A stretch of 49,252 nucleotides of DNA from Bacteroidales bacterium (lineage in GTDB: Bacteria > Bacteroidota > Bacteroidia > Bacteroidales > Tenuifilaceae): contig JABFRB010000032.1 in NCBI GenBank assembly GCA_013141385.1, positions 1 to 49,252 on the forward strand. Direction: 5' to 3'. Positions 1 to 49,252 of this stretch are shown piece by piece. How positions within the stretch are numbered: the stretch's first letter is position 1; each line of letters starts with the position of its first letter. Both the position numbers and the translations under genes were made by a program. The notes beneath the pieces were generated by a model. The model saw nothing but the letters and a program-made list of their open reading frames with translations, was not told the DNA's origin and did not search any database.

Positions 1-54
1 ATTAAAAATCTAATTATAAACAGGGAACATTATTCCCATTAAAACAAATACTTT

Positions 55-720
55 ATGAAGTTACCGTCAGAAAGTTCTTCGAGTGAGGTATTGGTTAACT
101 ACTCTGTTTACACATCGGTACGGGTGGCTGCTAAACATGGAACTAATCAATTATCTAACCCATTAGTTGATGCTTACGAAGCATTAGAAACAAAAATTAC
201 AGAACGAAAAAGGAAGACAAAGGAAAGTGCTGCAAAGCTGGCAATGCGCGACGAAAAAAACGATTGTTGCGATAATGCAATTGTAAATTTATCGTTGGAG
301 CTCCTAAGTGCCACTGGAAACAATAGGGAGGATATTCGCTATAAGAGTTTATATACCAAAACTCCAAGTAGAATAACAGTACAACCAATTAAAGATAAAT
401 CGAGCGATATTAAAGTATTAATTCAAAAGCTTAGTACCAATAGCGGGGATGCTATATATGCAAAACATCTGCCGATACTACAAGCTGCCATAGCTGAACT
501 CGATGAAGCAGAAGCAAGCTACCAAGCAGCATTGATAAACGAGCAAAGCAGCTACGATTTCGAAAAAGCATCCCAAGCAGCATTACGCAATACTTTAGTA
601 AGAACCTACGGAAAGCTTATTGATATAGCCGGGAAAAAGAATGCAGATAACTACTTTAAGAAATCAGCCGATAAAAAGAAGAAAGAAACAAAGCAGGGAG
701 AAAAACCCATTGAGCCTTGA
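55..720 (+). CDS. Hypothetical helical protein, 221 aa
   Basis: I do not recognise this protein. It has no signal peptide and no membrane segment. It is predicted mostly helical with a coiled-coil-like centre (KITERKRKTKESAAKLA) and a strongly basic tail (KKSADKKKKETKQGEK). Two cysteines sit together at NDCCDN. The ATG is chosen because the frame is closed by a TAA at 40-42 and no other start lies between. The gene stands alone; the repeat-rich spacer that follows begins the cassette-like region. A structural or DNA-binding role is possible but unsupported. Confidence 0.6.
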   Translation: MKLPSESSSSEVLVNYSVYTSVRVAAKHGTNQLSNPLVDAYEALETKITERKRKTKESAAKLAMRDEKNDCCDNAIVNLSLELLSATGNNREDIRYKSLYTKTPSRITVQPIKDKSSDIKVLIQKLSTNSGDAIYAKHLPILQAAIAELDEAEASYQAALINEQSSYDFEKASQAALRNTLVRTYGKLIDIAGKKNADNYFKKSADKKKKETKQGEKPIEP

Positions 721-792
721 GATAAATAGAATGATATAAAAGTTAAACCTTTTACGGAAATCTAATCTCATAGGATAACATTTCCGCCCTCG

Positions 793-866
793 AAAGTGTC
801 TGCACATTTTGATTTTTGCTCAAAGCCCCCCCGCAAAGCAAAAAACACAAAAGGAGCAGACACTTT
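793..866. repeat. 74-bp imperfect palindrome with C-rich apex
   Basis: The ends AAAGTGTCTGC (793-803) and GCAGACACTTT (856-866) are perfectly complementary. The inner arms pair imperfectly up to a run of seven C at the tip. It follows the 55-720 gene and could act as its terminator, but its right arm is part of a repeat found again at 2342, which suggests a mobile or recombination origin. Confidence 0.6.
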
Positions 867-1060
867 TATTTTATCATATCTCCAATTTGATAAAATATAG
901 AATATGATTGATTTTGAAACCCCAAAAAAGATAAAATCGCCTTTTGATAATTTATAATAAATCATTAAGTTTGATAAAGATTACTAAAAGGTACACAATA
1001 CATTCCAATATGGGTTTATATATGTACTTTTAGTGTATATATAAACAAGTTGCCAGTAAT
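833..1060 (+). repeat. Upstream repeat unit A of the HEPN-like gene
   Basis: The first 74 bp (833-906) match 2342-2413 at roughly 90 percent. They are followed by a mini-ORF (904-957) ending in KKIKSPFDNL-stop, which resembles the extreme C-terminus of tyrosine recombinases. From 991 the unit continues into a GTAC...TATATAAACAAGTTGCCAG segment that matches 2611-2678. The unit ends directly before the HEPN-like gene. It accounts for most of the otherwise gene-free stretch 721-1077. Confidence 0.6.
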
Positions 1061-1077
1061 TATAAAAATGAAGCCAA

Positions 1078-2145
1078 GTGCTAGAAATTAACCGAATATT
1101 GATTCAATTAAATAAAGCTGTTGATGCAGCTAACTCAGAATTTCCACAGGAAAGGGGAATAGCAATTACTCTATTTGATAACTTAATTGAAGTGCAACTA
1201 TTCAAAAAAGCAGAGATTATATTTTTATTTGATAGAACTACTTGGTACAAAGGGAATAGGAAATTTAATTATAAAACTCGAAATAGTTCTTTAGGTTATT
1301 ACGATTCATTATTAAAATTTTCCAAAAATAATGGAATAATTACAGAGAGTGATTTTGAAATTCTAAAATATGCACACAGTATTCGGAATTCAGTATTTCA
1401 CAATGGCGTGTTGAATAATCTAAAATTAGATTTAGCAATTTTAATTTTTTATGACTTTGTAAATAGGAATATAACAAAATGGGGAAGTCCCCTCGGCTTG
1501 ATATGCTATAAAAATTCGCCCGGGTATGAAAAAATAGATTTTGGACAGGGGTTAGGGAAAAATAAAATTTCATTAGGCCATAAAGATTATTTTGATGAAG
1601 CGGTAGGTTATATCCTTGGTAAGATAAAAATTCGGTCAGGTTTAAATGAAAAGGTACAAAATATATTAGAAACACAAATTGAGAGAATTAAAGACTCAAT
1701 TGAATTTATAAATTCAGAATCTAAAACTCTAAATTTTTACGATGTTCTTGGGCGATATTGGTATTTAAATGATGATTTCTTTAATTTTTATAAATCAGGT
1801 CGTAATCCTAAAAACCTTGATAGTATTTTACTTTTGTATGGTTTTTTACGAGAAAATAAAGAGTACTTAGATGATATTGAAGAATTAAAAAGGAGACAAA
1901 CTAAAGGTAAAAAACTTTTAAGAAAATATCGTTCACAAAAAAATGAAAAATACCCACATTGGACAGATATTAAAAATATTGAAAAGCGAATTTTAAAATT
2001 GAATGGACTAGAACCTGATAAAGTTTTAAAGAATTTAATAGATATAGAAAATAAGATATCTTATTTATATTCAGATTTGGATCAAGCAAGTTCAGATTTA
2101 GATTTATATATTCAAGAATTAATTGATATTGAGAGAGAAAAATAA
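1078..2145 (+). CDS. HEPN-like protein with C-terminal coiled coil
   Basis: The 355-residue protein carries the motif RNSVFH at residues 103-108 (R-x4-H), preceded by helices, as in HEPN ribonuclease domains. The C-terminal third (about 265-355) is rich in Lys/Glu/Leu heptads and probably coiled coil. There are no membrane segments. The start is uncertain: the frame opens at a GTG (1078), while an ATG ten bases upstream (1068) reads MKPSARN and stops, so the true N-terminus may have been lost by a small indel. The gene is bracketed by a 9-bp inverted repeat (1050-1058 and 2151-2159) and by direct repeats, and looks like a mobile cassette. HEPN proteins often act in toxin-antitoxin or anti-phage systems. 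No partner is adjacent, so function is inference. Confidence 0.55.
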   Translation: MLEINRILIQLNKAVDAANSEFPQERGIAITLFDNLIEVQLFKKAEIIFLFDRTTWYKGNRKFNYKTRNSSLGYYDSLLKFSKNNGIITESDFEILKYAHSIRNSVFHNGVLNNLKLDLAILIFYDFVNRNITKWGSPLGLICYKNSPGYEKIDFGQGLGKNKISLGHKDYFDEAVGYILGKIKIRSGLNEKVQNILETQIERIKDSIEFINSESKTLNFYDVLGRYWYLNDDFFNFYKSGRNPKNLDSILLLYGFLRENKEYLDDIEELKRRQTKGKKLLRKYRSQKNEKYPHWTDIKNIEKRILKLNGLEPDKVLKNLIDIENKISYLYSDLDQASSDLDLYIQELIDIEREK

Positions 2146-2150
2146 ATAAC

Positions 2151-2198
2151 TACTGGCAATCGAGTAGGCAGCCGATGGGCTAAAAGCCTATCGGAGAG
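2151..2198 (+). repeat. Post-gene hairpin element shared with MNT cassettes
   Basis: TACTGGCAA (2151-2159) is the inverse of TTGCCAGTA at 1050. Just after it, CCGATGGGCT and AGCCTATCGG form a hairpin (2172-2194). The segment from 2165 resembles 39413-39448 and 40074-40108 on the minus strand, where it again lies in the gene-free DNA around an accessory gene. Confidence 0.55.
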
Positions 2199-2341
2199 CC
2201 TCCCCGCTCGCCGAAGTTTAGCGAAGCGTAACTTCGTCGTAATTAACCGAACGAATCCCGAAGGGATCGACGAAGTCAACTGAGCTCATCGAAGATAAAT
2301 AGCGGTCTTAAATCGCACCAATACCAAATTAAAATTCCCTT

Positions 2342-2678
2342 GCAAAGCAAAAAAACAAAAGGAGCAGACACTTTTGTTTTTCACATCTCCAATTTGATAT
2401 AATATAGAATATGGCTATTTATAAAAGACCAAAAAAGATATCAATAATGCTGGTTAAAATTTATTTATGAACTGTCAGGACATAAAAGAAGTAAAGCCAC
2501 TGAGATTTATATAGATGTAACAGAAAAGAGTAGCAGAAAAATTCGATCTCCATTAAATGATTTAATAATTTAAACTACTTTTGGTATAGAAATATTATAC
2601 CATAACAATGGTACAATATATACCAAATATTGTTGTATATATACCATTGGGTGGTATATATAAACGAGTTAGCGGCAA
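2342..2678 (+). repeat. Upstream repeat unit B with recombinase remnant
   Basis: This is the second copy of the unit that precedes the HEPN-like gene. It contains the 72-bp repeat (2342-2413), the recombinase remnant, and a segment (2611-2678) ending in TAAACGAGTTAGCGGCAAT. That last segment also occurs inverted at 42601-42664. The rest of the 2146-2774 gap (2199-2341) has no gene; it holds short AACTTCGTCG-type inverted bits only. Confidence 0.6.
2448..2573 (+). pseudogene. 3' remnant of a tyrosine recombinase/integrase
   Basis: An open stretch without its own start encodes LKFIYELSGHKRSKATEIY followed by IDVTEKSSRKIRSPLNDL and a stop. This is the C-terminal signature of XerD/IntI-type tyrosine recombinases: the GHxxxxxT box, the IY dipeptide with the nucleophilic Tyr, and a terminal SPLD-L-like tail. 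The upstream catalytic part is missing (TAA at 2445-2447), so only about 40 of 300 residues remain. It sits inside repeat unit B, immediately upstream of the putative recombination core, as an integrase gene would sit next to its attachment site. Confidence 0.7.
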
Positions 2679-2774
2679 TAAAAACAGCAGTATGGAGAAT
2701 CGAACAGAACTAATATTTTCTAATACGACTGCTGTAAAACTTTTGAGATTTAAATAAATTAAAGGATAATAATT

Positions 2775-3200
2775 ATGAATACAAAAAAAACTTTTCAAAA
2801 TGAAAAGATTAATGTAAAGATAATACTGTCAGCTTTATGGGTTGCAGTAATGTTTATCTATGTTTATGCTGATATTAAGACACTTTTTCAACCTAAGATT
2901 CTCGAGCAGATTATCTCAGGAATCGTGGCTGGAATGACAATTAACCAAGGTTTTTTATTTGCAGCAGCTATATTAATGTCTATTCCTGCAATTATGATAA
3001 TACTCTCACTGACATTAAGACCAAACATAAACAGATGGGTTAATATTATTATTAGTTTTTTATTTATTATTCTGATCATTATTTCACGTTTTGTGCCAGG
3101 CAAAATATGGTACTACTATATCTATTATCAGTCAATTGAAGCAATTTTTCATTTTCTAATAATTTGGTATGCATGGAGATGGCCAATACAAGAAGAATAA
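2775..3200 (+). CDS. DUF6326-like four-helix membrane protein
   Basis: The 141-residue protein has four hydrophobic segments (about 13-32, 55-85, 88-108, 115-136) and almost no soluble loops. The order of motifs YVYADIKTLFQP, ILMSIPAIMI and FLIIWYAWRWP resembles small DUF6326 membrane proteins, a family without assigned function. Start ATG has GGAT at a suitable distance upstream. A 21-codon mini-ORF (2692-2757) lies between the upstream repeat core and the gene; it may be a leader or debris. The gene lies between two repeat spacers and appears to be an accessory cassette. Confidence 0.6.
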   Translation: MNTKKTFQNEKINVKIILSALWVAVMFIYVYADIKTLFQPKILEQIISGIVAGMTINQGFLFAAAILMSIPAIMIILSLTLRPNINRWVNIIISFLFIILIIISRFVPGKIWYYYIYYQSIEAIFHFLIIWYAWRWPIQEE

Positions 3201-3230
3201 TAGAGAAATTAACAAAATAAAAGATAGATA

Positions 3231-3535
3231 CACGACCGCACAACAACGCCTATCTGTCATTGGGGTTTTACAGTGAAGTTGTTCTTTCGTAGCACGTTTG
3301 CAGGTTTGTGGTGGCGGAAAGTTTACAGCTTCGAAGTCCCCCCGTTAAGTGGAGGCTGTAAAAACAAAAATGATTGGGTTGGGCGGTCGGCTGTGCCGCC
3401 GTCCACCTATTCCTCCCGCTCGGCATTCTAAGACATAAGCAAATAAAATAGAATAATTATTTTTGTATTGCCAAATAACGACTGGCGGAGCCAAACTCCC
3501 AAACACAACAAATAAGCAAAACGTTAGCGTGTCAT
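3231..3535 (+). repeat. attC-like spacer S1
   Basis: This gene-free stretch separates two small membrane protein genes. It contains the hairpin TTTACAGC (3322-3329)/GCTGTAAA (3355-3362), GC-rich arms, and a right end GGCGGAGCCAAACTCCCAAA...ACGTTAGCG (3484-3529). The right end is similar to the reverse complement of 49091-49132, upstream of parD. The ACGTTAGC half-site recurs at the ends of spacers S2 and S3. I see no ORF of credible quality inside. Confidence 0.55.
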
Positions 3536-3603
3536 AATAGAAGAAATAATAACTTTCAAAATAATTTATAGAAGAGCAATTAAACAAGCATTAATATAAC
3601 AGT

Positions 3604-3996
3604 ATGAAGAACAAAAAAAGCACTTATATAATTGTTTCAATTTCCATTTTCGTTGGACTATTACATTTCGTTATTGGTCCTGATTATCAAGGAATTTTCA
3701 AGCATTTTGTTCGTGGATATTTAATTGACATTCTGCTACCTATGAATCTATACTTATTGATGCAAATATCACTAAGAAAGAACATATCAGTTAATAAAGC
3801 CCGAATCATAGGTGCAATAATCACTGTTGCTTTTGGAACAATGGTAGAAATATTACAACTTTATAAAATTGAATTTTTTGGCAGCACATATGACCCCTGG
3901 GATATTCTTATGTATACAATTGGAGTTGGTTTGGGTATTGTATTTGATTTGACAATAATTGACAAGTTTGAAAAGCAAAGACAGAAAAATGAATAA
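3604..3996 (+). CDS. VanZ-like/DUF2809-like membrane protein
   Basis: This is a 130-residue membrane protein with about four helices. Its C-terminal motif STYDPWDILMYTIGVGLGI matches the end of VanZ-like proteins, which typically carry D-x-x-D-x-x-x-N/Y-x-x-G before the last helix. Glu and Gln around residues 82-85 (VEILQL) are also typical of the family. The role of such small stand-alone proteins is unknown; VanZ itself gives low-level teicoplanin resistance. The gene lies just after spacer S1 and is plausibly a mobile cassette. It ends before the convergent exonuclease gene. Confidence 0.65.
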   Translation: MKNKKSTYIIVSISIFVGLLHFVIGPDYQGIFKHFVRGYLIDILLPMNLYLLMQISLRKNISVNKARIIGAIITVAFGTMVEILQLYKIEFFGSTYDPWDILMYTIGVGLGIVFDLTIIDKFEKQRQKNE

Positions 3997-4058
3997 TTAC
4001 GAACCCCGTTCAGCGAAGCGTAACTTCGTCGAGCTGAGGGAAATTATTAATTTCCAAT

Positions 4059-4826
4059 CTATTTCTGCTTCATCTTCAAATAAATATTTGTGAGTACCTT
4101 CTTTGTATAAAGGGGGAACTCGCCATTCATCATCCATCCGTAATAGCTGGGTTCTTTTTCCAGCACTTCAACTACCGATTTGCCTTTATGCTTTCCAAAG
4201 TTGAATACCTCAACACCCTTTTCATCAATTATGATTCGTCCTAAAAAATCAACGTTTTTGGTTTGTGCGCTAAATTCGGCAAGAAATTCGACATCATTCT
4301 TAAGATCTGTATATTTATCAAGTTGAGACATAAGCACCTCATAGGTTGCATAGGAGTCGGCACCTGCATTATGCGCATTTTCTATTTCCTTATCACAATA
4401 AAACTTAAGTGCCGCACCTAGAGTTCTCTTTTCCATCTTATGAAAGATGGTTTGAACATCAATAAATTTACGCTTTCTAAGATCTAAATCAACCCCAGCA
4501 CGAAGAAACTCTTCCGCAAGTAGTGGAAAGTCAAATTTATTTGAGTTAAACCCTGCAAAATCGCACCCTTCAATAAAATTCGCCAATGATTTTGCCACCT
4601 CTTTAAACAAAGGCTCGTTCTTTATATCTTCATCTGTAATGCCGTGAATGGCAGTAGTCTCAGGAGGGATTGGCATTCCAGGGTTTACCCTTTTAACTTT
4701 TAGTTCCTCTCTCCCATCAACATGAATTTTAAGAACAGCAATTTCAACAATTCTATCTTTTATTACATCAATACCAGTGGTTTCGAGGTCAACAAAAACG
4801 AGTGGATTTTTAATATTAAGTTTCAT
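4059..4826 (-). CDS. DnaQ-like DEDDh 3'-5' exonuclease
   Basis: The N-terminal domain (about 8-165) has the full DEDDh set: D13 and E15 in VFVDLETTG, an Asp in NSNKFDFPLL, and the final H..D in AHNAGADSYATYEVL. The C-terminal segment (about 205-250, FGKHKGKSV...YYGWMMNGEF) is the small DUF3820-type module often fused to this exonuclease in Bacteroidota. It should remove 3' nucleotides from DNA, acting in proofreading or repair. Length of 255 aa is usual. It lies downstream of dnaN on the same strand, separated by a long palindrome, so coupling to the sliding clamp is plausible but transcription may be separate. Confidence 0.85.
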   Translation of the reverse strand: MKLNIKNPLVFVDLETTGIDVIKDRIVEIAVLKIHVDGREELKVKRVNPGMPIPPETTAIHGITDEDIKNEPLFKEVAKSLANFIEGCDFAGFNSNKFDFPLLAEEFLRAGVDLDLRKRKFIDVQTIFHKMEKRTLGAALKFYCDKEIENAHNAGADSYATYEVLMSQLDKYTDLKNDVEFLAEFSAQTKNVDFLGRIIIDEKGVEVFNFGKHKGKSVVEVLEKEPSYYGWMMNGEFPLYTKKVLTNIYLKMKQK

Positions 4827-4878
4827 TGATGGACAGTTTACTAAATAGGGTAAAATTTGTTACAATTTATAAAGATAA

Positions 4879-4988
4879 AAGGCTGTTTCAAAACCCGAAT
4901 ATTATTGATTATCAGCGAAACGAAGAATACTTAAAATTCAATTTATTACTTCGCTCAGACAATACGATATTAGTTTTGAAACAGCCTT
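4879..4988. terminator. 110-bp palindrome after dnaN
   Basis: The 16-base ends AAGGCTGTTTCAAAAC (4879-4894) and GTTTTGAAACAGCCTT (4973-4988) are perfect inverse complements, and the interior pairs imperfectly. Lying directly 3' of dnaN, it can stop transcription. Its length is more like a small MITE-type element than a minimal terminator. Confidence 0.6.
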
Positions 4989-5008
4989 AAAATATGTTTG
5001 TTAAAAAA

Positions 5009-6139
5009 TTAAGCACTAATCATCATTGGCATTAAGAGCATCAAGATGTCCTCATCTGCATTCTCATTAACCAATGGGAAGATTAAACCAGCCCTTGAAG
5101 GATCTGAAAGCGATAGAACCACATCAGAAGTTGATATATTCGCTAAAATCTCAATAAGGAAAACAGATTTAAATCCGATTTCCATCTCATCACCATCGTA
5201 TTGGCATTTAAGTCTTTCGTAAGCTGATATTGAGAAGTCGAGATCCTGAGCCGAAACCGTAAGCTGATTACCGCCAAGGCTTAATTTAATAAGATTACTT
5301 GCCTGATTTGCATAAACAGCAACCCTACGAAGTCCATTATATAACTCAACCCTATCAATTGAAAGTTTATTTGGGTTATCAGCAGGTATAACTGAGTTAT
5401 AGTTTGGATATGAACCTTCTACCAAGCGACAAACTAATGTGTAGTTTGACATGGTAAATAGGGCGTTCTTATCATCAAATTCTAAGATAATTGCACCTGA
5501 TTCTTTTCCAAGAATATTTTTAAGTAATGCTGCTGGTTTTTTTGGAAGGATAAATGATGCTTCGGATTCCGATTGAACATCTTTACGTCTATATCTAACC
5601 AACTTATGAGCATCAGAAGCTACAAAAGAAAGGCTATCAGTAGCTAATTCCATAAGGATTCCATTCATTACAGGACGTAACTCATCATCGGCGGTTGCAA
5701 AAATGGTTTTTGATATTCCGCTTAAAAGAAGATCCGCTGCTACTTTAACTGTAACCTTACGATCTGGTTTAAGTTCGGCGCGTACTGGGAAATCTTCTGC
5801 AGGTTGCCCAACAATATTAAATTGTCCATTCTCAGAGTTAACAACAACTGCAAGGTTTGTGTTATTAATATCAAAAGTTAAAGGTTGCTCGGAGAATTCC
5901 TTAAGAGTATCAACAAGAATACGGAAAGGAATAGCGATAGAGCCCTCTTCCATAACATTTTCGAGATGTAACCGGGTGGATAGGGTGGTTTCCAGATCCG
6001 ATGCGGTTATCTCAAGCTCATTCCCCTCGAGCTTGAAAAGAAAATTATCGAGGATAGGCAGGGTGTTTTTATTGCTAATTACCCTACTAACAATGCTAAG
6101 ATGACTTAACAGTTCGGTACTTGAAACTACAAATTTCAT
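5009..6139 (-). CDS. dnaN: DNA polymerase III beta subunit (sliding clamp)
   Basis: The 376-residue length and three repeated clamp domains match DnaN. N-terminal ISNKNTLPILDNFLFKL, central FATADDELRPVMNGILMEL and the C-terminal LLMPMMI (the conserved MPM end that lines the partner-binding pocket) are diagnostic. The clamp encircles DNA and tethers the replicative polymerase and repair enzymes. In many Bacteroidota dnaN follows the gldF-gldG genes, as it does here, although a DUF4160/DUF2442 pair intervenes. The start ATG is the first in the frame and agrees with the family N-terminus MKFVVSSTELL. Confidence 0.98.
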   Translation of the reverse strand: MKFVVSSTELLSHLSIVSRVISNKNTLPILDNFLFKLEGNELEITASDLETTLSTRLHLENVMEEGSIAIPFRILVDTLKEFSEQPLTFDINNTNLAVVVNSENGQFNIVGQPAEDFPVRAELKPDRKVTVKVAADLLLSGISKTIFATADDELRPVMNGILMELATDSLSFVASDAHKLVRYRRKDVQSESEASFILPKKPAALLKNILGKESGAIILEFDDKNALFTMSNYTLVCRLVEGSYPNYNSVIPADNPNKLSIDRVELYNGLRRVAVYANQASNLIKLSLGGNQLTVSAQDLDFSISAYERLKCQYDGDEMEIGFKSVFLIEILANISTSDVVLSLSDPSRAGLIFPLVNENADEDILMLLMPMMISA

Positions 6140-6169
6140 CTGATATATTTTTAAATGATTATTTAAAGT

Positions 6170-6202
6170 TAAATGTTATTTGAAATTTATTTTTACCCCA
6201 AA
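6170..6202 (-). promoter_or_regulatory. Possible Bacteroidota-type promoter of dnaN
   Basis: On the minus strand TTTG is followed 20 bases later by TAACATTT, near the -33 TTTG / -7 TAnnTTTG consensus of the main Bacteroidota sigma factor. It lies about 30 bp before the dnaN start. The -7 box is imperfect, so this is weak. Confidence 0.3.
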
Positions 6203-6439
6203 TTATATCTTTTCACTTAAAGCATAAAGAGTTTCTGGGTCAAAATCTGCTTCATTATCCCATTCAATAGTATCAAAACTTAAATGAACAGTATTAAACT
6301 TATCTACATTTCTAAGTTCCTTGAATATACCCTGATTTAAGTATGGATTCATATCGAATTTTCGCTTTTCACCATTTTCAAAAGTAAGCAAAAGCTTAAA
6401 ATTATTAATCGGTTCAACTTTTTTAACAGCTAAATACAT
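6203..6439 (-). CDS. DUF2442 domain protein
   Basis: The 78-residue protein starts MYLAVKKVEPINNFKLLLTF and contains ENGEKRKFDMNPYL, matching DUF2442, a small domain of unknown function common next to DUF4160. The start at 6439 is preferred: a longer open frame upstream only reads through the overlapping DUF4160 remnant out of frame. It lies eight bases after the DUF4160 stop, the usual two-gene order. Such pairs resemble toxin-antitoxin modules in size and spread, but no activity is established. Confidence 0.8.
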   Translation of the reverse strand: MYLAVKKVEPINNFKLLLTFENGEKRKFDMNPYLNQGIFKELRNVDKFNTVHLSFDTIEWDNEADFDPETLYALSEKI

Positions 6440-6446
6440 TACAATT

Positions 6447-6712
6447 TTATTTAAGTGGTTCAATAGTAAAAGGTTTCTCACCATTTTGGCAAAGTTTCCA
6501 ATCGGCTATTAACTCATCTTTATGTATCTCAATCCATGCTAAAACTAGTTTAATTTGTTTAGTAGGCAAACTTCCCTGTATTAAATCTCCATTAATAATC
6601 TCAATTCGGCTGTACTATCTTGATAATACACATGAATATGCGGTGGGTTATGTTCGTTAGGTGCGTAATACATCCTCACAATAATTCCAAAAAACATTGA
6701 CAACGTTGGCAT
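6447..6712 (-). pseudogene. DUF4160 gene with one-base frameshift
   Basis: The first frame reads MPTLSMFFGIIVRMYYAPNE and then NPPHIHVYYQDSTAEL, before stopping at 6581-6583. The second half continues in another frame as IINGDLIQGSLPTKQ, then IKLVLAWIEIHKDELIADW and QNGEKPFTIEPLK, ending at 6447. Together they give a complete DUF4160 protein of about 88 residues. The break lies near 6597-6605, where loss of one A from a GAAATT-like run would explain it. It may be a true mutation, a sequencing error or programmed slippage. Its partner DUF2442 is intact. Confidence 0.75.
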
Positions 6713-6892
6713 ATCCAATTTTTATACAACAAAGATACAACTCATTTAATCCTATTTCAAAACTCTTTCTCAAACTCTGATTTAAAAACACACTCTATTT
6801 CCAATCTCTTTATCTTTGATAATCAAAGAAATCACCTCTCAGAATTCACGAGTCAATAATACAAATTTTTATGCACAAGGGCAAAGGTATAT

Positions 6893-7897
6893 CTAGTTTT
6901 TCAATCTAAAAGACGATAAGTCCTTAAGTACAGGGTCAAATGCCACATAATTAGCAATGGCTATGATTGCATCATTGTTAAAAGAAATATACAATCGATT
7001 AAGATCGAACTTAACTGTTCGTCCAAATTCATCCCTATATTCGTCAACCGGGATTGGATACGTTTTTAGAACAAGTTTGTTTCTGTTTGTAAGGGTAATT
7101 GTAAATATTTGTTCGGGTTGGGATAGAACAATAGCGGCTCTCTCTTCTACTGAGGACTTATTCAGAAGTCTTTCATACGATAAATCACTCAAACCAAAAA
7201 TAAAGTTGACAACGCGGGAAGTATCAAATTTACTAACATTCTCATCAAAATAGGTGGCTTTTAGGTGAACGCCTTTTTCATCCAATGAAACTGAAAATGA
7301 TTTTTCGGGGCTATTAGGTATTTCGACATCGATATGCGATATCTGCTTAATATCAGCAATAAACAGCCGATTACTTTTCCAATAATCAGGATCAATTACA
7401 AATAGTGATGATAAATCACCCTTGAAACCTGGTAACTTGAGCGTATATGCCGTTCGATATTTCTTTAGTTTTCCAATAGCCCCCAAGTCCAAAGTTTTTG
7501 TTGATAGTACAGAGTACGATTTTACAATCTCATCATCATTAAATAGTTCAACGCTTAAACCATCTGATGAAATTAAATCTGATAAACTATCGGAAACAGC
7601 TTTTGGAAGAGTGGATCCTATATCTACTAGCATTAAAACCTTCATTAACGCCTTTATGGCATCTGTTCTTGTAGAGATAGTATTATTTAGTAGCCATCCC
7701 CGCTCTGTACGGTTTAATGTAATTGTAATTGAGTCTTTACTGAGAACTATTTTATTGATAATAGATGTGTCGGCGATAGAAAAGTTTTTGCTAGCAGGGT
7801 TAATTGTTCCCGATTTGTAATGGAAAATAAAGAAATAAAGGGCAATACAACATAGGATGAATAGCCAAGCGTATCTTTTTAAAAATTTTTTAATCAT
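6893..7897 (-). CDS. DUF4340 domain membrane-anchored protein
   Basis: The 334-residue protein has one N-terminal transmembrane anchor (about 9-27, YAWLFILCCIALYFFIF), followed by a periplasmic region. That region contains repeated beta-rich segments with WLLNN and LYISFNND typical of DUF4340. DUF4340 proteins are found beside GldG-type ABC transporter genes and are thought to be accessory periplasmic subunits. The gene starts eight bases after the gldG stop on the same strand, so it is almost certainly in the gldF-gldG operon. Confidence 0.8.
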   Translation of the reverse strand: MIKKFLKRYAWLFILCCIALYFFIFHYKSGTINPASKNFSIADTSIINKIVLSKDSITITLNRTERGWLLNNTISTRTDAIKALMKVLMLVDIGSTLPKAVSDSLSDLISSDGLSVELFNDDEIVKSYSVLSTKTLDLGAIGKLKKYRTAYTLKLPGFKGDLSSLFVIDPDYWKSNRLFIADIKQISHIDVEIPNSPEKSFSVSLDEKGVHLKATYFDENVSKFDTSRVVNFIFGLSDLSYERLLNKSSVEERAAIVLSQPEQIFTITLTNRNKLVLKTYPIPVDEYRDEFGRTVKFDLNRLYISFNNDAIIAIANYVAFDPVLKDLSSFRLKN

Positions 7898-7905
7898 TTC
7901 AGTTA

Positions 7906-9606
7906 TTACCGTGTAAATTGTCTCTTTCTAAAATAAAGCCAAATCAAGCCACCAAAGATAAGTAGTGCAGAAGGAACAACAAGGTTAAATAGCTGCCAAG
8001 CAAATCTCGATTCGGAAATTTTTTGTTTGTCGAGCATACGAAGCTTAAAATCTCGAGTTCTAAGATTCATAAACCCAATATTATCATCAAGATATTTCAC
8101 CATGTTTATCACTAAATCCTTATTTCCAAAGGTTTGCTTAGTGTAACGATCATAACCAAGGGGAGAAACATAAGCTCCATCGGGTCTGCGCCTAACTTCG
8201 TTTCGAATAATATCGGCATCAGAAATAACAATCATTCTAGTAAAAATGCTGGAAGGCTTAAACTCAAAAGGATGTTCGTGATTGTATTTTGATAAAGGTC
8301 GATTCTGAAATGCTGATTCAAAATTTCCCTCTAAAAGAACCGCCACAGGTATGTTTGAGCGATTGAATTCTCGTTCATTGAGTTTTCTACTCACCTCCGC
8401 CAAATTAACTAGTAATGGAACATTAAGCGTTCTTGAGTATCTTGAACTTGCAAGTAGAACTGCTTTTTTAACGCTACTGTTTCCTCCAACGGTATCAATA
8501 GGGCTAACAAACTGTGCCCTAATCATATTTAAATTCCTTGTAATCGGACTACTGCCTGATGCTGACATCAATGGGTAATATACCCAAGGGGATGCAACAA
8601 ACTTTGAACTCTGTCCAGGTAAAGATGTATTAACGGGAATTATTGCACATTGAATGTCTTGAATCAATGAAGGATTAAGGCGGACGCCATAACGAAACAA
8701 TTGATCATCAAGATTATGTTGATTCATGTACGCCAATGTTGATGAACCTTGCGAAAGGCTATCTATACTAACAGTAACAGGATCAACAAACCATAGCACT
8801 TTTCCACCTCGCATAATATACTGATCTATAACCAGTTTATCGGCTTCGGGCATTGGTTGCTGGGGACCAGCAATAATCACTACGTTATATGGATCGAGAG
8901 CCTTGATATCGCCATTAATTTCTACTCTGTAGGTATCATAATATTCTGATAGTTTTTTATCAATATCGCCAGATTCATATTGATCCAACTCGCCATGACC
9001 CAGAATGAAAGCAAGTTTTGGAAGTTTCTCAGTACTTAGCTTAAGGATGGCATCAATAAAATAGAACTCAAAGTTTTGAATGGACAGGTTTATATTTTCA
9101 TCGCCCGAAAGCGCAGGGTTATTATGGAGAAGGTTTACTGAAATTTCCTTTCCCTTAAAGGAAAGGATTGCACCGGGGTATAACATTCTCTGCGTATTTC
9201 CACCCTCTTTATCGCGAACCTGAATGTTTGTTGGTTCGAGTCCTTTGTCAATTAAATCTTTAAAAATTGCATCGCGTACTTTAGGGTTTGTGCTTTCTGA
9301 TGGGTTAATAAACTCGTACTGAATATTCTCTCCACTATAAACTCTAAACTCATCCAAAGTTTCCTTTAAAGATTTTTGCATCCGTTTAAAACCAATGGGC
9401 ATATCCCCATCAAGATAAATCTTTACGTAAACAACATCTTTTAAATCCTTTAAGGTATTCTTTGATACCTCCGAAAGGGTATATCTTTTTTCTGATGTAA
9501 GGTCGATTCTCCAGTAAATAAAACTAGATATATAGCTGATAATAATAACTGAAGTAACTGCAATTATGAGCTGAACAATATTTCGATTCTTAACGGATTT
9601 CGACAT
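7906..9606 (-). CDS. gldG: Gliding-type ABC transporter substrate-binding protein GldG
   Basis: The protein has an N-terminal transmembrane helix (IIAVTSVIIISYISSFIYW), then the Gld signature WRIDLTSEKRYTLSEVSKN. A large periplasmic GldG domain follows (VYVKIYLDGDMPIGFKRM; LAFILGHGELDQYESGDI; GPQQPMPEADKLVIDQYI), and there is a C-terminal transmembrane helix. The start at 9606 (MSKSVKNRN) is chosen over the longer frame at 9630 because AGAAGGG lies just upstream. GldG with GldF and the ATPase GldA forms an ABC exporter needed for gliding in Flavobacterium; relatives occur in non-gliding species. It follows gldF by 17 bp. No gldA is in the window. Confidence 0.92.
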   Translation of the reverse strand: MSKSVKNRNIVQLIIAVTSVIIISYISSFIYWRIDLTSEKRYTLSEVSKNTLKDLKDVVYVKIYLDGDMPIGFKRMQKSLKETLDEFRVYSGENIQYEFINPSESTNPKVRDAIFKDLIDKGLEPTNIQVRDKEGGNTQRMLYPGAILSFKGKEISVNLLHNNPALSGDENINLSIQNFEFYFIDAILKLSTEKLPKLAFILGHGELDQYESGDIDKKLSEYYDTYRVEINGDIKALDPYNVVIIAGPQQPMPEADKLVIDQYIMRGGKVLWFVDPVTVSIDSLSQGSSTLAYMNQHNLDDQLFRYGVRLNPSLIQDIQCAIIPVNTSLPGQSSKFVASPWVYYPLMSASGSSPITRNLNMIRAQFVSPIDTVGGNSSVKKAVLLASSRYSRTLNVPLLVNLAEVSRKLNEREFNRSNIPVAVLLEGNFESAFQNRPLSKYNHEHPFEFKPSSIFTRMIVISDADIIRNEVRRRPDGAYVSPLGYDRYTKQTFGNKDLVINMVKYLDDNIGFMNLRTRDFKLRMLDKQKISESRFAWQLFNLVVPSALLIFGGLIWLYFRKRQFTR

Positions 9607-9623
9607 AACCCTTCTGTTAAATA

Positions 9624-10355
9624 TTACCATTTTCTGCTTTGAATTCTAACCCGTGTAGCGATAATGAAAATGGATGATAAGCATCCAAAGTAGATAACAT
9701 CTCTAGTATCAATCACCCCACGACTTATTGAGCCATAATGCTCATTGATGCCAAGTTGAACTAATAAATACTTGAAATCGGTGAAAAGCCCAAGCGAAGC
9801 TAATGAATCGAACCCGCTAAAAATAAACAGAGATATAATAATTGCAAGGATAAATGATACTATTTGGTTATCGGTAAGGCTAGATGCAAAAACTCCTATA
9901 GCAGCATAGGCCGAAGCCAGAAAAAACAACCCGATGAACGAGCCCCAAGTTCCACCAGTATCAATATTACCAATAGGACTTCCTAGGAAGAATATCGATA
10001 TAAAAAAGATTAGCGAAGGAATGAGTATAAGCAAAACGAGTAGAACCGAGGCAAAGTATTTTCCAAGTACAAGCTTTAAATCGCTAATGGGTCGGGTTAG
10101 GATTAACTCAATTGTACCACTCTTTTTTTCCTCAGCAAAGGTTTTCATGGTTATAGCGGGAACAAGAAAAAGGAATACCCAAGGTGCTATGATAAAAAGA
10201 GTCTCCAATGTGGAGTAACCACTATCGAGAACATTTAAAGAGCCGGGGAATACCCACATAATAAGACCATTCACCACTAAGAAGAATGTTGCGGCTATGT
10301 ATCCTGTTAATGAAGAGAAAAATCCACTGACCTCTTTTTTAAAAATTGCGAACAT
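9624..10355 (-). CDS. gldF: Gliding-type ABC transporter permease GldF
   Basis: This is a permease of 243 residues with six hydrophobic helices. The start MFAIFKKEVSGFFSSLTGYI and the loop TFAEEKKSGTIELILTRP (the coupling region of ABC-2 permeases) identify GldF. The start at 10355 is chosen because AGAAGG lies upstream and it agrees with the family; the frame is open further upstream but without support. It works with GldG, encoded immediately downstream, in the inner membrane. The spacer 5' of it contains a dispersed palindromic repeat. Confidence 0.92.
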   Translation of the reverse strand: MFAIFKKEVSGFFSSLTGYIAATFFLVVNGLIMWVFPGSLNVLDSGYSTLETLFIIAPWVFLFLVPAITMKTFAEEKKSGTIELILTRPISDLKLVLGKYFASVLLVLLILIPSLIFFISIFFLGSPIGNIDTGGTWGSFIGLFFLASAYAAIGVFASSLTDNQIVSFILAIIISLFIFSGFDSLASLGLFTDFKYLLVQLGINEHYGSISRGVIDTRDVIYFGCLSSIFIIATRVRIQSRKW

Positions 10356-10419
10356 TTCCTTCTGGTTGATTTTATTATTGTCTGCAATAATACCTAATAA
10401 AGAATAAACAACCCAAATT

Positions 10420-10510
10420 GTCATTCCTGCGAACCGTTAGCTCATGAGCGAAGCGAATAATGCAGGAATCTATTTCTTTTAATAGATTCCGGGACTTCGC
10501 CCGGAATGAC
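10420..10510. repeat. GTCATTCC dispersed palindromic repeat, copy 1
   Basis: It begins GTCATTCCTGCGAA and ends with the hairpin TTCCGGGACTTCGCCCGGAA followed by TGAC, so that the ends GTCATTCC/GGAATGAC pair. Related copies lie at 34749-34812 and 23920-24073. Such repeats occur in unrelated genomes between genes and may serve as terminators. Confidence 0.7.
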
Positions 10511-10575
10511 ATTAAGTTTCTTTTTTATTTTAGGTATAATGGCAGATATACATATTTTAAAATTCTATTTCTTGA

Positions 10576-11778
10576 CTACTTCTTCTCCGTTTGCACAATG
10601 GTTGAGTCCTTATTCTCAATAATCAAATCTGAGGATCGAGTTTGATCAACCTCGCTGATATTTACAATCTTTACTTTTCTATAGTAGTAATTGATAATCT
10701 TATCGTATTTCCAACCCCTTGATGCCATTTGCATTGCTCCCTCCTGACAAAGACCAACCCCATGACCATAGCCACGTCCATCAATTCTTATAATATTCTT
10801 AACAGCGGTTACTGAAAAAAACGCCGAACGGAGTTTAAAATTGCTCCGTATTTGAATTGTAGGTATTTTCTGATTTGCAATAGGATAGTAAACTGGTCGT
10901 TCCTTGGGTTTAAAATCATACTGCTTAATATCAGTTATGGCTGTAGTATCAACACCTTTCGATTGAAGGAATTTCTTCCATTTTCCGAGCGGAATTTTCA
11001 TCTCCCAACTGGCATTTCGTGTGCTGGTACAATACCTATCCTCTACTGATACTAAATATGATTTTGGGATAAGCCAAACATCCTGTGAGTTAGCAGTAAA
11101 ACCACCGCAATTTGAATGGAATGCAGCGGTTATAAATTGCATTGTGGTGTCTACAATTACCAGATCTTTTGTAGCTACAGTTGCTGTATAAATATCTTTA
11201 TCAAAATTCATTTTTCCTTTATACGCTTGGCAATGCGTTCCATCGCAAAGATTGAATCCTTCGCCTTTATGCTTTTCGAGATGAGCCAATGCAAAAGTTC
11301 GAGCAATTAGCGATTGGGCTTTGTAGAACTCTTCATCTTTATTTGGTCCAGATTCTGCCTCAACCACAGATGCGATATACTTTTCTCGGTCAATCATATT
11401 TATAACCATCAGCCTATTGAATTCCACATATAAGCTGATATTATCGCTGTAGTTCCTAGCAGGAAATGATGGAAGTATGGGTTTAACCCGAATGGCATCA
11501 TTATCAGTTTGACCTACAATTGAAATTCTTGCCCATGTTCCTAAATTAGAGTTAGCATCTCGAACAAGGATAGAATCACCAACCCTACTCAAATAGACTA
11601 TTTGATCTGTTCTGAGCTGAATTTCATCCTTTCCAGTAATAAGTTTATAGCTACCTTCTGTTGGTGTTACCAAAACTGTATTCAAACTCAAATCGTTGAA
11701 AAGGCTTATACTTACCTTCTGTGAATAAAGGTTTGTGCAGAGCAAAAGACTTAAAGTAACCAATAAAGTTCTATTCAT
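10576..11778 (-). CDS. SpoIID/LytB domain secreted protein
   Basis: A signal peptide (MNRTLLVTLSLLLCTNLYS) precedes a SpoIID domain. Typical motifs are YIASVVEAESGPNKDEEF, QSLIARTFALAHLEKH, CDGTHCQAYKG, FHSNCGGFTANSQDVW and GRGYGHGVGLCQEGAMQMA. The Glu in EAES corresponds to the catalytic Glu of the SpoIID lytic transglycosylase that cleaves glycan strands lacking stem peptides. The 400-residue length suits Bacteroidota homologues, which commonly lie beside lpxB as here (15 bp gap). It probably acts in the periplasm on peptidoglycan; the exact substrate is inferred. Confidence 0.87.
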   Translation of the reverse strand: MNRTLLVTLSLLLCTNLYSQKVSISLFNDLSLNTVLVTPTEGSYKLITGKDEIQLRTDQIVYLSRVGDSILVRDANSNLGTWARISIVGQTDNDAIRVKPILPSFPARNYSDNISLYVEFNRLMVINMIDREKYIASVVEAESGPNKDEEFYKAQSLIARTFALAHLEKHKGEGFNLCDGTHCQAYKGKMNFDKDIYTATVATKDLVIVDTTMQFITAAFHSNCGGFTANSQDVWLIPKSYLVSVEDRYCTSTRNASWEMKIPLGKWKKFLQSKGVDTTAITDIKQYDFKPKERPVYYPIANQKIPTIQIRSNFKLRSAFFSVTAVKNIIRIDGRGYGHGVGLCQEGAMQMASRGWKYDKIINYYYRKVKIVNISEVDQTRSSDLIIENKDSTIVQTEKK

Positions 11779-11793
11779 TGCCGAAAATTGAGT

Positions 11794-12915
11794 TTATTGT
11801 TTTAAAAGGTTAACCACTCGTGCCCCAACCCGTTCCGAAGAACCCTCGCCGCCTAAAATCTGCCTTAGTTTGGAGAAATCATTCAGCATATCGTCCCTCT
11901 GCTTGCAACCGGGTAGTAGAACGGATGCCTCATTGTAGAGCCTGTTGACATTAAGATCGTATTGCTTTAGCTCCTTTACCACCTCGCGATCCATAATCAG
12001 GTTAACTAAAGAGATATATTTAACCTTAATCACAATCCATGCAATTAGCATTGAGAAGAACCCTCCCTTGTAGCAAACAACTTCGGGAACGTTGAGTAAT
12101 GCCGACTCAAGGGTGGCTGTACCAGATGTTACCAACGCCAAAGTGCTATGTCTGAATAGCTGATAGGTTTGCCCAAACACAATTGAAACGGGTTTGCCTT
12201 TAAAATAGGGTTCGTAAACACTTGCGCCAAGTGATGGTGCGCCGGCTATAACGAATTGGTAATCGGGGAATCTATCAACCATTTTTAGCATTATGGGTAG
12301 GTTGTACTTAATCTCCTGCTTCCGGCTACCCGCAACCAGTGCAACTATTGGTTTGTTTGGCAGGTTATTCTGCTTAATAAACTCGCCGAACATCTGGTTT
12401 TTATCCAACTTAAAGTTAATGGCATCAATTGAAGGGTTTCCCTGAAAAATTGGTTCAATTGAATGTTTCCTGAAATAATCTATTTCGAAAGGGAATATGA
12501 TGAAAAGTTGATCAACATAGCTCTTCAATATTTTTACTCTTGATTCCCTCCAAGCCCAAACCTTTGGGGCAATGTAGTAGAATACCTTTAGGCCTGATTC
12601 TTTAGCAAATTTTGCAATTCGAAGGTTAAAACCGGGATAATCTACCAGAATAACAACATCGGGTTTGTAGACCATTATATCCTCCTTGCAAAGGCGAAGA
12701 TTCTTAGAAATTGATTTGATGTTCATCAGCACCTCAACGAATCCCATGAATGCCATTTCACGGTAATGCTTTACCAAATCTCCCCCCTGAGCCTTCATTA
12801 AATCGCCTCCAAAAAAACGGAATTCCGCATTCATATCCTGTTTTCTAATTCCGCGCATTAGGTTGGATGCGTGTAAATCGCCAGAAGCTTCACCAGCAAC
12901 AAGGTAGTACTTCAT
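11794..12915 (-). CDS. lpxB: Lipid-A-disaccharide synthase
   Basis: The GT19 family protein begins MKYYLVAGEASGDLHASNLM, the hallmark of LpxB. It contains DYPGFNLRIAKFAK, YYIAPKVWAWRESRVK, FIFPFEIDYF, GSRKQEIKYNLPIM and VTSGTATLESALLNVPEVVCY. It condenses UDP-2,3-diacylglucosamine with lipid X to form the lipid A disaccharide at the inner membrane. Length of 373 aa is normal. Upstream on the same strand are a small membrane gene and surE, a gene order widely conserved in Bacteroidota, so it is probably operonic. Confidence 0.97.
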   Translation of the reverse strand: MKYYLVAGEASGDLHASNLMRGIRKQDMNAEFRFFGGDLMKAQGGDLVKHYREMAFMGFVEVLMNIKSISKNLRLCKEDIMVYKPDVVILVDYPGFNLRIAKFAKESGLKVFYYIAPKVWAWRESRVKILKSYVDQLFIIFPFEIDYFRKHSIEPIFQGNPSIDAINFKLDKNQMFGEFIKQNNLPNKPIVALVAGSRKQEIKYNLPIMLKMVDRFPDYQFVIAGAPSLGASVYEPYFKGKPVSIVFGQTYQLFRHSTLALVTSGTATLESALLNVPEVVCYKGGFFSMLIAWIVIKVKYISLVNLIMDREVVKELKQYDLNVNRLYNEASVLLPGCKQRDDMLNDFSKLRQILGGEGSSERVGARVVNLLKQ

Positions 12916-12934
12916 CTTTTATAATTATTTTATA

Positions 12935-13228
12935 CTAAACGAATATCTTTAATCCAAAAACTAAAAGAGCCATAATAATTGTTGCAGCAAGCACTCCTTT
13001 GGCTGCGCTAAGTTTATCTATCCAAATAAATATGAAAAAAATAGCCACATTGGGAATAACCGCTAAGCTAAGAATCTGTGAAGAAAAACCTTTTGTTAGT
13101 ATCATTTCGTAGAATGAAATCAAACCTTTATGTGAAAATCCAAAGAAATAGATCCCAAAAAAGGTTATGCCGGGCACAATAATTCCCAAAACAAGGCCAA
13201 TCCATTGTTTATCGATTTTTTGCAGCAT
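12935..13228 (-). CDS. Small three-helix membrane protein between surE and lpxB
   Basis: The 97-residue protein has three predicted membrane helices (about 10-28, 50-69, 74-95) and no recognisable domain. It begins inside the 3' end of surE (20-bp overlap) and ends 19 bp before lpxB, so it should be translated from the same transcript. Similar small proteins of unknown function are common at this position in Bacteroidota. A link to the envelope is suggested only by the context. Confidence 0.75.
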   Translation of the reverse strand: MLQKIDKQWIGLVLGIIVPGITFFGIYFFGFSHKGLISFYEMILTKGFSSQILSLAVIPNVAIFFIFIWIDKLSAAKGVLAATIIMALLVFGLKIFV

Positions 13229-14030
13229 ATTTTTGATCCTGATTATTAAAACTCCATTGATTTAACCTTTCTATTTCTTTATAATTTGTAAGATCGGTGG
13301 TTATTGGCACAATAGATATATAACCGTTTGCTAATGCCCATTCATCTGTATCAATTGCATCGGGTTCGTTATTATGAAAATAACCTGTTAGCCAAAAGTA
13401 TTCCTGCCCACGAGGATCGGTTCGTTTGTCGAATTCTTCCCTCCATATCCCATTATTCTGCCTACAGATTTTTATTCCTTTAATCTTTTCAATTGGCAAT
13501 ACTGGAATGTTTACGTTTAGGCACGATCTGTTCGATAATCCATTCTCAAGAACACTTTCAATTATCGATTTTCCAAAATGCACCGCGGCAGAAAAATCGG
13601 GATTGTTACCGTAATCGAGCAATGAGAAACCTATTGAAGGGATATTGTAAAGGCTACCCTCAATTGTTGCAGCCATTGTTCCTGAGTAGAAAATGCTTAC
13701 CGATGAATTTGAACCATGGTTAATTCCCGAAAGAATCAAATCGGGTGGATTTGTGAATAGCTGATTCATTGCCAGCTTTACACAATCAACGGGAGTTCCA
13801 TTAACCGAGTAGAGCTCAACATCATCGGTTCTTGAGCGTTTCTTTAATCTCAGCGGGGTTTTAATTGTAATGGCATGTGACATCCCTGAATTGCCCTCAT
13901 CAGGAGCAACTGCTATAATTCGCCCAAAAGGTTTAGCCATTTCGATTAATGCCTCTATCCCTTTTGCACGAAATCCATCGTCGTTTGTTACCAGAATTAC
14001 CGGTTTTCTTGTTTCTGTATTATTCCCCAT
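13209..14030 (-). CDS. surE: 5'-nucleotidase SurE
   Basis: The motifs ILVTNDDGFRAKGI (metal-binding DD), APDEGNSGMSHAIT, YSVNGTPVDCVKLA and LILSGINHGSN (metal-binding Asn) are those of the SurE survival protein. It is a metal-dependent phosphatase acting on nucleoside 5'- and 3'-monophosphates. The ATG at 14030 is preferred to the preceding GTG at 14033. Length of 273 aa is at the long end of the family because of a short C-terminal extension that overlaps the next gene. It heads the surE-lpxB cluster. Confidence 0.95.
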   Translation of the reverse strand: MGNNTETRKPVILVTNDDGFRAKGIEALIEMAKPFGRIIAVAPDEGNSGMSHAITIKTPLRLKKRSRTDDVELYSVNGTPVDCVKLAMNQLFTNPPDLILSGINHGSNSSVSIFYSGTMAATIEGSLYNIPSIGFSLLDYGNNPDFSAAVHFGKSIIESVLENGLSNRSCLNVNIPVLPIEKIKGIKICRQNNGIWREEFDKRTDPRGQEYFWLTGYFHNNEPDAIDTDEWALANGYISIVPITTDLTNYKEIERLNQWSFNNQDQKYAAKNR

Positions 14031-14033
14031 CAC

Positions 14034-14517
14034 GTTATCAATTGACCTGCAAAGATATTTAAATCAACTTATGCTGCAATATAAAAATGGTTGATTAACT
14101 TGAATATGTGATTAAACTCGTGTCCATTTGGGTGTTTAAATCCTTCGCTTTGTTCAGGATTTAAATATCTAAAAAACAGATATTTCACTTTATTCAGCAT
14201 GACAAAGCAACAATCTAATGGTGAACTGAGAATCAGCATATTATACCTACATCGAATTCACGTTAGGCTTAATAAACAATGGTTCGGTAATCTTTTTGGT
14301 AGATTTTTGTGACTTGGTGACTTAGTGGCTTTTAATATTTTTTGGCCACCAAAACTCAAAAGCACCAAATTGCACCAAATCAGTAATTCAAAAATATCGG
14401 TTAAAAATTTACCGAACTATTGATAAAGATGTTTTAAAGAAACTTTATATAAAAACATCAGAATTGCATAGATACAACCCTGATGTTTATTGATTTTATC
14501 TCAAATTAAATGTTTTT
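14034..14517. other. Gene-free spacer upstream of surE
   Basis: No credible gene is present. It holds the palindrome AAATATCT (14163-14170)/AGATATTT (14178-14185). It also holds a stretch near 14308-14330 reading GTGACTTGGTGACTTAGTGG, a kind of low-complexity sequence I recall from other Bacteroidota spacers. The surE promoter should lie at its left end, but I cannot point to boxes. Confidence 0.5.
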
Positions 14518-15417
14518 TTACTTATCCGGATTAAGAATAATTGGCATAGTCTTTTTTGTATCCATAATAATTAACTTAGCATTGGGTGATGTTGCAATTG
14601 CCTTGATCATTTCGTACTGAAGCTGTTTATCACTAAGCCCAGTGCTTAATATCTTCTGATAATCGGCAATACCTTGTGCTTCCACACGTTTACGTTCTGC
14701 TTCCTGTTTTTCCTTTTGAAGAACGAAGGTCATTTTTTGTGCATCCTGCTCAGCATTTATCTTCGATTCAATGGTTGTTTTAACCGATTCGGGCAGAGTA
14801 AGATTTCGAACCAGTAGCTGCTCAAGGAATAAACCTCTTTCCTTAAAATCTTTATCGATGGTACTAAATATTCTTGCCTGAAACTCATCCCTTTTGGTTG
14901 AATATAAAGCAATAGCATCGTAATACACAGCATTGTCCCTAATTTTTGTTCTACAAATAGGTCGAACTATAGTGTTCTTATAATCGGAACCTATTTCTTT
15001 TAGAATTCGGGGCGCCTCGGTTGCAACAACCCGATATAGAACGGTAAGATCTACAACTACCTCAAGCCCATCTGCCGATAATACACGAATGGCATCATCG
15101 CCGCTTAGATCTCCCTCATCGTGCTTACCCGACATGGTATAGTTCTGAGTTTTGATATTGAATGGAACAACCTCAACCAAAGGGTTAATAAAATTCAAAC
15201 CGCTTTCAAGAGTAGTATTATTAACTTTCCCGAATAGCTTTTGAACTCCTACTTCCCCTGGCTCAATTTGAACAAGCGAAGCGACAAGTCCGCCAATTAC
15301 CAATATTGCAATACCAACAATTTTTACAACGGAGCTGTAAATCCGAACCTGAGGATCGCCCTTTGCAAGGGCAAAACCGATTACGATTACAATAATCCCA
15401 ATTACTATTATGTACAT
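14518..15417 (-). CDS. SPFH/prohibitin-family membrane protein
   Basis: Two N-terminal hydrophobic helices (about 1-18 and 27-50) are followed by an SPFH domain (VQIEPGEVGVQKLFGKV; VLSADGLEVVVDLTVLYRV). A long helix (about 215-255, KINAEQDAQKMTFVLQKEKQ) is typical of prohibitin and HflC-like proteins. The proteins assemble into large membrane rings and often protect or regulate membrane proteases. The gene is single, without a second SPFH partner, which differs from hflKC pairs. Length of 299 aa is normal. Confidence 0.88.
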   Translation of the reverse strand: MYIIVIGIIVIVIGFALAKGDPQVRIYSSVVKIVGIAILVIGGLVASLVQIEPGEVGVQKLFGKVNNTTLESGLNFINPLVEVVPFNIKTQNYTMSGKHDEGDLSGDDAIRVLSADGLEVVVDLTVLYRVVATEAPRILKEIGSDYKNTIVRPICRTKIRDNAVYYDAIALYSTKRDEFQARIFSTIDKDFKERGLFLEQLLVRNLTLPESVKTTIESKINAEQDAQKMTFVLQKEKQEAERKRVEAQGIADYQKILSTGLSDKQLQYEMIKAIATSPNAKLIIMDTKKTMPIILNPDK

Positions 15418-15532
15418 AGTTTCTGATTTTAGTGGTTAAATAATATGTAAAGATACTTAAAGAAAGAGGGTTTTGCCTTAATATACTCTAAAAATCACAC
15501 CTGTTCACTTAAATCAAATTGGGAAGCAGCTA

Positions 15533-16357
15533 TTACTCTTTTAAGTAATCATTTGTTTTTACTAGCTTATACTCAGGAGAGCATTCAATCAAATAGTTTA
15601 AAATATTTAAATGTCCAGCGCCATAAATTACTAAAATTCTATCTGTAGGTTTTGCGTTGATTTTTTGTATATTTCTAAAAATCCTCAAATTTCTATTAAA
15701 CCACCAACCCGTAACAAAGTCTGCTCCAAATAGCTCATTGTCTTTAGTTTTGTATTTAAAAACGCCAATTAAATAATTTCCTAAATCCTTTTTAATACTG
15801 TTATCGTCATTCATTTGAATTAATTCGGGCAGAATACCTTCCGATTTAAAGACCTGTTTTGGAGAGAAATGTATTAAAGTATCCGGATTTTTATAAAAGA
15901 AATTCATAAATCTGCTAGCCTCAATGCTATCTTTACCTTCCAGTACCCTTTTAATATCCTCATAATCCTTTCCCCACTCGTTAATACAATATAATTTTTC
16001 AATACCCAACATTTTTGCAAGCCTGAAACCAATTTGCTTTTCTTCGCTTCGTCCTAATTGGTATTCGCCTTGTAAGAATTTATTGTAAAGCGAATCGTAT
16101 TTTGCCTGTTCGGATGGCTCTCTTTCAATAGCAATAATGGTAGGCTTAAATTTTGCAATTTTACCAACAATATCCTCTATTTCCTGTTGGTATTTGGGTT
16201 CTAGAACATCAATCTGATCATTTACTTCGATTTTTTTTACATCGCGATTCGGAAAGCTGAAATGGAAAGTTCCCAACATTAGTACTTCAGTTTTTTGAGA
16301 CTGCCCAAAAGCCGAAAGAAGTAAAAGCGATAAAGCGGTTGTAAGATAAATTTTCAT
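15533..16357 (-). CDS. DUF5694 secreted protein (TraB-like)
   Basis: A signal peptide (MKIYLTTALSLLLLSAFG) is followed by VLMLGTFHFSFPN, IIAIEREPSEQ and, near the end, RILVIYGAGHLNIL. These His/Glu motifs define DUF5694 proteins, which resemble the TraB/PrgY and TIKI metalloprotease-like fold. A hydrolytic role in the periplasm is plausible but not demonstrated. The gene is alone; a strong hairpin and gene-free DNA separate it from the upstream lipoprotein gene. Confidence 0.75.
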   Translation of the reverse strand: MKIYLTTALSLLLLSAFGQSQKTEVLMLGTFHFSFPNRDVKKIEVNDQIDVLEPKYQQEIEDIVGKIAKFKPTIIAIEREPSEQAKYDSLYNKFLQGEYQLGRSEEKQIGFRLAKMLGIEKLYCINEWGKDYEDIKRVLEGKDSIEASRFMNFFYKNPDTLIHFSPKQVFKSEGILPELIQMNDDNSIKKDLGNYLIGVFKYKTKDNELFGADFVTGWWFNRNLRIFRNIQKINAKPTDRILVIYGAGHLNILNYLIECSPEYKLVKTNDYLKE

Positions 16358-16508
16358 AGTTTTTTTCTTCTAAAGACATCTATTTCTCAATTTTGTTGCA
16401 TAGTGCTTTGGGAAATATTGGACACTGGTTTTGTATTAAATTGAGGAGTGAACTTCGATGAATTCACATTATGTTAGGAATACTTTGCCAAGCTTTTTAT
16501 ATCCTAAT

Positions 16509-16527
16509 ATATCGCAAAATGCGATAT
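16509..16527. repeat. ATCGCAAAATGCGAT palindrome, copy 1
   Basis: ATATCGCA-AAA-TGCGATAT is a 19-bp palindrome in a spacer. The same core occurs at 20734, 21083 and 44728. It could be an operator or a small repeat element. Confidence 0.55.
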
Positions 16528-16598
16528 TGAGGGAGGATGGTGTTTAATTTCTAAGAATTTGAAGGGTATATAAAAGGAAGGAAAAGTGTTTTATGGTA

Positions 16599-16632
16599 AG
16601 ATTTCCGAATTTTTTAAAAAGTTCGGAAATCT
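16599..16632. terminator. Hairpin after the 16644-17231 gene
   Basis: AGATTTCCGAA (16599-16609) and TTCGGAAATCT (16622-16632) form a perfect 11-bp stem just 3' of the minus-strand lipoprotein gene. A degenerate copy of the same sequence lies at 17451-17491. Confidence 0.6.
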
Positions 16633-16643
16633 AGGGTTTACCC

Positions 16644-17231
16644 TTATTTCTTTTCCCCTTTTTCAATTTCTACTAAGCCATTCGAGTTAATCCGTCCTGT
16701 TAATTTTTCTTCGGAACTAGCATCGAATGTTACATTACTTGTATCAAACGGTTGAATGGTTGCCTTTAATTTAGAATAGGAAAGAATTGATAAATCCTTC
16801 CCTATTATTACGCTATCAAAACAACTTTCAGTATCAACCCGTGGATTCGTGAGACAATTGCAAGTCGAAATAATTTCTTTTGATATCAATTTACCAGATT
16901 TGTCGAATGTTATAATACCCGGATAAAGCATATCACCAGACTCTCCAAAAAGAAATGCAAAATAATTTGTTGTATCTGGAAAGCAATTAATTATTGTAAA
17001 ACAAGAACTAGAAAACACTAATGAATCTGGTGTTGAAGCATCTAAGTGATAACCTTTAATGTGATTTCTGGTAGCATCAAACACATAAGGTAGTGCTATA
17101 AACTTTGTTTCATGTATTATATGCCTCAGTCTATTTAGTTTTATTGCCTGACTTTTATTTTGGATTTTTGGATTTGTACAAGAAATTAGTACAACTAATA
17201 AAATCGATGTAGAGATAAGTGTAGTTTTCAT
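16644..17231 (-). CDS. Putative lipoprotein of unknown function
   Basis: The 195-residue protein begins MKTTLISTSILLVVLISCTN, a lipoprotein signal with cysteine 18 as lipidation site. The mature part is beta-rich (FIALPYVFDATRNHIKGYHL; YFAFLFGESGDMLYPGIITF) with paired cysteines (ISTCNCLTNP). I do not recognise the family. It should be anchored in the outer or inner membrane facing the periplasm. Nothing in the neighbourhood indicates a substrate. It is followed by a clear hairpin terminator. Confidence 0.65.
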   Translation of the reverse strand: MKTTLISTSILLVVLISCTNPKIQNKSQAIKLNRLRHIIHETKFIALPYVFDATRNHIKGYHLDASTPDSLVFSSSCFTIINCFPDTTNYFAFLFGESGDMLYPGIITFDKSGKLISKEIISTCNCLTNPRVDTESCFDSVIIGKDLSILSYSKLKATIQPFDTSNVTFDASSEEKLTGRINSNGLVEIEKGEKK

Positions 17232-17265
17232 TATTATTTAATTTTATTCTTAGGTTATTTAAACT

Positions 17266-17335
17266 CTAGCAGGACCTTCGGACTCTGCTAGGTTATCCAA
17301 CTTGTTTGACCTTCCAGATTCGTAAGAACTGGAAG
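17266..17335. repeat. Two tandem hairpins
   Basis: CTAGCAG (17266-17272)/CTGCTAG (17285-17291) and CTTCCAG (17311-17317)/CTGGAAG (17329-17335) form two short hairpins in the 312-bp spacer between the lipoprotein genes. I see no gene in this spacer. One arm or both may terminate the upstream minus-strand transcript. Confidence 0.5.
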
Positions 17336-17411
17336 CGTCAATTGTAAAATTGTTAAGTCAACCCACATTAATTTATATGCTCCCAACTCTTTAAGTAAAA
17401 CAAAATAAAAA

Positions 17412-17452
17412 ACTATTCCTTTTCCTTTAATTTTATTGTTAATTGCTTTATG
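17412..17452. repeat. 41-bp direct repeat, left copy
   Basis: It matches 18264-18304 with a single mismatch. The two copies bracket the lipoprotein gene 17544-18227. It is followed by a degenerate version (17451-17491) of the hairpin at 16599. Confidence 0.7.
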
Positions 17453-17543
17453 GTAAGAACTCCGATCTTTTAAAAGGTTCGGAAATCTAGGGTTTATGTG
17501 TTGGGTTTAATCTTTAGCATAGTGCCGCTGTTATGTGCATGTG

Positions 17544-18227
17544 CTATTTTGTGATACACCTACAATTGTCTGTTCCAGACATTCCCATTCTTAGCCCAAA
17601 CTCTTTGCTAAAAACGCTAAGAATATTTGACATTTGCTGGCATTCTTCGAATTCATTCTCATAAACATCGGGGCAATTATACCAATAAAATTTGTATTTG
17701 TTCTTAGTAGCATACTCTACATAAAAGGTATAACCATCCGATACTTTATTTTTCCATCCTTTTATGTCCGATTGTGCAGGAAGTTTATAGATATCCTCCT
17801 TTTCTATTGCAGTAAAAAATGTTTTCCAATTCGTTTTGGGTTCTAATTTCTTAACCCCAAATGTATCGATTGAAAAAGCCTTTGCATAGTCCAACATATT
17901 AAGGTCGGGACTCCATTTGGCTGTTTCAACAAAGTTATAGTTTAAGCAAATCCATTTGTTATCTATTTTCTTAATTATGAAAACCTGCCCTAAAGGCATT
18001 ACTTCAACCTTTGCCCATAAACGTAATTCGAGTGAATCGGAACCATTCTCAAGCTGATTGAGCATTAATTCTTGAGCGGCCTTCTTTTTCACCTCATAAA
18101 AGATATCTGGTTGATGAGTTGCCGAAGTATCAGGCAATTCTATTTTAAATATCGGTTTATCCCTGCCAATATTATTACATGCAGATAATGCTACAATCAG
18201 AATTAATAATTTCGAGAGATGTTTCAT
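17544..18227 (-). CDS. Putative lipoprotein of unknown function
   Basis: The start at 18227 gives MKHLSKLLILIVALSACNN, a lipoprotein signal with LSAC lipobox; the longer frame adds an unlikely N-terminus. The 227-residue product has several tryptophans and a Cys-rich end (TDNCRCITK), and the motif YKFYWYNCPDVYENEFEECQ. I do not recognise a family. The gene is bracketed by 41-bp direct repeats (17412-17452 and 18264-18304), so it may have been inserted or duplicated as a unit. Location is probably periplasmic and membrane-anchored. Confidence 0.65.
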   Translation of the reverse strand: MKHLSKLLILIVALSACNNIGRDKPIFKIELPDTSATHQPDIFYEVKKKAAQELMLNQLENGSDSLELRLWAKVEVMPLGQVFIIKKIDNKWICLNYNFVETAKWSPDLNMLDYAKAFSIDTFGVKKLEPKTNWKTFFTAIEKEDIYKLPAQSDIKGWKNKVSDGYTFYVEYATKNKYKFYWYNCPDVYENEFEECQQMSNILSVFSKEFGLRMGMSGTDNCRCITK

Positions 18228-18263
18228 TTTGATAGCATTGTACATTACTAAATCATAAGCCAA

Positions 18264-18304
18264 ACTATTCCTATTCCTTTAATTTTATTGTTAATTGCTT
18301 TATG
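18264..18304. repeat. 41-bp direct repeat, right copy
   Basis: It is nearly identical to 17412-17452 and lies immediately upstream of the minus-strand lipoprotein gene, so it includes or borders that gene's promoter region. Confidence 0.7.
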
Positions 18305-18390
18305 TATTGGGTTTAACTTTAACTCAGAAGTTTAGAACTCCAAATGCGTTATCAGCTCAAATACAATAAATACACTGTTAGCAAACGTAA

Positions 18391-19137
18391 TTATTGGTTT
18401 AGGAAATTTCTTATTTTGTTTTTTTCTTTTTCTGAATAAGGAGTTGAATAGTTGTTGTCGCCTGAAAAATTAACAGTTCGAAACAATTCTTTCTTATATA
18501 TATTCATCACTTTCTTAGTAAAACCGTAAACTTGGATATTTGGTAAAATAATTTCATTTGCCTTATAGTGAATCCAATAATAGGTGTCATAAATCTGGCC
18601 AATCTCATTTTCATAGAGAACCAACATATGAATGCAGAATTTGTTATTAATTATGAATTGTGGACTATAGTCTATCCCAGTATGAAAAGTGTCTGTTGGA
18701 TTAATGTCCTTATATAAATGTTGCCTTTGAAACGAATTAAACTCATTTAGTTTTTGCCTTATAATTGGTACTTCTGATAGTGTATCAGCAACAAAACAAC
18801 CAATTATTTTTGCAGTATGATTCCCGATATTTGCACCTTTAATCTTAATACTTAATTTAACTTTTACTGGTAAATTTCCAATACTATCTGAAAAATCTAA
18901 ATTCTTTTTTATTGGAAGAGAATCACATGATAATTCTATTCCTATCACTTCAGGATTTGAAAATTTAAGTTTTGGTCTATATTCAATCGATGTTAATTTA
19001 TAGTTTGTTTCTTTTAATTCATTTTCAGATGAGCAAGATTTCCAAGTTGAAAAGATTGCTAATCCAAAAGCTAATCCTGAAATTAATAAAGACCCAAGAT
19101 TTATTTTATCTAGTTTATCCTTTCCCATTTGTATCAT
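18391..19137 (-). CDS. Membrane-anchored protein of unknown function in a cassette-like site
   Basis: One N-terminal transmembrane helix (about 14-31, LGSLLISGLAFGLAIFSTW) is followed by a predicted beta-sandwich region (YRPKLKFSNPEVIGIELSC; LSIKIKGANIGNHTAKIIG). The latter resembles the immunoglobulin-like outer part of several small membrane proteins of unknown function. The 248-residue gene is bracketed by the 10-bp inverted repeat GTTAGCAAAC (18377-18386) and GTTTGCTAAC (19141-19150). It is followed within seconds of sequence by no other gene on that side, so it reads as a single-gene cassette. I cannot assign a function. Confidence 0.6.
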   Translation of the reverse strand: MIQMGKDKLDKINLGSLLISGLAFGLAIFSTWKSCSSENELKETNYKLTSIEYRPKLKFSNPEVIGIELSCDSLPIKKNLDFSDSIGNLPVKVKLSIKIKGANIGNHTAKIIGCFVADTLSEVPIIRQKLNEFNSFQRQHLYKDINPTDTFHTGIDYSPQFIINNKFCIHMLVLYENEIGQIYDTYYWIHYKANEIILPNIQVYGFTKKVMNIYKKELFRTVNFSGDNNYSTPYSEKEKNKIRNFLNQ

Positions 19138-19140
19138 TAT

Positions 19141-19279
19141 GTTTGCTAACGTTTCGTGGTTGGGACAATTGGGGAGTTAGCTGCAACTATCTCGTCCCAC
19201 GGTAAAAACATACTAAAATAGTAAAAACATTTGTATCTGCATCATCCGCCCCAATTGGATTTGCCACGTGTTGGCAGCA
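19141..19279 (-). repeat. attC-like spacer S2 with long fold-back
   Basis: Arm 19145-19174 (GCTAACGTTTCGTGG...CAATTGGGG) pairs imperfectly with arm 19249-19275 (CCCCAATTGG...CCACGTGTTGGC). The long loop ends in TTTTTACCGTGGGACGA on the minus strand. The spacer separates two minus-strand genes, each carrying the same type of half-site at its ends. It shares sequence with 48334-48462. Confidence 0.65.
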
Positions 19280-19281
19280 GT

Positions 19282-20007
19282 TTATTTTTTTATTATTACT
19301 ATGCTAAATTTTATGGTATCAATAATATTTCCGTAAAACTCATTGCATCCAACTTCAAATGTTTCATTTGTTATCTTCCATATTTTAACCATTGCATTTG
19401 ATTCTGACACAGGTATTACTAATGGAGATGTATCAAAAGCAGGTAATTTATCTCCTAAATTTGTCTTTAAATCAGCAAAATAAAATTTCTTCATGGTAGT
19501 ATCATTCTCATTAAATCTAAATTTAATAGAATTCACAATGTAAAAATTCTGTTTAATAATATTTTTACTATTAATGATGTCAATTTTGTTTTTTAATGAA
19601 TTCAAATTGGTGTTATTCTTCTTAACTTCTGAATCGAATGAGGATAAATTATTTGAAATGGACACTGTTTTTACTTCTAAAGTGCTTACGATAGAGTCCT
19701 TGTCTCTGATATTTCTTTCAGTGTTTTTTATTCTTGATTCTACAGGTAATAATTCTTTGTTTAATTCAGTTTTTATCTCTCTCTTAGCATTTTCAAGGGA
19801 GTTGTAACCAAGAATACCAGCCAATGCTACAATTACAGAAAATATCGCAACTAGAAATTCCATTTTATATTTGAGTTCAAAGTATTTTGAATCATTTAGT
19901 TCTTTGTTCTCAGATGTCTTTTTAGATTTCAGTTCTCTTAATGATAGTATATTCCAAATACTAAAAACTGATAAAGCCACTAAAGTAATTATCAAAATAA
20001 TTATCAT
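19282..20007 (-). CDS. Two-helix coiled-coil membrane protein in a cassette-like site
   Basis: The 241-residue protein has two N-terminal membrane helices (about 1-20 and 48-68). A long coiled coil follows (about 72-145, many Lys/Glu/Asn heptads such as VESRIKNTERNIRDKDS), then a C-terminal globular part rich in beta strands. I do not recognise the family. The perfect 10-bp inverted repeat GTTGGCAGCA (19270-19279)/TGCTGCCAAC (20026-20035) lies just outside both ends, which marks the gene as a cassette. It could be a sensor or stress protein; nothing decides this. Confidence 0.6.
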   Translation of the reverse strand: MIIILIITLVALSVFSIWNILSLRELKSKKTSENKELNDSKYFELKYKMEFLVAIFSVIVALAGILGYNSLENAKREIKTELNKELLPVESRIKNTERNIRDKDSIVSTLEVKTVSISNNLSSFDSEVKKNNTNLNSLKNKIDIINSKNIIKQNFYIVNSIKFRFNENDTTMKKFYFADLKTNLGDKLPAFDTSPLVIPVSESNAMVKIWKITNETFEVGCNEFYGNIIDTIKFSIVIIKK

Positions 20008-20025
20008 AGGTTGTATGTTTTAAAT

Positions 20026-20105
20026 TGCTGCCAACTTATTTATGCATATACCAAAAGTATATTTATACATTAAATTTTAATGGATACGTATACCTTCTAG
20101 TATAT
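20026..20105 (-). promoter_or_regulatory. Cassette core plus AT-rich upstream element
   Basis: On the minus strand the sequence runs CTTTTGGTATATGCATAAATAAGTTGGCAGCAATTT-like into the gene at 20007. The same layout (TATATAAACRAGTTRSC core shortly before a start) is seen at 1031-1060 and 2651-2678. It may hold both promoter and recombination core. Confidence 0.4.
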
Positions 20106-20238
20106 TATATATTCAAAGTTAACCAAAATAATAAACCATCAAAAGGAAATTTGATATTTTGGGTTAGAATGTAAATTGGTTTCTCACTCCCCCACCCTCA
20201 CACTTCATCTTCCTAAATCCAAAATTCACTCGGCTAAA

Positions 20239-20620
20239 TTCCCAAGTCACTTTTCTACATTCAAACCATTACTTTCTACATCGAAAACATTACTTTATAT
20301 ATCCAAAGTATTACTTCCTACATCGAAAGGATTACTTCTTACATTCCCAAGTCATTTGCCTACATCGAAAGCATTATTTTCTACATCCAAAATATTGCTT
20401 CCTACATCGAAAGCATTACTTCTTACATTCCCAAGTCGTTTTCCTATATCGAAAGCATTAGTTTTTATATCCAAAGTATTACTTCCTATATCGAAAGCAT
20501 TACTTCTTACATTTCCAAGTCGTTTTCCTATATCGAAAGCATTAGTTTTTATATCCAAAGTATTACTTCCTACATCGAAAGGATTACTTCTTACATTCCC
20601 AAGTCATTTTCCAACATGGA
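20239..20620. repeat. 21-bp tandem repeat array with 84-bp superunits
   Basis: Degenerate 21-bp units such as TTACTTCCTACATCGAAAGCA repeat throughout. The marker TTCCCAAGTC (or TTTCCAAGTC) recurs at 20239, 20344, 20428, 20512 and 20596, that is at 105, 84, 84 and 84 bp. Read as protein, either strand gives heptapeptide repeats (minus strand NAFDVGS type), but the minus frame is broken by TGA in the marker unit and the plus frame lacks an ATG start. I treat it as non-coding. Confidence 0.75.
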
Positions 20621-20733
20621 AAAATTCCAGTAAGACTCAAACCAAATAGGGGTGGGTGAATAAACCCCAACCCTTTAAATAAGTAGCTATGATAGTTGGC
20701 TTGAGGTTTGGAGAAATGACTTTACAACAAAAA

Positions 20734-20748
20734 ATCGCAAAATGCGAT
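20734..20748. repeat. ATCGCAAAATGCGAT palindrome, copy 2
   Basis: The 15-bp palindrome lies after a CCCCAACCCTTTAAATAAGT segment. A diverged copy of that segment and palindrome occurs at 21013-21101. Confidence 0.55.
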
Positions 20749-20774
20749 ACTGGGTTTTACCAACTGTTTTGTTT

Positions 20775-20975
20775 CTACAGGACAGTCCCGCTAGGGACGG
20801 GATATCGGTAAAAGGTAATATGAGGGTTTTTAAGAATCCCGATAGGAATGAGATATACCCCTATCAGGGTTTGAAACCCTGACAGGGGTTAGATAGTTTC
20901 ATCCCGATGGGATTTAATGATATTGGGGATGTTTTTTGGTTTTACCGATATGTTGTCCCTACCGATAGGAATGTT
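20775..20975. repeat. Cluster of REP-like hairpins
   Basis: Several short fold-backs follow one another: GTCCCGCTAGGGAC, ATCCCGATAGG, the near-perfect stem CCCCTATCAGGGTTT/AAACCCTGACAGGGG (about 20857-20887), ATCCCGATGGGAT and CCCTACCGATAGG. Such clusters resemble the REP/BIME repeats mobilised by REP-associated tyrosine transposases in Bacteroidota. No such transposase is in the window. Confidence 0.6.
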
Positions 20976-21082
20976 AGATGTAGTAATTGTTCAATTTCCG
21001 CTAAAAATAGCCCCAACTCCTTAAACAAAGTACTATAATTGAGTGATGTTGTAGTAATGTTTTTTGATTGTTGGTGTAAAAT

Positions 21083-21101
21083 ATATCGCAAATTGCGATA
21101 T
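21083..21101. repeat. ATCGCAAATTGCGAT palindrome, copy 3
   Basis: ATATCGCAA-A-TTGCGATAT is a perfect 19-bp palindrome. It lies about 100 bp after the end of the SGNH hydrolase gene, in the same repeat-rich spacer as copy 2. Confidence 0.6.
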
Positions 21102-21201
21102 TGATGTAAGGATGTGCTAAACAAAACATCAGTTATGCCTAAGTTGAACCGTGTAAATTAATTGATGCTTAATTTTAAGTAAGTTCATTATTCTATAAGG
21201 T

Positions 21202-21882
21202 TTATTTCTGAGCCAATGCTTTTTTTATTGCCTCTTCGGCAAGTGGTGACATTATTTTATATCCTAGTAAATTTGGGTGAACACCATCCTCGGAGTACTC
21301 TTTTTTAAGGCCTTTTAGTTCGTCTACCATCGATGAATAGTAATCGAGGTATATTATCCCGTTTTTATCAGCATAGTTTTTTATCAGCTTGTTTAGTTCA
21401 ACTATTTTTTCTGCCGGATTAAGTCCCGGTTTCCAAGGGTAGTCAAAAGCGGGTAGAACTGAACAAAGTATTACTTTTATATGGTTTGCTATTGCGAGTT
21501 CAGCCATGGAAACTATATTATCCATTATCATTCCCAGAGTTGATAGCCCTGTATTACCAGCAATATCATTTGTACCTGCTAGTATAACTACAACTGCTGG
21601 TTTAAGGTTTATTACATCGGGTCTAAATCTAATCAGCATTTGAGGTGTTGTTTGCCCGCTAATTCCTCGATTTATATATGATTTTCCCGAGAAAAAACTG
21701 GGGTAAATATTCCCCCAACCCTCTGTAATTGAGTTACCCATGAATACAATTCGGTTTTCCTCTGGCGAAGGTAATCCGAGTTTTATGTTTTCGTATTTGT
21801 AGCGATTTAAATCCGCCCAATCTTGAGCCTCTGAGAGTTCTATCATAAATATTAATAAGAGTGCACTGAAAATCCATTTCAT
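21202..21882 (-). CDS. Secreted SGNH/GDSL-family hydrolase
   Basis: After a signal peptide (ends near SEAQ) the four SGNH blocks are present: MGNSITEGW (nucleophile Ser51), INRGISGQTTPQ (Gly), LAGTNDIAGN (Asn) and DGVHPNLLGY (Asp and His). Length of 226 aa is typical for the acylhydrolase group that includes platelet-activating-factor acetylhydrolase-like and carbohydrate esterases. It probably removes acyl groups from a sugar or lipid in the periplasm; the substrate is not evident. It starts 11 bp after the histidine kinase gene and may be co-transcribed with it. Confidence 0.88.
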   Translation of the reverse strand: MKWIFSALLLIFMIELSEAQDWADLNRYKYENIKLGLPSPEENRIVFMGNSITEGWGNIYPSFFSGKSYINRGISGQTTPQMLIRFRPDVINLKPAVVVILAGTNDIAGNTGLSTLGMIMDNIVSMAELAIANHIKVILCSVLPAFDYPWKPGLNPAEKIVELNKLIKNYADKNGIIYLDYYSSMVDELKGLKKEYSEDGVHPNLLGYKIMSPLAEEAIKKALAQK

Positions 21883-21893
21883 ATTTTTAAAAC

Positions 21894-23771
21894 TTAGCTA
21901 GAAATAACGGGTATTGTAAAACTAAAGGTACTCCCTTTCCCATACTGGCTATCCACTGATAATTCTCCGCCATGTCTTTCTATAAATTGTTTACAAAGTA
22001 TTAATCCTAAACCAGTACCATGCTCACCTAATGTTCCCTTAGTTGTGTTTAATTGTGAAATGTCAAATAGTTTATTTATAGTTTCAGTATTCATGCCCAC
22101 ACCATTATCTTTAATTGAAAATCTAAAATATTTAGGCATTTGCTCAACAATTAAATCAATCTTGCCATCCAAGTTGGTGTATTTTATTGCATTTGAAATA
22201 AGATTTCTAATTACAGTATTTATCATATTCATATCGGCAACAATCATCTGATTTCCACCTGCATAAAAATTAAGAGTGATATTTTTATTCAATAAAGAAA
22301 GCTTAAATTTTTCAATTATTTCATTACACAAAGTTGAATAATTAAAAGATTGAGGTGAATAATCTATTCGACCTGATTGCGACAATGACCATGTTAAAAT
22401 ATCTTCTAATAAATTATATACTTTTTGTGCTGAATCGTTAATAATACAGAGCTGTTTTTCAATTTTGTCTACTTCGTATGTGCGTATGTTATTAGTAAGC
22501 AATTCCAAAAAACCAAGAATTGAATAAAAGGGATTTTTAAGGTCATGAGATAAAATTGAAATAAAAATATTTTTGTCGGAATCAAGTTTTTTAAGTTCAA
22601 TATTTTGTTGATTAATTAAAATTTCGTCCTGCCTACGTTTTGTAATATCACGGGTAACAAATGCAAACAATTCATCGGACATAGGTATGGGTGCAACACT
22701 TACTTCTGTCCAAATTTGACCTCCATCCTCTTTCAAAACTCCAACAACAACGTTTTGAACAATTTTTTGCTCACTCATCGCAATATAACTTGGAATTTCC
22801 TCTGGCTTCATTTCAACACAATCGGAATTAAGGTACTTCCATTTCCTGTACGCACCATTTCGAAGACCCTCTTCGGATATTTGTAAAATCTTTCCTAATG
22901 CAGAATTAAATTCCAAGATTTGCCCATGTTTGTTTCGAATAGAGACACCCACAGGTAAAATATCAAAAAGTGTATGCCATTTCTCGGCATATAACTTTAG
23001 GAAATTTTCGTCATGAGTACGTTTGGTAATATCGCGAATATTTGCAATTACAATTTGCTGATTATGTACTTCTATGTATGAAACATTTATTTCTACTGGG
23101 AAAACTTCGTTATTCTTTTTCTTATGATAACGAATTGGAATTTGATTAATAGGATTCTGAAATACCTTGACTGTTTCCTCGGGTTCTGCCGAAACTATAG
23201 TGTTAGGTTTGCCAATTAATTCGTTATGATTATAACCGTAAATTGATTCGACTCTATTATTTACATCTAAAATAGTAGAATCTGTTTTATTTAAAATAAA
23301 TATTGGGTCGGGTGACAGGTTAAATAATGTTTTAAACTTTAATTCACTTTCTTCTGCTATGAGCTTTGCCGCAAGTATTTCTTTTTCTGCAATCTTACGA
23401 TTGGTAATATCAAGAGATGTAACAACCAAACCAATTACTTCATCGTTATTGCTTTTTATTGCACTTAAGGAGTTTTCAACATAGTGGATTCCATCGTTCC
23501 ACGGCAATTCACTTTCCACTATTAAATGTCCATCATTAAAACATTTGTCGTAGCTATTTTTCCAAAAATCAAGAAATTCCTTTGGGTATTCGTCGGGCAA
23601 AACATTTTGACCTACTGACATCTCTTTGCCCCCTGCGGCAACCAAGGCGGACTGGAAAGCTTTATTTGCAAATAGCAAACGATAATCAGGGTCAATAGCC
23701 CAAATTATTCCTTTAGAGTTGTTTATTATCAACTCTAAAAGTTTTAACTGACTATATTTATTCTTATCCAT
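21894..23771 (-). CDS. Three-PAS sensor histidine kinase
   Basis: The order is PAS (about 10-130), PAS (145-255), PAS (265-385), HisKA with phospho-acceptor His409 in SHDLKNPF, and HATPase_c. The ATPase domain shows the N box NLISNAIKYTN near 523, the G1 box DNGVGMN near 555 and the G2 box GEHGTGLGL near 582. There is no membrane segment, so it is probably cytosolic and reads an internal signal. No response regulator gene is adjacent, and there is no receiver domain, so its partner is elsewhere. PAS-type kinases are numerous in environmental Bacteroidota. Confidence 0.93.
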   Translation of the reverse strand: MDKNKYSQLKLLELIINNSKGIIWAIDPDYRLLFANKAFQSALVAAGGKEMSVGQNVLPDEYPKEFLDFWKNSYDKCFNDGHLIVESELPWNDGIHYVENSLSAIKSNNDEVIGLVVTSLDITNRKIAEKEILAAKLIAEESELKFKTLFNLSPDPIFILNKTDSTILDVNNRVESIYGYNHNELIGKPNTIVSAEPEETVKVFQNPINQIPIRYHKKKNNEVFPVEINVSYIEVHNQQIVIANIRDITKRTHDENFLKLYAEKWHTLFDILPVGVSIRNKHGQILEFNSALGKILQISEEGLRNGAYRKWKYLNSDCVEMKPEEIPSYIAMSEQKIVQNVVVGVLKEDGGQIWTEVSVAPIPMSDELFAFVTRDITKRRQDEILINQQNIELKKLDSDKNIFISILSHDLKNPFYSILGFLELLTNNIRTYEVDKIEKQLCIINDSAQKVYNLLEDILTWSLSQSGRIDYSPQSFNYSTLCNEIIEKFKLSLLNKNITLNFYAGGNQMIVADMNMINTVIRNLISNAIKYTNLDGKIDLIVEQMPKYFRFSIKDNGVGMNTETINKLFDISQLNTTKGTLGEHGTGLGLILCKQFIERHGGELSVDSQYGKGSTFSFTIPVISS

Positions 23772-23919
23772 ATTGAAAATTTTTAATAAAACCCCAAAAA
23801 GGATAACGAAAAGAACATCTTACAATTATTTAGTTAAAGGTAAACTAATTTTCAATTACATTTTCCTGAAATAAATAAAATGTGTATCCGCTTAAATAAC
23901 AAAATCAAACCTTTGCGCT

Positions 23920-24073
23920 GTCATTGCCTTACGGCGAACTCGCAAAATACGCTCGGTTCCTGCGAATGCAGGAATCCCCTTTTTTATATCCAGATTAGCA
24001 TTGCTGAACTCTCTTCGTTCGGTTCCGGGACTTCGCCCGGAACCGAGTTTACGAGCTCGGCGGAGCCAATGAC
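23920..24073. repeat. GTCATTCC-type dispersed repeat, long copy
   Basis: The ends GTCATTG and CAATGAC pair. Inside are GGTTCCTGCGAATGCAGGAA and the hairpin TTCCGGGACTTCGCCCGGAA, both shared with the copies at 10420 and 34749. An apparent ORF here (23880-24092) is only a reading of the repeat. Confidence 0.65.
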
Positions 24074-24178
24074 AGTTAAGTTTGCTTGTTGAAATAGTAA
24101 TCTAAACGGATACTCATAATAAATAAAATGGGATGGGGTGATATAAAAATTTCATTTAACATTTGTCCAAAAAAAATA

Positions 24179-24202
24179 GAGAGAGTTATCTACAACTCTC
24201 TC
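24179..24202 (-). terminator. Rho-independent terminator of the RadC-like gene
   Basis: GAGAGAGTT (24179-24187) and AACTCTCTC (24194-24202) form a perfect stem. On the minus strand it is followed by TATTTTTTTT. Confidence 0.8.
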
Positions 24203-24295
24203 GTTGCTCATAAACAATAAAGTAAATTAGGAATTACTTTCGTGTTTTAAATTTACGCCCTGATTGTGTTTTGGGGGTTGTTTAAGGTATGGGCT

Positions 24296-24946
24296 TTAAT
24301 CTATTTTTAGCTGTTCTATTTCTTCCTTGGACAAGCCGCTATATTTCATAATTTTTTCAATCGACTCGTTTTCAGATTTCATTTTCTTAGCAATCTCAAT
24401 ATTTCTACCGCTTAAAATCTTTCCTTTCTCCCTATTGATAGTTTCCTCAACAATTCTTTCTCCCTCTTTTCGTGTACGTTCAATAAGGTCAAATCTGGGA
24501 ACCCATTTTGTACTTTTCTCTATTTCTGCCAATAACCCTGTAACAGCAAAACTCTTGAACGTTTTTTCTGAAATTAGCATGAAGTCTATAACCTTTATGT
24601 TTAGAATACGTCCAACTTGTAAAAGCCTATCTGTTACGTCCCTATCGGATTCCGTTGGGTCTAAACTGCCGCCAGCATGATAACGTACCAATATTACATT
24701 GGCAGAACCTTTCATTACTGCCCAACGAAATATTTCCATAGGTTTAATAGAGGTTGCTTTTACGTTTCCAGTACTAATTAATTCAAAGTATTGCAACCTG
24801 CTATCCTCATCAAGGCCTATCATCCAAAAGTATTCTTTTTTGGGATCTACCTCCTCTTCGTGCAAGAGGACTTCCTTCATCACGCTATATATATCGTCAG
24901 TATTTAGGGTGTCTAAATTTTGCTGGTCTTTGAGTTCTGATTTCAT
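24296..24946 (-). CDS. RadC-like JAB domain protein with altered metal site
   Basis: Residues about 25-155 match the RadC JAB/MPN domain (EYFWMIGLDEDSRLQYFEL; GSANVILV; GRILNIKVIDFMLISEKTFK). In the metal motif the usual HNHPSG is replaced by RYHAGG: the first His is Arg, while the second His and the later Asp (PTESD) remain. So metal binding and catalysis are doubtful. The C-terminal part (AKKMKSENESIEKIMKYSG and LSKEEIEQL) looks like the tail of Rpn/PDDEXK-type transposase-derived nucleases. The start at 24946 (ATG) is preferred to an upstream TTG. RadC-like genes often lie in mobile DNA. Confidence 0.75.
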   Translation of the reverse strand: MKSELKDQQNLDTLNTDDIYSVMKEVLLHEEEVDPKKEYFWMIGLDEDSRLQYFELISTGNVKATSIKPMEIFRWAVMKGSANVILVRYHAGGSLDPTESDRDVTDRLLQVGRILNIKVIDFMLISEKTFKSFAVTGLLAEIEKSTKWVPRFDLIERTRKEGERIVEETINREKGKILSGRNIEIAKKMKSENESIEKIMKYSGLSKEEIEQLKID

Positions 24947-25058
24947 AGTGCTAATTTTTATGTTCTCTGTCAACAAATATAGGAATTTCTTTTTATTAGG
25001 GTGGTAAATTGTTTTACGTCTGCCAAAAGACTTACCGTCACGTGCATTATCATCTTAT

Positions 25059-25652
25059 TTATTTGAGCCCTAATTTACTATTTTCTTTTAATAATTCTAT
25101 AGATTTTCCCAATCTGCTAAGAATTGTTTCTTCCCTTTTGGCACTGGTAATCCAAAGCACATAATGTTTTTTGTGAGTTTGGGCAAGATTATTGAAATTT
25201 GCAAGGGCTGGTTCATTTTTGGCAAACTCTTTTATGATAAAATCTGGAACATCTAACTCCTTTTTATGCTTCTCGTTTTTTAAATCGTTGTTTTCCCAGT
25301 TAACGCTACCTGTTTTTACGTAAATATCAATCTTTTTAAGCCCTTCTTCGGTCATCCTACCCTCTTTAATTAGCGATGTTACTAGTTTCTTGTTTATTTC
25401 GGACCATTTTGTTTTGTTTGTTCTTGGTGTAAATTTTCTAGCATATTGATCGTTATCGATTCTTTTTATTAGGCTATCAATCCAACCAAAGCAAAGTGCT
25501 TCTTCCAAAGCTTCGTTATATGCTATACATTCGATATTTACATGTTTTTTATAGAAGATAATCCAAATACCAAGGCTCTTATTATGATTAACCTCTAACC
25601 AATTCCGAAAAGATACGCGGGTACTAAAGTGTATTTGTTCAAGTTCTTTCAT
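25059..25652 (-). CDS. YdeI/OmpD-associated family protein
   Basis: The 197-residue cytosolic protein contains FRNWLEVNHNKSLGIWIIFY, the conserved EALCFGWIDSLIKRID and YARKFTPRTNKTKWSEIN, followed by a helical OmdA-like C-terminal region (LANFNNLAQTHKKHYVLWI; AKREETILSRL). These define the YdeI family, linked in enterobacteria to resistance against polymyxin and to bacteriocin protection; the biochemical role is unknown. It is transcribed alone. Confidence 0.88.
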   Translation of the reverse strand: MKELEQIHFSTRVSFRNWLEVNHNKSLGIWIIFYKKHVNIECIAYNEALEEALCFGWIDSLIKRIDNDQYARKFTPRTNKTKWSEINKKLVTSLIKEGRMTEEGLKKIDIYVKTGSVNWENNDLKNEKHKKELDVPDFIIKEFAKNEPALANFNNLAQTHKKHYVLWITSAKREETILSRLGKSIELLKENSKLGLK

Positions 25653-25828
25653 ATTAGTTTTTTTTTAGGATTGCCGATATTATTTGAGGATTAATACCGC
25701 CAACAGGGACATTCTGCGTTAAAATCAAACTAAAGTAGTAAAATAAATTGCATTTTGAAAAATCGGTAAAAGGAAAGATTATCTTTAACCGAATTAACTA
25801 GTTTAATACGATTAAATTTTTACCAAGA

Positions 25829-26644
25829 ATGTTTTCTTTCAAAAATTTAATAACGTTAATTTCTCTACTTCTCTACCAATTAGCATTGTCAGCACAAGAA
25901 ACTGACGATATCAAAATCACTAATTCATCCTATCAATCAGGGGAGCAGGTAACCTACTTAATTAGCTATACTTGGTTTTTCCTATGGACCGATGTAGGTG
26001 AGGTTACTTTTAAGGTTACTTCAGATGTATGGGAAGGAAAAGATGTTTTACATCTAAAATGTTCTGGGAATACATACCCATTCTACGATTGGTTTTTTAA
26101 AGTTAGGGATTTATATGAATCGTGGATCGATCCTAACACACAGCAACCTCTTCATTTTAATAGGGCAATCTACGAGGGTGGTTATACAAAGGAGAATGAG
26201 TATAAGTTTGATTGGTCTACTAATCAAGTATTAATTAGGATTAAGCGTAAAAATGATCCTAACAAGTTTGATACGCTTAAAGTCGAAAAGAACACATATG
26301 ATGTTATATCGGCAATATATGCGGCCAGAAACTTAAATTATTCAAATATTAAACTAGGAAATATTTTCCCGGTAACTATAATCTTCGATAAAGAAATATA
26401 TAAAATCGGATTCAAGTTTCTTGGGAAAGAGGAAAAAAGAATTGATGGAATCGGTCGATTAAATTGTCTGAAATTTCAGGTTGATCTTGTTGTAGGTGAT
26501 GTCTTTTCTGGGAATCAAAAGCTTTATGTTTGGGTTACGGATGACCTTAACCATGTTCCAGTTTTTATTGAATCTCCTATAAAGGTAGGTAGTATTAAGG
26601 CTAGGGTGATTAAATGGAAAGGGCTGTTTAATTCTTTGAATTAA
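25829..26644 (+). CDS. DUF3108 secreted protein
   Basis: A signal peptide (ends near LSAQE) precedes a single DUF3108 domain. It contains YQSGEQVTYLISYTWFFLW, GNTYPFYDWFFKVRDLYESW and LYVWVTDDLNHVPVFIESP. The fold is a beta-barrel-like periplasmic domain found throughout Bacteroidota and in Proteobacteria; function is unknown, with lipid or envelope binding suggested by its shape. Length of 271 aa is normal. It is the only plus-strand gene in this part and converges on a bidirectional terminator. Confidence 0.85.
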   Translation: MFSFKNLITLISLLLYQLALSAQETDDIKITNSSYQSGEQVTYLISYTWFFLWTDVGEVTFKVTSDVWEGKDVLHLKCSGNTYPFYDWFFKVRDLYESWIDPNTQQPLHFNRAIYEGGYTKENEYKFDWSTNQVLIRIKRKNDPNKFDTLKVEKNTYDVISAIYAARNLNYSNIKLGNIFPVTIIFDKEIYKIGFKFLGKEEKRIDGIGRLNCLKFQVDLVVGDVFSGNQKLYVWVTDDLNHVPVFIESPIKVGSIKARVIKWKGLFNSLN

Positions 26645-26731
26645 AACTCTTTTTTACATATTAAAACTGTGTTGGAATTTTAATTTAAAAGTTATTGTTA
26701 TTATCGTATTAACGCCATTGCAGAAAAACAA

Positions 26732-26758
26732 AAAGGCTGAAACAGAGTCTCAGCCTTT
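26732..26758. terminator. Bidirectional terminator
   Basis: AAAGGCTGA (26732-26740) and TCAGCCTTT (26750-26758) form a stem with A-rich and T-rich flanks, between the convergent DUF3108 gene and the small membrane gene. Confidence 0.8.
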
Positions 26759-26781
26759 CATTATTAATTCAACTAAAATAT

Positions 26782-26958
26782 CTAATCCTTATCCTTTTTA
26801 TAGATGTAGAGGGCAAATAGCGGAATAAAAATTATGCCCGCCAGTGCTGCTATCATCTTTATATAATAATTAATACAACAATGTTGCCCTTTAAGGAATA
26901 GCCCTATTAAGAAGAAAACACCTGCTATTACTCCTAGAATGTAAACTGCTTTTTTCAT
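26782..26958 (-). CDS. Small two-helix membrane protein, 58 aa
   Basis: ATG at 26958 opens MKKAVYILGVIAGVFFLIGL, followed by FLKGQHCCINYYIKM, a second helix (IAALAGIIFIPLFALYIY) and a KKDKD tail, ending in TAG. Two helices with a CC pair in the short loop and basic ends make a credible small membrane protein. I do not recognise a family; similar short genes with a GldL-like look occur in Bacteroidota. A terminator follows at 26732-26758. Confidence 0.65.
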   Translation of the reverse strand: MKKAVYILGVIAGVFFLIGLFLKGQHCCINYYIKMIAALAGIIFIPLFALYIYKKDKD

Positions 26959-27109
26959 GTTGGTTAAGTTTTAAGGTTGTTAGTTAGTTTGATATATCTA
27001 TGGTTAAAAGATTATCTACCTTGAAAACATAAAAACATTATCAAAAAAGAAAGACAGCTATAAATATAGGACACAATTAAATAAAAGTCAATGAAATACA
27101 GTAAGTAAG

Positions 27110-28384
27110 TTATTTTTTCTTCTTCATCAATTTTTCAATATCATCAATCTCCTTCGGGGCGTTTTTTGAGAGAATTTCGCAACCGTTTTCGGTTATAAGA
27201 ATGGTATCTTCTATCCTAATGCCAAACCCTCTATACTTTTCGGGAGCAGTGGTATCATCGGGTTTGAAGTAGAGCCCTGGTTCAACGGTTATAACCATTC
27301 CGGGTTTAAGAATTTGTTCTGTTTTTACATCGTGAACATCGAGCCCAACAGGGTGTGATATTCCATGTATAAGAAACTTACCGTATCCTAATTTTTTAAA
27401 GGCATCTTTTACAAATTTCTCCAAATCATCGGTTAAAAGTCCAGGTTTTATAATATCAATTGCATCCTTTTGTACCTTAAGAACCATGGCGTAAATTTCT
27501 TTTTGTGCATCGGTAAATTTGCCAGAAATAGGAATTGTTCTGGTTATATCAGTACTATACCCTTTGTATTTTGCTCCAACGTCCATAACCACAAGGTCAC
27601 CAGTTTGGGTTTGGCGGGTGTTAATGCTATAATGAGGGATTAGGCTATTTAAACCAGAACCAATTATACTGGTAAAACCCCTAAGCATTGCACCCTGTCG
27701 GGTATATTCATATTCAATTGCTGCTTGCAGCTCATATTCCCATACACCAGGTTTAGCCAGTTTCATTGCAGCAATAAGTCCATCGGATGTTATATCTGAA
27801 GCTTTTCGGATATAGGCTATCTCCTGCTCCGATTTTATTGTTCTAAGTTTCCCAACGAAGAACTCAGCGGATTCTATTTTTAACTTTGGGTAAAAGTTTT
27901 TCATTCTGGCTTTCATTTCCCTCTCCATAAAAAAGGCTTTATCGCTAATCCAATCGTTATATAGCGCAAGATCGGGGGCTGAGTAGTAAAGTTTACCAAT
28001 TGTTGGCAAAAATTTAGTGAAGATTGATTTAAACTCGGAAACCTTAACAGTGGTATCGTTTAATCCTAGCTGGAGGTTTTTAACTACATCGATCTCAGAA
28101 TAAAAAATAATTGTATTCTTTTTCTTACCCCCAACCTTAATCCCTTTTGGAGACATCAAAAGCATGTTTGTTGCAGAGTTAATACCTGTAAGATAATAAA
28201 AGTTATGCTCCTGAATATACTCATTGGCATATGGTGCAGCATTTATTGCTTTTAGTACAATTGCAGATGATGTGTCGAGCATCAAAAGGACTTTTTCCCT
28301 TCTTGATAAATATTCATCGGTTGATGCTATTTGAGCAAAACCAACACTGGGAAGAAGCAGAATGAGGTACAAGAATTTTCGCAT
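27110..28384 (-). CDS. Secreted M24-family Xaa-Pro aminopeptidase
   Basis: A signal peptide (MRKFLYLILLLPSVGFA) precedes an aminopeptidase P N-terminal domain (about 20-165) and a pita-bread M24 domain. Metal ligands are present: two Asp in VMDVGAKYKGYSTDITRT, His in HGISHPVGLDVHD, Glu in VITVEPGLYF and Glu in GIRIEDTILI. It should cleave the N-terminal residue from peptides with proline in second place, probably in the periplasm. Length of 424 aa matches the bacterial form. Transcribed alone. Confidence 0.92.
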   Translation of the reverse strand: MRKFLYLILLLPSVGFAQIASTDEYLSRREKVLLMLDTSSAIVLKAINAAPYANEYIQEHNFYYLTGINSATNMLLMSPKGIKVGGKKKNTIIFYSEIDVVKNLQLGLNDTTVKVSEFKSIFTKFLPTIGKLYYSAPDLALYNDWISDKAFFMEREMKARMKNFYPKLKIESAEFFVGKLRTIKSEQEIAYIRKASDITSDGLIAAMKLAKPGVWEYELQAAIEYEYTRQGAMLRGFTSIIGSGLNSLIPHYSINTRQTQTGDLVVMDVGAKYKGYSTDITRTIPISGKFTDAQKEIYAMVLKVQKDAIDIIKPGLLTDDLEKFVKDAFKKLGYGKFLIHGISHPVGLDVHDVKTEQILKPGMVITVEPGLYFKPDDTTAPEKYRGFGIRIEDTILITENGCEILSKNAPKEIDDIEKLMKKKK

Positions 28385-28564
28385 GGTTTATTTAGTTAAA
28401 TAGTTCAAGTTGCTAGTTTCTAGTTGCTGGTAATTGCATGATATATAAAACTATATACAAATATGTGAGATTTTTAATTCATTTATAATATCCAATGAAA
28501 TTCTCATAATCAACAATATAGCAACTAGCATCGAGCAATCAGCAATTTGGGTTTAATAGAAAAA

Positions 28565-28595
28565 AGGTCGCTACCATTTATTCTGATAGCAACCT
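28565..28595 (-). terminator. Terminator after the DUF6263 gene
   Basis: AGGTCGCTA (28565-28573) pairs with TAGCAACCT (28587-28595) apart from one G-T. On the minus strand it is followed by a run of T. Confidence 0.75.
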
Positions 28596-28614
28596 GTAAG
28601 TTAATCAAATAAAA

Positions 28615-29457
28615 CTATTTCTTCTCTTCAAACTTCATAATATTTATCATAACCTGTGTCATAGGCATGGTCATGTTTTGCTGACCCGAAAGGGCAATTG
28701 ACATATCCATTTCCGTAGTATCCTCAGAATAAACTATTAGGGATACTTGAGGATTGTAGTATGCAAATCCTTCGGATTTTCCAGTTCCCTCCATGAATAA
28801 ATCCATTCCATGGGTATTTCCCTTACCATTTATAGTTATTGTCCCCGAATAGTTTAATCTTAAATATTCAACTCCATCCTTACTCTCCTTACCAGCAAAT
28901 GTATAATCCATTTCGGTTGTAGAGTTTGTGTTAACAGGATTGTTTTCAGATATTTGAGTTGAATCAACGCTTGTGTTATGCCATTTATCTCCAATTTTGA
29001 TTTCGTTACTTGGCAGTACTAGAATTTTACCAATTTGACTCTCGGTTCCCATCATCTGGAATTTTTTGGCATCACCAACAATAACAGAAGAAATTTGTTT
29101 CCCAGTGTTTGATAGCACAACCCTTTTCTGCTCATTTAGGTTGAGTTGCATGGTTGTATCTCTGCCCATCATTGTTGAATGAACGCTAGCACTTAAAAAC
29201 GTATTAAGAGCAGTTGCATTACCATCATTATCTACATCCTCAACATTGATTTCGCTAGATGAATTTATTTCCGATGACATTTTCACTTCCTGCCCTCCCA
29301 TAGATTGGGTCATATTGCTTACAATCTGGTTGCTTACAACGTATGTTTTGCCCTTAACAAAGTTATACTTTAGCATTACCGATTCTTGTGAAAAGGCAAA
29401 TCCACATATTATCATAAGGGATAATACCAAGGTTTGTTTTAAAATAAGTTTCTTCAT
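28615..29457 (-). CDS. DUF6263 family periplasmic protein
   Basis: The 280-residue protein has a signal peptide (ends near CGFAFSQ) and a beta-rich body beginning VMLKYNFVKGKTYVVSNQ. It includes LPSNEIKIGDKWHNTS and ends in a Met-rich stretch (QQNMTMPMTQVMINIM). This agrees with DUF6263, a Bacteroidota family of unknown function. It sits between two peptidase genes, each with its own spacer, so it is probably a single transcription unit. Confidence 0.7.
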   Translation of the reverse strand: MKKLILKQTLVLSLMIICGFAFSQESVMLKYNFVKGKTYVVSNQIVSNMTQSMGGQEVKMSSEINSSSEINVEDVDNDGNATALNTFLSASVHSTMMGRDTTMQLNLNEQKRVVLSNTGKQISSVIVGDAKKFQMMGTESQIGKILVLPSNEIKIGDKWHNTSVDSTQISENNPVNTNSTTEMDYTFAGKESKDGVEYLRLNYSGTITINGKGNTHGMDLFMEGTGKSEGFAYYNPQVSLIVYSEDTTEMDMSIALSGQQNMTMPMTQVMINIMKFEEKK

Positions 29458-29594
29458 GATTTAATTAAAGTTGGTTAAGTTATTTGTTTATTCCGAGTTA
29501 CTAGTTATTTGTTATTAATTATTGAGTTATCAAGTTATCAAGCCATTAATCTATTTATAAAAAATAAGGAATCTTTATTACTACGTTAATTTTA

Positions 29595-31163
29595 TTAATG
29601 CTTCTTGATGATGCTATAATGCTTTTTCTCGTTTGCGATTACCCAAGCAGTTCTGAAAACTAGCCTAGAAATTTGGGATGCTTTGAATGGGTTAATCGAC
29701 TGTGGATCGTCCCTAACAGTATGATAATCTTTATGCAATCCAGATGTAAAGCCAATTACAGAGATATTTTTCTTAAAAAAACTGTACTGGTCACTTCTTC
29801 CAAATAGATCTTCCGCAGAAAGAGTAATTTTTAGTCCAATACTTTTATTTTCGTTCCTTATAATCTCAGCAAGATCTTGATTCATAGTATCTCCTTCAAT
29901 TTGGATTGAATCGTTCCCATTCCGACTAATCATATCCATATTGAGCATTGCAACCGTTTTATTTAGTGGAAATAACGGAGTGCTACAGTAATAATCAGAT
30001 CCATAGAGACCTTTTTCCTCCCCAGCAAATAGAATGAAAAGGATGCTACGTTTTGGCTTACCTTTCATGGAAGCAAATGCTTTTGCAGCGGCCATAACAC
30101 CTGCTGTTCCCGATGCATTATCATCGGCACCATTGAAGATATAATCTTCACCAGGTTTATGCTTTGCCATAAAGCCAACATGATCATAATGCCCGCCGAT
30201 TACAATAATCTCATCCTTAAGGGTTGCGCTTTTCCCCTCAATGACTCCAACAACATTTTTCGCAACAATATCTTGAATAACTAGTTTGGTTGCTATTTCG
30301 CATGTTGAATTTGAAATTGAATAGGATTGAGGGGTGTAATTCTGATCGATTCTACGCTGAATATTTTTAAGTGAGTCGACACTTCCAAAAATATACTTTA
30401 TTACGCTTTCTCCAACCTGAGCAAATGGGATTGATGCTCCTTCTTTACATAGTTCTATTGGCAAATTATACTGAGGTAAAAATTTCGAGAGGCTTGGCCA
30501 TGGATAACCCTGTGGGGTAAGCATTATATGATTTAACGGATCGTTTACAACGAGTACCGCTACTGCTCCATGATTTTTAGCATTTTCCATCTTTGAATTC
30601 AAGTAGGAATACTTAGTCTCCTGAACGCCTCCAAAAGGTGATTTTGCATCCTTCTCACCGGGTTCATGCTTCAAAATAAGGACAATCTTACCCTTAAAAT
30701 CTATATCCTTATAATCATCGTAATTATATTCAAGAGCAGTAATCCCGTACCCAGCAAAAACTATTGGTGCAGTCGCACTAGTATTAGAGGTTGATTCAAA
30801 AGGAGTATAATCGGTTTTCAGATTGAATTCCTTGATATTACCGCCCTGCGATATTTTTAAGAGGCAATTTTTAACATCCAGATTCTTAGTGCAAAAAGGG
30901 ATGTTCTGAAAGTAAGAGCCATTAACCTTTTTGATGCCTAACGCAGCAAATTCTTTTGCAATATAATCAGCTGCACGATCAAGTTCAGGACTTGGGGTAT
31001 TTCGACCCTTCATTGAATCGGAGGCCAAGTAATCGATATATTGCTTTAAGAGCTCAGGGGTAATCTGCTTCACTCCTTTTTCAACTTTCTTCTGTGCATA
31101 TATGCTTTGGGTTAAGAACATGCACAGGGACAAAATTAGAATCGCTGACCTTTTCATTTTCAA
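29595..31163 (-). CDS. Secreted M28-family zinc peptidase with PA domain
   Basis: Signal peptide (MKMKRSAILILSLCMFLTQS), then an M28 catalytic domain split by a PA insert (about 130-260, KGKIVLILKHEPGEKDA; GAVAVLVVNDP). Zinc ligands are visible: His in IGGHYDHVG, Asp in NGADDNASGTAG, Glu in FAGEEKGLYGS, Asp in LNMDMISRN and His in HKDYHTVRD. It should act as an aminopeptidase in the periplasm or outside the cell. Length of 522 aa suits this type. No T9SS signal is present at the C-terminus. Confidence 0.93.
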   Translation of the reverse strand: MKMKRSAILILSLCMFLTQSIYAQKKVEKGVKQITPELLKQYIDYLASDSMKGRNTPSPELDRAADYIAKEFAALGIKKVNGSYFQNIPFCTKNLDVKNCLLKISQGGNIKEFNLKTDYTPFESTSNTSATAPIVFAGYGITALEYNYDDYKDIDFKGKIVLILKHEPGEKDAKSPFGGVQETKYSYLNSKMENAKNHGAVAVLVVNDPLNHIMLTPQGYPWPSLSKFLPQYNLPIELCKEGASIPFAQVGESVIKYIFGSVDSLKNIQRRIDQNYTPQSYSISNSTCEIATKLVIQDIVAKNVVGVIEGKSATLKDEIIVIGGHYDHVGFMAKHKPGEDYIFNGADDNASGTAGVMAAAKAFASMKGKPKRSILFILFAGEEKGLYGSDYYCSTPLFPLNKTVAMLNMDMISRNGNDSIQIEGDTMNQDLAEIIRNENKSIGLKITLSAEDLFGRSDQYSFFKKNISVIGFTSGLHKDYHTVRDDPQSINPFKASQISRLVFRTAWVIANEKKHYSIIKKH

Positions 31164-31326
31164 TCTTTTAATGGATATGTTTATTTTTAGATAAATATAT
31201 GGATTTTTTTGATTTACACTTTTAGATACTCAATCGCTTAAAAAGCTACACCTAAAACAAAAAATAGGTCAAATTATTTTATTGTCAACAGGAAACTCTG
31301 TCCGGAAAGATTAAAAATCATATATA

Positions 31327-31363
31327 AAAAAGCCTCAAAGTCTCATGACTTTTCGAGGCTTTT
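31327..31363 (-). terminator. Terminator after the HEAT-repeat gene
   Basis: AAAAGCCTC (31327-31335) and GAGGCTTTT (31355-31363) form a stem with a further AAGTC/GACTT pairing inside. On the minus strand a T-run follows. Confidence 0.8.
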
Positions 31364-31382
31364 ATGTGATATCAAACTCTCA

Positions 31383-32009
31383 TTATTTTATTTTCTTCAA
31401 CACCTTATTAAGCCTCACTCTTTGAGAATCTTTGTCCATTTCTGGAATTCTTGATTGTATTAATTCGATGAATTGCTTTTGATTTTTAGAGCTTATCGCA
31501 AATTGTGATTTTTCAGCATACATGGGTAATTGTTTTGCAGGGCATTTTTTCAGTTGCTCAATCAACAGCGGAAAAGTATTATCAGCGTATTCATCAATAC
31601 TTGACAATTTGGCCAAAATCCCCACTCCATGGTCAATGGTAATTACTGAGCCTTTATCAATTGCAGAAATAGTAAGCGGCAGTAAATCATAAATTCCTTT
31701 TGGATTAACAAGCGTAATCGTATCCAAAGCGGTCATTGTACCCCAAATTAGCCTATTATTTTTTGAGTTTAAAATCTCACCAAATTCTTTATAGTAGGGT
31801 GCAATCATATCTGCCGAACCACGCTCCCCAATTTCATAGAGAGCCTTAATACAATCGCTCTGGATATTCTTATCCTTATTTTTTAAATTCTCAACCAATT
31901 CCTTAACCCAATCGTTACGTTTTGATCTGATTATCTCAACGGCTAACGCTTGATTTGGCTCATCATCTCGCCTGTTTAAACTTGTTGCAATTAAATCCAA
32001 TGCTTTCAT
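31383..32009 (-). CDS. HEAT-repeat-like protein
   Basis: The 208-residue protein is all-helical with ARM/HEAT-like repeats (ALAVEIIRSKRNDWVKELVE; DKNIQSDCIKALYEIGERGS; WGTMTALDTITLV). These probably form a protein-binding surface; it has no catalytic motif. The start at 32009 (MKALDLIATSL) is chosen because it lies four bases after the stop of the upstream nucleosidase gene; the longer frame would overlap that gene. Close spacing means co-transcription with the nucleosidase, but a shared function is not evident. Confidence 0.75.
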   Translation of the reverse strand: MKALDLIATSLNRRDDEPNQALAVEIIRSKRNDWVKELVENLKNKDKNIQSDCIKALYEIGERGSADMIAPYYKEFGEILNSKNNRLIWGTMTALDTITLVNPKGIYDLLPLTISAIDKGSVITIDHGVGILAKLSSIDEYADNTFPLLIEQLKKCPAKQLPMYAEKSQFAISSKNQKQFIELIQSRIPEMDKDSQRVRLNKVLKKIK

Positions 32010-32013
32010 ATTA

Positions 32014-32763
32014 TCATTGATTATCAATATAATTAATCCACTTGGGTAGTTCAATCAGTAGATTTTGCATAACAGTATCGGCTCTTTGAACGAACAAATC
32101 AAAGTTTCCATAGGCTTCGCCTTGTTGAGTGCTCACTAAATCGGTTACACCCCGTAAAATCAATATTTTTTTATTATTCCGATTTGCCACATAAGCAATT
32201 GCGCCCGTTTCCCAATCGCCTGCAACTGCATTATACTCCTTCTTTAATTGTTCAATTTCATTTATTCTCAAATCTCTATCGGCAGAGACCAATACAGTTT
32301 TGCACACTTTTGATGGGAAATTATTGCCTAACCATGTTAGGTCAATTTGAGTGGTATAATCGGCAATTGCCTCCTTGGAATCGCCCATCGCCTCGCTGAT
32401 ATCATAAATTACAGTCTTATCGGCTAAAATAACATCAAATCGTTGAACCTTCCCTTCAAATCCACCACAAGTCCCAAGGTTTATTATGATTTCTGGGTTA
32501 TATGTATCAATTACATATTGGGTTGCGCCAGCAGCCGCAACCTTGCCCCAACCCTCGTGAAAAAACAGAACATTTTGACCTTGGATTTTCTTGTAGAAGT
32601 ATTCACCCCAAGGTGATTTTTGGTAATTCTCGTTTGGGTAAAGTTTCTTCAAAACCTTCCATTCCATGTTAGCAGAGATAATAACAGCATACCTGTTTTT
32701 CCTGACACAGGAGGAAAAACAAATCAAAATTAAAATAGTAAAAAATAATAAATATTTCCTCAT
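32014..32763 (-). CDS. Lipoprotein nucleoside phosphorylase-fold protein (MTAN-like)
   Basis: From the ATG at 32763 the protein begins MRKYLLFFTILILICFSSCV, a lipoprotein signal with Cys19. The rest is a PNP/UDP phosphorylase fold: VIISANMEWKVLKKL, VLFFHEGWGKVAAAGATQYV, IINLGTCGGFEG and GDWETGAIAYVANRNNKKI, with ILILRGVTDLVS near the end. The ME-like and GVTD motifs recall methylthioadenosine/S-adenosylhomocysteine nucleosidase, but the usual DMEGAA is DWETGA here. An exported enzyme of this class is unusual. It might salvage nucleosides in the periplasm. It is followed closely by the HEAT gene. Confidence 0.8.
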   Translation of the reverse strand: MRKYLLFFTILILICFSSCVRKNRYAVIISANMEWKVLKKLYPNENYQKSPWGEYFYKKIQGQNVLFFHEGWGKVAAAGATQYVIDTYNPEIIINLGTCGGFEGKVQRFDVILADKTVIYDISEAMGDSKEAIADYTTQIDLTWLGNNFPSKVCKTVLVSADRDLRINEIEQLKKEYNAVAGDWETGAIAYVANRNNKKILILRGVTDLVSTQQGEAYGNFDLFVQRADTVMQNLLIELPKWINYIDNQ

Positions 32764-32833
32764 TATTACTTTGGTTTTATTATGTATATTGAATTGATAA
32801 TTTTTAATTCTAAACATGTAGAGTCTTGCATTA

Positions 32834-33247
32834 TCAATTAGCCATTTTAATGTCTATCAAACTCTTTATATCACTTATTATACTATCATTTTTAATATCA
32901 ATACGAATTCCACGACCTTCGGCATAAACCCTTGCTGAACTGAGTTCTGTCTTAATCGCCTGCGAAATTTGGCTTTGCATTATTATGTCTGTTGCTTTTT
33001 GTCCGAATACAAATGCAACTTTAAAGAACTTATCCCTTGGTAAAAGATATACTATTGCTCGCTTTTTATCTTTTATCCTAAAGTTCCAACCAAAGTTTGA
33101 ATAATTCCACTCCTCAAATCCTTTTGGGTATTTTGAAATTATATAATCCTTAATCAATTGCCATAATTGGTATGTATCACCTAATGATTCTTTCAAATCA
33201 TCATTACTTGGAGTCGTATTTTTATCTGTAAAAATGCTTTTGTCCAT
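32834..33247 (-). CDS. DUF3788 family protein
   Basis: The start at 33247 gives MDKSIFTDKNTTPSNDDLKE. The conserved core EEWNYSNFGWNFRIKDKKRA and IVYLLPRDKFFKVAFVFGQ identifies DUF3788, a small cytosolic family common in Bacteroidota and Firmicutes, function unknown. Length of 137 aa is typical. It starts 10 bp after the upstream barrel gene ends and could be on the same transcript, though the pairing makes no obvious functional sense. Confidence 0.82.
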   Translation of the reverse strand: MDKSIFTDKNTTPSNDDLKESLGDTYQLWQLIKDYIISKYPKGFEEWNYSNFGWNFRIKDKKRAIVYLLPRDKFFKVAFVFGQKATDIIMQSQISQAIKTELSSARVYAEGRGIRIDIKNDSIISDIKSLIDIKMAN

Positions 33248-33257
33248 GTATGTGGTT

Positions 33258-33998
33258 TTATAATACAAAATAATATCTGTAACCAACACTCACGCTAATT
33301 GTCTGATTATAATAATAGTTTGGATTTGGAATCAAATCTCTCCCGTAAGAGTTTAAAATACTTCTACTCCATTCAAAATCAATAAATATATTACCAAACC
33401 GTTTAGGCAATGAATGGATATATCCACATCCTAATAGGAATCCTGATTCTTTATCATTAGCACCTCTTTCATTTATATAGCTATATTTTTTCCCTTGTAT
33501 TTCAATTTTACCTTTTTCTTCAGAGTTTAATAATTTCCCTTTAAATACTCCCACTTTTATAAAAACGTCATTTTGTTTGAATGGAAGATAAAATGTGATA
33601 GGAATATCAAACGTCCGATAATTTTGAATCCAATTTACTTTGCCAGTTACAGTTTCATATATTTGCAAATCACTATTCCAATGACCTACGGTATTTATTC
33701 GTGTTCCCTTTTGTATATAATTTGCTCCAAAGCCAATAGAGAAATACTTACCAATTCTATAATCAATTAAAACTCCAAAGTTAGTCCCGTTTTTAAATTT
33801 ACTACTAGCCGGATTATTTGCGTAAAAATCAGCAGGAGTATCTCCATTCAAGAAAGTTTTACTTTCAACACCAGATCCATACATATTGGCTATTGTAATC
33901 CCTCCTTTGAATGATATATTAAGACCACTCTTTTTTTCCTGAGCAAGAACTATTGTCTGCATTAATACAAATAAAATGAATATAATCTTTTTTTTCAT
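33258..33998 (-). CDS. Outer-membrane beta-barrel protein (PorT-like)
   Basis: A signal peptide (MKKKIIFILFVLMQTIVLA) is followed by alternating amphipathic strands with aromatic girdles (NISFKGGITIANMYGSG; YFSIGFGANYIQKGTRIN; YNQTISVSVGYRYYFVL). The C-terminal strand ends in YYFVL, suitable for barrel assembly. This matches the outer-membrane beta-barrel (PorT-like) families of Bacteroidota. About eight strands are expected from 246 residues. The transported or bound substrate is unknown. Confidence 0.78.
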   Translation of the reverse strand: MKKKIIFILFVLMQTIVLAQEKKSGLNISFKGGITIANMYGSGVESKTFLNGDTPADFYANNPASSKFKNGTNFGVLIDYRIGKYFSIGFGANYIQKGTRINTVGHWNSDLQIYETVTGKVNWIQNYRTFDIPITFYLPFKQNDVFIKVGVFKGKLLNSEEKGKIEIQGKKYSYINERGANDKESGFLLGCGYIHSLPKRFGNIFIDFEWSRSILNSYGRDLIPNPNYYYNQTISVSVGYRYYFVL

Positions 33999-34171
33999 GA
34001 TATATAGTTTACTATTTCCAATTAATATTTATAAACGGTAAGTCGGTTTTCTATGGCACTTGATATCGTTTTCCGCACCTGTGTATTTGCAATTCTGAGT
34101 GTTTTTATTTGAATTTCTGAATTATTCCCTACTCGCGCCATTTTAGCAATTGCTAACTATTTGGACATTAT

Positions 34172-34531
34172 TCAGAGTTGCTTAATTAGTAATGAATATC
34201 TTTTCGAGGAATCGGGTGATAATATTCTCATTGGGAAATAACCTTCTGGCACAACACAAGGCATTTCTCCGTGAGATTTTGGTTTGTCGGTTCTCGTAAG
34301 TGGATTTTGTGTAGAAATAAATTTCCTCTTTTGAAGATTGGGTGTAAATAAATTATCGCTCTTTAATGGGCAATTCAAAAAATTATTGAAATTTCTACTT
34401 TTCTCAAGTGTGTAAGGGTTTCTATAAATACTTTTCAATGTTGTATCCAATTTGAACTTTCCGCCTATCTGCGAAAAAGTTGGAGTAATTAGCAGGCTTA
34501 AAAAAGCAGTAATTATCATTAACTTCTTCAT
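34172..34531 (-). CDS. Small secreted protein of unknown function
   Basis: The 119-residue product has a clear signal peptide (MKKLMIITAFLSLLITPTFS) and a mature part of about 98 residues without recognisable domain. It is rich in Asn, Lys and Pro (NPYTLEKSRNFNNFLNCPL; PKSHGEMPCVVPEGYFPM). Two cysteines could form a disulfide. It stands alone with gene-free DNA on both sides. Possibly an exported effector or structural peptide; no evidence for either. Confidence 0.55.
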   Translation of the reverse strand: MKKLMIITAFLSLLITPTFSQIGGKFKLDTTLKSIYRNPYTLEKSRNFNNFLNCPLKSDNLFTPNLQKRKFISTQNPLTRTDKPKSHGEMPCVVPEGYFPMRILSPDSSKRYSLLIKQL

Positions 34532-34748
34532 ATTCGCTATGATTTAATCTGTCATCAGTTTTCTAATTTAGTTACTCTGCCGCATATCTTTCCTGAATTA
34601 TATCTCAATCCCTCGCTAGTAAAGTTATCAAAAAACTGCGAACCCTCCAAATGCGAAACCAGTTCCAATGATTAAACCACAAGTTACCAACTATATTTTT
34701 TTATATGCAATATCCGTTATAATACTTAAAAGCAAAACACACTCCATT

Positions 34749-34812
34749 GTCATTCCTGCGAATGCAGGAATCTATTTGTTTAACTTGATTCCGGGACTTC
34801 GCCCGGAATGAC
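34749..34812. repeat. GTCATTCC dispersed palindromic repeat, copy 2
   Basis: GTCATTCCTGCGAATGCAGG begins the copy and TTCCGGGACTTCGCCCGGAA plus TGAC ends it. The ends pair over eight bases. It lies in the 333-bp gene-free gap 34532-34864, in which I see nothing else. Confidence 0.75.
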
Positions 34813-34864
34813 AATTTGGATTATTTATTCTTTATTATGCATTATTGCGGACAATCATATTTTT

Positions 34865-36382
34865 TTAATACCCCAACTTTTCTAAAAACTTTCTTGTTAT
34901 CTCTGATACCTGTTCCCCGTATTGTCCATACCAGATAAAGTGACGAGCACCTTCTAATGGATGAAATTCAATGCTATTCCCTGCTTCTGTCATCTTTTTT
35001 ACAAACTGATCGGCAGTAGAGAATGGAACATTCCTATCTTGTGTCCCATGAATTATTAATGTTGGGGGTAACCCATTTTTTATTAGATAATTAGGTGATA
35101 TTTCTTTCACTAGATTTTCATCAAGGTTTCTTTCCTTTAACCCCTTTTTTATCCAGCTAGTATTGTCATCATTCAAATCAAATACACCCGAGATAACCAT
35201 CAACACATTAGGAACAGGGCTATACCTTAAATCATCTGTTTTTTCATTCCATTTATCGGCTAATGCTGTGGCAAGAACTAAATGACCTCCTGCACTATTT
35301 CCTGATGCCACAATACGGTTTGTATCGATATTATATTCATTGGCATGTTGTCGTAACCAGCGAATAGCCGATCTGGCATCCATAACCGACTCAAAAGGGA
35401 GTGTTCCATGCCTATACGCCAATCTGAATTCAACAGCAACACCAACCCATCCTTTCTTCGCATAGCTCTGACAGGCATAAAAATTCCAATCAGGCTTTCC
35501 CTCCGACCAACTGCCGCCAGAAAAATAAACTATCACAGGTCTTTTTTTATTTGGATCATCGTTTTTAGGTAAAAACAAATGTATTTCCAAATTGAAATCA
35601 TCAACTGTTTTATATATTTTAATTAGATGATCTTTTCTTCCACGCTCATCGTCTGTATATAATGCTCTAATTTTATTAACGTAAGATGTGTCCTTGCATG
35701 TAGTAATAAAAGTTTGATAAATATTTTCAAGATTTTTTATCCCGAAATTATCAATGTGATTATATAAATAATTAAACGTTAAATAATCAGCTACAGCTTG
35801 ATTCGAAAAATACTTTGGAATCAGATTCAGTGATGCTTGTAGCTGCTGATTATCGAGCTTTTTGTAGCTAGAGTTTTTAAGTTCAATACTCGATTGAAAA
35901 TACAAAAAAGCCTTTAGGTAAGCTTTAAAACTTTCAATTTGCAACAGTTCTGGATTATTAAACTCTTTAATATTTTCATTAATTCTTTGATCAATAAGCC
36001 CATTGGGTAAGGTTTTATCCCCAGTATAACTTTCATGAAAGTATGGATAATCAAGTAGAAATTTATCGAAAGAGTAATGAATATCCTTTGATTCTTTGTG
36101 GATAATAGATTTATCAAATTGTGGAATTTTTATTTCAAATAGTCTTAATTGTTCCACAAAGATATTTCTTAAAGAATCCACCTTTGAAATAAAATTTCGT
36201 TCATTTAAGGAGTATATTTTATTATAATTAGGAAAGAAATAAGCAGCAAATGATTGATTAATTGCCTCCTGTTCTAATTGAAATTGTTTATAAAGACTAT
36301 CGTTTAATTCCTTTTGCTGACCAATGCTTATTTTCGATATTATTATTAAGGAAATTATTAGGAAGAAGAAGATTTTTTTCAT
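34865..36382 (-). CDS. Secreted alpha/beta hydrolase (esterase/lipase)
   Basis: After a signal peptide and a helical N-terminal region of about 260 residues comes an alpha/beta hydrolase domain. Its motifs are VIVYFSGGSWSEGKPDW (oxyanion GG), VASGNSAGGHLVLATALA (nucleophile Ser in GNSAGG), IIHGTQDRNVPFSTADQF (Asp) and GARHFIWYG (His). This is the BD-FAE/carboxylesterase type. The long N-terminal extension is not a known domain to me. It may deacylate plant- or host-derived polysaccharides, but no polysaccharide utilisation genes lie nearby. Confidence 0.85.
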   Translation of the reverse strand: MKKIFFFLIISLIIISKISIGQQKELNDSLYKQFQLEQEAINQSFAAYFFPNYNKIYSLNERNFISKVDSLRNIFVEQLRLFEIKIPQFDKSIIHKESKDIHYSFDKFLLDYPYFHESYTGDKTLPNGLIDQRINENIKEFNNPELLQIESFKAYLKAFLYFQSSIELKNSSYKKLDNQQLQASLNLIPKYFSNQAVADYLTFNYLYNHIDNFGIKNLENIYQTFITTCKDTSYVNKIRALYTDDERGRKDHLIKIYKTVDDFNLEIHLFLPKNDDPNKKRPVIVYFSGGSWSEGKPDWNFYACQSYAKKGWVGVAVEFRLAYRHGTLPFESVMDARSAIRWLRQHANEYNIDTNRIVASGNSAGGHLVLATALADKWNEKTDDLRYSPVPNVLMVISGVFDLNDDNTSWIKKGLKERNLDENLVKEISPNYLIKNGLPPTLIIHGTQDRNVPFSTADQFVKKMTEAGNSIEFHPLEGARHFIWYGQYGEQVSEITRKFLEKLGY

Positions 36383-36523
36383 TTTATGCTAAATGTTTGT
36401 AGAAAAAGGCTGATAACCCTCTCGCACAGAGGATTGAGTTGGATTTCGCTTGTGCGGATTTGCAATTTTGAGTGTTCGAAACCTTGATGTGAATATGAGA
36501 AATATTTATTTTTTGCGTAATTG

Positions 36524-36931
36524 TCAAATTACGTTAAACGATGTTTTTGGATTTATATAATTTAAACCTAACGGTTTAACTTTTAGAAAGTCTTTGTCAT
36601 TATCAGAAAGCAAGATAAAATTATTTACCATTGCAGTAGCAGCAATAATAGCATCAGGCAATTTTATTCTTGTTTCTTTTTTTATTTGTATAGCCCTCAT
36701 TATAATATCATCGTTAATAAAATGTATTTCTGAACCTGCCAAAAATTCCTCAACAATTTTAATATCATTCAGATTTGGCGGATTCCAAACCAACAATTCA
36801 ATTTTTGTAATGAATGAAACATTACTATCATCATCAACTAGAGCATCCATAAAAGAAATTGCATCTGAAGGAAATTGATTGTTCAAATACTTGATAACCG
36901 CACAGGTATCTATTAAAAATCTCTGTCCCAT
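36524..36931 (-). CDS. PIN-domain ribonuclease toxin (VapC-like)
   Basis: The 135-residue protein starts MGQRFLIDTCAVIKYLNN. It has the full set of PIN acidic residues: Asp8, Glu45 (KIELLVW), Asp93 (KLPDAIIAATA) and Asp110/112 (LLSDNDKDF). So it should be an active Mg-dependent ribonuclease. Its start overlaps the antitoxin gene by 19 bp, the usual translational coupling. It is the third gene of a unit whose first gene is the large DUF4209-like protein. Confidence 0.9.
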   Translation of the reverse strand: MGQRFLIDTCAVIKYLNNQFPSDAISFMDALVDDDSNVSFITKIELLVWNPPNLNDIKIVEEFLAGSEIHFINDDIIMRAIQIKKETRIKLPDAIIAATAMVNNFILLSDNDKDFLKVKPLGLNYINPKTSFNVI

Positions 36932-37182
36932 TCGCTACGTAAATCTAAAATTTGATTGTCAATTTCTTTTTCACTCTGTTTGGTTAATTTCCCTCTTAAA
37001 GTTGATAATTTCCTTTTTGGTTTTTCAGATGACATTATGAATGTTGATCCAACTGGAGGACAGAACATAACAATATCGTTTTCGATACCACAAATAAAGT
37101 CATCAAAAGAAAAACCTTTAAATTCTGTTTGCCATCCTGCAATTTTATATTCAACCTGTGGTTCATTCACTACTGTTACCAT
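36913..37182 (-). CDS. Antitoxin-like protein upstream of the PIN gene
   Basis: The 89-residue protein ends in KPKRKLSTLRGKLTKQSEK and a C-terminal helix EIDNQILDLRSEWDRDF. That helix is typical of antitoxins that wrap VapC-type toxins. The N-terminal half (EYKIAGWQTEFKGFSFDDF; IVMFCPPVGSTFIM) is not a standard DNA-binding fold I can name. It overlaps its upstream gene by 20 bp and its toxin by 19 bp, so three genes form one coupled operon. Confidence 0.75.
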   Translation of the reverse strand: MVTVVNEPQVEYKIAGWQTEFKGFSFDDFICGIENDIVMFCPPVGSTFIMSSEKPKRKLSTLRGKLTKQSEKEIDNQILDLRSEWDRDF

Positions 37183-39097
37183 TGTTGTTTTCTCCTTTTA
37201 TTTCAATAAATTTATACTTACTTAATTTAATAATGATACAGAAAAGAATCACAATATGTTCAAAAGAATATTCAAAAACATCCATCAAACTATGAGCAAC
37301 TGCATTTCTTAAATTTAAACCTGCCTTCTCTGCTAGCACATATTTAATTAATATTCTGTCCTCCTCGTCAAAATTAGTTTTCTGTTCAGGTGAAATGCCT
37401 GCCAATAAATCATCAAGTAATTTTTCCATCACCAATTTATCAGAACCTTTTTGCCTTGTTTTAAATGTTGCGACTCCGATTTTTTCACAAAAATAACGTA
37501 AAAGTCCCTCAACTTTTAAAGTTAAACTATCGGTTATAGTAACAAAATCACATTGATAATTATTGTCAGCAAAGAATTTATCGAGTTCTTCAAAAACTCT
37601 TTTAAGTCCAGGTTTTAATGTATCAATTGGTTTTACATCTACTTTTTGTCCATGATAATTTCTAACAATAACTTCATTAAACCATGTGCCTTCTAAATAA
37701 AATAGAACGGAAGCATAATCTATTTTTTTGGCTTTATAAGCTTCGATAAAAAACCTATGCATGGTTTGTGTACCAACTTGAAAGTTAAATGTATATGAAT
37801 TCCAAAAATTGAATTTTTCTTTTTCTTCATCTGTATAAAATACATCAACAGTATTGCCAAACTTATCCATAATTGAAGTTGGTAACATGGAGAGCAAAAC
37901 AGTTTGGCTACTTAACTCAATAGAACGATCTTTAATATTTTGAATTTTATCGTACCAAGGCGATGTAATGAAATGATGAATTATGCCTTTTTCATCGTTT
38001 TCGGCAACAGTTTTTAAAATACGCTCATTCATATTATCTGCATATTCCTTTGGTAATCCCTGCTTTATTACCGACAAGCGAAACTTTCCTCTTAATTCAG
38101 CATAATATTTTTCTAATCTACTAATGTCATCAGTAAGTTTAATCTGTTGATAGATGCGAAGTGCATTTTCCGCAAAATTCACGCAAGCAAGATTAGCTTT
38201 ACTTTCTGCATCAGTTGCAAGTTTTTCATATAATTTCGCTTTGCAATTTAATAAGTAGACAACTGGTTTATTTCTTTTTTGTTCAATAGTAATATTACGA
38301 TCAATGGCATACATAGCACCCCAAGCATAGGTTTTTTCAAGTTCTTTTGCACCTTCCAAGTTTTTATCAAGTATTTTCTGAAAGTCTATTAATTTATTTG
38401 ATAAACCAAAATAATCAGACAATAAACCGGAAAGATCAAGTAAAATACGTAGAGTACCCTCTCTTGTCACATCCCAATCCTGATGAGTTTTAAAAATATA
38501 CTTTATTATATTTGTAAGTTCGGGTTCAAGATTTGATTTCTCTGCAACGCCAAATGCCATTCGAAGTGAATGAAAAAAGTGTATAACGTAATGATTCTTT
38601 TCACCGCCTTTATCTGCTTTGGTGTGATAATCTTTACTAAGTTGAAATAACTCATTACAAAGTTGACGTTTAAAATCATTACGTTTTGAAGTGGTTGTTT
38701 TCTGACCAAAGTAAACCATTAAACCATATTCTGTTTTTGCATAAAGATTCTTGCATTCATTGTATCGTTTTTCGAAATATTCAAAATCTTGCTGGGTATA
38801 TTTAGTAACATCAGGCCAGTAAAGAGGTATTTGGCTTCCATCCTCTAGAGTTTGAATGCCACTCATTTGCCAACTTAATCCTTTAATAATTCCTTTTTCA
38901 TTATCGTTTTTTTTATCAAAAGATTTTTGTACTGAAAAAACCTGTCTGTCAAGGTCAGCAATTGCTGCAATATCGTGTTTGCCCTCTTCAAAAAAAAATT
39001 TACAAATCTTCTGAAATTCAGAATTGATAACACGTACATCCTCACAATCATAAGAACTCTCATCAATTTTTTTTAAATATTGTGCAAGTGCATTCAT
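37163..39097 (-). CDS. DUF4209-like large HEPN-type protein
   Basis: This 644-residue cytosolic protein is nearly all helical. Near its C-terminus it carries GLNLRNAVAHSL, which fits both the RN-x3-H signature of DUF4209 and the R-x4-H motif of HEPN ribonucleases. I recognise no other domain in the N-terminal 500 residues (coiled or repeat-like helices; FFHSLRMAFGVAEKSNLE). It is the first gene of an overlapping operon with an antitoxin-like protein and a PIN ribonuclease. The combination of two potential RNases suggests an abortive-infection or toxin system; this is inference. The upstream 39098-39500 spacer carries barrel-gene repeat L. Confidence 0.55.
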   Translation of the reverse strand: MNALAQYLKKIDESSYDCEDVRVINSEFQKICKFFFEEGKHDIAAIADLDRQVFSVQKSFDKKNDNEKGIIKGLSWQMSGIQTLEDGSQIPLYWPDVTKYTQQDFEYFEKRYNECKNLYAKTEYGLMVYFGQKTTTSKRNDFKRQLCNELFQLSKDYHTKADKGGEKNHYVIHFFHSLRMAFGVAEKSNLEPELTNIIKYIFKTHQDWDVTREGTLRILLDLSGLLSDYFGLSNKLIDFQKILDKNLEGAKELEKTYAWGAMYAIDRNITIEQKRNKPVVYLLNCKAKLYEKLATDAESKANLACVNFAENALRIYQQIKLTDDISRLEKYYAELRGKFRLSVIKQGLPKEYADNMNERILKTVAENDEKGIIHHFITSPWYDKIQNIKDRSIELSSQTVLLSMLPTSIMDKFGNTVDVFYTDEEKEKFNFWNSYTFNFQVGTQTMHRFFIEAYKAKKIDYASVLFYLEGTWFNEVIVRNYHGQKVDVKPIDTLKPGLKRVFEELDKFFADNNYQCDFVTITDSLTLKVEGLLRYFCEKIGVATFKTRQKGSDKLVMEKLLDDLLAGISPEQKTNFDEEDRILIKYVLAEKAGLNLRNAVAHSLMDVFEYSFEHIVILFCIIIKLSKYKFIEIKGENNNGNSSE

Positions 39098-39269
39098 GTT
39101 TTACTCTTAGTTTACTTCTAATTCTTCACTTATTATCTTTAACACAATAAACTTTCAAAATTATCTTAATTTTAAGAGTGTTTTCAATTTTCATCCATTT
39201 ATAATGGGTTACATTTCAATTTATGTGTGTTATTTCTATCTTTTACAATTGCTGTCAAGCAATCTATGC

Positions 39270-39448
39270 ATATAATAAACCTATACCCTACACAAATATA
39301 TCTTTTGTTTTTTTAAAATCAAATTGGATATCAAAAGAATTAGTATACGATTATCGCCCAAACCGATAACCAATGTTCCACTCAAAACATTTTATGTAAT
39401 TGGTGTGAGAAACTCTCCAGATGGCCTTTTTAGCCTATCGGCAGCCTA
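39270..39448 (-). repeat. Barrel-gene 3'-end repeat, copy L
   Basis: The 35 bases at 39349-39383 are identical to 42740-42774, the last codons of the PagL-like gene (EWNIGYRFGR-stop). The similarity continues into the downstream side (TTTGTGTAGGG...). On the other side it joins TTTCTC and the GCCGATAGGCT hairpin (39413-39448), also seen in copy M. It lies directly 3' of the orphan MNT gene and fills most of the 39098-39509 gap. Confidence 0.75.
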
Positions 39449-39509
39449 TAGAGGCTAGCTACTATTTCTCCAGAAGTCTATTGATTTCTTCAATAAAAGT
39501 TGTTTTCAA

Positions 39510-39833
39510 TCACGCATGTAATCCATTAGCTAAAGCGTTCACGAAAATAGGTTGCTTTCCTCTCAAGGTCAAAAGTTCAGATTCGCCAATAATATGAGTA
39601 TCAGTTATTATATTGTATTTTAGATCAATTTCATAGCAAACATCCGATATTTCTCGTTCAATTTCCCAATCTGCTTTCTGTTTTAGAACAATAAGGATGT
39701 CGTAGTCAGAATCCTTATGTGCTTTTCCACTAGCCTGAGAGCCAAAAAGCACTACGTCTTTAATATCATCCGAAAATTTAGATTTCAGCAGATGACTTAA
39801 ATCTTTCAGAACTCTCTGTCTGTCAACTCTCAT
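39510..39833 (-). CDS. MNT-type nucleotidyltransferase, orphan
   Basis: The start at 39833 gives MRVDRQRVLKDLSHLLKSKF. The catalytic motif GSQASGKAHKDSDYDILIV (GS plus DxD at 31-45) is that of minimal nucleotidyltransferases, which in HEPN/MNT pairs AMPylate and silence the HEPN toxin. The usual HEPN gene directly downstream is missing: after the TGA the DNA only continues in frame for 15 codons (TTFIEEINRLLEK-stop), perhaps a HEPN remnant. The gene is bracketed by two copies of the barrel-gene repeat, so it was probably inserted as a unit. Confidence 0.8.
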   Translation of the reverse strand: MRVDRQRVLKDLSHLLKSKFSDDIKDVVLFGSQASGKAHKDSDYDILIVLKQKADWEIEREISDVCYEIDLKYNIITDTHIIGESELLTLRGKQPIFVNALANGLHA

Positions 39834-39879
39834 AAAAATAATTTTATTCAAAGATAATTAATCCTGATGAATTAATCTC

Positions 39880-40135
39880 GCCTACTAATCGAAAAATCCA
39901 CTTGCTACTAATTCGTTTATATGTACTGCATGATAAATCCATTCCCTACACAAATTTAATCTTAATTCCTCTAAGATTAAAATGTATATCAACAGAATTA
40001 GTATACGATTATCTCCCAAACCGATAACCAATATTCCACTTAATAAAACTCGTATGTACAGTGTTGTGAGAAACTCTTCAGATGGTCTTTTAGCCTAACG
40101 GCTACCTAATCGATTAGCGTTTCGTTGGTTTTGAA
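39880..40135 (-). repeat. Barrel-gene 3'-end repeat, copy M
   Basis: Bases 40007-40041 match the end of the PagL-like gene with three mismatches and still encode KWNIGYRFGR-stop. Next to it lies the CTCTTCAGATGGTC...GGCTACC element (40074-40108), as in copy L. The downstream part (39900-39960) leads into a TACATATAAACGAATTAGTAGC core before the MNT gene. It fills the 39834-40172 gap. Confidence 0.75.
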
Positions 40136-40172
40136 TTTTATTATTTTTCATGTTACAATATGTCTATGTTCA

Positions 40173-42056
40173 TTACTCAAGCATTAACTTATTTAAAACC
40201 TCATCACCGGGAATATAATCCCACTCAATTATAAATCGCTGTTCACCGTTACCAACATCGTTCCATGTCCCATCTGACCCCATTTGACCATAATCTTCAA
40301 TACCATTCATATTATTTGGTTCGCAAGATTTCCAATTTGCATATAGATAATTTGTCACTGTTTTGCAATTACAGGCAGCCCAATCCATTTCATTATTTCC
40401 AGTAATACAATTGGGGTTATTATAGTGCCAGTCGACCGTACTACATAAAGTACCATCAACCCAATGCCAAATCCCTTCCTGTCCAACATCCGTTAGTCCA
40501 ATCGAAACAGTTTCACCGGAGGGATCACAGAGACTATTAACAAAATTGTTTTCATCCAATGAGCTAATGATCACTAAATGACCACTAATACTTTCGCAAT
40601 AGGTTTTAGCGTCAGGCCAATTAAAGCCTTTAAATGATTTATAGTATAAATGTCCGTCATAAATACTGCCTTTAACTTTAATTTCGATGGGCTCGAATAA
40701 AAAAATATTACTCAAAGTTGAAGCATCAATGCTAAAGTTGTCATCATGTTCAGGGCATATTCCGTTTAAGTTTATATTAAAGTTCAGCTTTACTTTTGCG
40801 GTTATGTGTTGCTCTGCACCTAGCATACGTGTTGTACCGTTTTGTTTTCCTAAAACATTAATAACATAGCTGGAACTTTGCTCGTCGTAAATTACTGGGG
40901 TTTGAATCTCGGCAAGGGATGGAACTTCAATTTTAAGTTTAAGATCTGTATACTCGAGATTGGCTTCTAAAATAGTCGTTTCAATCGTGAAGAAAATCTT
41001 ATCGTATAAATACAGATTTATTGGATCTATCTTTAAATTCAATGGTACGGTAACCTCTTTATTTATGTTAAGATTGCAGGTTTTTGTGTTACCTGCCAGG
41101 ATATTTAATGGATCATTATTACTGGTTGTATATGAAGGTAATTGCATTTTTATTGCATCTAATGTTTGACTATTGAAATTGGATAAAACTTCCAATATTT
41201 TGGCTTCAAGACTTTGACAATCCTCAATTCTAGTATTTTCACTATCTTCAAACACATTCATTAGTTTCTTGTCGATTATTGTTGATATATCCCCAATTAT
41301 TGTAGTAGAATAATTAATATTATTCATAATACTAATGGCTGAAATACCCAGTCCGATATATGTTAGGCCAGAAATACTATTTTTCCCCCTAGAAACTTTT
41401 GTATCCATATTATAGAACTGATCGGTTATCAGAAGAGGGTAAATATTGCTTTTTTCATTGTAATCGAATTTTAATTCGGTAGAAACAGGGATACCAATTT
41501 CACATGGAACATGATATGAAATATTAGATAGCTGATCATTTGATATTGATACCACAAAGCCACCAATAGCTCTGAGAGATGTGTTTGGATCTCCATTTTG
41601 CAATTCCTTGCTCACATCCTGTGATGAGATATACTGAATAACTATCTCAATATCCCTAGTTAGAATATTGGGCTCTATTTTAACATATGCCCCATCAGAG
41701 GTTGAAATTGTACCTCCTGCTGGTCCAATAGTACCTTTTGTAAGAACATTAATTGGTATTGTATCTGAGTACGCTGAAGTACATGTCCCAGCAATTACTT
41801 CTGCCCTATAGTAAGCAGACGTTTTGGGTACAAGTTTTAGGGTACCACTGGTTGCCCCATCAATGGTTTCCCAGTTGTTCAAATCTTTTGTTTTCTGCCA
41901 ATAAACATTCCCGTAGTAGGAAGTCAGTTCAAGAATAATCGTATCTCCCGAATAAACAGGGTTATCTGTACTTTGTGAAGATATAAGATATTGACCTTTA
42001 GATTGGATAAATCCGAAGATTAGAATTATCGACAGTATATATCTAATTGATTTCAT
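40173..42056 (-). CDS. Secreted protein with ZU5-like and C-type lectin domains
   Basis: Signal peptide (ends near IQSKGQ), then an Ig-like segment (about 25-105, VYWQKTKDLNNWETIDG). A ZU5-like start follows (GTIGPAGGTISTSDGAYVKI), then a long unassigned beta-rich middle. The C-type lectin domain is C-terminal (about 480-615): GHLYYKSFKGFNWPDAKTYC, IGLTDVGQEGIWHWVDG, EPNNMNG and GTWNDVGNGEQRFIIEW. The EPN and WND motifs imply calcium-dependent sugar binding of mannose type. There is no T9SS tail on this protein, but a T9SS-sorted peptide is encoded just upstream. It may be a surface adhesin. Confidence 0.8.
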   Translation of the reverse strand: MKSIRYILSIILIFGFIQSKGQYLISSQSTDNPVYSGDTIILELTSYYGNVYWQKTKDLNNWETIDGATSGTLKLVPKTSAYYRAEVIAGTCTSAYSDTIPINVLTKGTIGPAGGTISTSDGAYVKIEPNILTRDIEIVIQYISSQDVSKELQNGDPNTSLRAIGGFVVSISNDQLSNISYHVPCEIGIPVSTELKFDYNEKSNIYPLLITDQFYNMDTKVSRGKNSISGLTYIGLGISAISIMNNINYSTTIIGDISTIIDKKLMNVFEDSENTRIEDCQSLEAKILEVLSNFNSQTLDAIKMQLPSYTTSNNDPLNILAGNTKTCNLNINKEVTVPLNLKIDPINLYLYDKIFFTIETTILEANLEYTDLKLKIEVPSLAEIQTPVIYDEQSSSYVINVLGKQNGTTRMLGAEQHITAKVKLNFNINLNGICPEHDDNFSIDASTLSNIFLFEPIEIKVKGSIYDGHLYYKSFKGFNWPDAKTYCESISGHLVIISSLDENNFVNSLCDPSGETVSIGLTDVGQEGIWHWVDGTLCSTVDWHYNNPNCITGNNEMDWAACNCKTVTNYLYANWKSCEPNNMNGIEDYGQMGSDGTWNDVGNGEQRFIIEWDYIPGDEVLNKLMLE

Positions 42057-42066
42057 GGTTCAACAT

Positions 42067-42468
42067 TTATTGTAATACAATCTTCTTATATAGGGAAATA
42101 CCTTTGCTTGAAATATTCATAATGTACAATCCCTTTGGTAATCTGGATAGGTTGTATTCTGCTGTTAATCCACTTGAATCTGGATTTTCTTCCGCAACAA
42201 AAACAATTTCACCAACCACTGAACTTAACTGTAATAGTACTTTTGAGTTCCACCTTCGCAATCCGAAATCAACTTTTATTAAACCAGCAGATGGATTAGG
42301 AAATATTTTAATCGGGCAAATTACTATGTCATTAATTGAACTAGTTATACACTGTTCAATTGGAGGTTGTTGAACCCTTAGTACAAAGCGTTTTGTTTGC
42401 GAAAAAACTTGTTGATTTAAAATGAAACAAAAGAACAAGTTTACTAAAAAATATAAGAAGAGTTTCAT
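42067..42468 (-). CDS. Short secreted protein with a T9SS sorting domain
   Basis: The 133-residue product consists of a signal peptide (MKLFLYFLVNLFFCFILN), a linker of about 30 residues, and a T9SS type A sorting domain. The sorting domain reads CPIKIFPNPSAGLIKVDFG, YNLSRLPKGLYIMNIS and KKIVLQ. It is unusual to have a sorting domain with almost no passenger. It ends 11 bp before the lectin protein gene, so they are probably co-transcribed. It may be a stub of a larger gene or a carrier for the lectin protein, which lacks its own tail. Confidence 0.8.
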   Translation of the reverse strand: MKLFLYFLVNLFFCFILNQQVFSQTKRFVLRVQQPPIEQCITSSINDIVICPIKIFPNPSAGLIKVDFGLRRWNSKVLLQLSSVVGEIVFVAEENPDSSGLTAEYNLSRLPKGLYIMNISSKGISLYKKIVLQ

Positions 42469-42600
42469 ATAGTAATTTTTAAAAAGTTCTATAACAGATT
42501 GATAGTAAATCTATATTTTAAATCCTCAAAATACAAATTCCGTTTTGATCTTTCATGAAAAATTCAATTTTAAAGGGAAGTATATATTCATCTAATGAAC

Positions 42601-42664
42601 ACTAACTCGTTTACAAATACCACCCAATGGTATCCATACTACCATGATTTGGTATGTATTGTAC
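42601..42664 (-). repeat. Cassette upstream element, inverted relative to 2611
   Basis: Read on the minus strand it is GTACAATACATACCAAAT...ATACCATTGGGTGGTATTTGTAAACGAGTTAGT. This agrees with 2611-2672 at most of 62-64 positions. Here it follows the 3' end of the PagL-like gene and precedes the T9SS/lectin pair. Confidence 0.7.
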
Positions 42665-42741
42665 CGTAAACCCATCTCTTACACAAATATAACTTTTGTT
42701 TTAGTAATATCAAACTGTACTTTAACAGGATTAGAATAAGA

Positions 42742-43926
42742 TTATCGCCCAAACCGATAACCAATGTTCCACTCAATAAAATCGGCAACATGGAATGCGT
42801 AATCACGAAGGGTAATGCCAATAAATAGGTTATTGGCAAAGTGGTATTTAATGCCTACTCTCTGGTGGAAGTTGGGCGATTGGTTTTTAATTTTCTTACG
42901 ATATAGGTAGAATGCAGGCTGTAGGGTTAGGGATAATTTGTTTATTACCAATTCGTATGAGGGATAAATGCTTACCTGAATTTTATCGCCTAGGGGCTTA
43001 TCAAATAGCACTGTTTGGTTATTATCAATGGCTACCTGAGCATTCACCGAGCCATTATACGTAATTGTGGTTCCAATCCCAAATTTTGACAGATGGCTTA
43101 TCTGCTTGTTATACATCACTGATAAGCCAAAAACAGGAAAATAAACACCCTCGTATTTCTCAATAATATTAATATTCACCGAATCGTATACCACATTCTT
43201 TACCCCAGCAAATACGGAAATCAACCATTCTTTGGAATGGATATACTTTGAAATATCCTGCGTGCGAAAGGATGGAGTATCGTAGAAGTTGTATTTTAGG
43301 CTAATTTTAGGTGCTACGGTGTTAATACCTAGGTTGGGTTCTTTAATGGTACCATTGGAAAAATGTGTAAGGCTAAACCCTGTAACCAACTCAATTTTAT
43401 GGGTTAAGTAGTATTGTAAATTCAAGCCAACATCAATCAGGAATGATTCTCCGGCACCCATAGCGGAATTGAACTTATTAGTAACCGGGTTAAATGATCT
43501 CCAGTTAAAGGTAGCACCAAATCCTAACTCGTAGTTAAATGATAATCTATTCCACCTTTTAAAGGGTGCATTAAAAAACCCGTATATAGCAATAGGATAG
43601 CCAATCTCCTTGGCGTTATAAAAATCGGCAAAGTATAAACCAACGCCCCAATTCGGGTATTTGTAAAGCTGCTCCCAAAGTTTATTCCCTCTGGTTTGTA
43701 TGGAGAATTTTATTGATGATGCCTGAAAATTGTTAATCTTTTCAGCTTCGATATTCGTTCCCCTAAGGAAATTATTGGTGGAAAAAACGTAACCATTCTG
43801 ATACATTGCCTGCATGGATGGACTATTCCAAATATTTATTCTATGATATTTCACAGAATCAACCTGTGATTGACTGAAGATAGGGAGTGCAAGAAAAACC
43901 AATGCGTAAAAGGTTTTCATTTTCAA
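42742..43926 (-). CDS. PagL-like acyloxyacyl hydrolase, outer-membrane barrel
   Basis: A signal peptide (ends near FSQSQ) precedes a beta-barrel of about 370 residues. The sequence FSLTHFSNGTIKEPNLGIN contains the H-x-S pair (His188, Ser190) and the SNG motif of PagL lipid A 3-O-deacylases. The protein is about twice the length of PagL, as is usual for Bacteroidota acyloxyacyl hydrolase-like proteins. It probably deacylates lipid A in the outer membrane. Its last 12 codons and about 60 bp beyond are repeated at 39349 and 40007, suggesting that its 3' end is an integration target. Confidence 0.82.
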   Translation of the reverse strand: MKMKTFYALVFLALPIFSQSQVDSVKYHRINIWNSPSMQAMYQNGYVFSTNNFLRGTNIEAEKINNFQASSIKFSIQTRGNKLWEQLYKYPNWGVGLYFADFYNAKEIGYPIAIYGFFNAPFKRWNRLSFNYELGFGATFNWRSFNPVTNKFNSAMGAGESFLIDVGLNLQYYLTHKIELVTGFSLTHFSNGTIKEPNLGINTVAPKISLKYNFYDTPSFRTQDISKYIHSKEWLISVFAGVKNVVYDSVNINIIEKYEGVYFPVFGLSVMYNKQISHLSKFGIGTTITYNGSVNAQVAIDNNQTVLFDKPLGDKIQVSIYPSYELVINKLSLTLQPAFYLYRKKIKNQSPNFHQRVGIKYHFANNLFIGITLRDYAFHVADFIEWNIGYRFGR

Positions 43927-44163
43927 ATTGTAATTTTCTCTACACTGTATTAAACTTGCTACTGCTATGTTAATTGCAAAGATTAAATTACCCCCTACAC
44001 AACTCTGTTATAACCCCTTGTTTAAGGGGTTGGGGTTTATTTGTCATTTTAAATTTAACATAACACTAATTTATACAAAATCACTCATCCATAAAGTATT
44101 CAAACGAGAAATGAAAATCAACTTAATGTTTAGCCAAGTTACGAAATACTTTCGTATTCGCAA

Positions 44164-44562
44164 TTATTTGATTCTCTCGGCAAATGCTATAATATGCCCA
44201 TCGGGATCGGAGAAGTAGCAAACCCTATCGCCCCAATCGCGATCGATAATTGGGCTTACCAATTTTGCTTCGCATTTGGTTGCATTATCAAATTCCAGTT
44301 GGATGCTTTCAACATAAAAGTAGAGTTCGCAACGTGGGATTCCATTGCCAGTATTGGGATGCGGGGTTTTATCGCCCAATATTTTGGCGATGCCTTTGTT
44401 GGGCATTAGCCCAATTTTACAGCTGCCCGATAGAATAAATTCGGTCATTCCGGGGACATTCAAATCGGGGTCTTTACGAAATATTTTTTGATAAAATTTG
44501 CAACTTTCTTCCTGATTATTTACGTAAAGAATTGTTTCGATTAGTTTAATATGGTTTATCAT
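44164..44562 (-). CDS. VOC-superfamily protein (glyoxalase/bleomycin resistance fold)
   Basis: The 132-residue protein has the paired beta-alpha-beta layout of the VOC fold: KLIETILYVNNQEESCKFYQ, GMTEFILSGSCKIGLMPN, CELYFYVESIQLEFDNA and RDWGDRVCYFSDPDGHIIAF. The final FSDPDGHIIAFAE is diagnostic. Members include glyoxalase I, fosfomycin or bleomycin resistance proteins and dioxygenases; the metal ligands are not certain enough to choose. Transcribed alone. Confidence 0.88.
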   Translation of the reverse strand: MINHIKLIETILYVNNQEESCKFYQKIFRKDPDLNVPGMTEFILSGSCKIGLMPNKGIAKILGDKTPHPNTGNGIPRCELYFYVESIQLEFDNATKCEAKLVSPIIDRDWGDRVCYFSDPDGHIIAFAERIK

Positions 44563-44727
44563 GTTTTCTATGATTTTGCGGGGCTTATATTGTTATAATT
44601 ATATTGTTTTAAATTTATAATATAAAAGATTTACCACAGTGATAAATGGACTTTAAGCCATTTTTGATATTTTCATCCCATTATCAGAATGTGGATGGAT
44701 TTATGGCTTATTGTGTAATTAATAAAC

Positions 44728-44742
44728 ATCGCAAATTGCGAT
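44728..44742. repeat. ATCGCAAATTGCGAT palindrome, copy 4
   Basis: This is a perfect 15-bp palindrome in the spacer between the VOC and DUF3052-like genes. Confidence 0.5.
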
Positions 44743-44800
44743 AATATTTCTCATTAATTATCAATCTGGTATTTTGGTTAATTAATATTTCATAATTTGG

Positions 44801-45226
44801 TTATTTTTTTCCAACCTTACTTATAGGCCTAAAGCGCAATGCGCTCCATGTATCGTCAATAGAAATTGCTGCTACTGTTGTAATACAAAATTCTTCGGCT
44901 GTTACTCGAATGGAATCCCTGTTGATATCGGTTTTAATTTTTGAGGTTCCTTTCGGGTAGGCAAACCATAGAACGCTATCTAATTCAATGAATTTTAGCT
45001 GTTCTTTTAGAAAATCAAGAAACTCCTTTTTATTGTTAATGAATACCAATGTATTGCTGTTCAACGATTTTATGTTGAGAGTGGTTTTGAAACCAAGTTT
45101 CACAAATTCCTTTTCAAGGTTTTCTGGCGCATTGATTACAATTCCAGCACCCTTAAACTTAAGTTTATGGATAATATCTTGCATACTGCTTGATTTTTTG
45201 TTCGCTATAAATATGAAATCACTCAA
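44801..45226 (-). CDS. DUF3052-like protein
   Basis: The 141-residue cytosolic protein contains FIANKKSSSMQDIIHKLKFK, LWFAYPKGTSKIKTDINRDS and DDTWSALRFRPI. The LWFAYPKGTSKIKTD stretch and the WSALRFR end recall DUF3052 and related YdeI-adjacent families, whose function is unknown. The gene is alone. Confidence 0.6.
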   Translation of the reverse strand: MSDFIFIANKKSSSMQDIIHKLKFKGAGIVINAPENLEKEFVKLGFKTTLNIKSLNSNTLVFINNKKEFLDFLKEQLKFIELDSVLWFAYPKGTSKIKTDINRDSIRVTAEEFCITTVAAISIDDTWSALRFRPISKVGKK

Positions 45227-45330
45227 TTAATTTAAATTACATAATGTTAAAACAACAAAGTTGAATTTTAGTTGATATTGTAAGATGGCTTTATAAACCT
45301 CAATATTATATTAAATAACTATAAATAATT

Positions 45331-46806
45331 TTACTTTTCCCCTTTCAACTTCTTAATAACTGTATCGATTTGCTTGTTTATATCCTCAATTTGAACTCCA
45401 TAGGCATCAGTATTTTCCTCAATTGCTTTGCAATACAAATCGCATGTTTTAACTCTTAAATCGCAATATTGTAATAACTTTTTATTCTTATCATGAATTG
45501 TGCTTGGCAAATTTAATTTCTCCACCTCGTTAATAAGTTTAATACTTTCGTTCCAAAAATAAAGGCTTCTTGTTTTAATTTCTTTTAGTAGTTTTTCATC
45601 AGTTGTGTTCTCAGGCATTTTAAACATTTCTAAAGCCATGGATTCATAAGCAATAAATTCTTTCATTCTAGCATCATATTTTCCAAAATCATAACTAGTA
45701 ATATTTTTATAAACTAATGTTGATGAGAATATAATAACGACAGAAAGAATTGCAACAAGTGTATATTTTAATTTTAGGTCATCACTTCTTTTTAAACTTG
45801 GGATAAAGGAATAACCAATAACAATTCCAGAAATAAGTCCACCTATATGAGCAGCATTATCAATTCCTCCCTTCAATCCATTAAGCAAATTGTATCCAAC
45901 AAAAATTGCAATACTTGTTAATAAGGCATTCCGTGCCGATTTCTCAATTAAATTTGTTGTTAACATAGCGAGAAAAACCCCATACAACCCAAAGATTGCT
46001 CCTGAGGCTCCAGCACTTATTGTTAAATCATGCCACCATAAGCTTGTTACACTGGCTACTAAACCTGTAAGTAAGTATGCTGCAATAAACCTTGTTTTGC
46101 CCAAATGCGGCTCTAAAAGCAAACCAATGTATAGCAAAGCATACATATTCATTAGTAGATGAAAAATGCCAATGTGTAGAAAACAGTTTGTGATTAAACG
46201 CCACCATTCACCATCTAATGTTACGGGTCGAAAATTTGCGCCCCAAGTAATCAGGCTTTCATTATCGGGAAGAAAAATATTGACACCCCTAATAGCCATT
46301 AGGATAAAAATTGCAATATTTAAGTTTATTAATATAGGCGTAATAAAATAGCCTTGTGAAGGTTTAAAAATCGATAGAATTCCAGATATTTTTTCTTTTG
46401 TTGTTGGTGGTGCTTGATTTAAAATATCATCTTCCTTTGGAACAAAGTTTGGTTTAAGCTCTTCGAATTTTTGGTTTAATTCTTCGGGTAAAAAAGCGTT
46501 TTTATTTTCATTGAATGAAGAAATAAATTTAGAAATATTCTCCTTGTTTTTCCCCCAGTCAACCATTTGACTTCCTGTGCATTCACTTTTTAGAAAAGCT
46601 TTATTATCTTGTATTTTAATTTTCACCTCTTCGCTAAATGAACTCATCGACATTTTTGTATAAGCTATAAATCCATTCTCACTTATAAATCCAATATTCC
46701 AATTGAGTTTTTTAGATGTTTCAATTGCAATAATTAAAAAATGCTCGGGCGAAAGGTTATCAAGAGAAATTTCTTGAATGTGTTTCGGTGAAAGTCCAAA
46801 TGCCAT
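45331..46806 (-). CDS. Rhomboid-family intramembrane serine protease
   Basis: A soluble N-terminal domain of about 150 residues (unassigned) is followed by six to seven membrane helices with rhomboid motifs. These are GEWWRLITNCFLHIGIFHLL, the catalytic Ser268 in ISAGASGAIFGLYG and His320 in NAAHIGGLISG. A soluble C-terminal helical region of about 130 residues follows. Rhomboids cut transmembrane helices of other proteins. The soluble flanks suit a regulatory or adaptor role. Transcribed alone; the substrate is unknown. Confidence 0.92.
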   Translation of the reverse strand: MAFGLSPKHIQEISLDNLSPEHFLIIAIETSKKLNWNIGFISENGFIAYTKMSMSSFSEEVKIKIQDNKAFLKSECTGSQMVDWGKNKENISKFISSFNENKNAFLPEELNQKFEELKPNFVPKEDDILNQAPPTTKEKISGILSIFKPSQGYFITPILINLNIAIFILMAIRGVNIFLPDNESLITWGANFRPVTLDGEWWRLITNCFLHIGIFHLLMNMYALLYIGLLLEPHLGKTRFIAAYLLTGLVASVTSLWWHDLTISAGASGAIFGLYGVFLAMLTTNLIEKSARNALLTSIAIFVGYNLLNGLKGGIDNAAHIGGLISGIVIGYSFIPSLKRSDDLKLKYTLVAILSVVIIFSSTLVYKNITSYDFGKYDARMKEFIAYESMALEMFKMPENTTDEKLLKEIKTRSLYFWNESIKLINEVEKLNLPSTIHDKNKKLLQYCDLRVKTCDLYCKAIEENTDAYGVQIEDINKQIDTVIKKLKGEK

Positions 46807-47036
46807 AAAATAATGTTTTCAATTATTATTAATATTTTGTCAAGTAATTATAAAATATTTGCAAATGTTAAGTTTATTTATTGTGTTTGCAAATTTGATT
46901 TTCAAAGGTTATTTTGATCGTTAGGTTTCTCTAAACGCACAGCAAACGCTTAGTTTAAAAGGATATTTAAACCCTAATTAGTAAAACTAGCAAAAAGAGG
47001 TGAATCTAGCAAATGCGTCATCTAGCCCGAGTGGCA

Positions 47037-47777
47037 TCAATTAGCTGGTGTATCCCAGGATATCCTATCGTTCTTAAATATAAATCGTTTATTATCCGGT
47101 CGTTTCTTGTTAAATCTTTCCCATTTTTCACTTGCCTCCTGACATCTTTCCTCAATTTCCTTTTTATCAAGACCTAGTGAAAGTTCTTCTACACTGGCAA
47201 AGAAAAGCATACTGTTCCTAGTAGGGCTGGTGTCGTCATTAATGTAATAAAGATCATCATCTATTTCATCGGCTAAAATATAAATCGAATTTTCAATACT
47301 CAAAAACTCCTTCTCCTCCTTAAATGACTTAAATATTTTATCAATCCGCATATCTATTGCATATTTTGTTAGTGCAATAATTGTGGCGTTTTCCATATCT
47401 TCCAGCTGCATTTTCTCTTCAAGAAGTATTTGTAAGGATTTTGATGTCAAAGATTTCAAATACTCTTTAGGAACGGCTATAATATCAGTAGATTGTTCAA
47501 TGTAGTAATCTTGAATATTACTACTTAATAAAGCAATTTTGAGTGCTTTTCTTTCTAGAGGTTCAATGGCTTTTTTAAATTCCTTCCAGTTTTTTTTCAC
47601 TTTTAGGTGTTCTTGGGATAATAGCTGTTTAATCATAAGCCTTGCTTCTTGAAGCCTATCTTTTGGTAGTTTTTCGATGCTATCTGTTTCAAAACGATCA
47701 AGAACCACTTTTGTGATTTCTTTACTCAAGTATTTTACAAATAGACTATTTAAGCCGATAGTTTCTAAAAGTTTCAT
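47037..47777 (-). CDS. Hypothetical cytosolic protein, 246 aa
   Basis: I do not recognise this protein. It is helical and highly charged (ITKVVLDRFETDSIEKLPKD; KKNWKEFKKAIEPLERKALK), with no signal peptide or membrane segment. A central acidic stretch (ILADEIDDDLYYINDDTSP) is followed by a basic tail (RFNKKRPDNKRFIFKNDR). It stands between the rhomboid gene and a long gene-free stretch that leads to the ParD/ParE cassette. Confidence 0.6.
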   Translation of the reverse strand: MKLLETIGLNSLFVKYLSKEITKVVLDRFETDSIEKLPKDRLQEARLMIKQLLSQEHLKVKKNWKEFKKAIEPLERKALKIALLSSNIQDYYIEQSTDIIAVPKEYLKSLTSKSLQILLEEKMQLEDMENATIIALTKYAIDMRIDKIFKSFKEEKEFLSIENSIYILADEIDDDLYYINDDTSPTRNSMLFFASVEELSLGLDKKEIEERCQEASEKWERFNKKRPDNKRFIFKNDRISWDTPAN

Positions 47778-48333
47778 TAGAACTTGATTTATGGTCTATA
47801 TTTAATCTCCAATCATATCCAAAATTCAAAATTCCTTCAAAACTTTATATTTCTCTTCTCACTTTTCTCCTTGGGGTAAGAATTTATTTTCTCTCGGAAA
47901 TATGGGGAATTGCACACCTAGTTTATTTAAATTACTTTATAAGATTCACTCCTTCAGGTTGTAAATATCTGACTATAAACATTCTAATACAAATATATAT
48001 TTTATTTAATTATATATCAATACTCATATGATTTATTTTGATACAAGTTGTTATTGAAAAACTTCGATTTATCATTCACATTGGCAAAACCTCACCAATT
48101 CGACTCAATCTCATCCTGCCATAAATAAGTAGACACGGGACATTCTGAAAACTTGCGGTGGAGATGGTGATTTTTTTGTTTTGTCTTATCCTGAAATAGT
48201 TTGACCCCAAACAAGCCAAATGGAAGAGATAAGACAGTTTCTCTGCAAAGGCATTTTGATTCATTGCAAAGAGATTTTGTTACTCTGCAATGGGGTTTTG
48301 TTGAGAAAATGGTTTGACGAATTGTAAATCTGC
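47778..48333. other. Gene-free spacer with a short 21-bp repeat run
   Basis: No credible gene is present. Positions 48241-48303 hold three degenerate 21-bp units (CTCTGCAAAGGCATTTTGATT, CATTGCAAAGAGATTTTGTTA-like, CTCTGCAATGGGGTTTTGTTG) that would encode heptapeptides of LCKGILI type on the plus strand. The rest is AT-rich; short ORFs in it have no supporting features. Confidence 0.5.
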
Positions 48334-48462
48334 GCTAACGTTTGCTAAAAAGCGTTGGGAAGTTCGAAGCAGCGTTATCGTTCCACGGTAAAACTGATGC
48401 TAATACACTACAATAAAAACTATCTAACCGTCAATTAAAATGGATTTTAGCTGCTGTTGTAT
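48334..48462 (-). repeat. attC-like spacer S3
   Basis: On the minus strand it runs from GCAGCTAAAATCCATTTTAATTGACGG through TTTTACCGTGGAACGATA to AGCAAACGTTAGCGCAG. The order and sequence match spacer S2 (19141-19279), including the ACCGTGG block and the AGCAAACGTTAGC end. It lies directly 3' of parE. Confidence 0.6.
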
Positions 48463-48469
48463 GCAATTT

Positions 48470-48766
48470 TTATTCGTCGATTCGGTTTTCAATGTCCATT
48501 TTGTGATGTAAAACCCTTATTATTTCAACAATATTCCTTCTGGATTTCTTATAGAAAATAATGTGCGACTTCACCATTGATGCTCTATATCCTTTTTTAA
48601 TGTAGTCAACGGATTTTCCACTTTCAAAGTTCTCAGAAATAAACTCGATTTCGTCTAAAATTAGATTGTAGTATCTATCAGCTTGCTCAAGCGACCAGTT
48701 TTCAAATGTGTATAACCATATCTTTTCTATATCTTGATTTGCTTTCTCACTAATTAAGTATCTCAT
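48470..48766 (-). CDS. parE: ParE/RelE-superfamily toxin
   Basis: The 98-residue protein reads MRYLISEKANQDIEKIWLYT at the N-terminus. It contains EQADRYYNLILDEIEFISEN and GYRASMVKSHIIFYKKSRRN, ending in the usual VEIIRVLHHKMD. This is a complete ParE-type toxin, which poisons gyrase in studied cases. It overlaps parD by four bases (ATGA type), so translation is coupled. Flanked by attC-like spacers on both sides. Confidence 0.9.
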   Translation of the reverse strand: MRYLISEKANQDIEKIWLYTFENWSLEQADRYYNLILDEIEFISENFESGKSVDYIKKGYRASMVKSHIIFYKKSRRNIVEIIRVLHHKMDIENRIDE

Positions 48767-49011
48767 TTCTTCAAGTGTTTAGCATGAAGATTTTTAAGAT
48801 TTTCTGTTCGGTCAAAGTCTTTAATAAATCCACTCTTCTCTCCAATTTCAAGTTCCTTAATTAGAGCATTATACCTATTCTCCTCATTCTCCAAAAGACG
48901 AAGAGCCGTTCTAATAACCTCACTAACAGACGAAAATTTTCCAGAAGAGATTTTCTCATTAACAAAGTTCTCGAAATATTCTCCAAGTAGTATTGATGTA
49001 TTCTTTGCCAT
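48763..49011 (-). CDS. parD: ParD-family antitoxin
   Basis: The 82-residue protein has a ribbon-helix-helix N-terminus (NTSILLGEYFENFVNEKIS; SGKFSSVSEVIRTALRLLEN). The C-terminal tail (NLKNLHAKHLKK) wraps the toxin. It precedes parE with a four-base overlap, the standard order. It should repress its own promoter in the 49012-49060 region; the motif ACCAATTCTTGGT (49034-49046) there is a good inverted repeat and candidate operator. Confidence 0.9.
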   Translation of the reverse strand: MAKNTSILLGEYFENFVNEKISSGKFSSVSEVIRTALRLLENEENRYNALIKELEIGEKSGFIKDFDRTENLKNLHAKHLKK

Positions 49012-49033
49012 TGTAAATATTTTCTCTCAAAAA

Positions 49034-49046
49034 TACCAATTCTTGG
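49034..49046. promoter_or_regulatory. Candidate parD operator
   Basis: ACCAA-TTC-TTGGT is a perfect inverted repeat about 25-35 bp before the parD start, a usual place for ParD autoregulation. No binding is known. Confidence 0.45.
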
Positions 49047-49054
49047 TATCAATT

Positions 49055-49170
49055 CAAAATCTCGCAACGGCTTTTTGATAAAATTACAAACAACGGTTTC
49101 TAGTTGGTTGCGTTTGGGAATTTAACTCCGCCTTTAGATTTGCATTCAAATAAAAACATTAATTTTCAAT
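49055..49170 (-). repeat. attC-like spacer S4
   Basis: On the minus strand it contains GGCGGAGTTAAATTCCCAAA followed by CGCAACCAACTAGAAACCGTTG, similar to 3484-3529 upstream of the VanZ-like gene. It lies directly upstream of parD, as S1 lies upstream of its gene. Confidence 0.5.
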
Positions 49171-49252
49171 ACCGATTAACCAGAAGAGTAAAGGTGAACT
49201 AGTAGCTCCGCCAGATTATAAGATCTAAGTTCAGCTAAAGACCCTTACTCTT

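Follow-up and report, generated by a model that had tools for sequence, protein, structure and literature searches.

The locus examined here raises the question of why the 3' end of one gene, which encodes a PagL-like barrel, is found three times around genes unrelated to it. It lies within a stretch of 49,252 nucleotides from a Bacteroidales bacterium (contig JABFRB010000032.1; hereafter the window), and the earlier note on this DNA had attributed the copies to repeated site-specific insertion at the gene's 3' end, as with tRNA targets. We consider it probable that the locus is instead a platform at which a Bacteroidales integron inserts cassettes, and that two of the copies (R1 and R2, R3 being the one at the barrel gene itself) are decayed copies of barrel tail, promoter and site that end the inserts.

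The three-copy similarity is far above chance. Position-by-position comparison bore out that the 35 bases at 39349-39383 are all the same as those at 42740-42774, and that 40007-40041 departs from both at three of them. The similarity, which the earlier note had followed downstream, covers about 110-129 bp in all (74-85% identity) and defines a 129-nt family (39262-39390, 39920-40048 and 42653-42781) in which the first and third members are 74% and 77% identical to the second. Searched against the whole genome, 39250-39470 recovered 39930-40108 (80%, E 1.1e-37), 42667-42776 (85%, E 1.2e-28) and, with the non-coding part only, C37:53606-53678 (E 1.4e-11). We rejected an origin of the 129-nt repeat from a dispersed high-copy repeat or MITE, because few copies turned up when the whole genome was searched: the three here, the partial one on C37, a shorter one at 2610-2672 and otherwise short matches.

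When the translated barrel was searched against the island, only its last 10-12 residues recurred in R1 and R2 (residues 383-394, E 4e-4; residues 385-394, E 0.002; the third-best E among the matches listed was 0.31), and the island shared no word longer than 12 nt with the barrel gene minus its last 45 nt. The copies are therefore tails, and the remains of full-length paralogues that the earlier note had named as the alternative were not visible by tblastn or by shared words. For this reason we regard as quite unlikely that R1 and R2 are remnants of tandem full-length barrel genes, each with its platform, that were deleted down to their tails. Such an origin would fit the variable lengths of the recombinase tails found beside other sites, as expected of stepwise decay, and the apparent decay of some platform-anchored genes by internal deletion, as in the Rpn-like gene at L168, where an upstream part and the final 103 nt, as present in L178, are retained. 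It is at odds with the position of the breaks, which in R1 and R2 fall within about 7 nt of one barrel position (the alignment is ambiguous) and in R2 on an att core, and with a foreign segment of about 60 bp, U, which R1 and R2 share on the barrel-upstream side and which the barrel gene lacks. Rpn-like tails near sites might have been another example of tail copying, but comparing the flanks points to internal deletion in at least one, and we have therefore not counted them as support.

Table 1. Features of the barrel island, its right flank and the other integron-type elements of the window, with positions in the window
Feature	Position	Strand	Evidence or remark
Second attI-like platform	980..1057	+	78.8 bits (training set)
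Recombinase C-terminal fragment and attI-like site	2454..2676	+	match 2454-2564; site 2598-2676 (training set)
attC behind gene 19282-20007	19144..19276	-	123.4 bits (training set)
attI-like site (tail NIKFPFDGLL), followed by attC	20027..20104	-	58.1 bits (training set)
Right flank, conserved (abhydrolase)	34865..36446	-	92.5% to L039 13715-15309
89-aa ORF and PIN-domain gene, toxin-antitoxin-like	36524..37182	-	PF01850 for 36524-36931; no Pfam match for 36913-37182
DUF4209 gene behind R1	37163..39097	-	PF13910, 2.8e-07
R1 promoter-like site, TTTG-N19-TATATTTG	39293..39323	-	exact match
R1 barrel-tail copy	39349..39387	-	35 nt identical to barrel
Segment U of insert 2	39388..39448	-	junction at 39388; 59 identical columns in 75-nt windows with R2 side
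Insert 2, nucleotidyltransferase, 113 aa	39510..39851	-	PF01909, 1.1e-11
R2 degenerate attI-like site, hairpin lost	39904..39973	-	13.2 bits, E 0.47
R2 promoter-like site	39951..39982	-	one mismatch
R2 barrel-tail copy	40007..40048	-	
Segment U of insert 1, end ...TGTACATACGAG|TT	40049..40108	-	G at 40049 is barrel-tail junction
Insert 1, protein with C-type lectin domain	40173..42056	-	PF00059
Insert 1, T9SS sorting-domain protein	42067..42468	-	PF18962
R3 attI-like site	42598..42677	-	72.3 bits with model R1 (site in training set); putative crossover after G at 42606
R3 promoter-like site (Pc), TTTG-N19-TATATTTG	42684..42714	-	exact match to consensus
R3 tail, end of barrel coding sequence, recurring in R1 and R2	42742..42783	-	
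PagL-like barrel gene, 394 aa, anchor upstream of platform	42742..43926	-	PF09411, 6.4e-14; 90% orthologue in G002
attC behind gene 48470-48766	48333..48462	-	105.1 bits (training set)

The duplicated unit is the barrel tail together with a platform of integron type (promoter and attI-like site), which lies about 27-136 bp behind the barrel stop codon. The gene contents given in the earlier note for the barrel and the two inserts agree with Pfam, and the barrel reading frame is untouched, as it had stated. Because R3 belongs to the training set of the model that scored it, its likeness to 2610-2672 by independent blastn (E 8.8e-15) is given here as well; the matches listed for the same model include none at R1.

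The same type of site occurs behind many different genes, or behind none. We found at least 18 attI-like sites and 49 attCs in G000 and at least 21 attI-like sites in its sister genome G002, and these docking sites, most of which have no integrase gene, are dispersed across the G000 genome and close relatives; two contigs of G003 start at such a site. Judged by position and likeness, the site stands 21-24 nt past the stop codons of recombinases in G004, G003 and G007, and at the same distance past a broken recombinase in G002 and the fragment at window 2454-2573. Held-out site matches lay 22-23 nt past the stop both where the recombinase is intact (G004:C150) and where it is broken (G002:C59). 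The platform at 980-1057 sits behind an orphan recombinase tail, KIKSPFDNL and stop (tail PSSM 29.0), and since such tails adjoin 15 of the 52 sites, a gene tail beside the site appears to be a general habit. The sites carry a predicted cassette promoter: the consensus TTTG-N17-22-TAnnTTTG was matched exactly at 22/52 sites, as against 0.12 on average and 1 at most in 100 letter-shuffles, and 12/52 had no match within two mismatches.

Sites for cassette ends were detected with a covariance model, which replaced a strict AAC/GTT palindrome scan that had given two matches (shuffles, 0) in the window, L039 and L040 and had missed both window attCs. In 12 attC sequences the ends AAC and GTT are invariant and the arms covary, with double changes in 11 of 14 pairs. 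The model found matches in 20/31 genomes. Of the 56 in G007, 37, none of them from the training set, share a single strand and lie within 50 kb, with the recombinase and its site immediately in front of them. The order on one strand of G004:C150 is recombinase, site, a 138-aa ORF and an attC (this one in the attC training set). Among the 52 fetched sites, 27 are followed on the same strand by an attC no more than 2.2 kb away and none has one upstream or on the other strand; the remaining 25 lack an attC within 2.2 kb, some of them near contig ends. Single-strand folding of five early attC examples gave a mixed result, with z values of -2.35, -3.19 and -4.11 for three of them and of -0.51 and 0.76 for the two from the window. 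No attC was found in the barrel island of the window, so that neither insert is a canonical cassette; the same island in G002 has two.

The recombinase associated with these sites is, from its sequence, XerA/IntI-like. It reached 191-200 bits with TIGR02249 in two separate stretches (cut-off 265), the XerD of G000 used as control reaching 139. Aligned with the IntI4 structure 2a3v, residues 10-183 and 241-317 match and 15 residues replace 57, so the IntI-specific additional domain near patch III is predicted to be missing. Two of three proteins passed NF040815 ("tyrosine recombinase/integron integrase"), and because the XerD control also passed it (221.5 bits) the recombinase name rests on a weak discriminator. 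In G000 we found C-terminal fragments and no intact recombinase of this type; it may have been lost or lie within an assembly gap. In G001 the gene runs off the contig, and matching recombinases are encoded elsewhere in the relatives.

Comparison with G002 showed that the barrel (90% identical as protein) and the abhydrolase on the far side are conserved, homology being picked up again at 36446, whereas the DNA between them differs entirely and its cassettes are bounded by attCs. One copy of barrel tail and site was found there, but the empty site that the earlier note had proposed to look for was not recovered, the platform being occupied by other cassettes. Four pairs of sites from G000 and G002 share at least 800 nt of upstream flank that ends no more than 4 nt from the site, and in none of the four is downstream DNA shared within 1.9 kb. 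The cassettes at the barrel platform have turned over completely between the two species. What stands of the insertion proposal is a hotspot with a site-specific look; its target is the adjacent integron site, and the barrel tail is a passenger rather than a tRNA-like attB.

An integrative element inserting repeatedly at the barrel 3' end, as at tRNA genes, seems to us highly improbable. It would account for the retained barrel ORF and the repeated tail, and in both outer copies U has the position expected for an arm of the element itself. However, none of the seven products scanned with Pfam in the island and right flank (34.8-42.5 kb) is a recombinase, so that the travelling recombinase suggested previously did not appear among them; the recombinase remnants of the genome are of integron type, the same att site stands behind many other genes or none, and attCs come after the sites.

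The arrangement can be compared with several known systems. The sedentary chromosomal integrons of Treponema, as they are described, have an integrase transcribed toward attI, along the cassette direction, and attCs between cassette genes (PMC3607928). Both the orientation and the position of attCs are shared here. Our recombinase lacks the IntI-specific insertion, a possible difference from the Treponema IntI, and most of the attI-like sites counted above have no integrase gene. Cassette promoters are described within or near intI (PMC12901181), and here too the promoter is partly inside the integrase gene, with the difference that its -33 box falls in the last codons (Phe-Asp, TTTGAT), at the 3' end. 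The attG genome insertion sites of the same account likewise admit cassettes into chromosomes outside integrons but are strongly unlike classical att sites, whereas the platforms here have a conserved attI-like site and promoter-like boxes (PMC12901181). Reports of complete integrons in Bacteroidetes are few; the one of Salinibacter ruber M1 is a complete example in the same phylum, likened here by its description (PMC9024848). A literature search with subscription papers and preprints largely outside its scope found no description of such a Bacteroidales integron system.

Integron finders rely on the additional IntI domain. That domain has been treated as defining (PMC9668308), and if our reading is true a recombinase without it at the head of a 37-attC array would suggest an overlooked class of integrons. 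Dispersed platforms that bear promoters and no integrase would mean that one integrase can serve many landing sites in the chromosome, at each of which a captured gene would be expressed at once, and the origin of new cassettes and cassette ends would become testable.

According to the explanation that we favour, the promoter and attI-like site directly behind the barrel gene would serve as a platform for cassettes, of the type that in relatives heads gene arrays behind the XerA/IntI-like recombinase, with attCs after many of the genes. Cassettes would enter at G|TT of the site and be transcribed from the promoter of the platform, while the barrel ORF would remain uninterrupted because it lies upstream. 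R2 and R1 would then end insert 1 (T9SS and lectin) and insert 2 (nucleotidyltransferase) in place of attCs. This would resemble the unusual delta-attI cassettes known from integrons of classes 1 and 2, described as having an attI piece of variable length (244 nt in one form) instead of the attC behind the cassette gene (PMC12901181); here both pieces are degenerate, R2 keeping its core, and unlike those cassettes the piece begins inside an unrelated chromosomal gene, with the tail of the barrel, and brings a promoter-like site up to the gene that follows. The integrase may have acted at a secondary point within the barrel tail (junction 42783/40049), excising a circle of tail, promoter, attI, gene and U whose reinsertion would leave barrel tails behind. 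With an att-core matrix trained without R1-R3 (the G002 barrel site was included), the junction of U and tail (40049) shared ranks 6-8 among the 98,478 positions of the window and the R2 site core (G at 39912) ranked 4th, whereas the left junction of R1 ranked 11,272 and was thus unrecognised. The R2 junction therefore coincides with an att core and that of R1 does not, and because the barrel junction reads GATTTT where GTTTT is expected, one base off, the proposed crossover is not letter-perfect.

Alternatively, a single event could have joined U to tail and platform, the unit being then copied by homologous recombination or segmental duplication with no integrase. We judge this rather unlikely, since plain duplication leaves the unrelated genes between the copies unexplained and the contents of the platform have turned over completely between two species. 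In its favour, R1 and R2 share U and the post-stop sequence to the exclusion of R3, and R1 and R3, identical over the 35 bases, match at only 56 positions of the adjoining 73-nt flank, which resembles gene conversion. The barrel tail of G002 differs at 5 of these 35 bases, and recent conversion possibly explains the identity of R1. Returning to the platform explanation, we tentatively extend it, at somewhat less than even chances, to a recombinase without the IntI domain that would run the attC arrays and a mobile unit of promoter and attI that would be seeded behind chromosomal genes and copy ordinary gene tails; since the cassette promoter begins in the last codons of the recombinase, such a unit would drag a gene tail with it. 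As for segment U, it was considered as an attC and rejected, showing by eye no R''/R' complementarity; also by eye, it resembles a decayed terminator hairpin like that at window 2165-2210.

Sequence comparison placed three copies of the 3' end of the PagL-like barrel gene at the positions claimed in the earlier note, the one joined to the gene being named R3 and the others R2 and R1 (Table), and agreed with it that 35 bases are the same in R3 and R1 and differ at three of 35 in R2. The repeat exceeds this length, running for 129 nt in register, and a genome search returned the copies at 80-85% over 110-180 bp (E down to 1e-37). Read along the minus strand, the locus comprises, in turn, barrel gene, R3, genes for a T9SS protein and a lectin protein, R2, nucleotidyltransferase gene, R1, DUF4209 gene, 89-aa ORF, PIN gene and a conserved abhydrolase gene; the DNA between the barrel and abhydrolase genes is called here the island. 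Remains of full-length tandem paralogues, the alternative that the earlier note had raised, would retain upstream barrel codons; translated likeness is confined to residues 383-394 and 385-394, the next-best translated match in the island among those listed has E 0.31, and the barrel gene minus its last 45 nt has 12 nt as its longest word in common with the island. On their barrel-upstream side R1 and R2 have in common a segment U (59 identical columns in 75 nt), absent from the barrel gene, and the likeness to the barrel sets in sharply at the U junction.

Barrel relatives were found in 44 of 60 genomes searched (the window's own, G000, counted), the closest being that of the sister genome G002 (90%), followed by 64% and 59%; in a second collection the closest were 90% (JACABB010000021.1, MAG Bacteroidales bacterium Cfx3-06, taken as contig 14 of G002) and 67%. 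The empty single-copy site that the earlier note proposed to look for was not found: in G002 a single tail copy was detected, and its site carries other genes. Both barrel and abhydrolase are kept there, and the intervening DNA is unrelated to the window's, holding, as named by reading translations, a 301-aa gene, a Dam-like methylase, an HNH-like protein and HipB/HipA-like proteins, which at sequence level makes the locus an insertion hotspot. In nine remoter loci (L041, the contig of L082; L042; L072-L077; L079) the tail is kept as coding sequence, with no attI-like site (see below) behind it by eye and none by the site model behind the barrel in the six of the nine scanned (L041, L042, L072, L073, L076, L077).

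Behind the barrel stop codon, R3 carries a promoter-like site, TTTG-N19-TATATTTG, and an element of about 78 bp with the end AAACGAG/TTAG, which recurs in the window directly behind a tyrosine recombinase C-terminus and also directly behind the recombinase genes of the relatives G007 and G003. This element is the attI-like site and, with its promoter-like site, forms a platform. A model of 14 training examples, R3 included, found at least 63 sites in 10 of the 31 genomes searched (at least 18 in G000 and 21 in G002), these being lower bounds with the best 150 candidates per genome scored; 52 of the 63, all those from G000, G002, G003, G004 and G007, were fetched. Two held-out matches follow recombinase genes closely, with 23 nt between stop codon and site for an intact gene (G004:C150) and 22 nt for a stop-containing one (G002:C59); the distance is 24 nt in G003, 21 nt in G007 and 24 nt at the window fragment. 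The second arm contains a conserved hairpin with double changes in five of ten pairs. We infer that the site is recombined, G/TT being the probable crossover point. Two G003 contigs (L196, C130; L197, C167) start at one attI-like sequence, so these sites may be breakpoints in assemblies, at which MAGs would lose integrase genes.

Behind genes that follow attI-like sites (cassettes) there is often a 130-bp element bounded by AAC and GTT, here called an attC, and in 12 aligned elements 11 of 14 pairs had changed on both sides and were kept. In single-strand DNA folding three of five early examples clearly beat shuffles (z -2.35, -3.19, -4.11), and the two window examples were not better than shuffles (z 0.76, -0.51). 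The attC model matched in 20 of 31 genomes, with at least 96 in G004, 55 in G007 (56 searched alone), 49 in G000 and 42 in G002 (lower bounds, 109 or 150 candidates being scored); of 12 genomes not belonging to the family, three had any. It found none inside the window's island. In G002 the platform behind the barrel is followed by two attCs, both training sequences. In G007, 37 of 56 attCs (none of the 37 in the training set) immediately follow the recombinase with its site, all on one strand, with no opposite-strand attC there among the matches listed, and G004:C150 is a whole small integron on one strand, consisting of recombinase, site, 138-aa ORF and attC (a training sequence). The fetched sites show the same polarity: a same-strand attC lies within 2.2 kb downstream at 27 of 52 sites (12 of these attCs being training sequences), and no site of the 52 has one upstream, or on the other strand, inside that distance, less DNA being covered for some sites close to contig ends. 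A second G007 cluster has nine same-strand attC matches behind an attI-like site before which no recombinase tail was detected.

Four G000/G002 site pairs (window 980/L179, barrel/L039, L158/L173, L166/L183) have upstream flanks in common over 800 nt or more (89-92%), up to 4 nt or less from the site, and downstream DNA within 1.9 kb is common to none of the four (E 1e-10), which indicates cassette turnover and makes the barrel locus one of several common platforms. Other pairs have shorter or rearranged flanks in common. Cargo includes PIN, nucleotidyltransferase/HEPN-like, DUF4209, Dam/HNH- and HipBA-like genes, some of them named from their translations. Genes that we assume to be Rpn-like, or their remains, stand just before several sites (L168, L176, L178, L161, L169), L168 appearing internally deleted relative to L178. 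Tandem repeats of 84-bp period (88-92% alike) lie upstream of attI-like site 20027, with multiple overlapping matches to the site flanks of L158/L173, L171 and L180; another repeat family has direct and inverted copies (80-89%).

Table. Coordinates of features
Feature	Sequence	Positions
R1, 35 bases	window	39349-39383
R2, 35 bases	window	40007-40041
R3, 35 bases	window	42740-42774
attI-like site behind recombinase C-terminus	window	2598-2676
Recombinase C-terminal fragment	window	2440-2554
Recombinase C-terminal fragment	L170 (G000:C5)	3180-3294
Recombinase C-terminal pieces found in G000	C32; C5	2454-2564; 3197-3295
Platform upstream-segment copies	window	833-933; 2342-2440
Toxin-antitoxin- or defence-like cargo	window	36524-37182; 37163-39097
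Toxin-antitoxin- or defence-like cargo	L040	7980-8662
Toxin-antitoxin- or defence-like cargo	L039 (G002 barrel locus)	9647-13287
attCs behind G002 barrel	L039	9445-9576; 11293-11426
Cluster of 37 attCs	G007	1,524,153-1,573,796
Site before that cluster	G007	1,574,682-1,574,759
Second attC cluster	G007:C1	2,769,130-2,788,757
Site before second cluster	G007:C1	2788680-2788757
84-bp tandem repeats	window	20273-20622
Other repeat family	window	10373-10558; 34761-34863

The exact sequence TTTG-N17-22-TAnnTTTG, whose boxes we take to be the promoter consensus, stands at a near-fixed place before 22 of 52 sites (32 with one mismatch, 40 with two), whereas 100 letter-shuffles average 0.12, 1.87 and 14.07, with at most 1, 6 and 22. 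For G003 and G004, whose recombinase genes are intact, TTTGAT from the final codons (SP-FD-DL) supplies the TTTG box, and the G007 match has one mismatch; this position inside the last codons may be the reason for transport of recombinase tails. With a recombinase-tail matrix 21 of 52 sites exceed the 99% null: four on the recombinase gene itself (matrix training), two with odd spacing, and 15 with orphan tails that precede the site by 16-30 nt. Before barrel-type sites the tail score does not rise above background in R3 or G002, and for contig C37 it falls between the 95% and 99% null; judging from spacing, one might guess that the promoter behind the barrel descends from a decayed recombinase tail. 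The promoter-like site is exact in R1 and R3 and has a single mismatch in R2, so that transcription of each insert could start at its own copy.

The G007, G004 and G003 recombinases scored 223, 222 and 214 bits on NF040815 ('site-specific tyrosine recombinase/integron integrase', cut-off 220), a name that does not discriminate because the G000 XerD control reaches 221.5 bits. TIGR02249 (integron integrase, cut-off 265) gave them 191-200 bits, in two pieces, where G000 XerD reached 139 and an additional G003 recombinase 147; 14 named control genomes match too, none above the cut-off. The alignment to IntI4 (2a3v) comes in two stretches that skip chain residues 184-240, with 15 residues here instead, and thus the IntI-specific additional domain, termed defining in a passage of PMC9668308, is missing. 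The Bacteroidales recombinase has the same orientation as in Treponema integrons, where a passage of PMC3607928 has the gene transcribed toward attI. G000 has five other tyrosine recombinases, and this one was found there only as C-terminal pieces; its platforms are or were presumably served by a recombinase lost or unassembled. The C5 copy of the fragment breaks off in a different sequence, and no attI-like site was among the site-model matches listed there.

The U/tail junction at R2 reads ...TGTACATACGAG/TTTTATT. With a 14-nt att-core matrix from 14 cores (none from R1-R3; three taken from other parts of the window and one from the G002 barrel site), the G at 40049 of this junction tied sixth to eighth among 98,478 window positions, the R3 core ranking third and the R2 right-hand core fourth; the R1 junction was not recognised (rank 11,272). 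This difference favours a model in which the integrase would have made the joining at an R2-type junction and the unit of U, tail, promoter and site would then have spread. R1 and R2 would be delta-attI-type ends, pieces of attI ending a cassette in place of attC; in class 1 and 2 integrons some known cassettes end in attI pieces of 14-244 nt, not attC, and such ends, when assayed, were functional (PMC12901181). A related arrangement occupies the first 2.7 kb of the window, where platform 980 is followed by a 355-aa gene, a second instance (87%) of the segment upstream of the platform, and site 2598.
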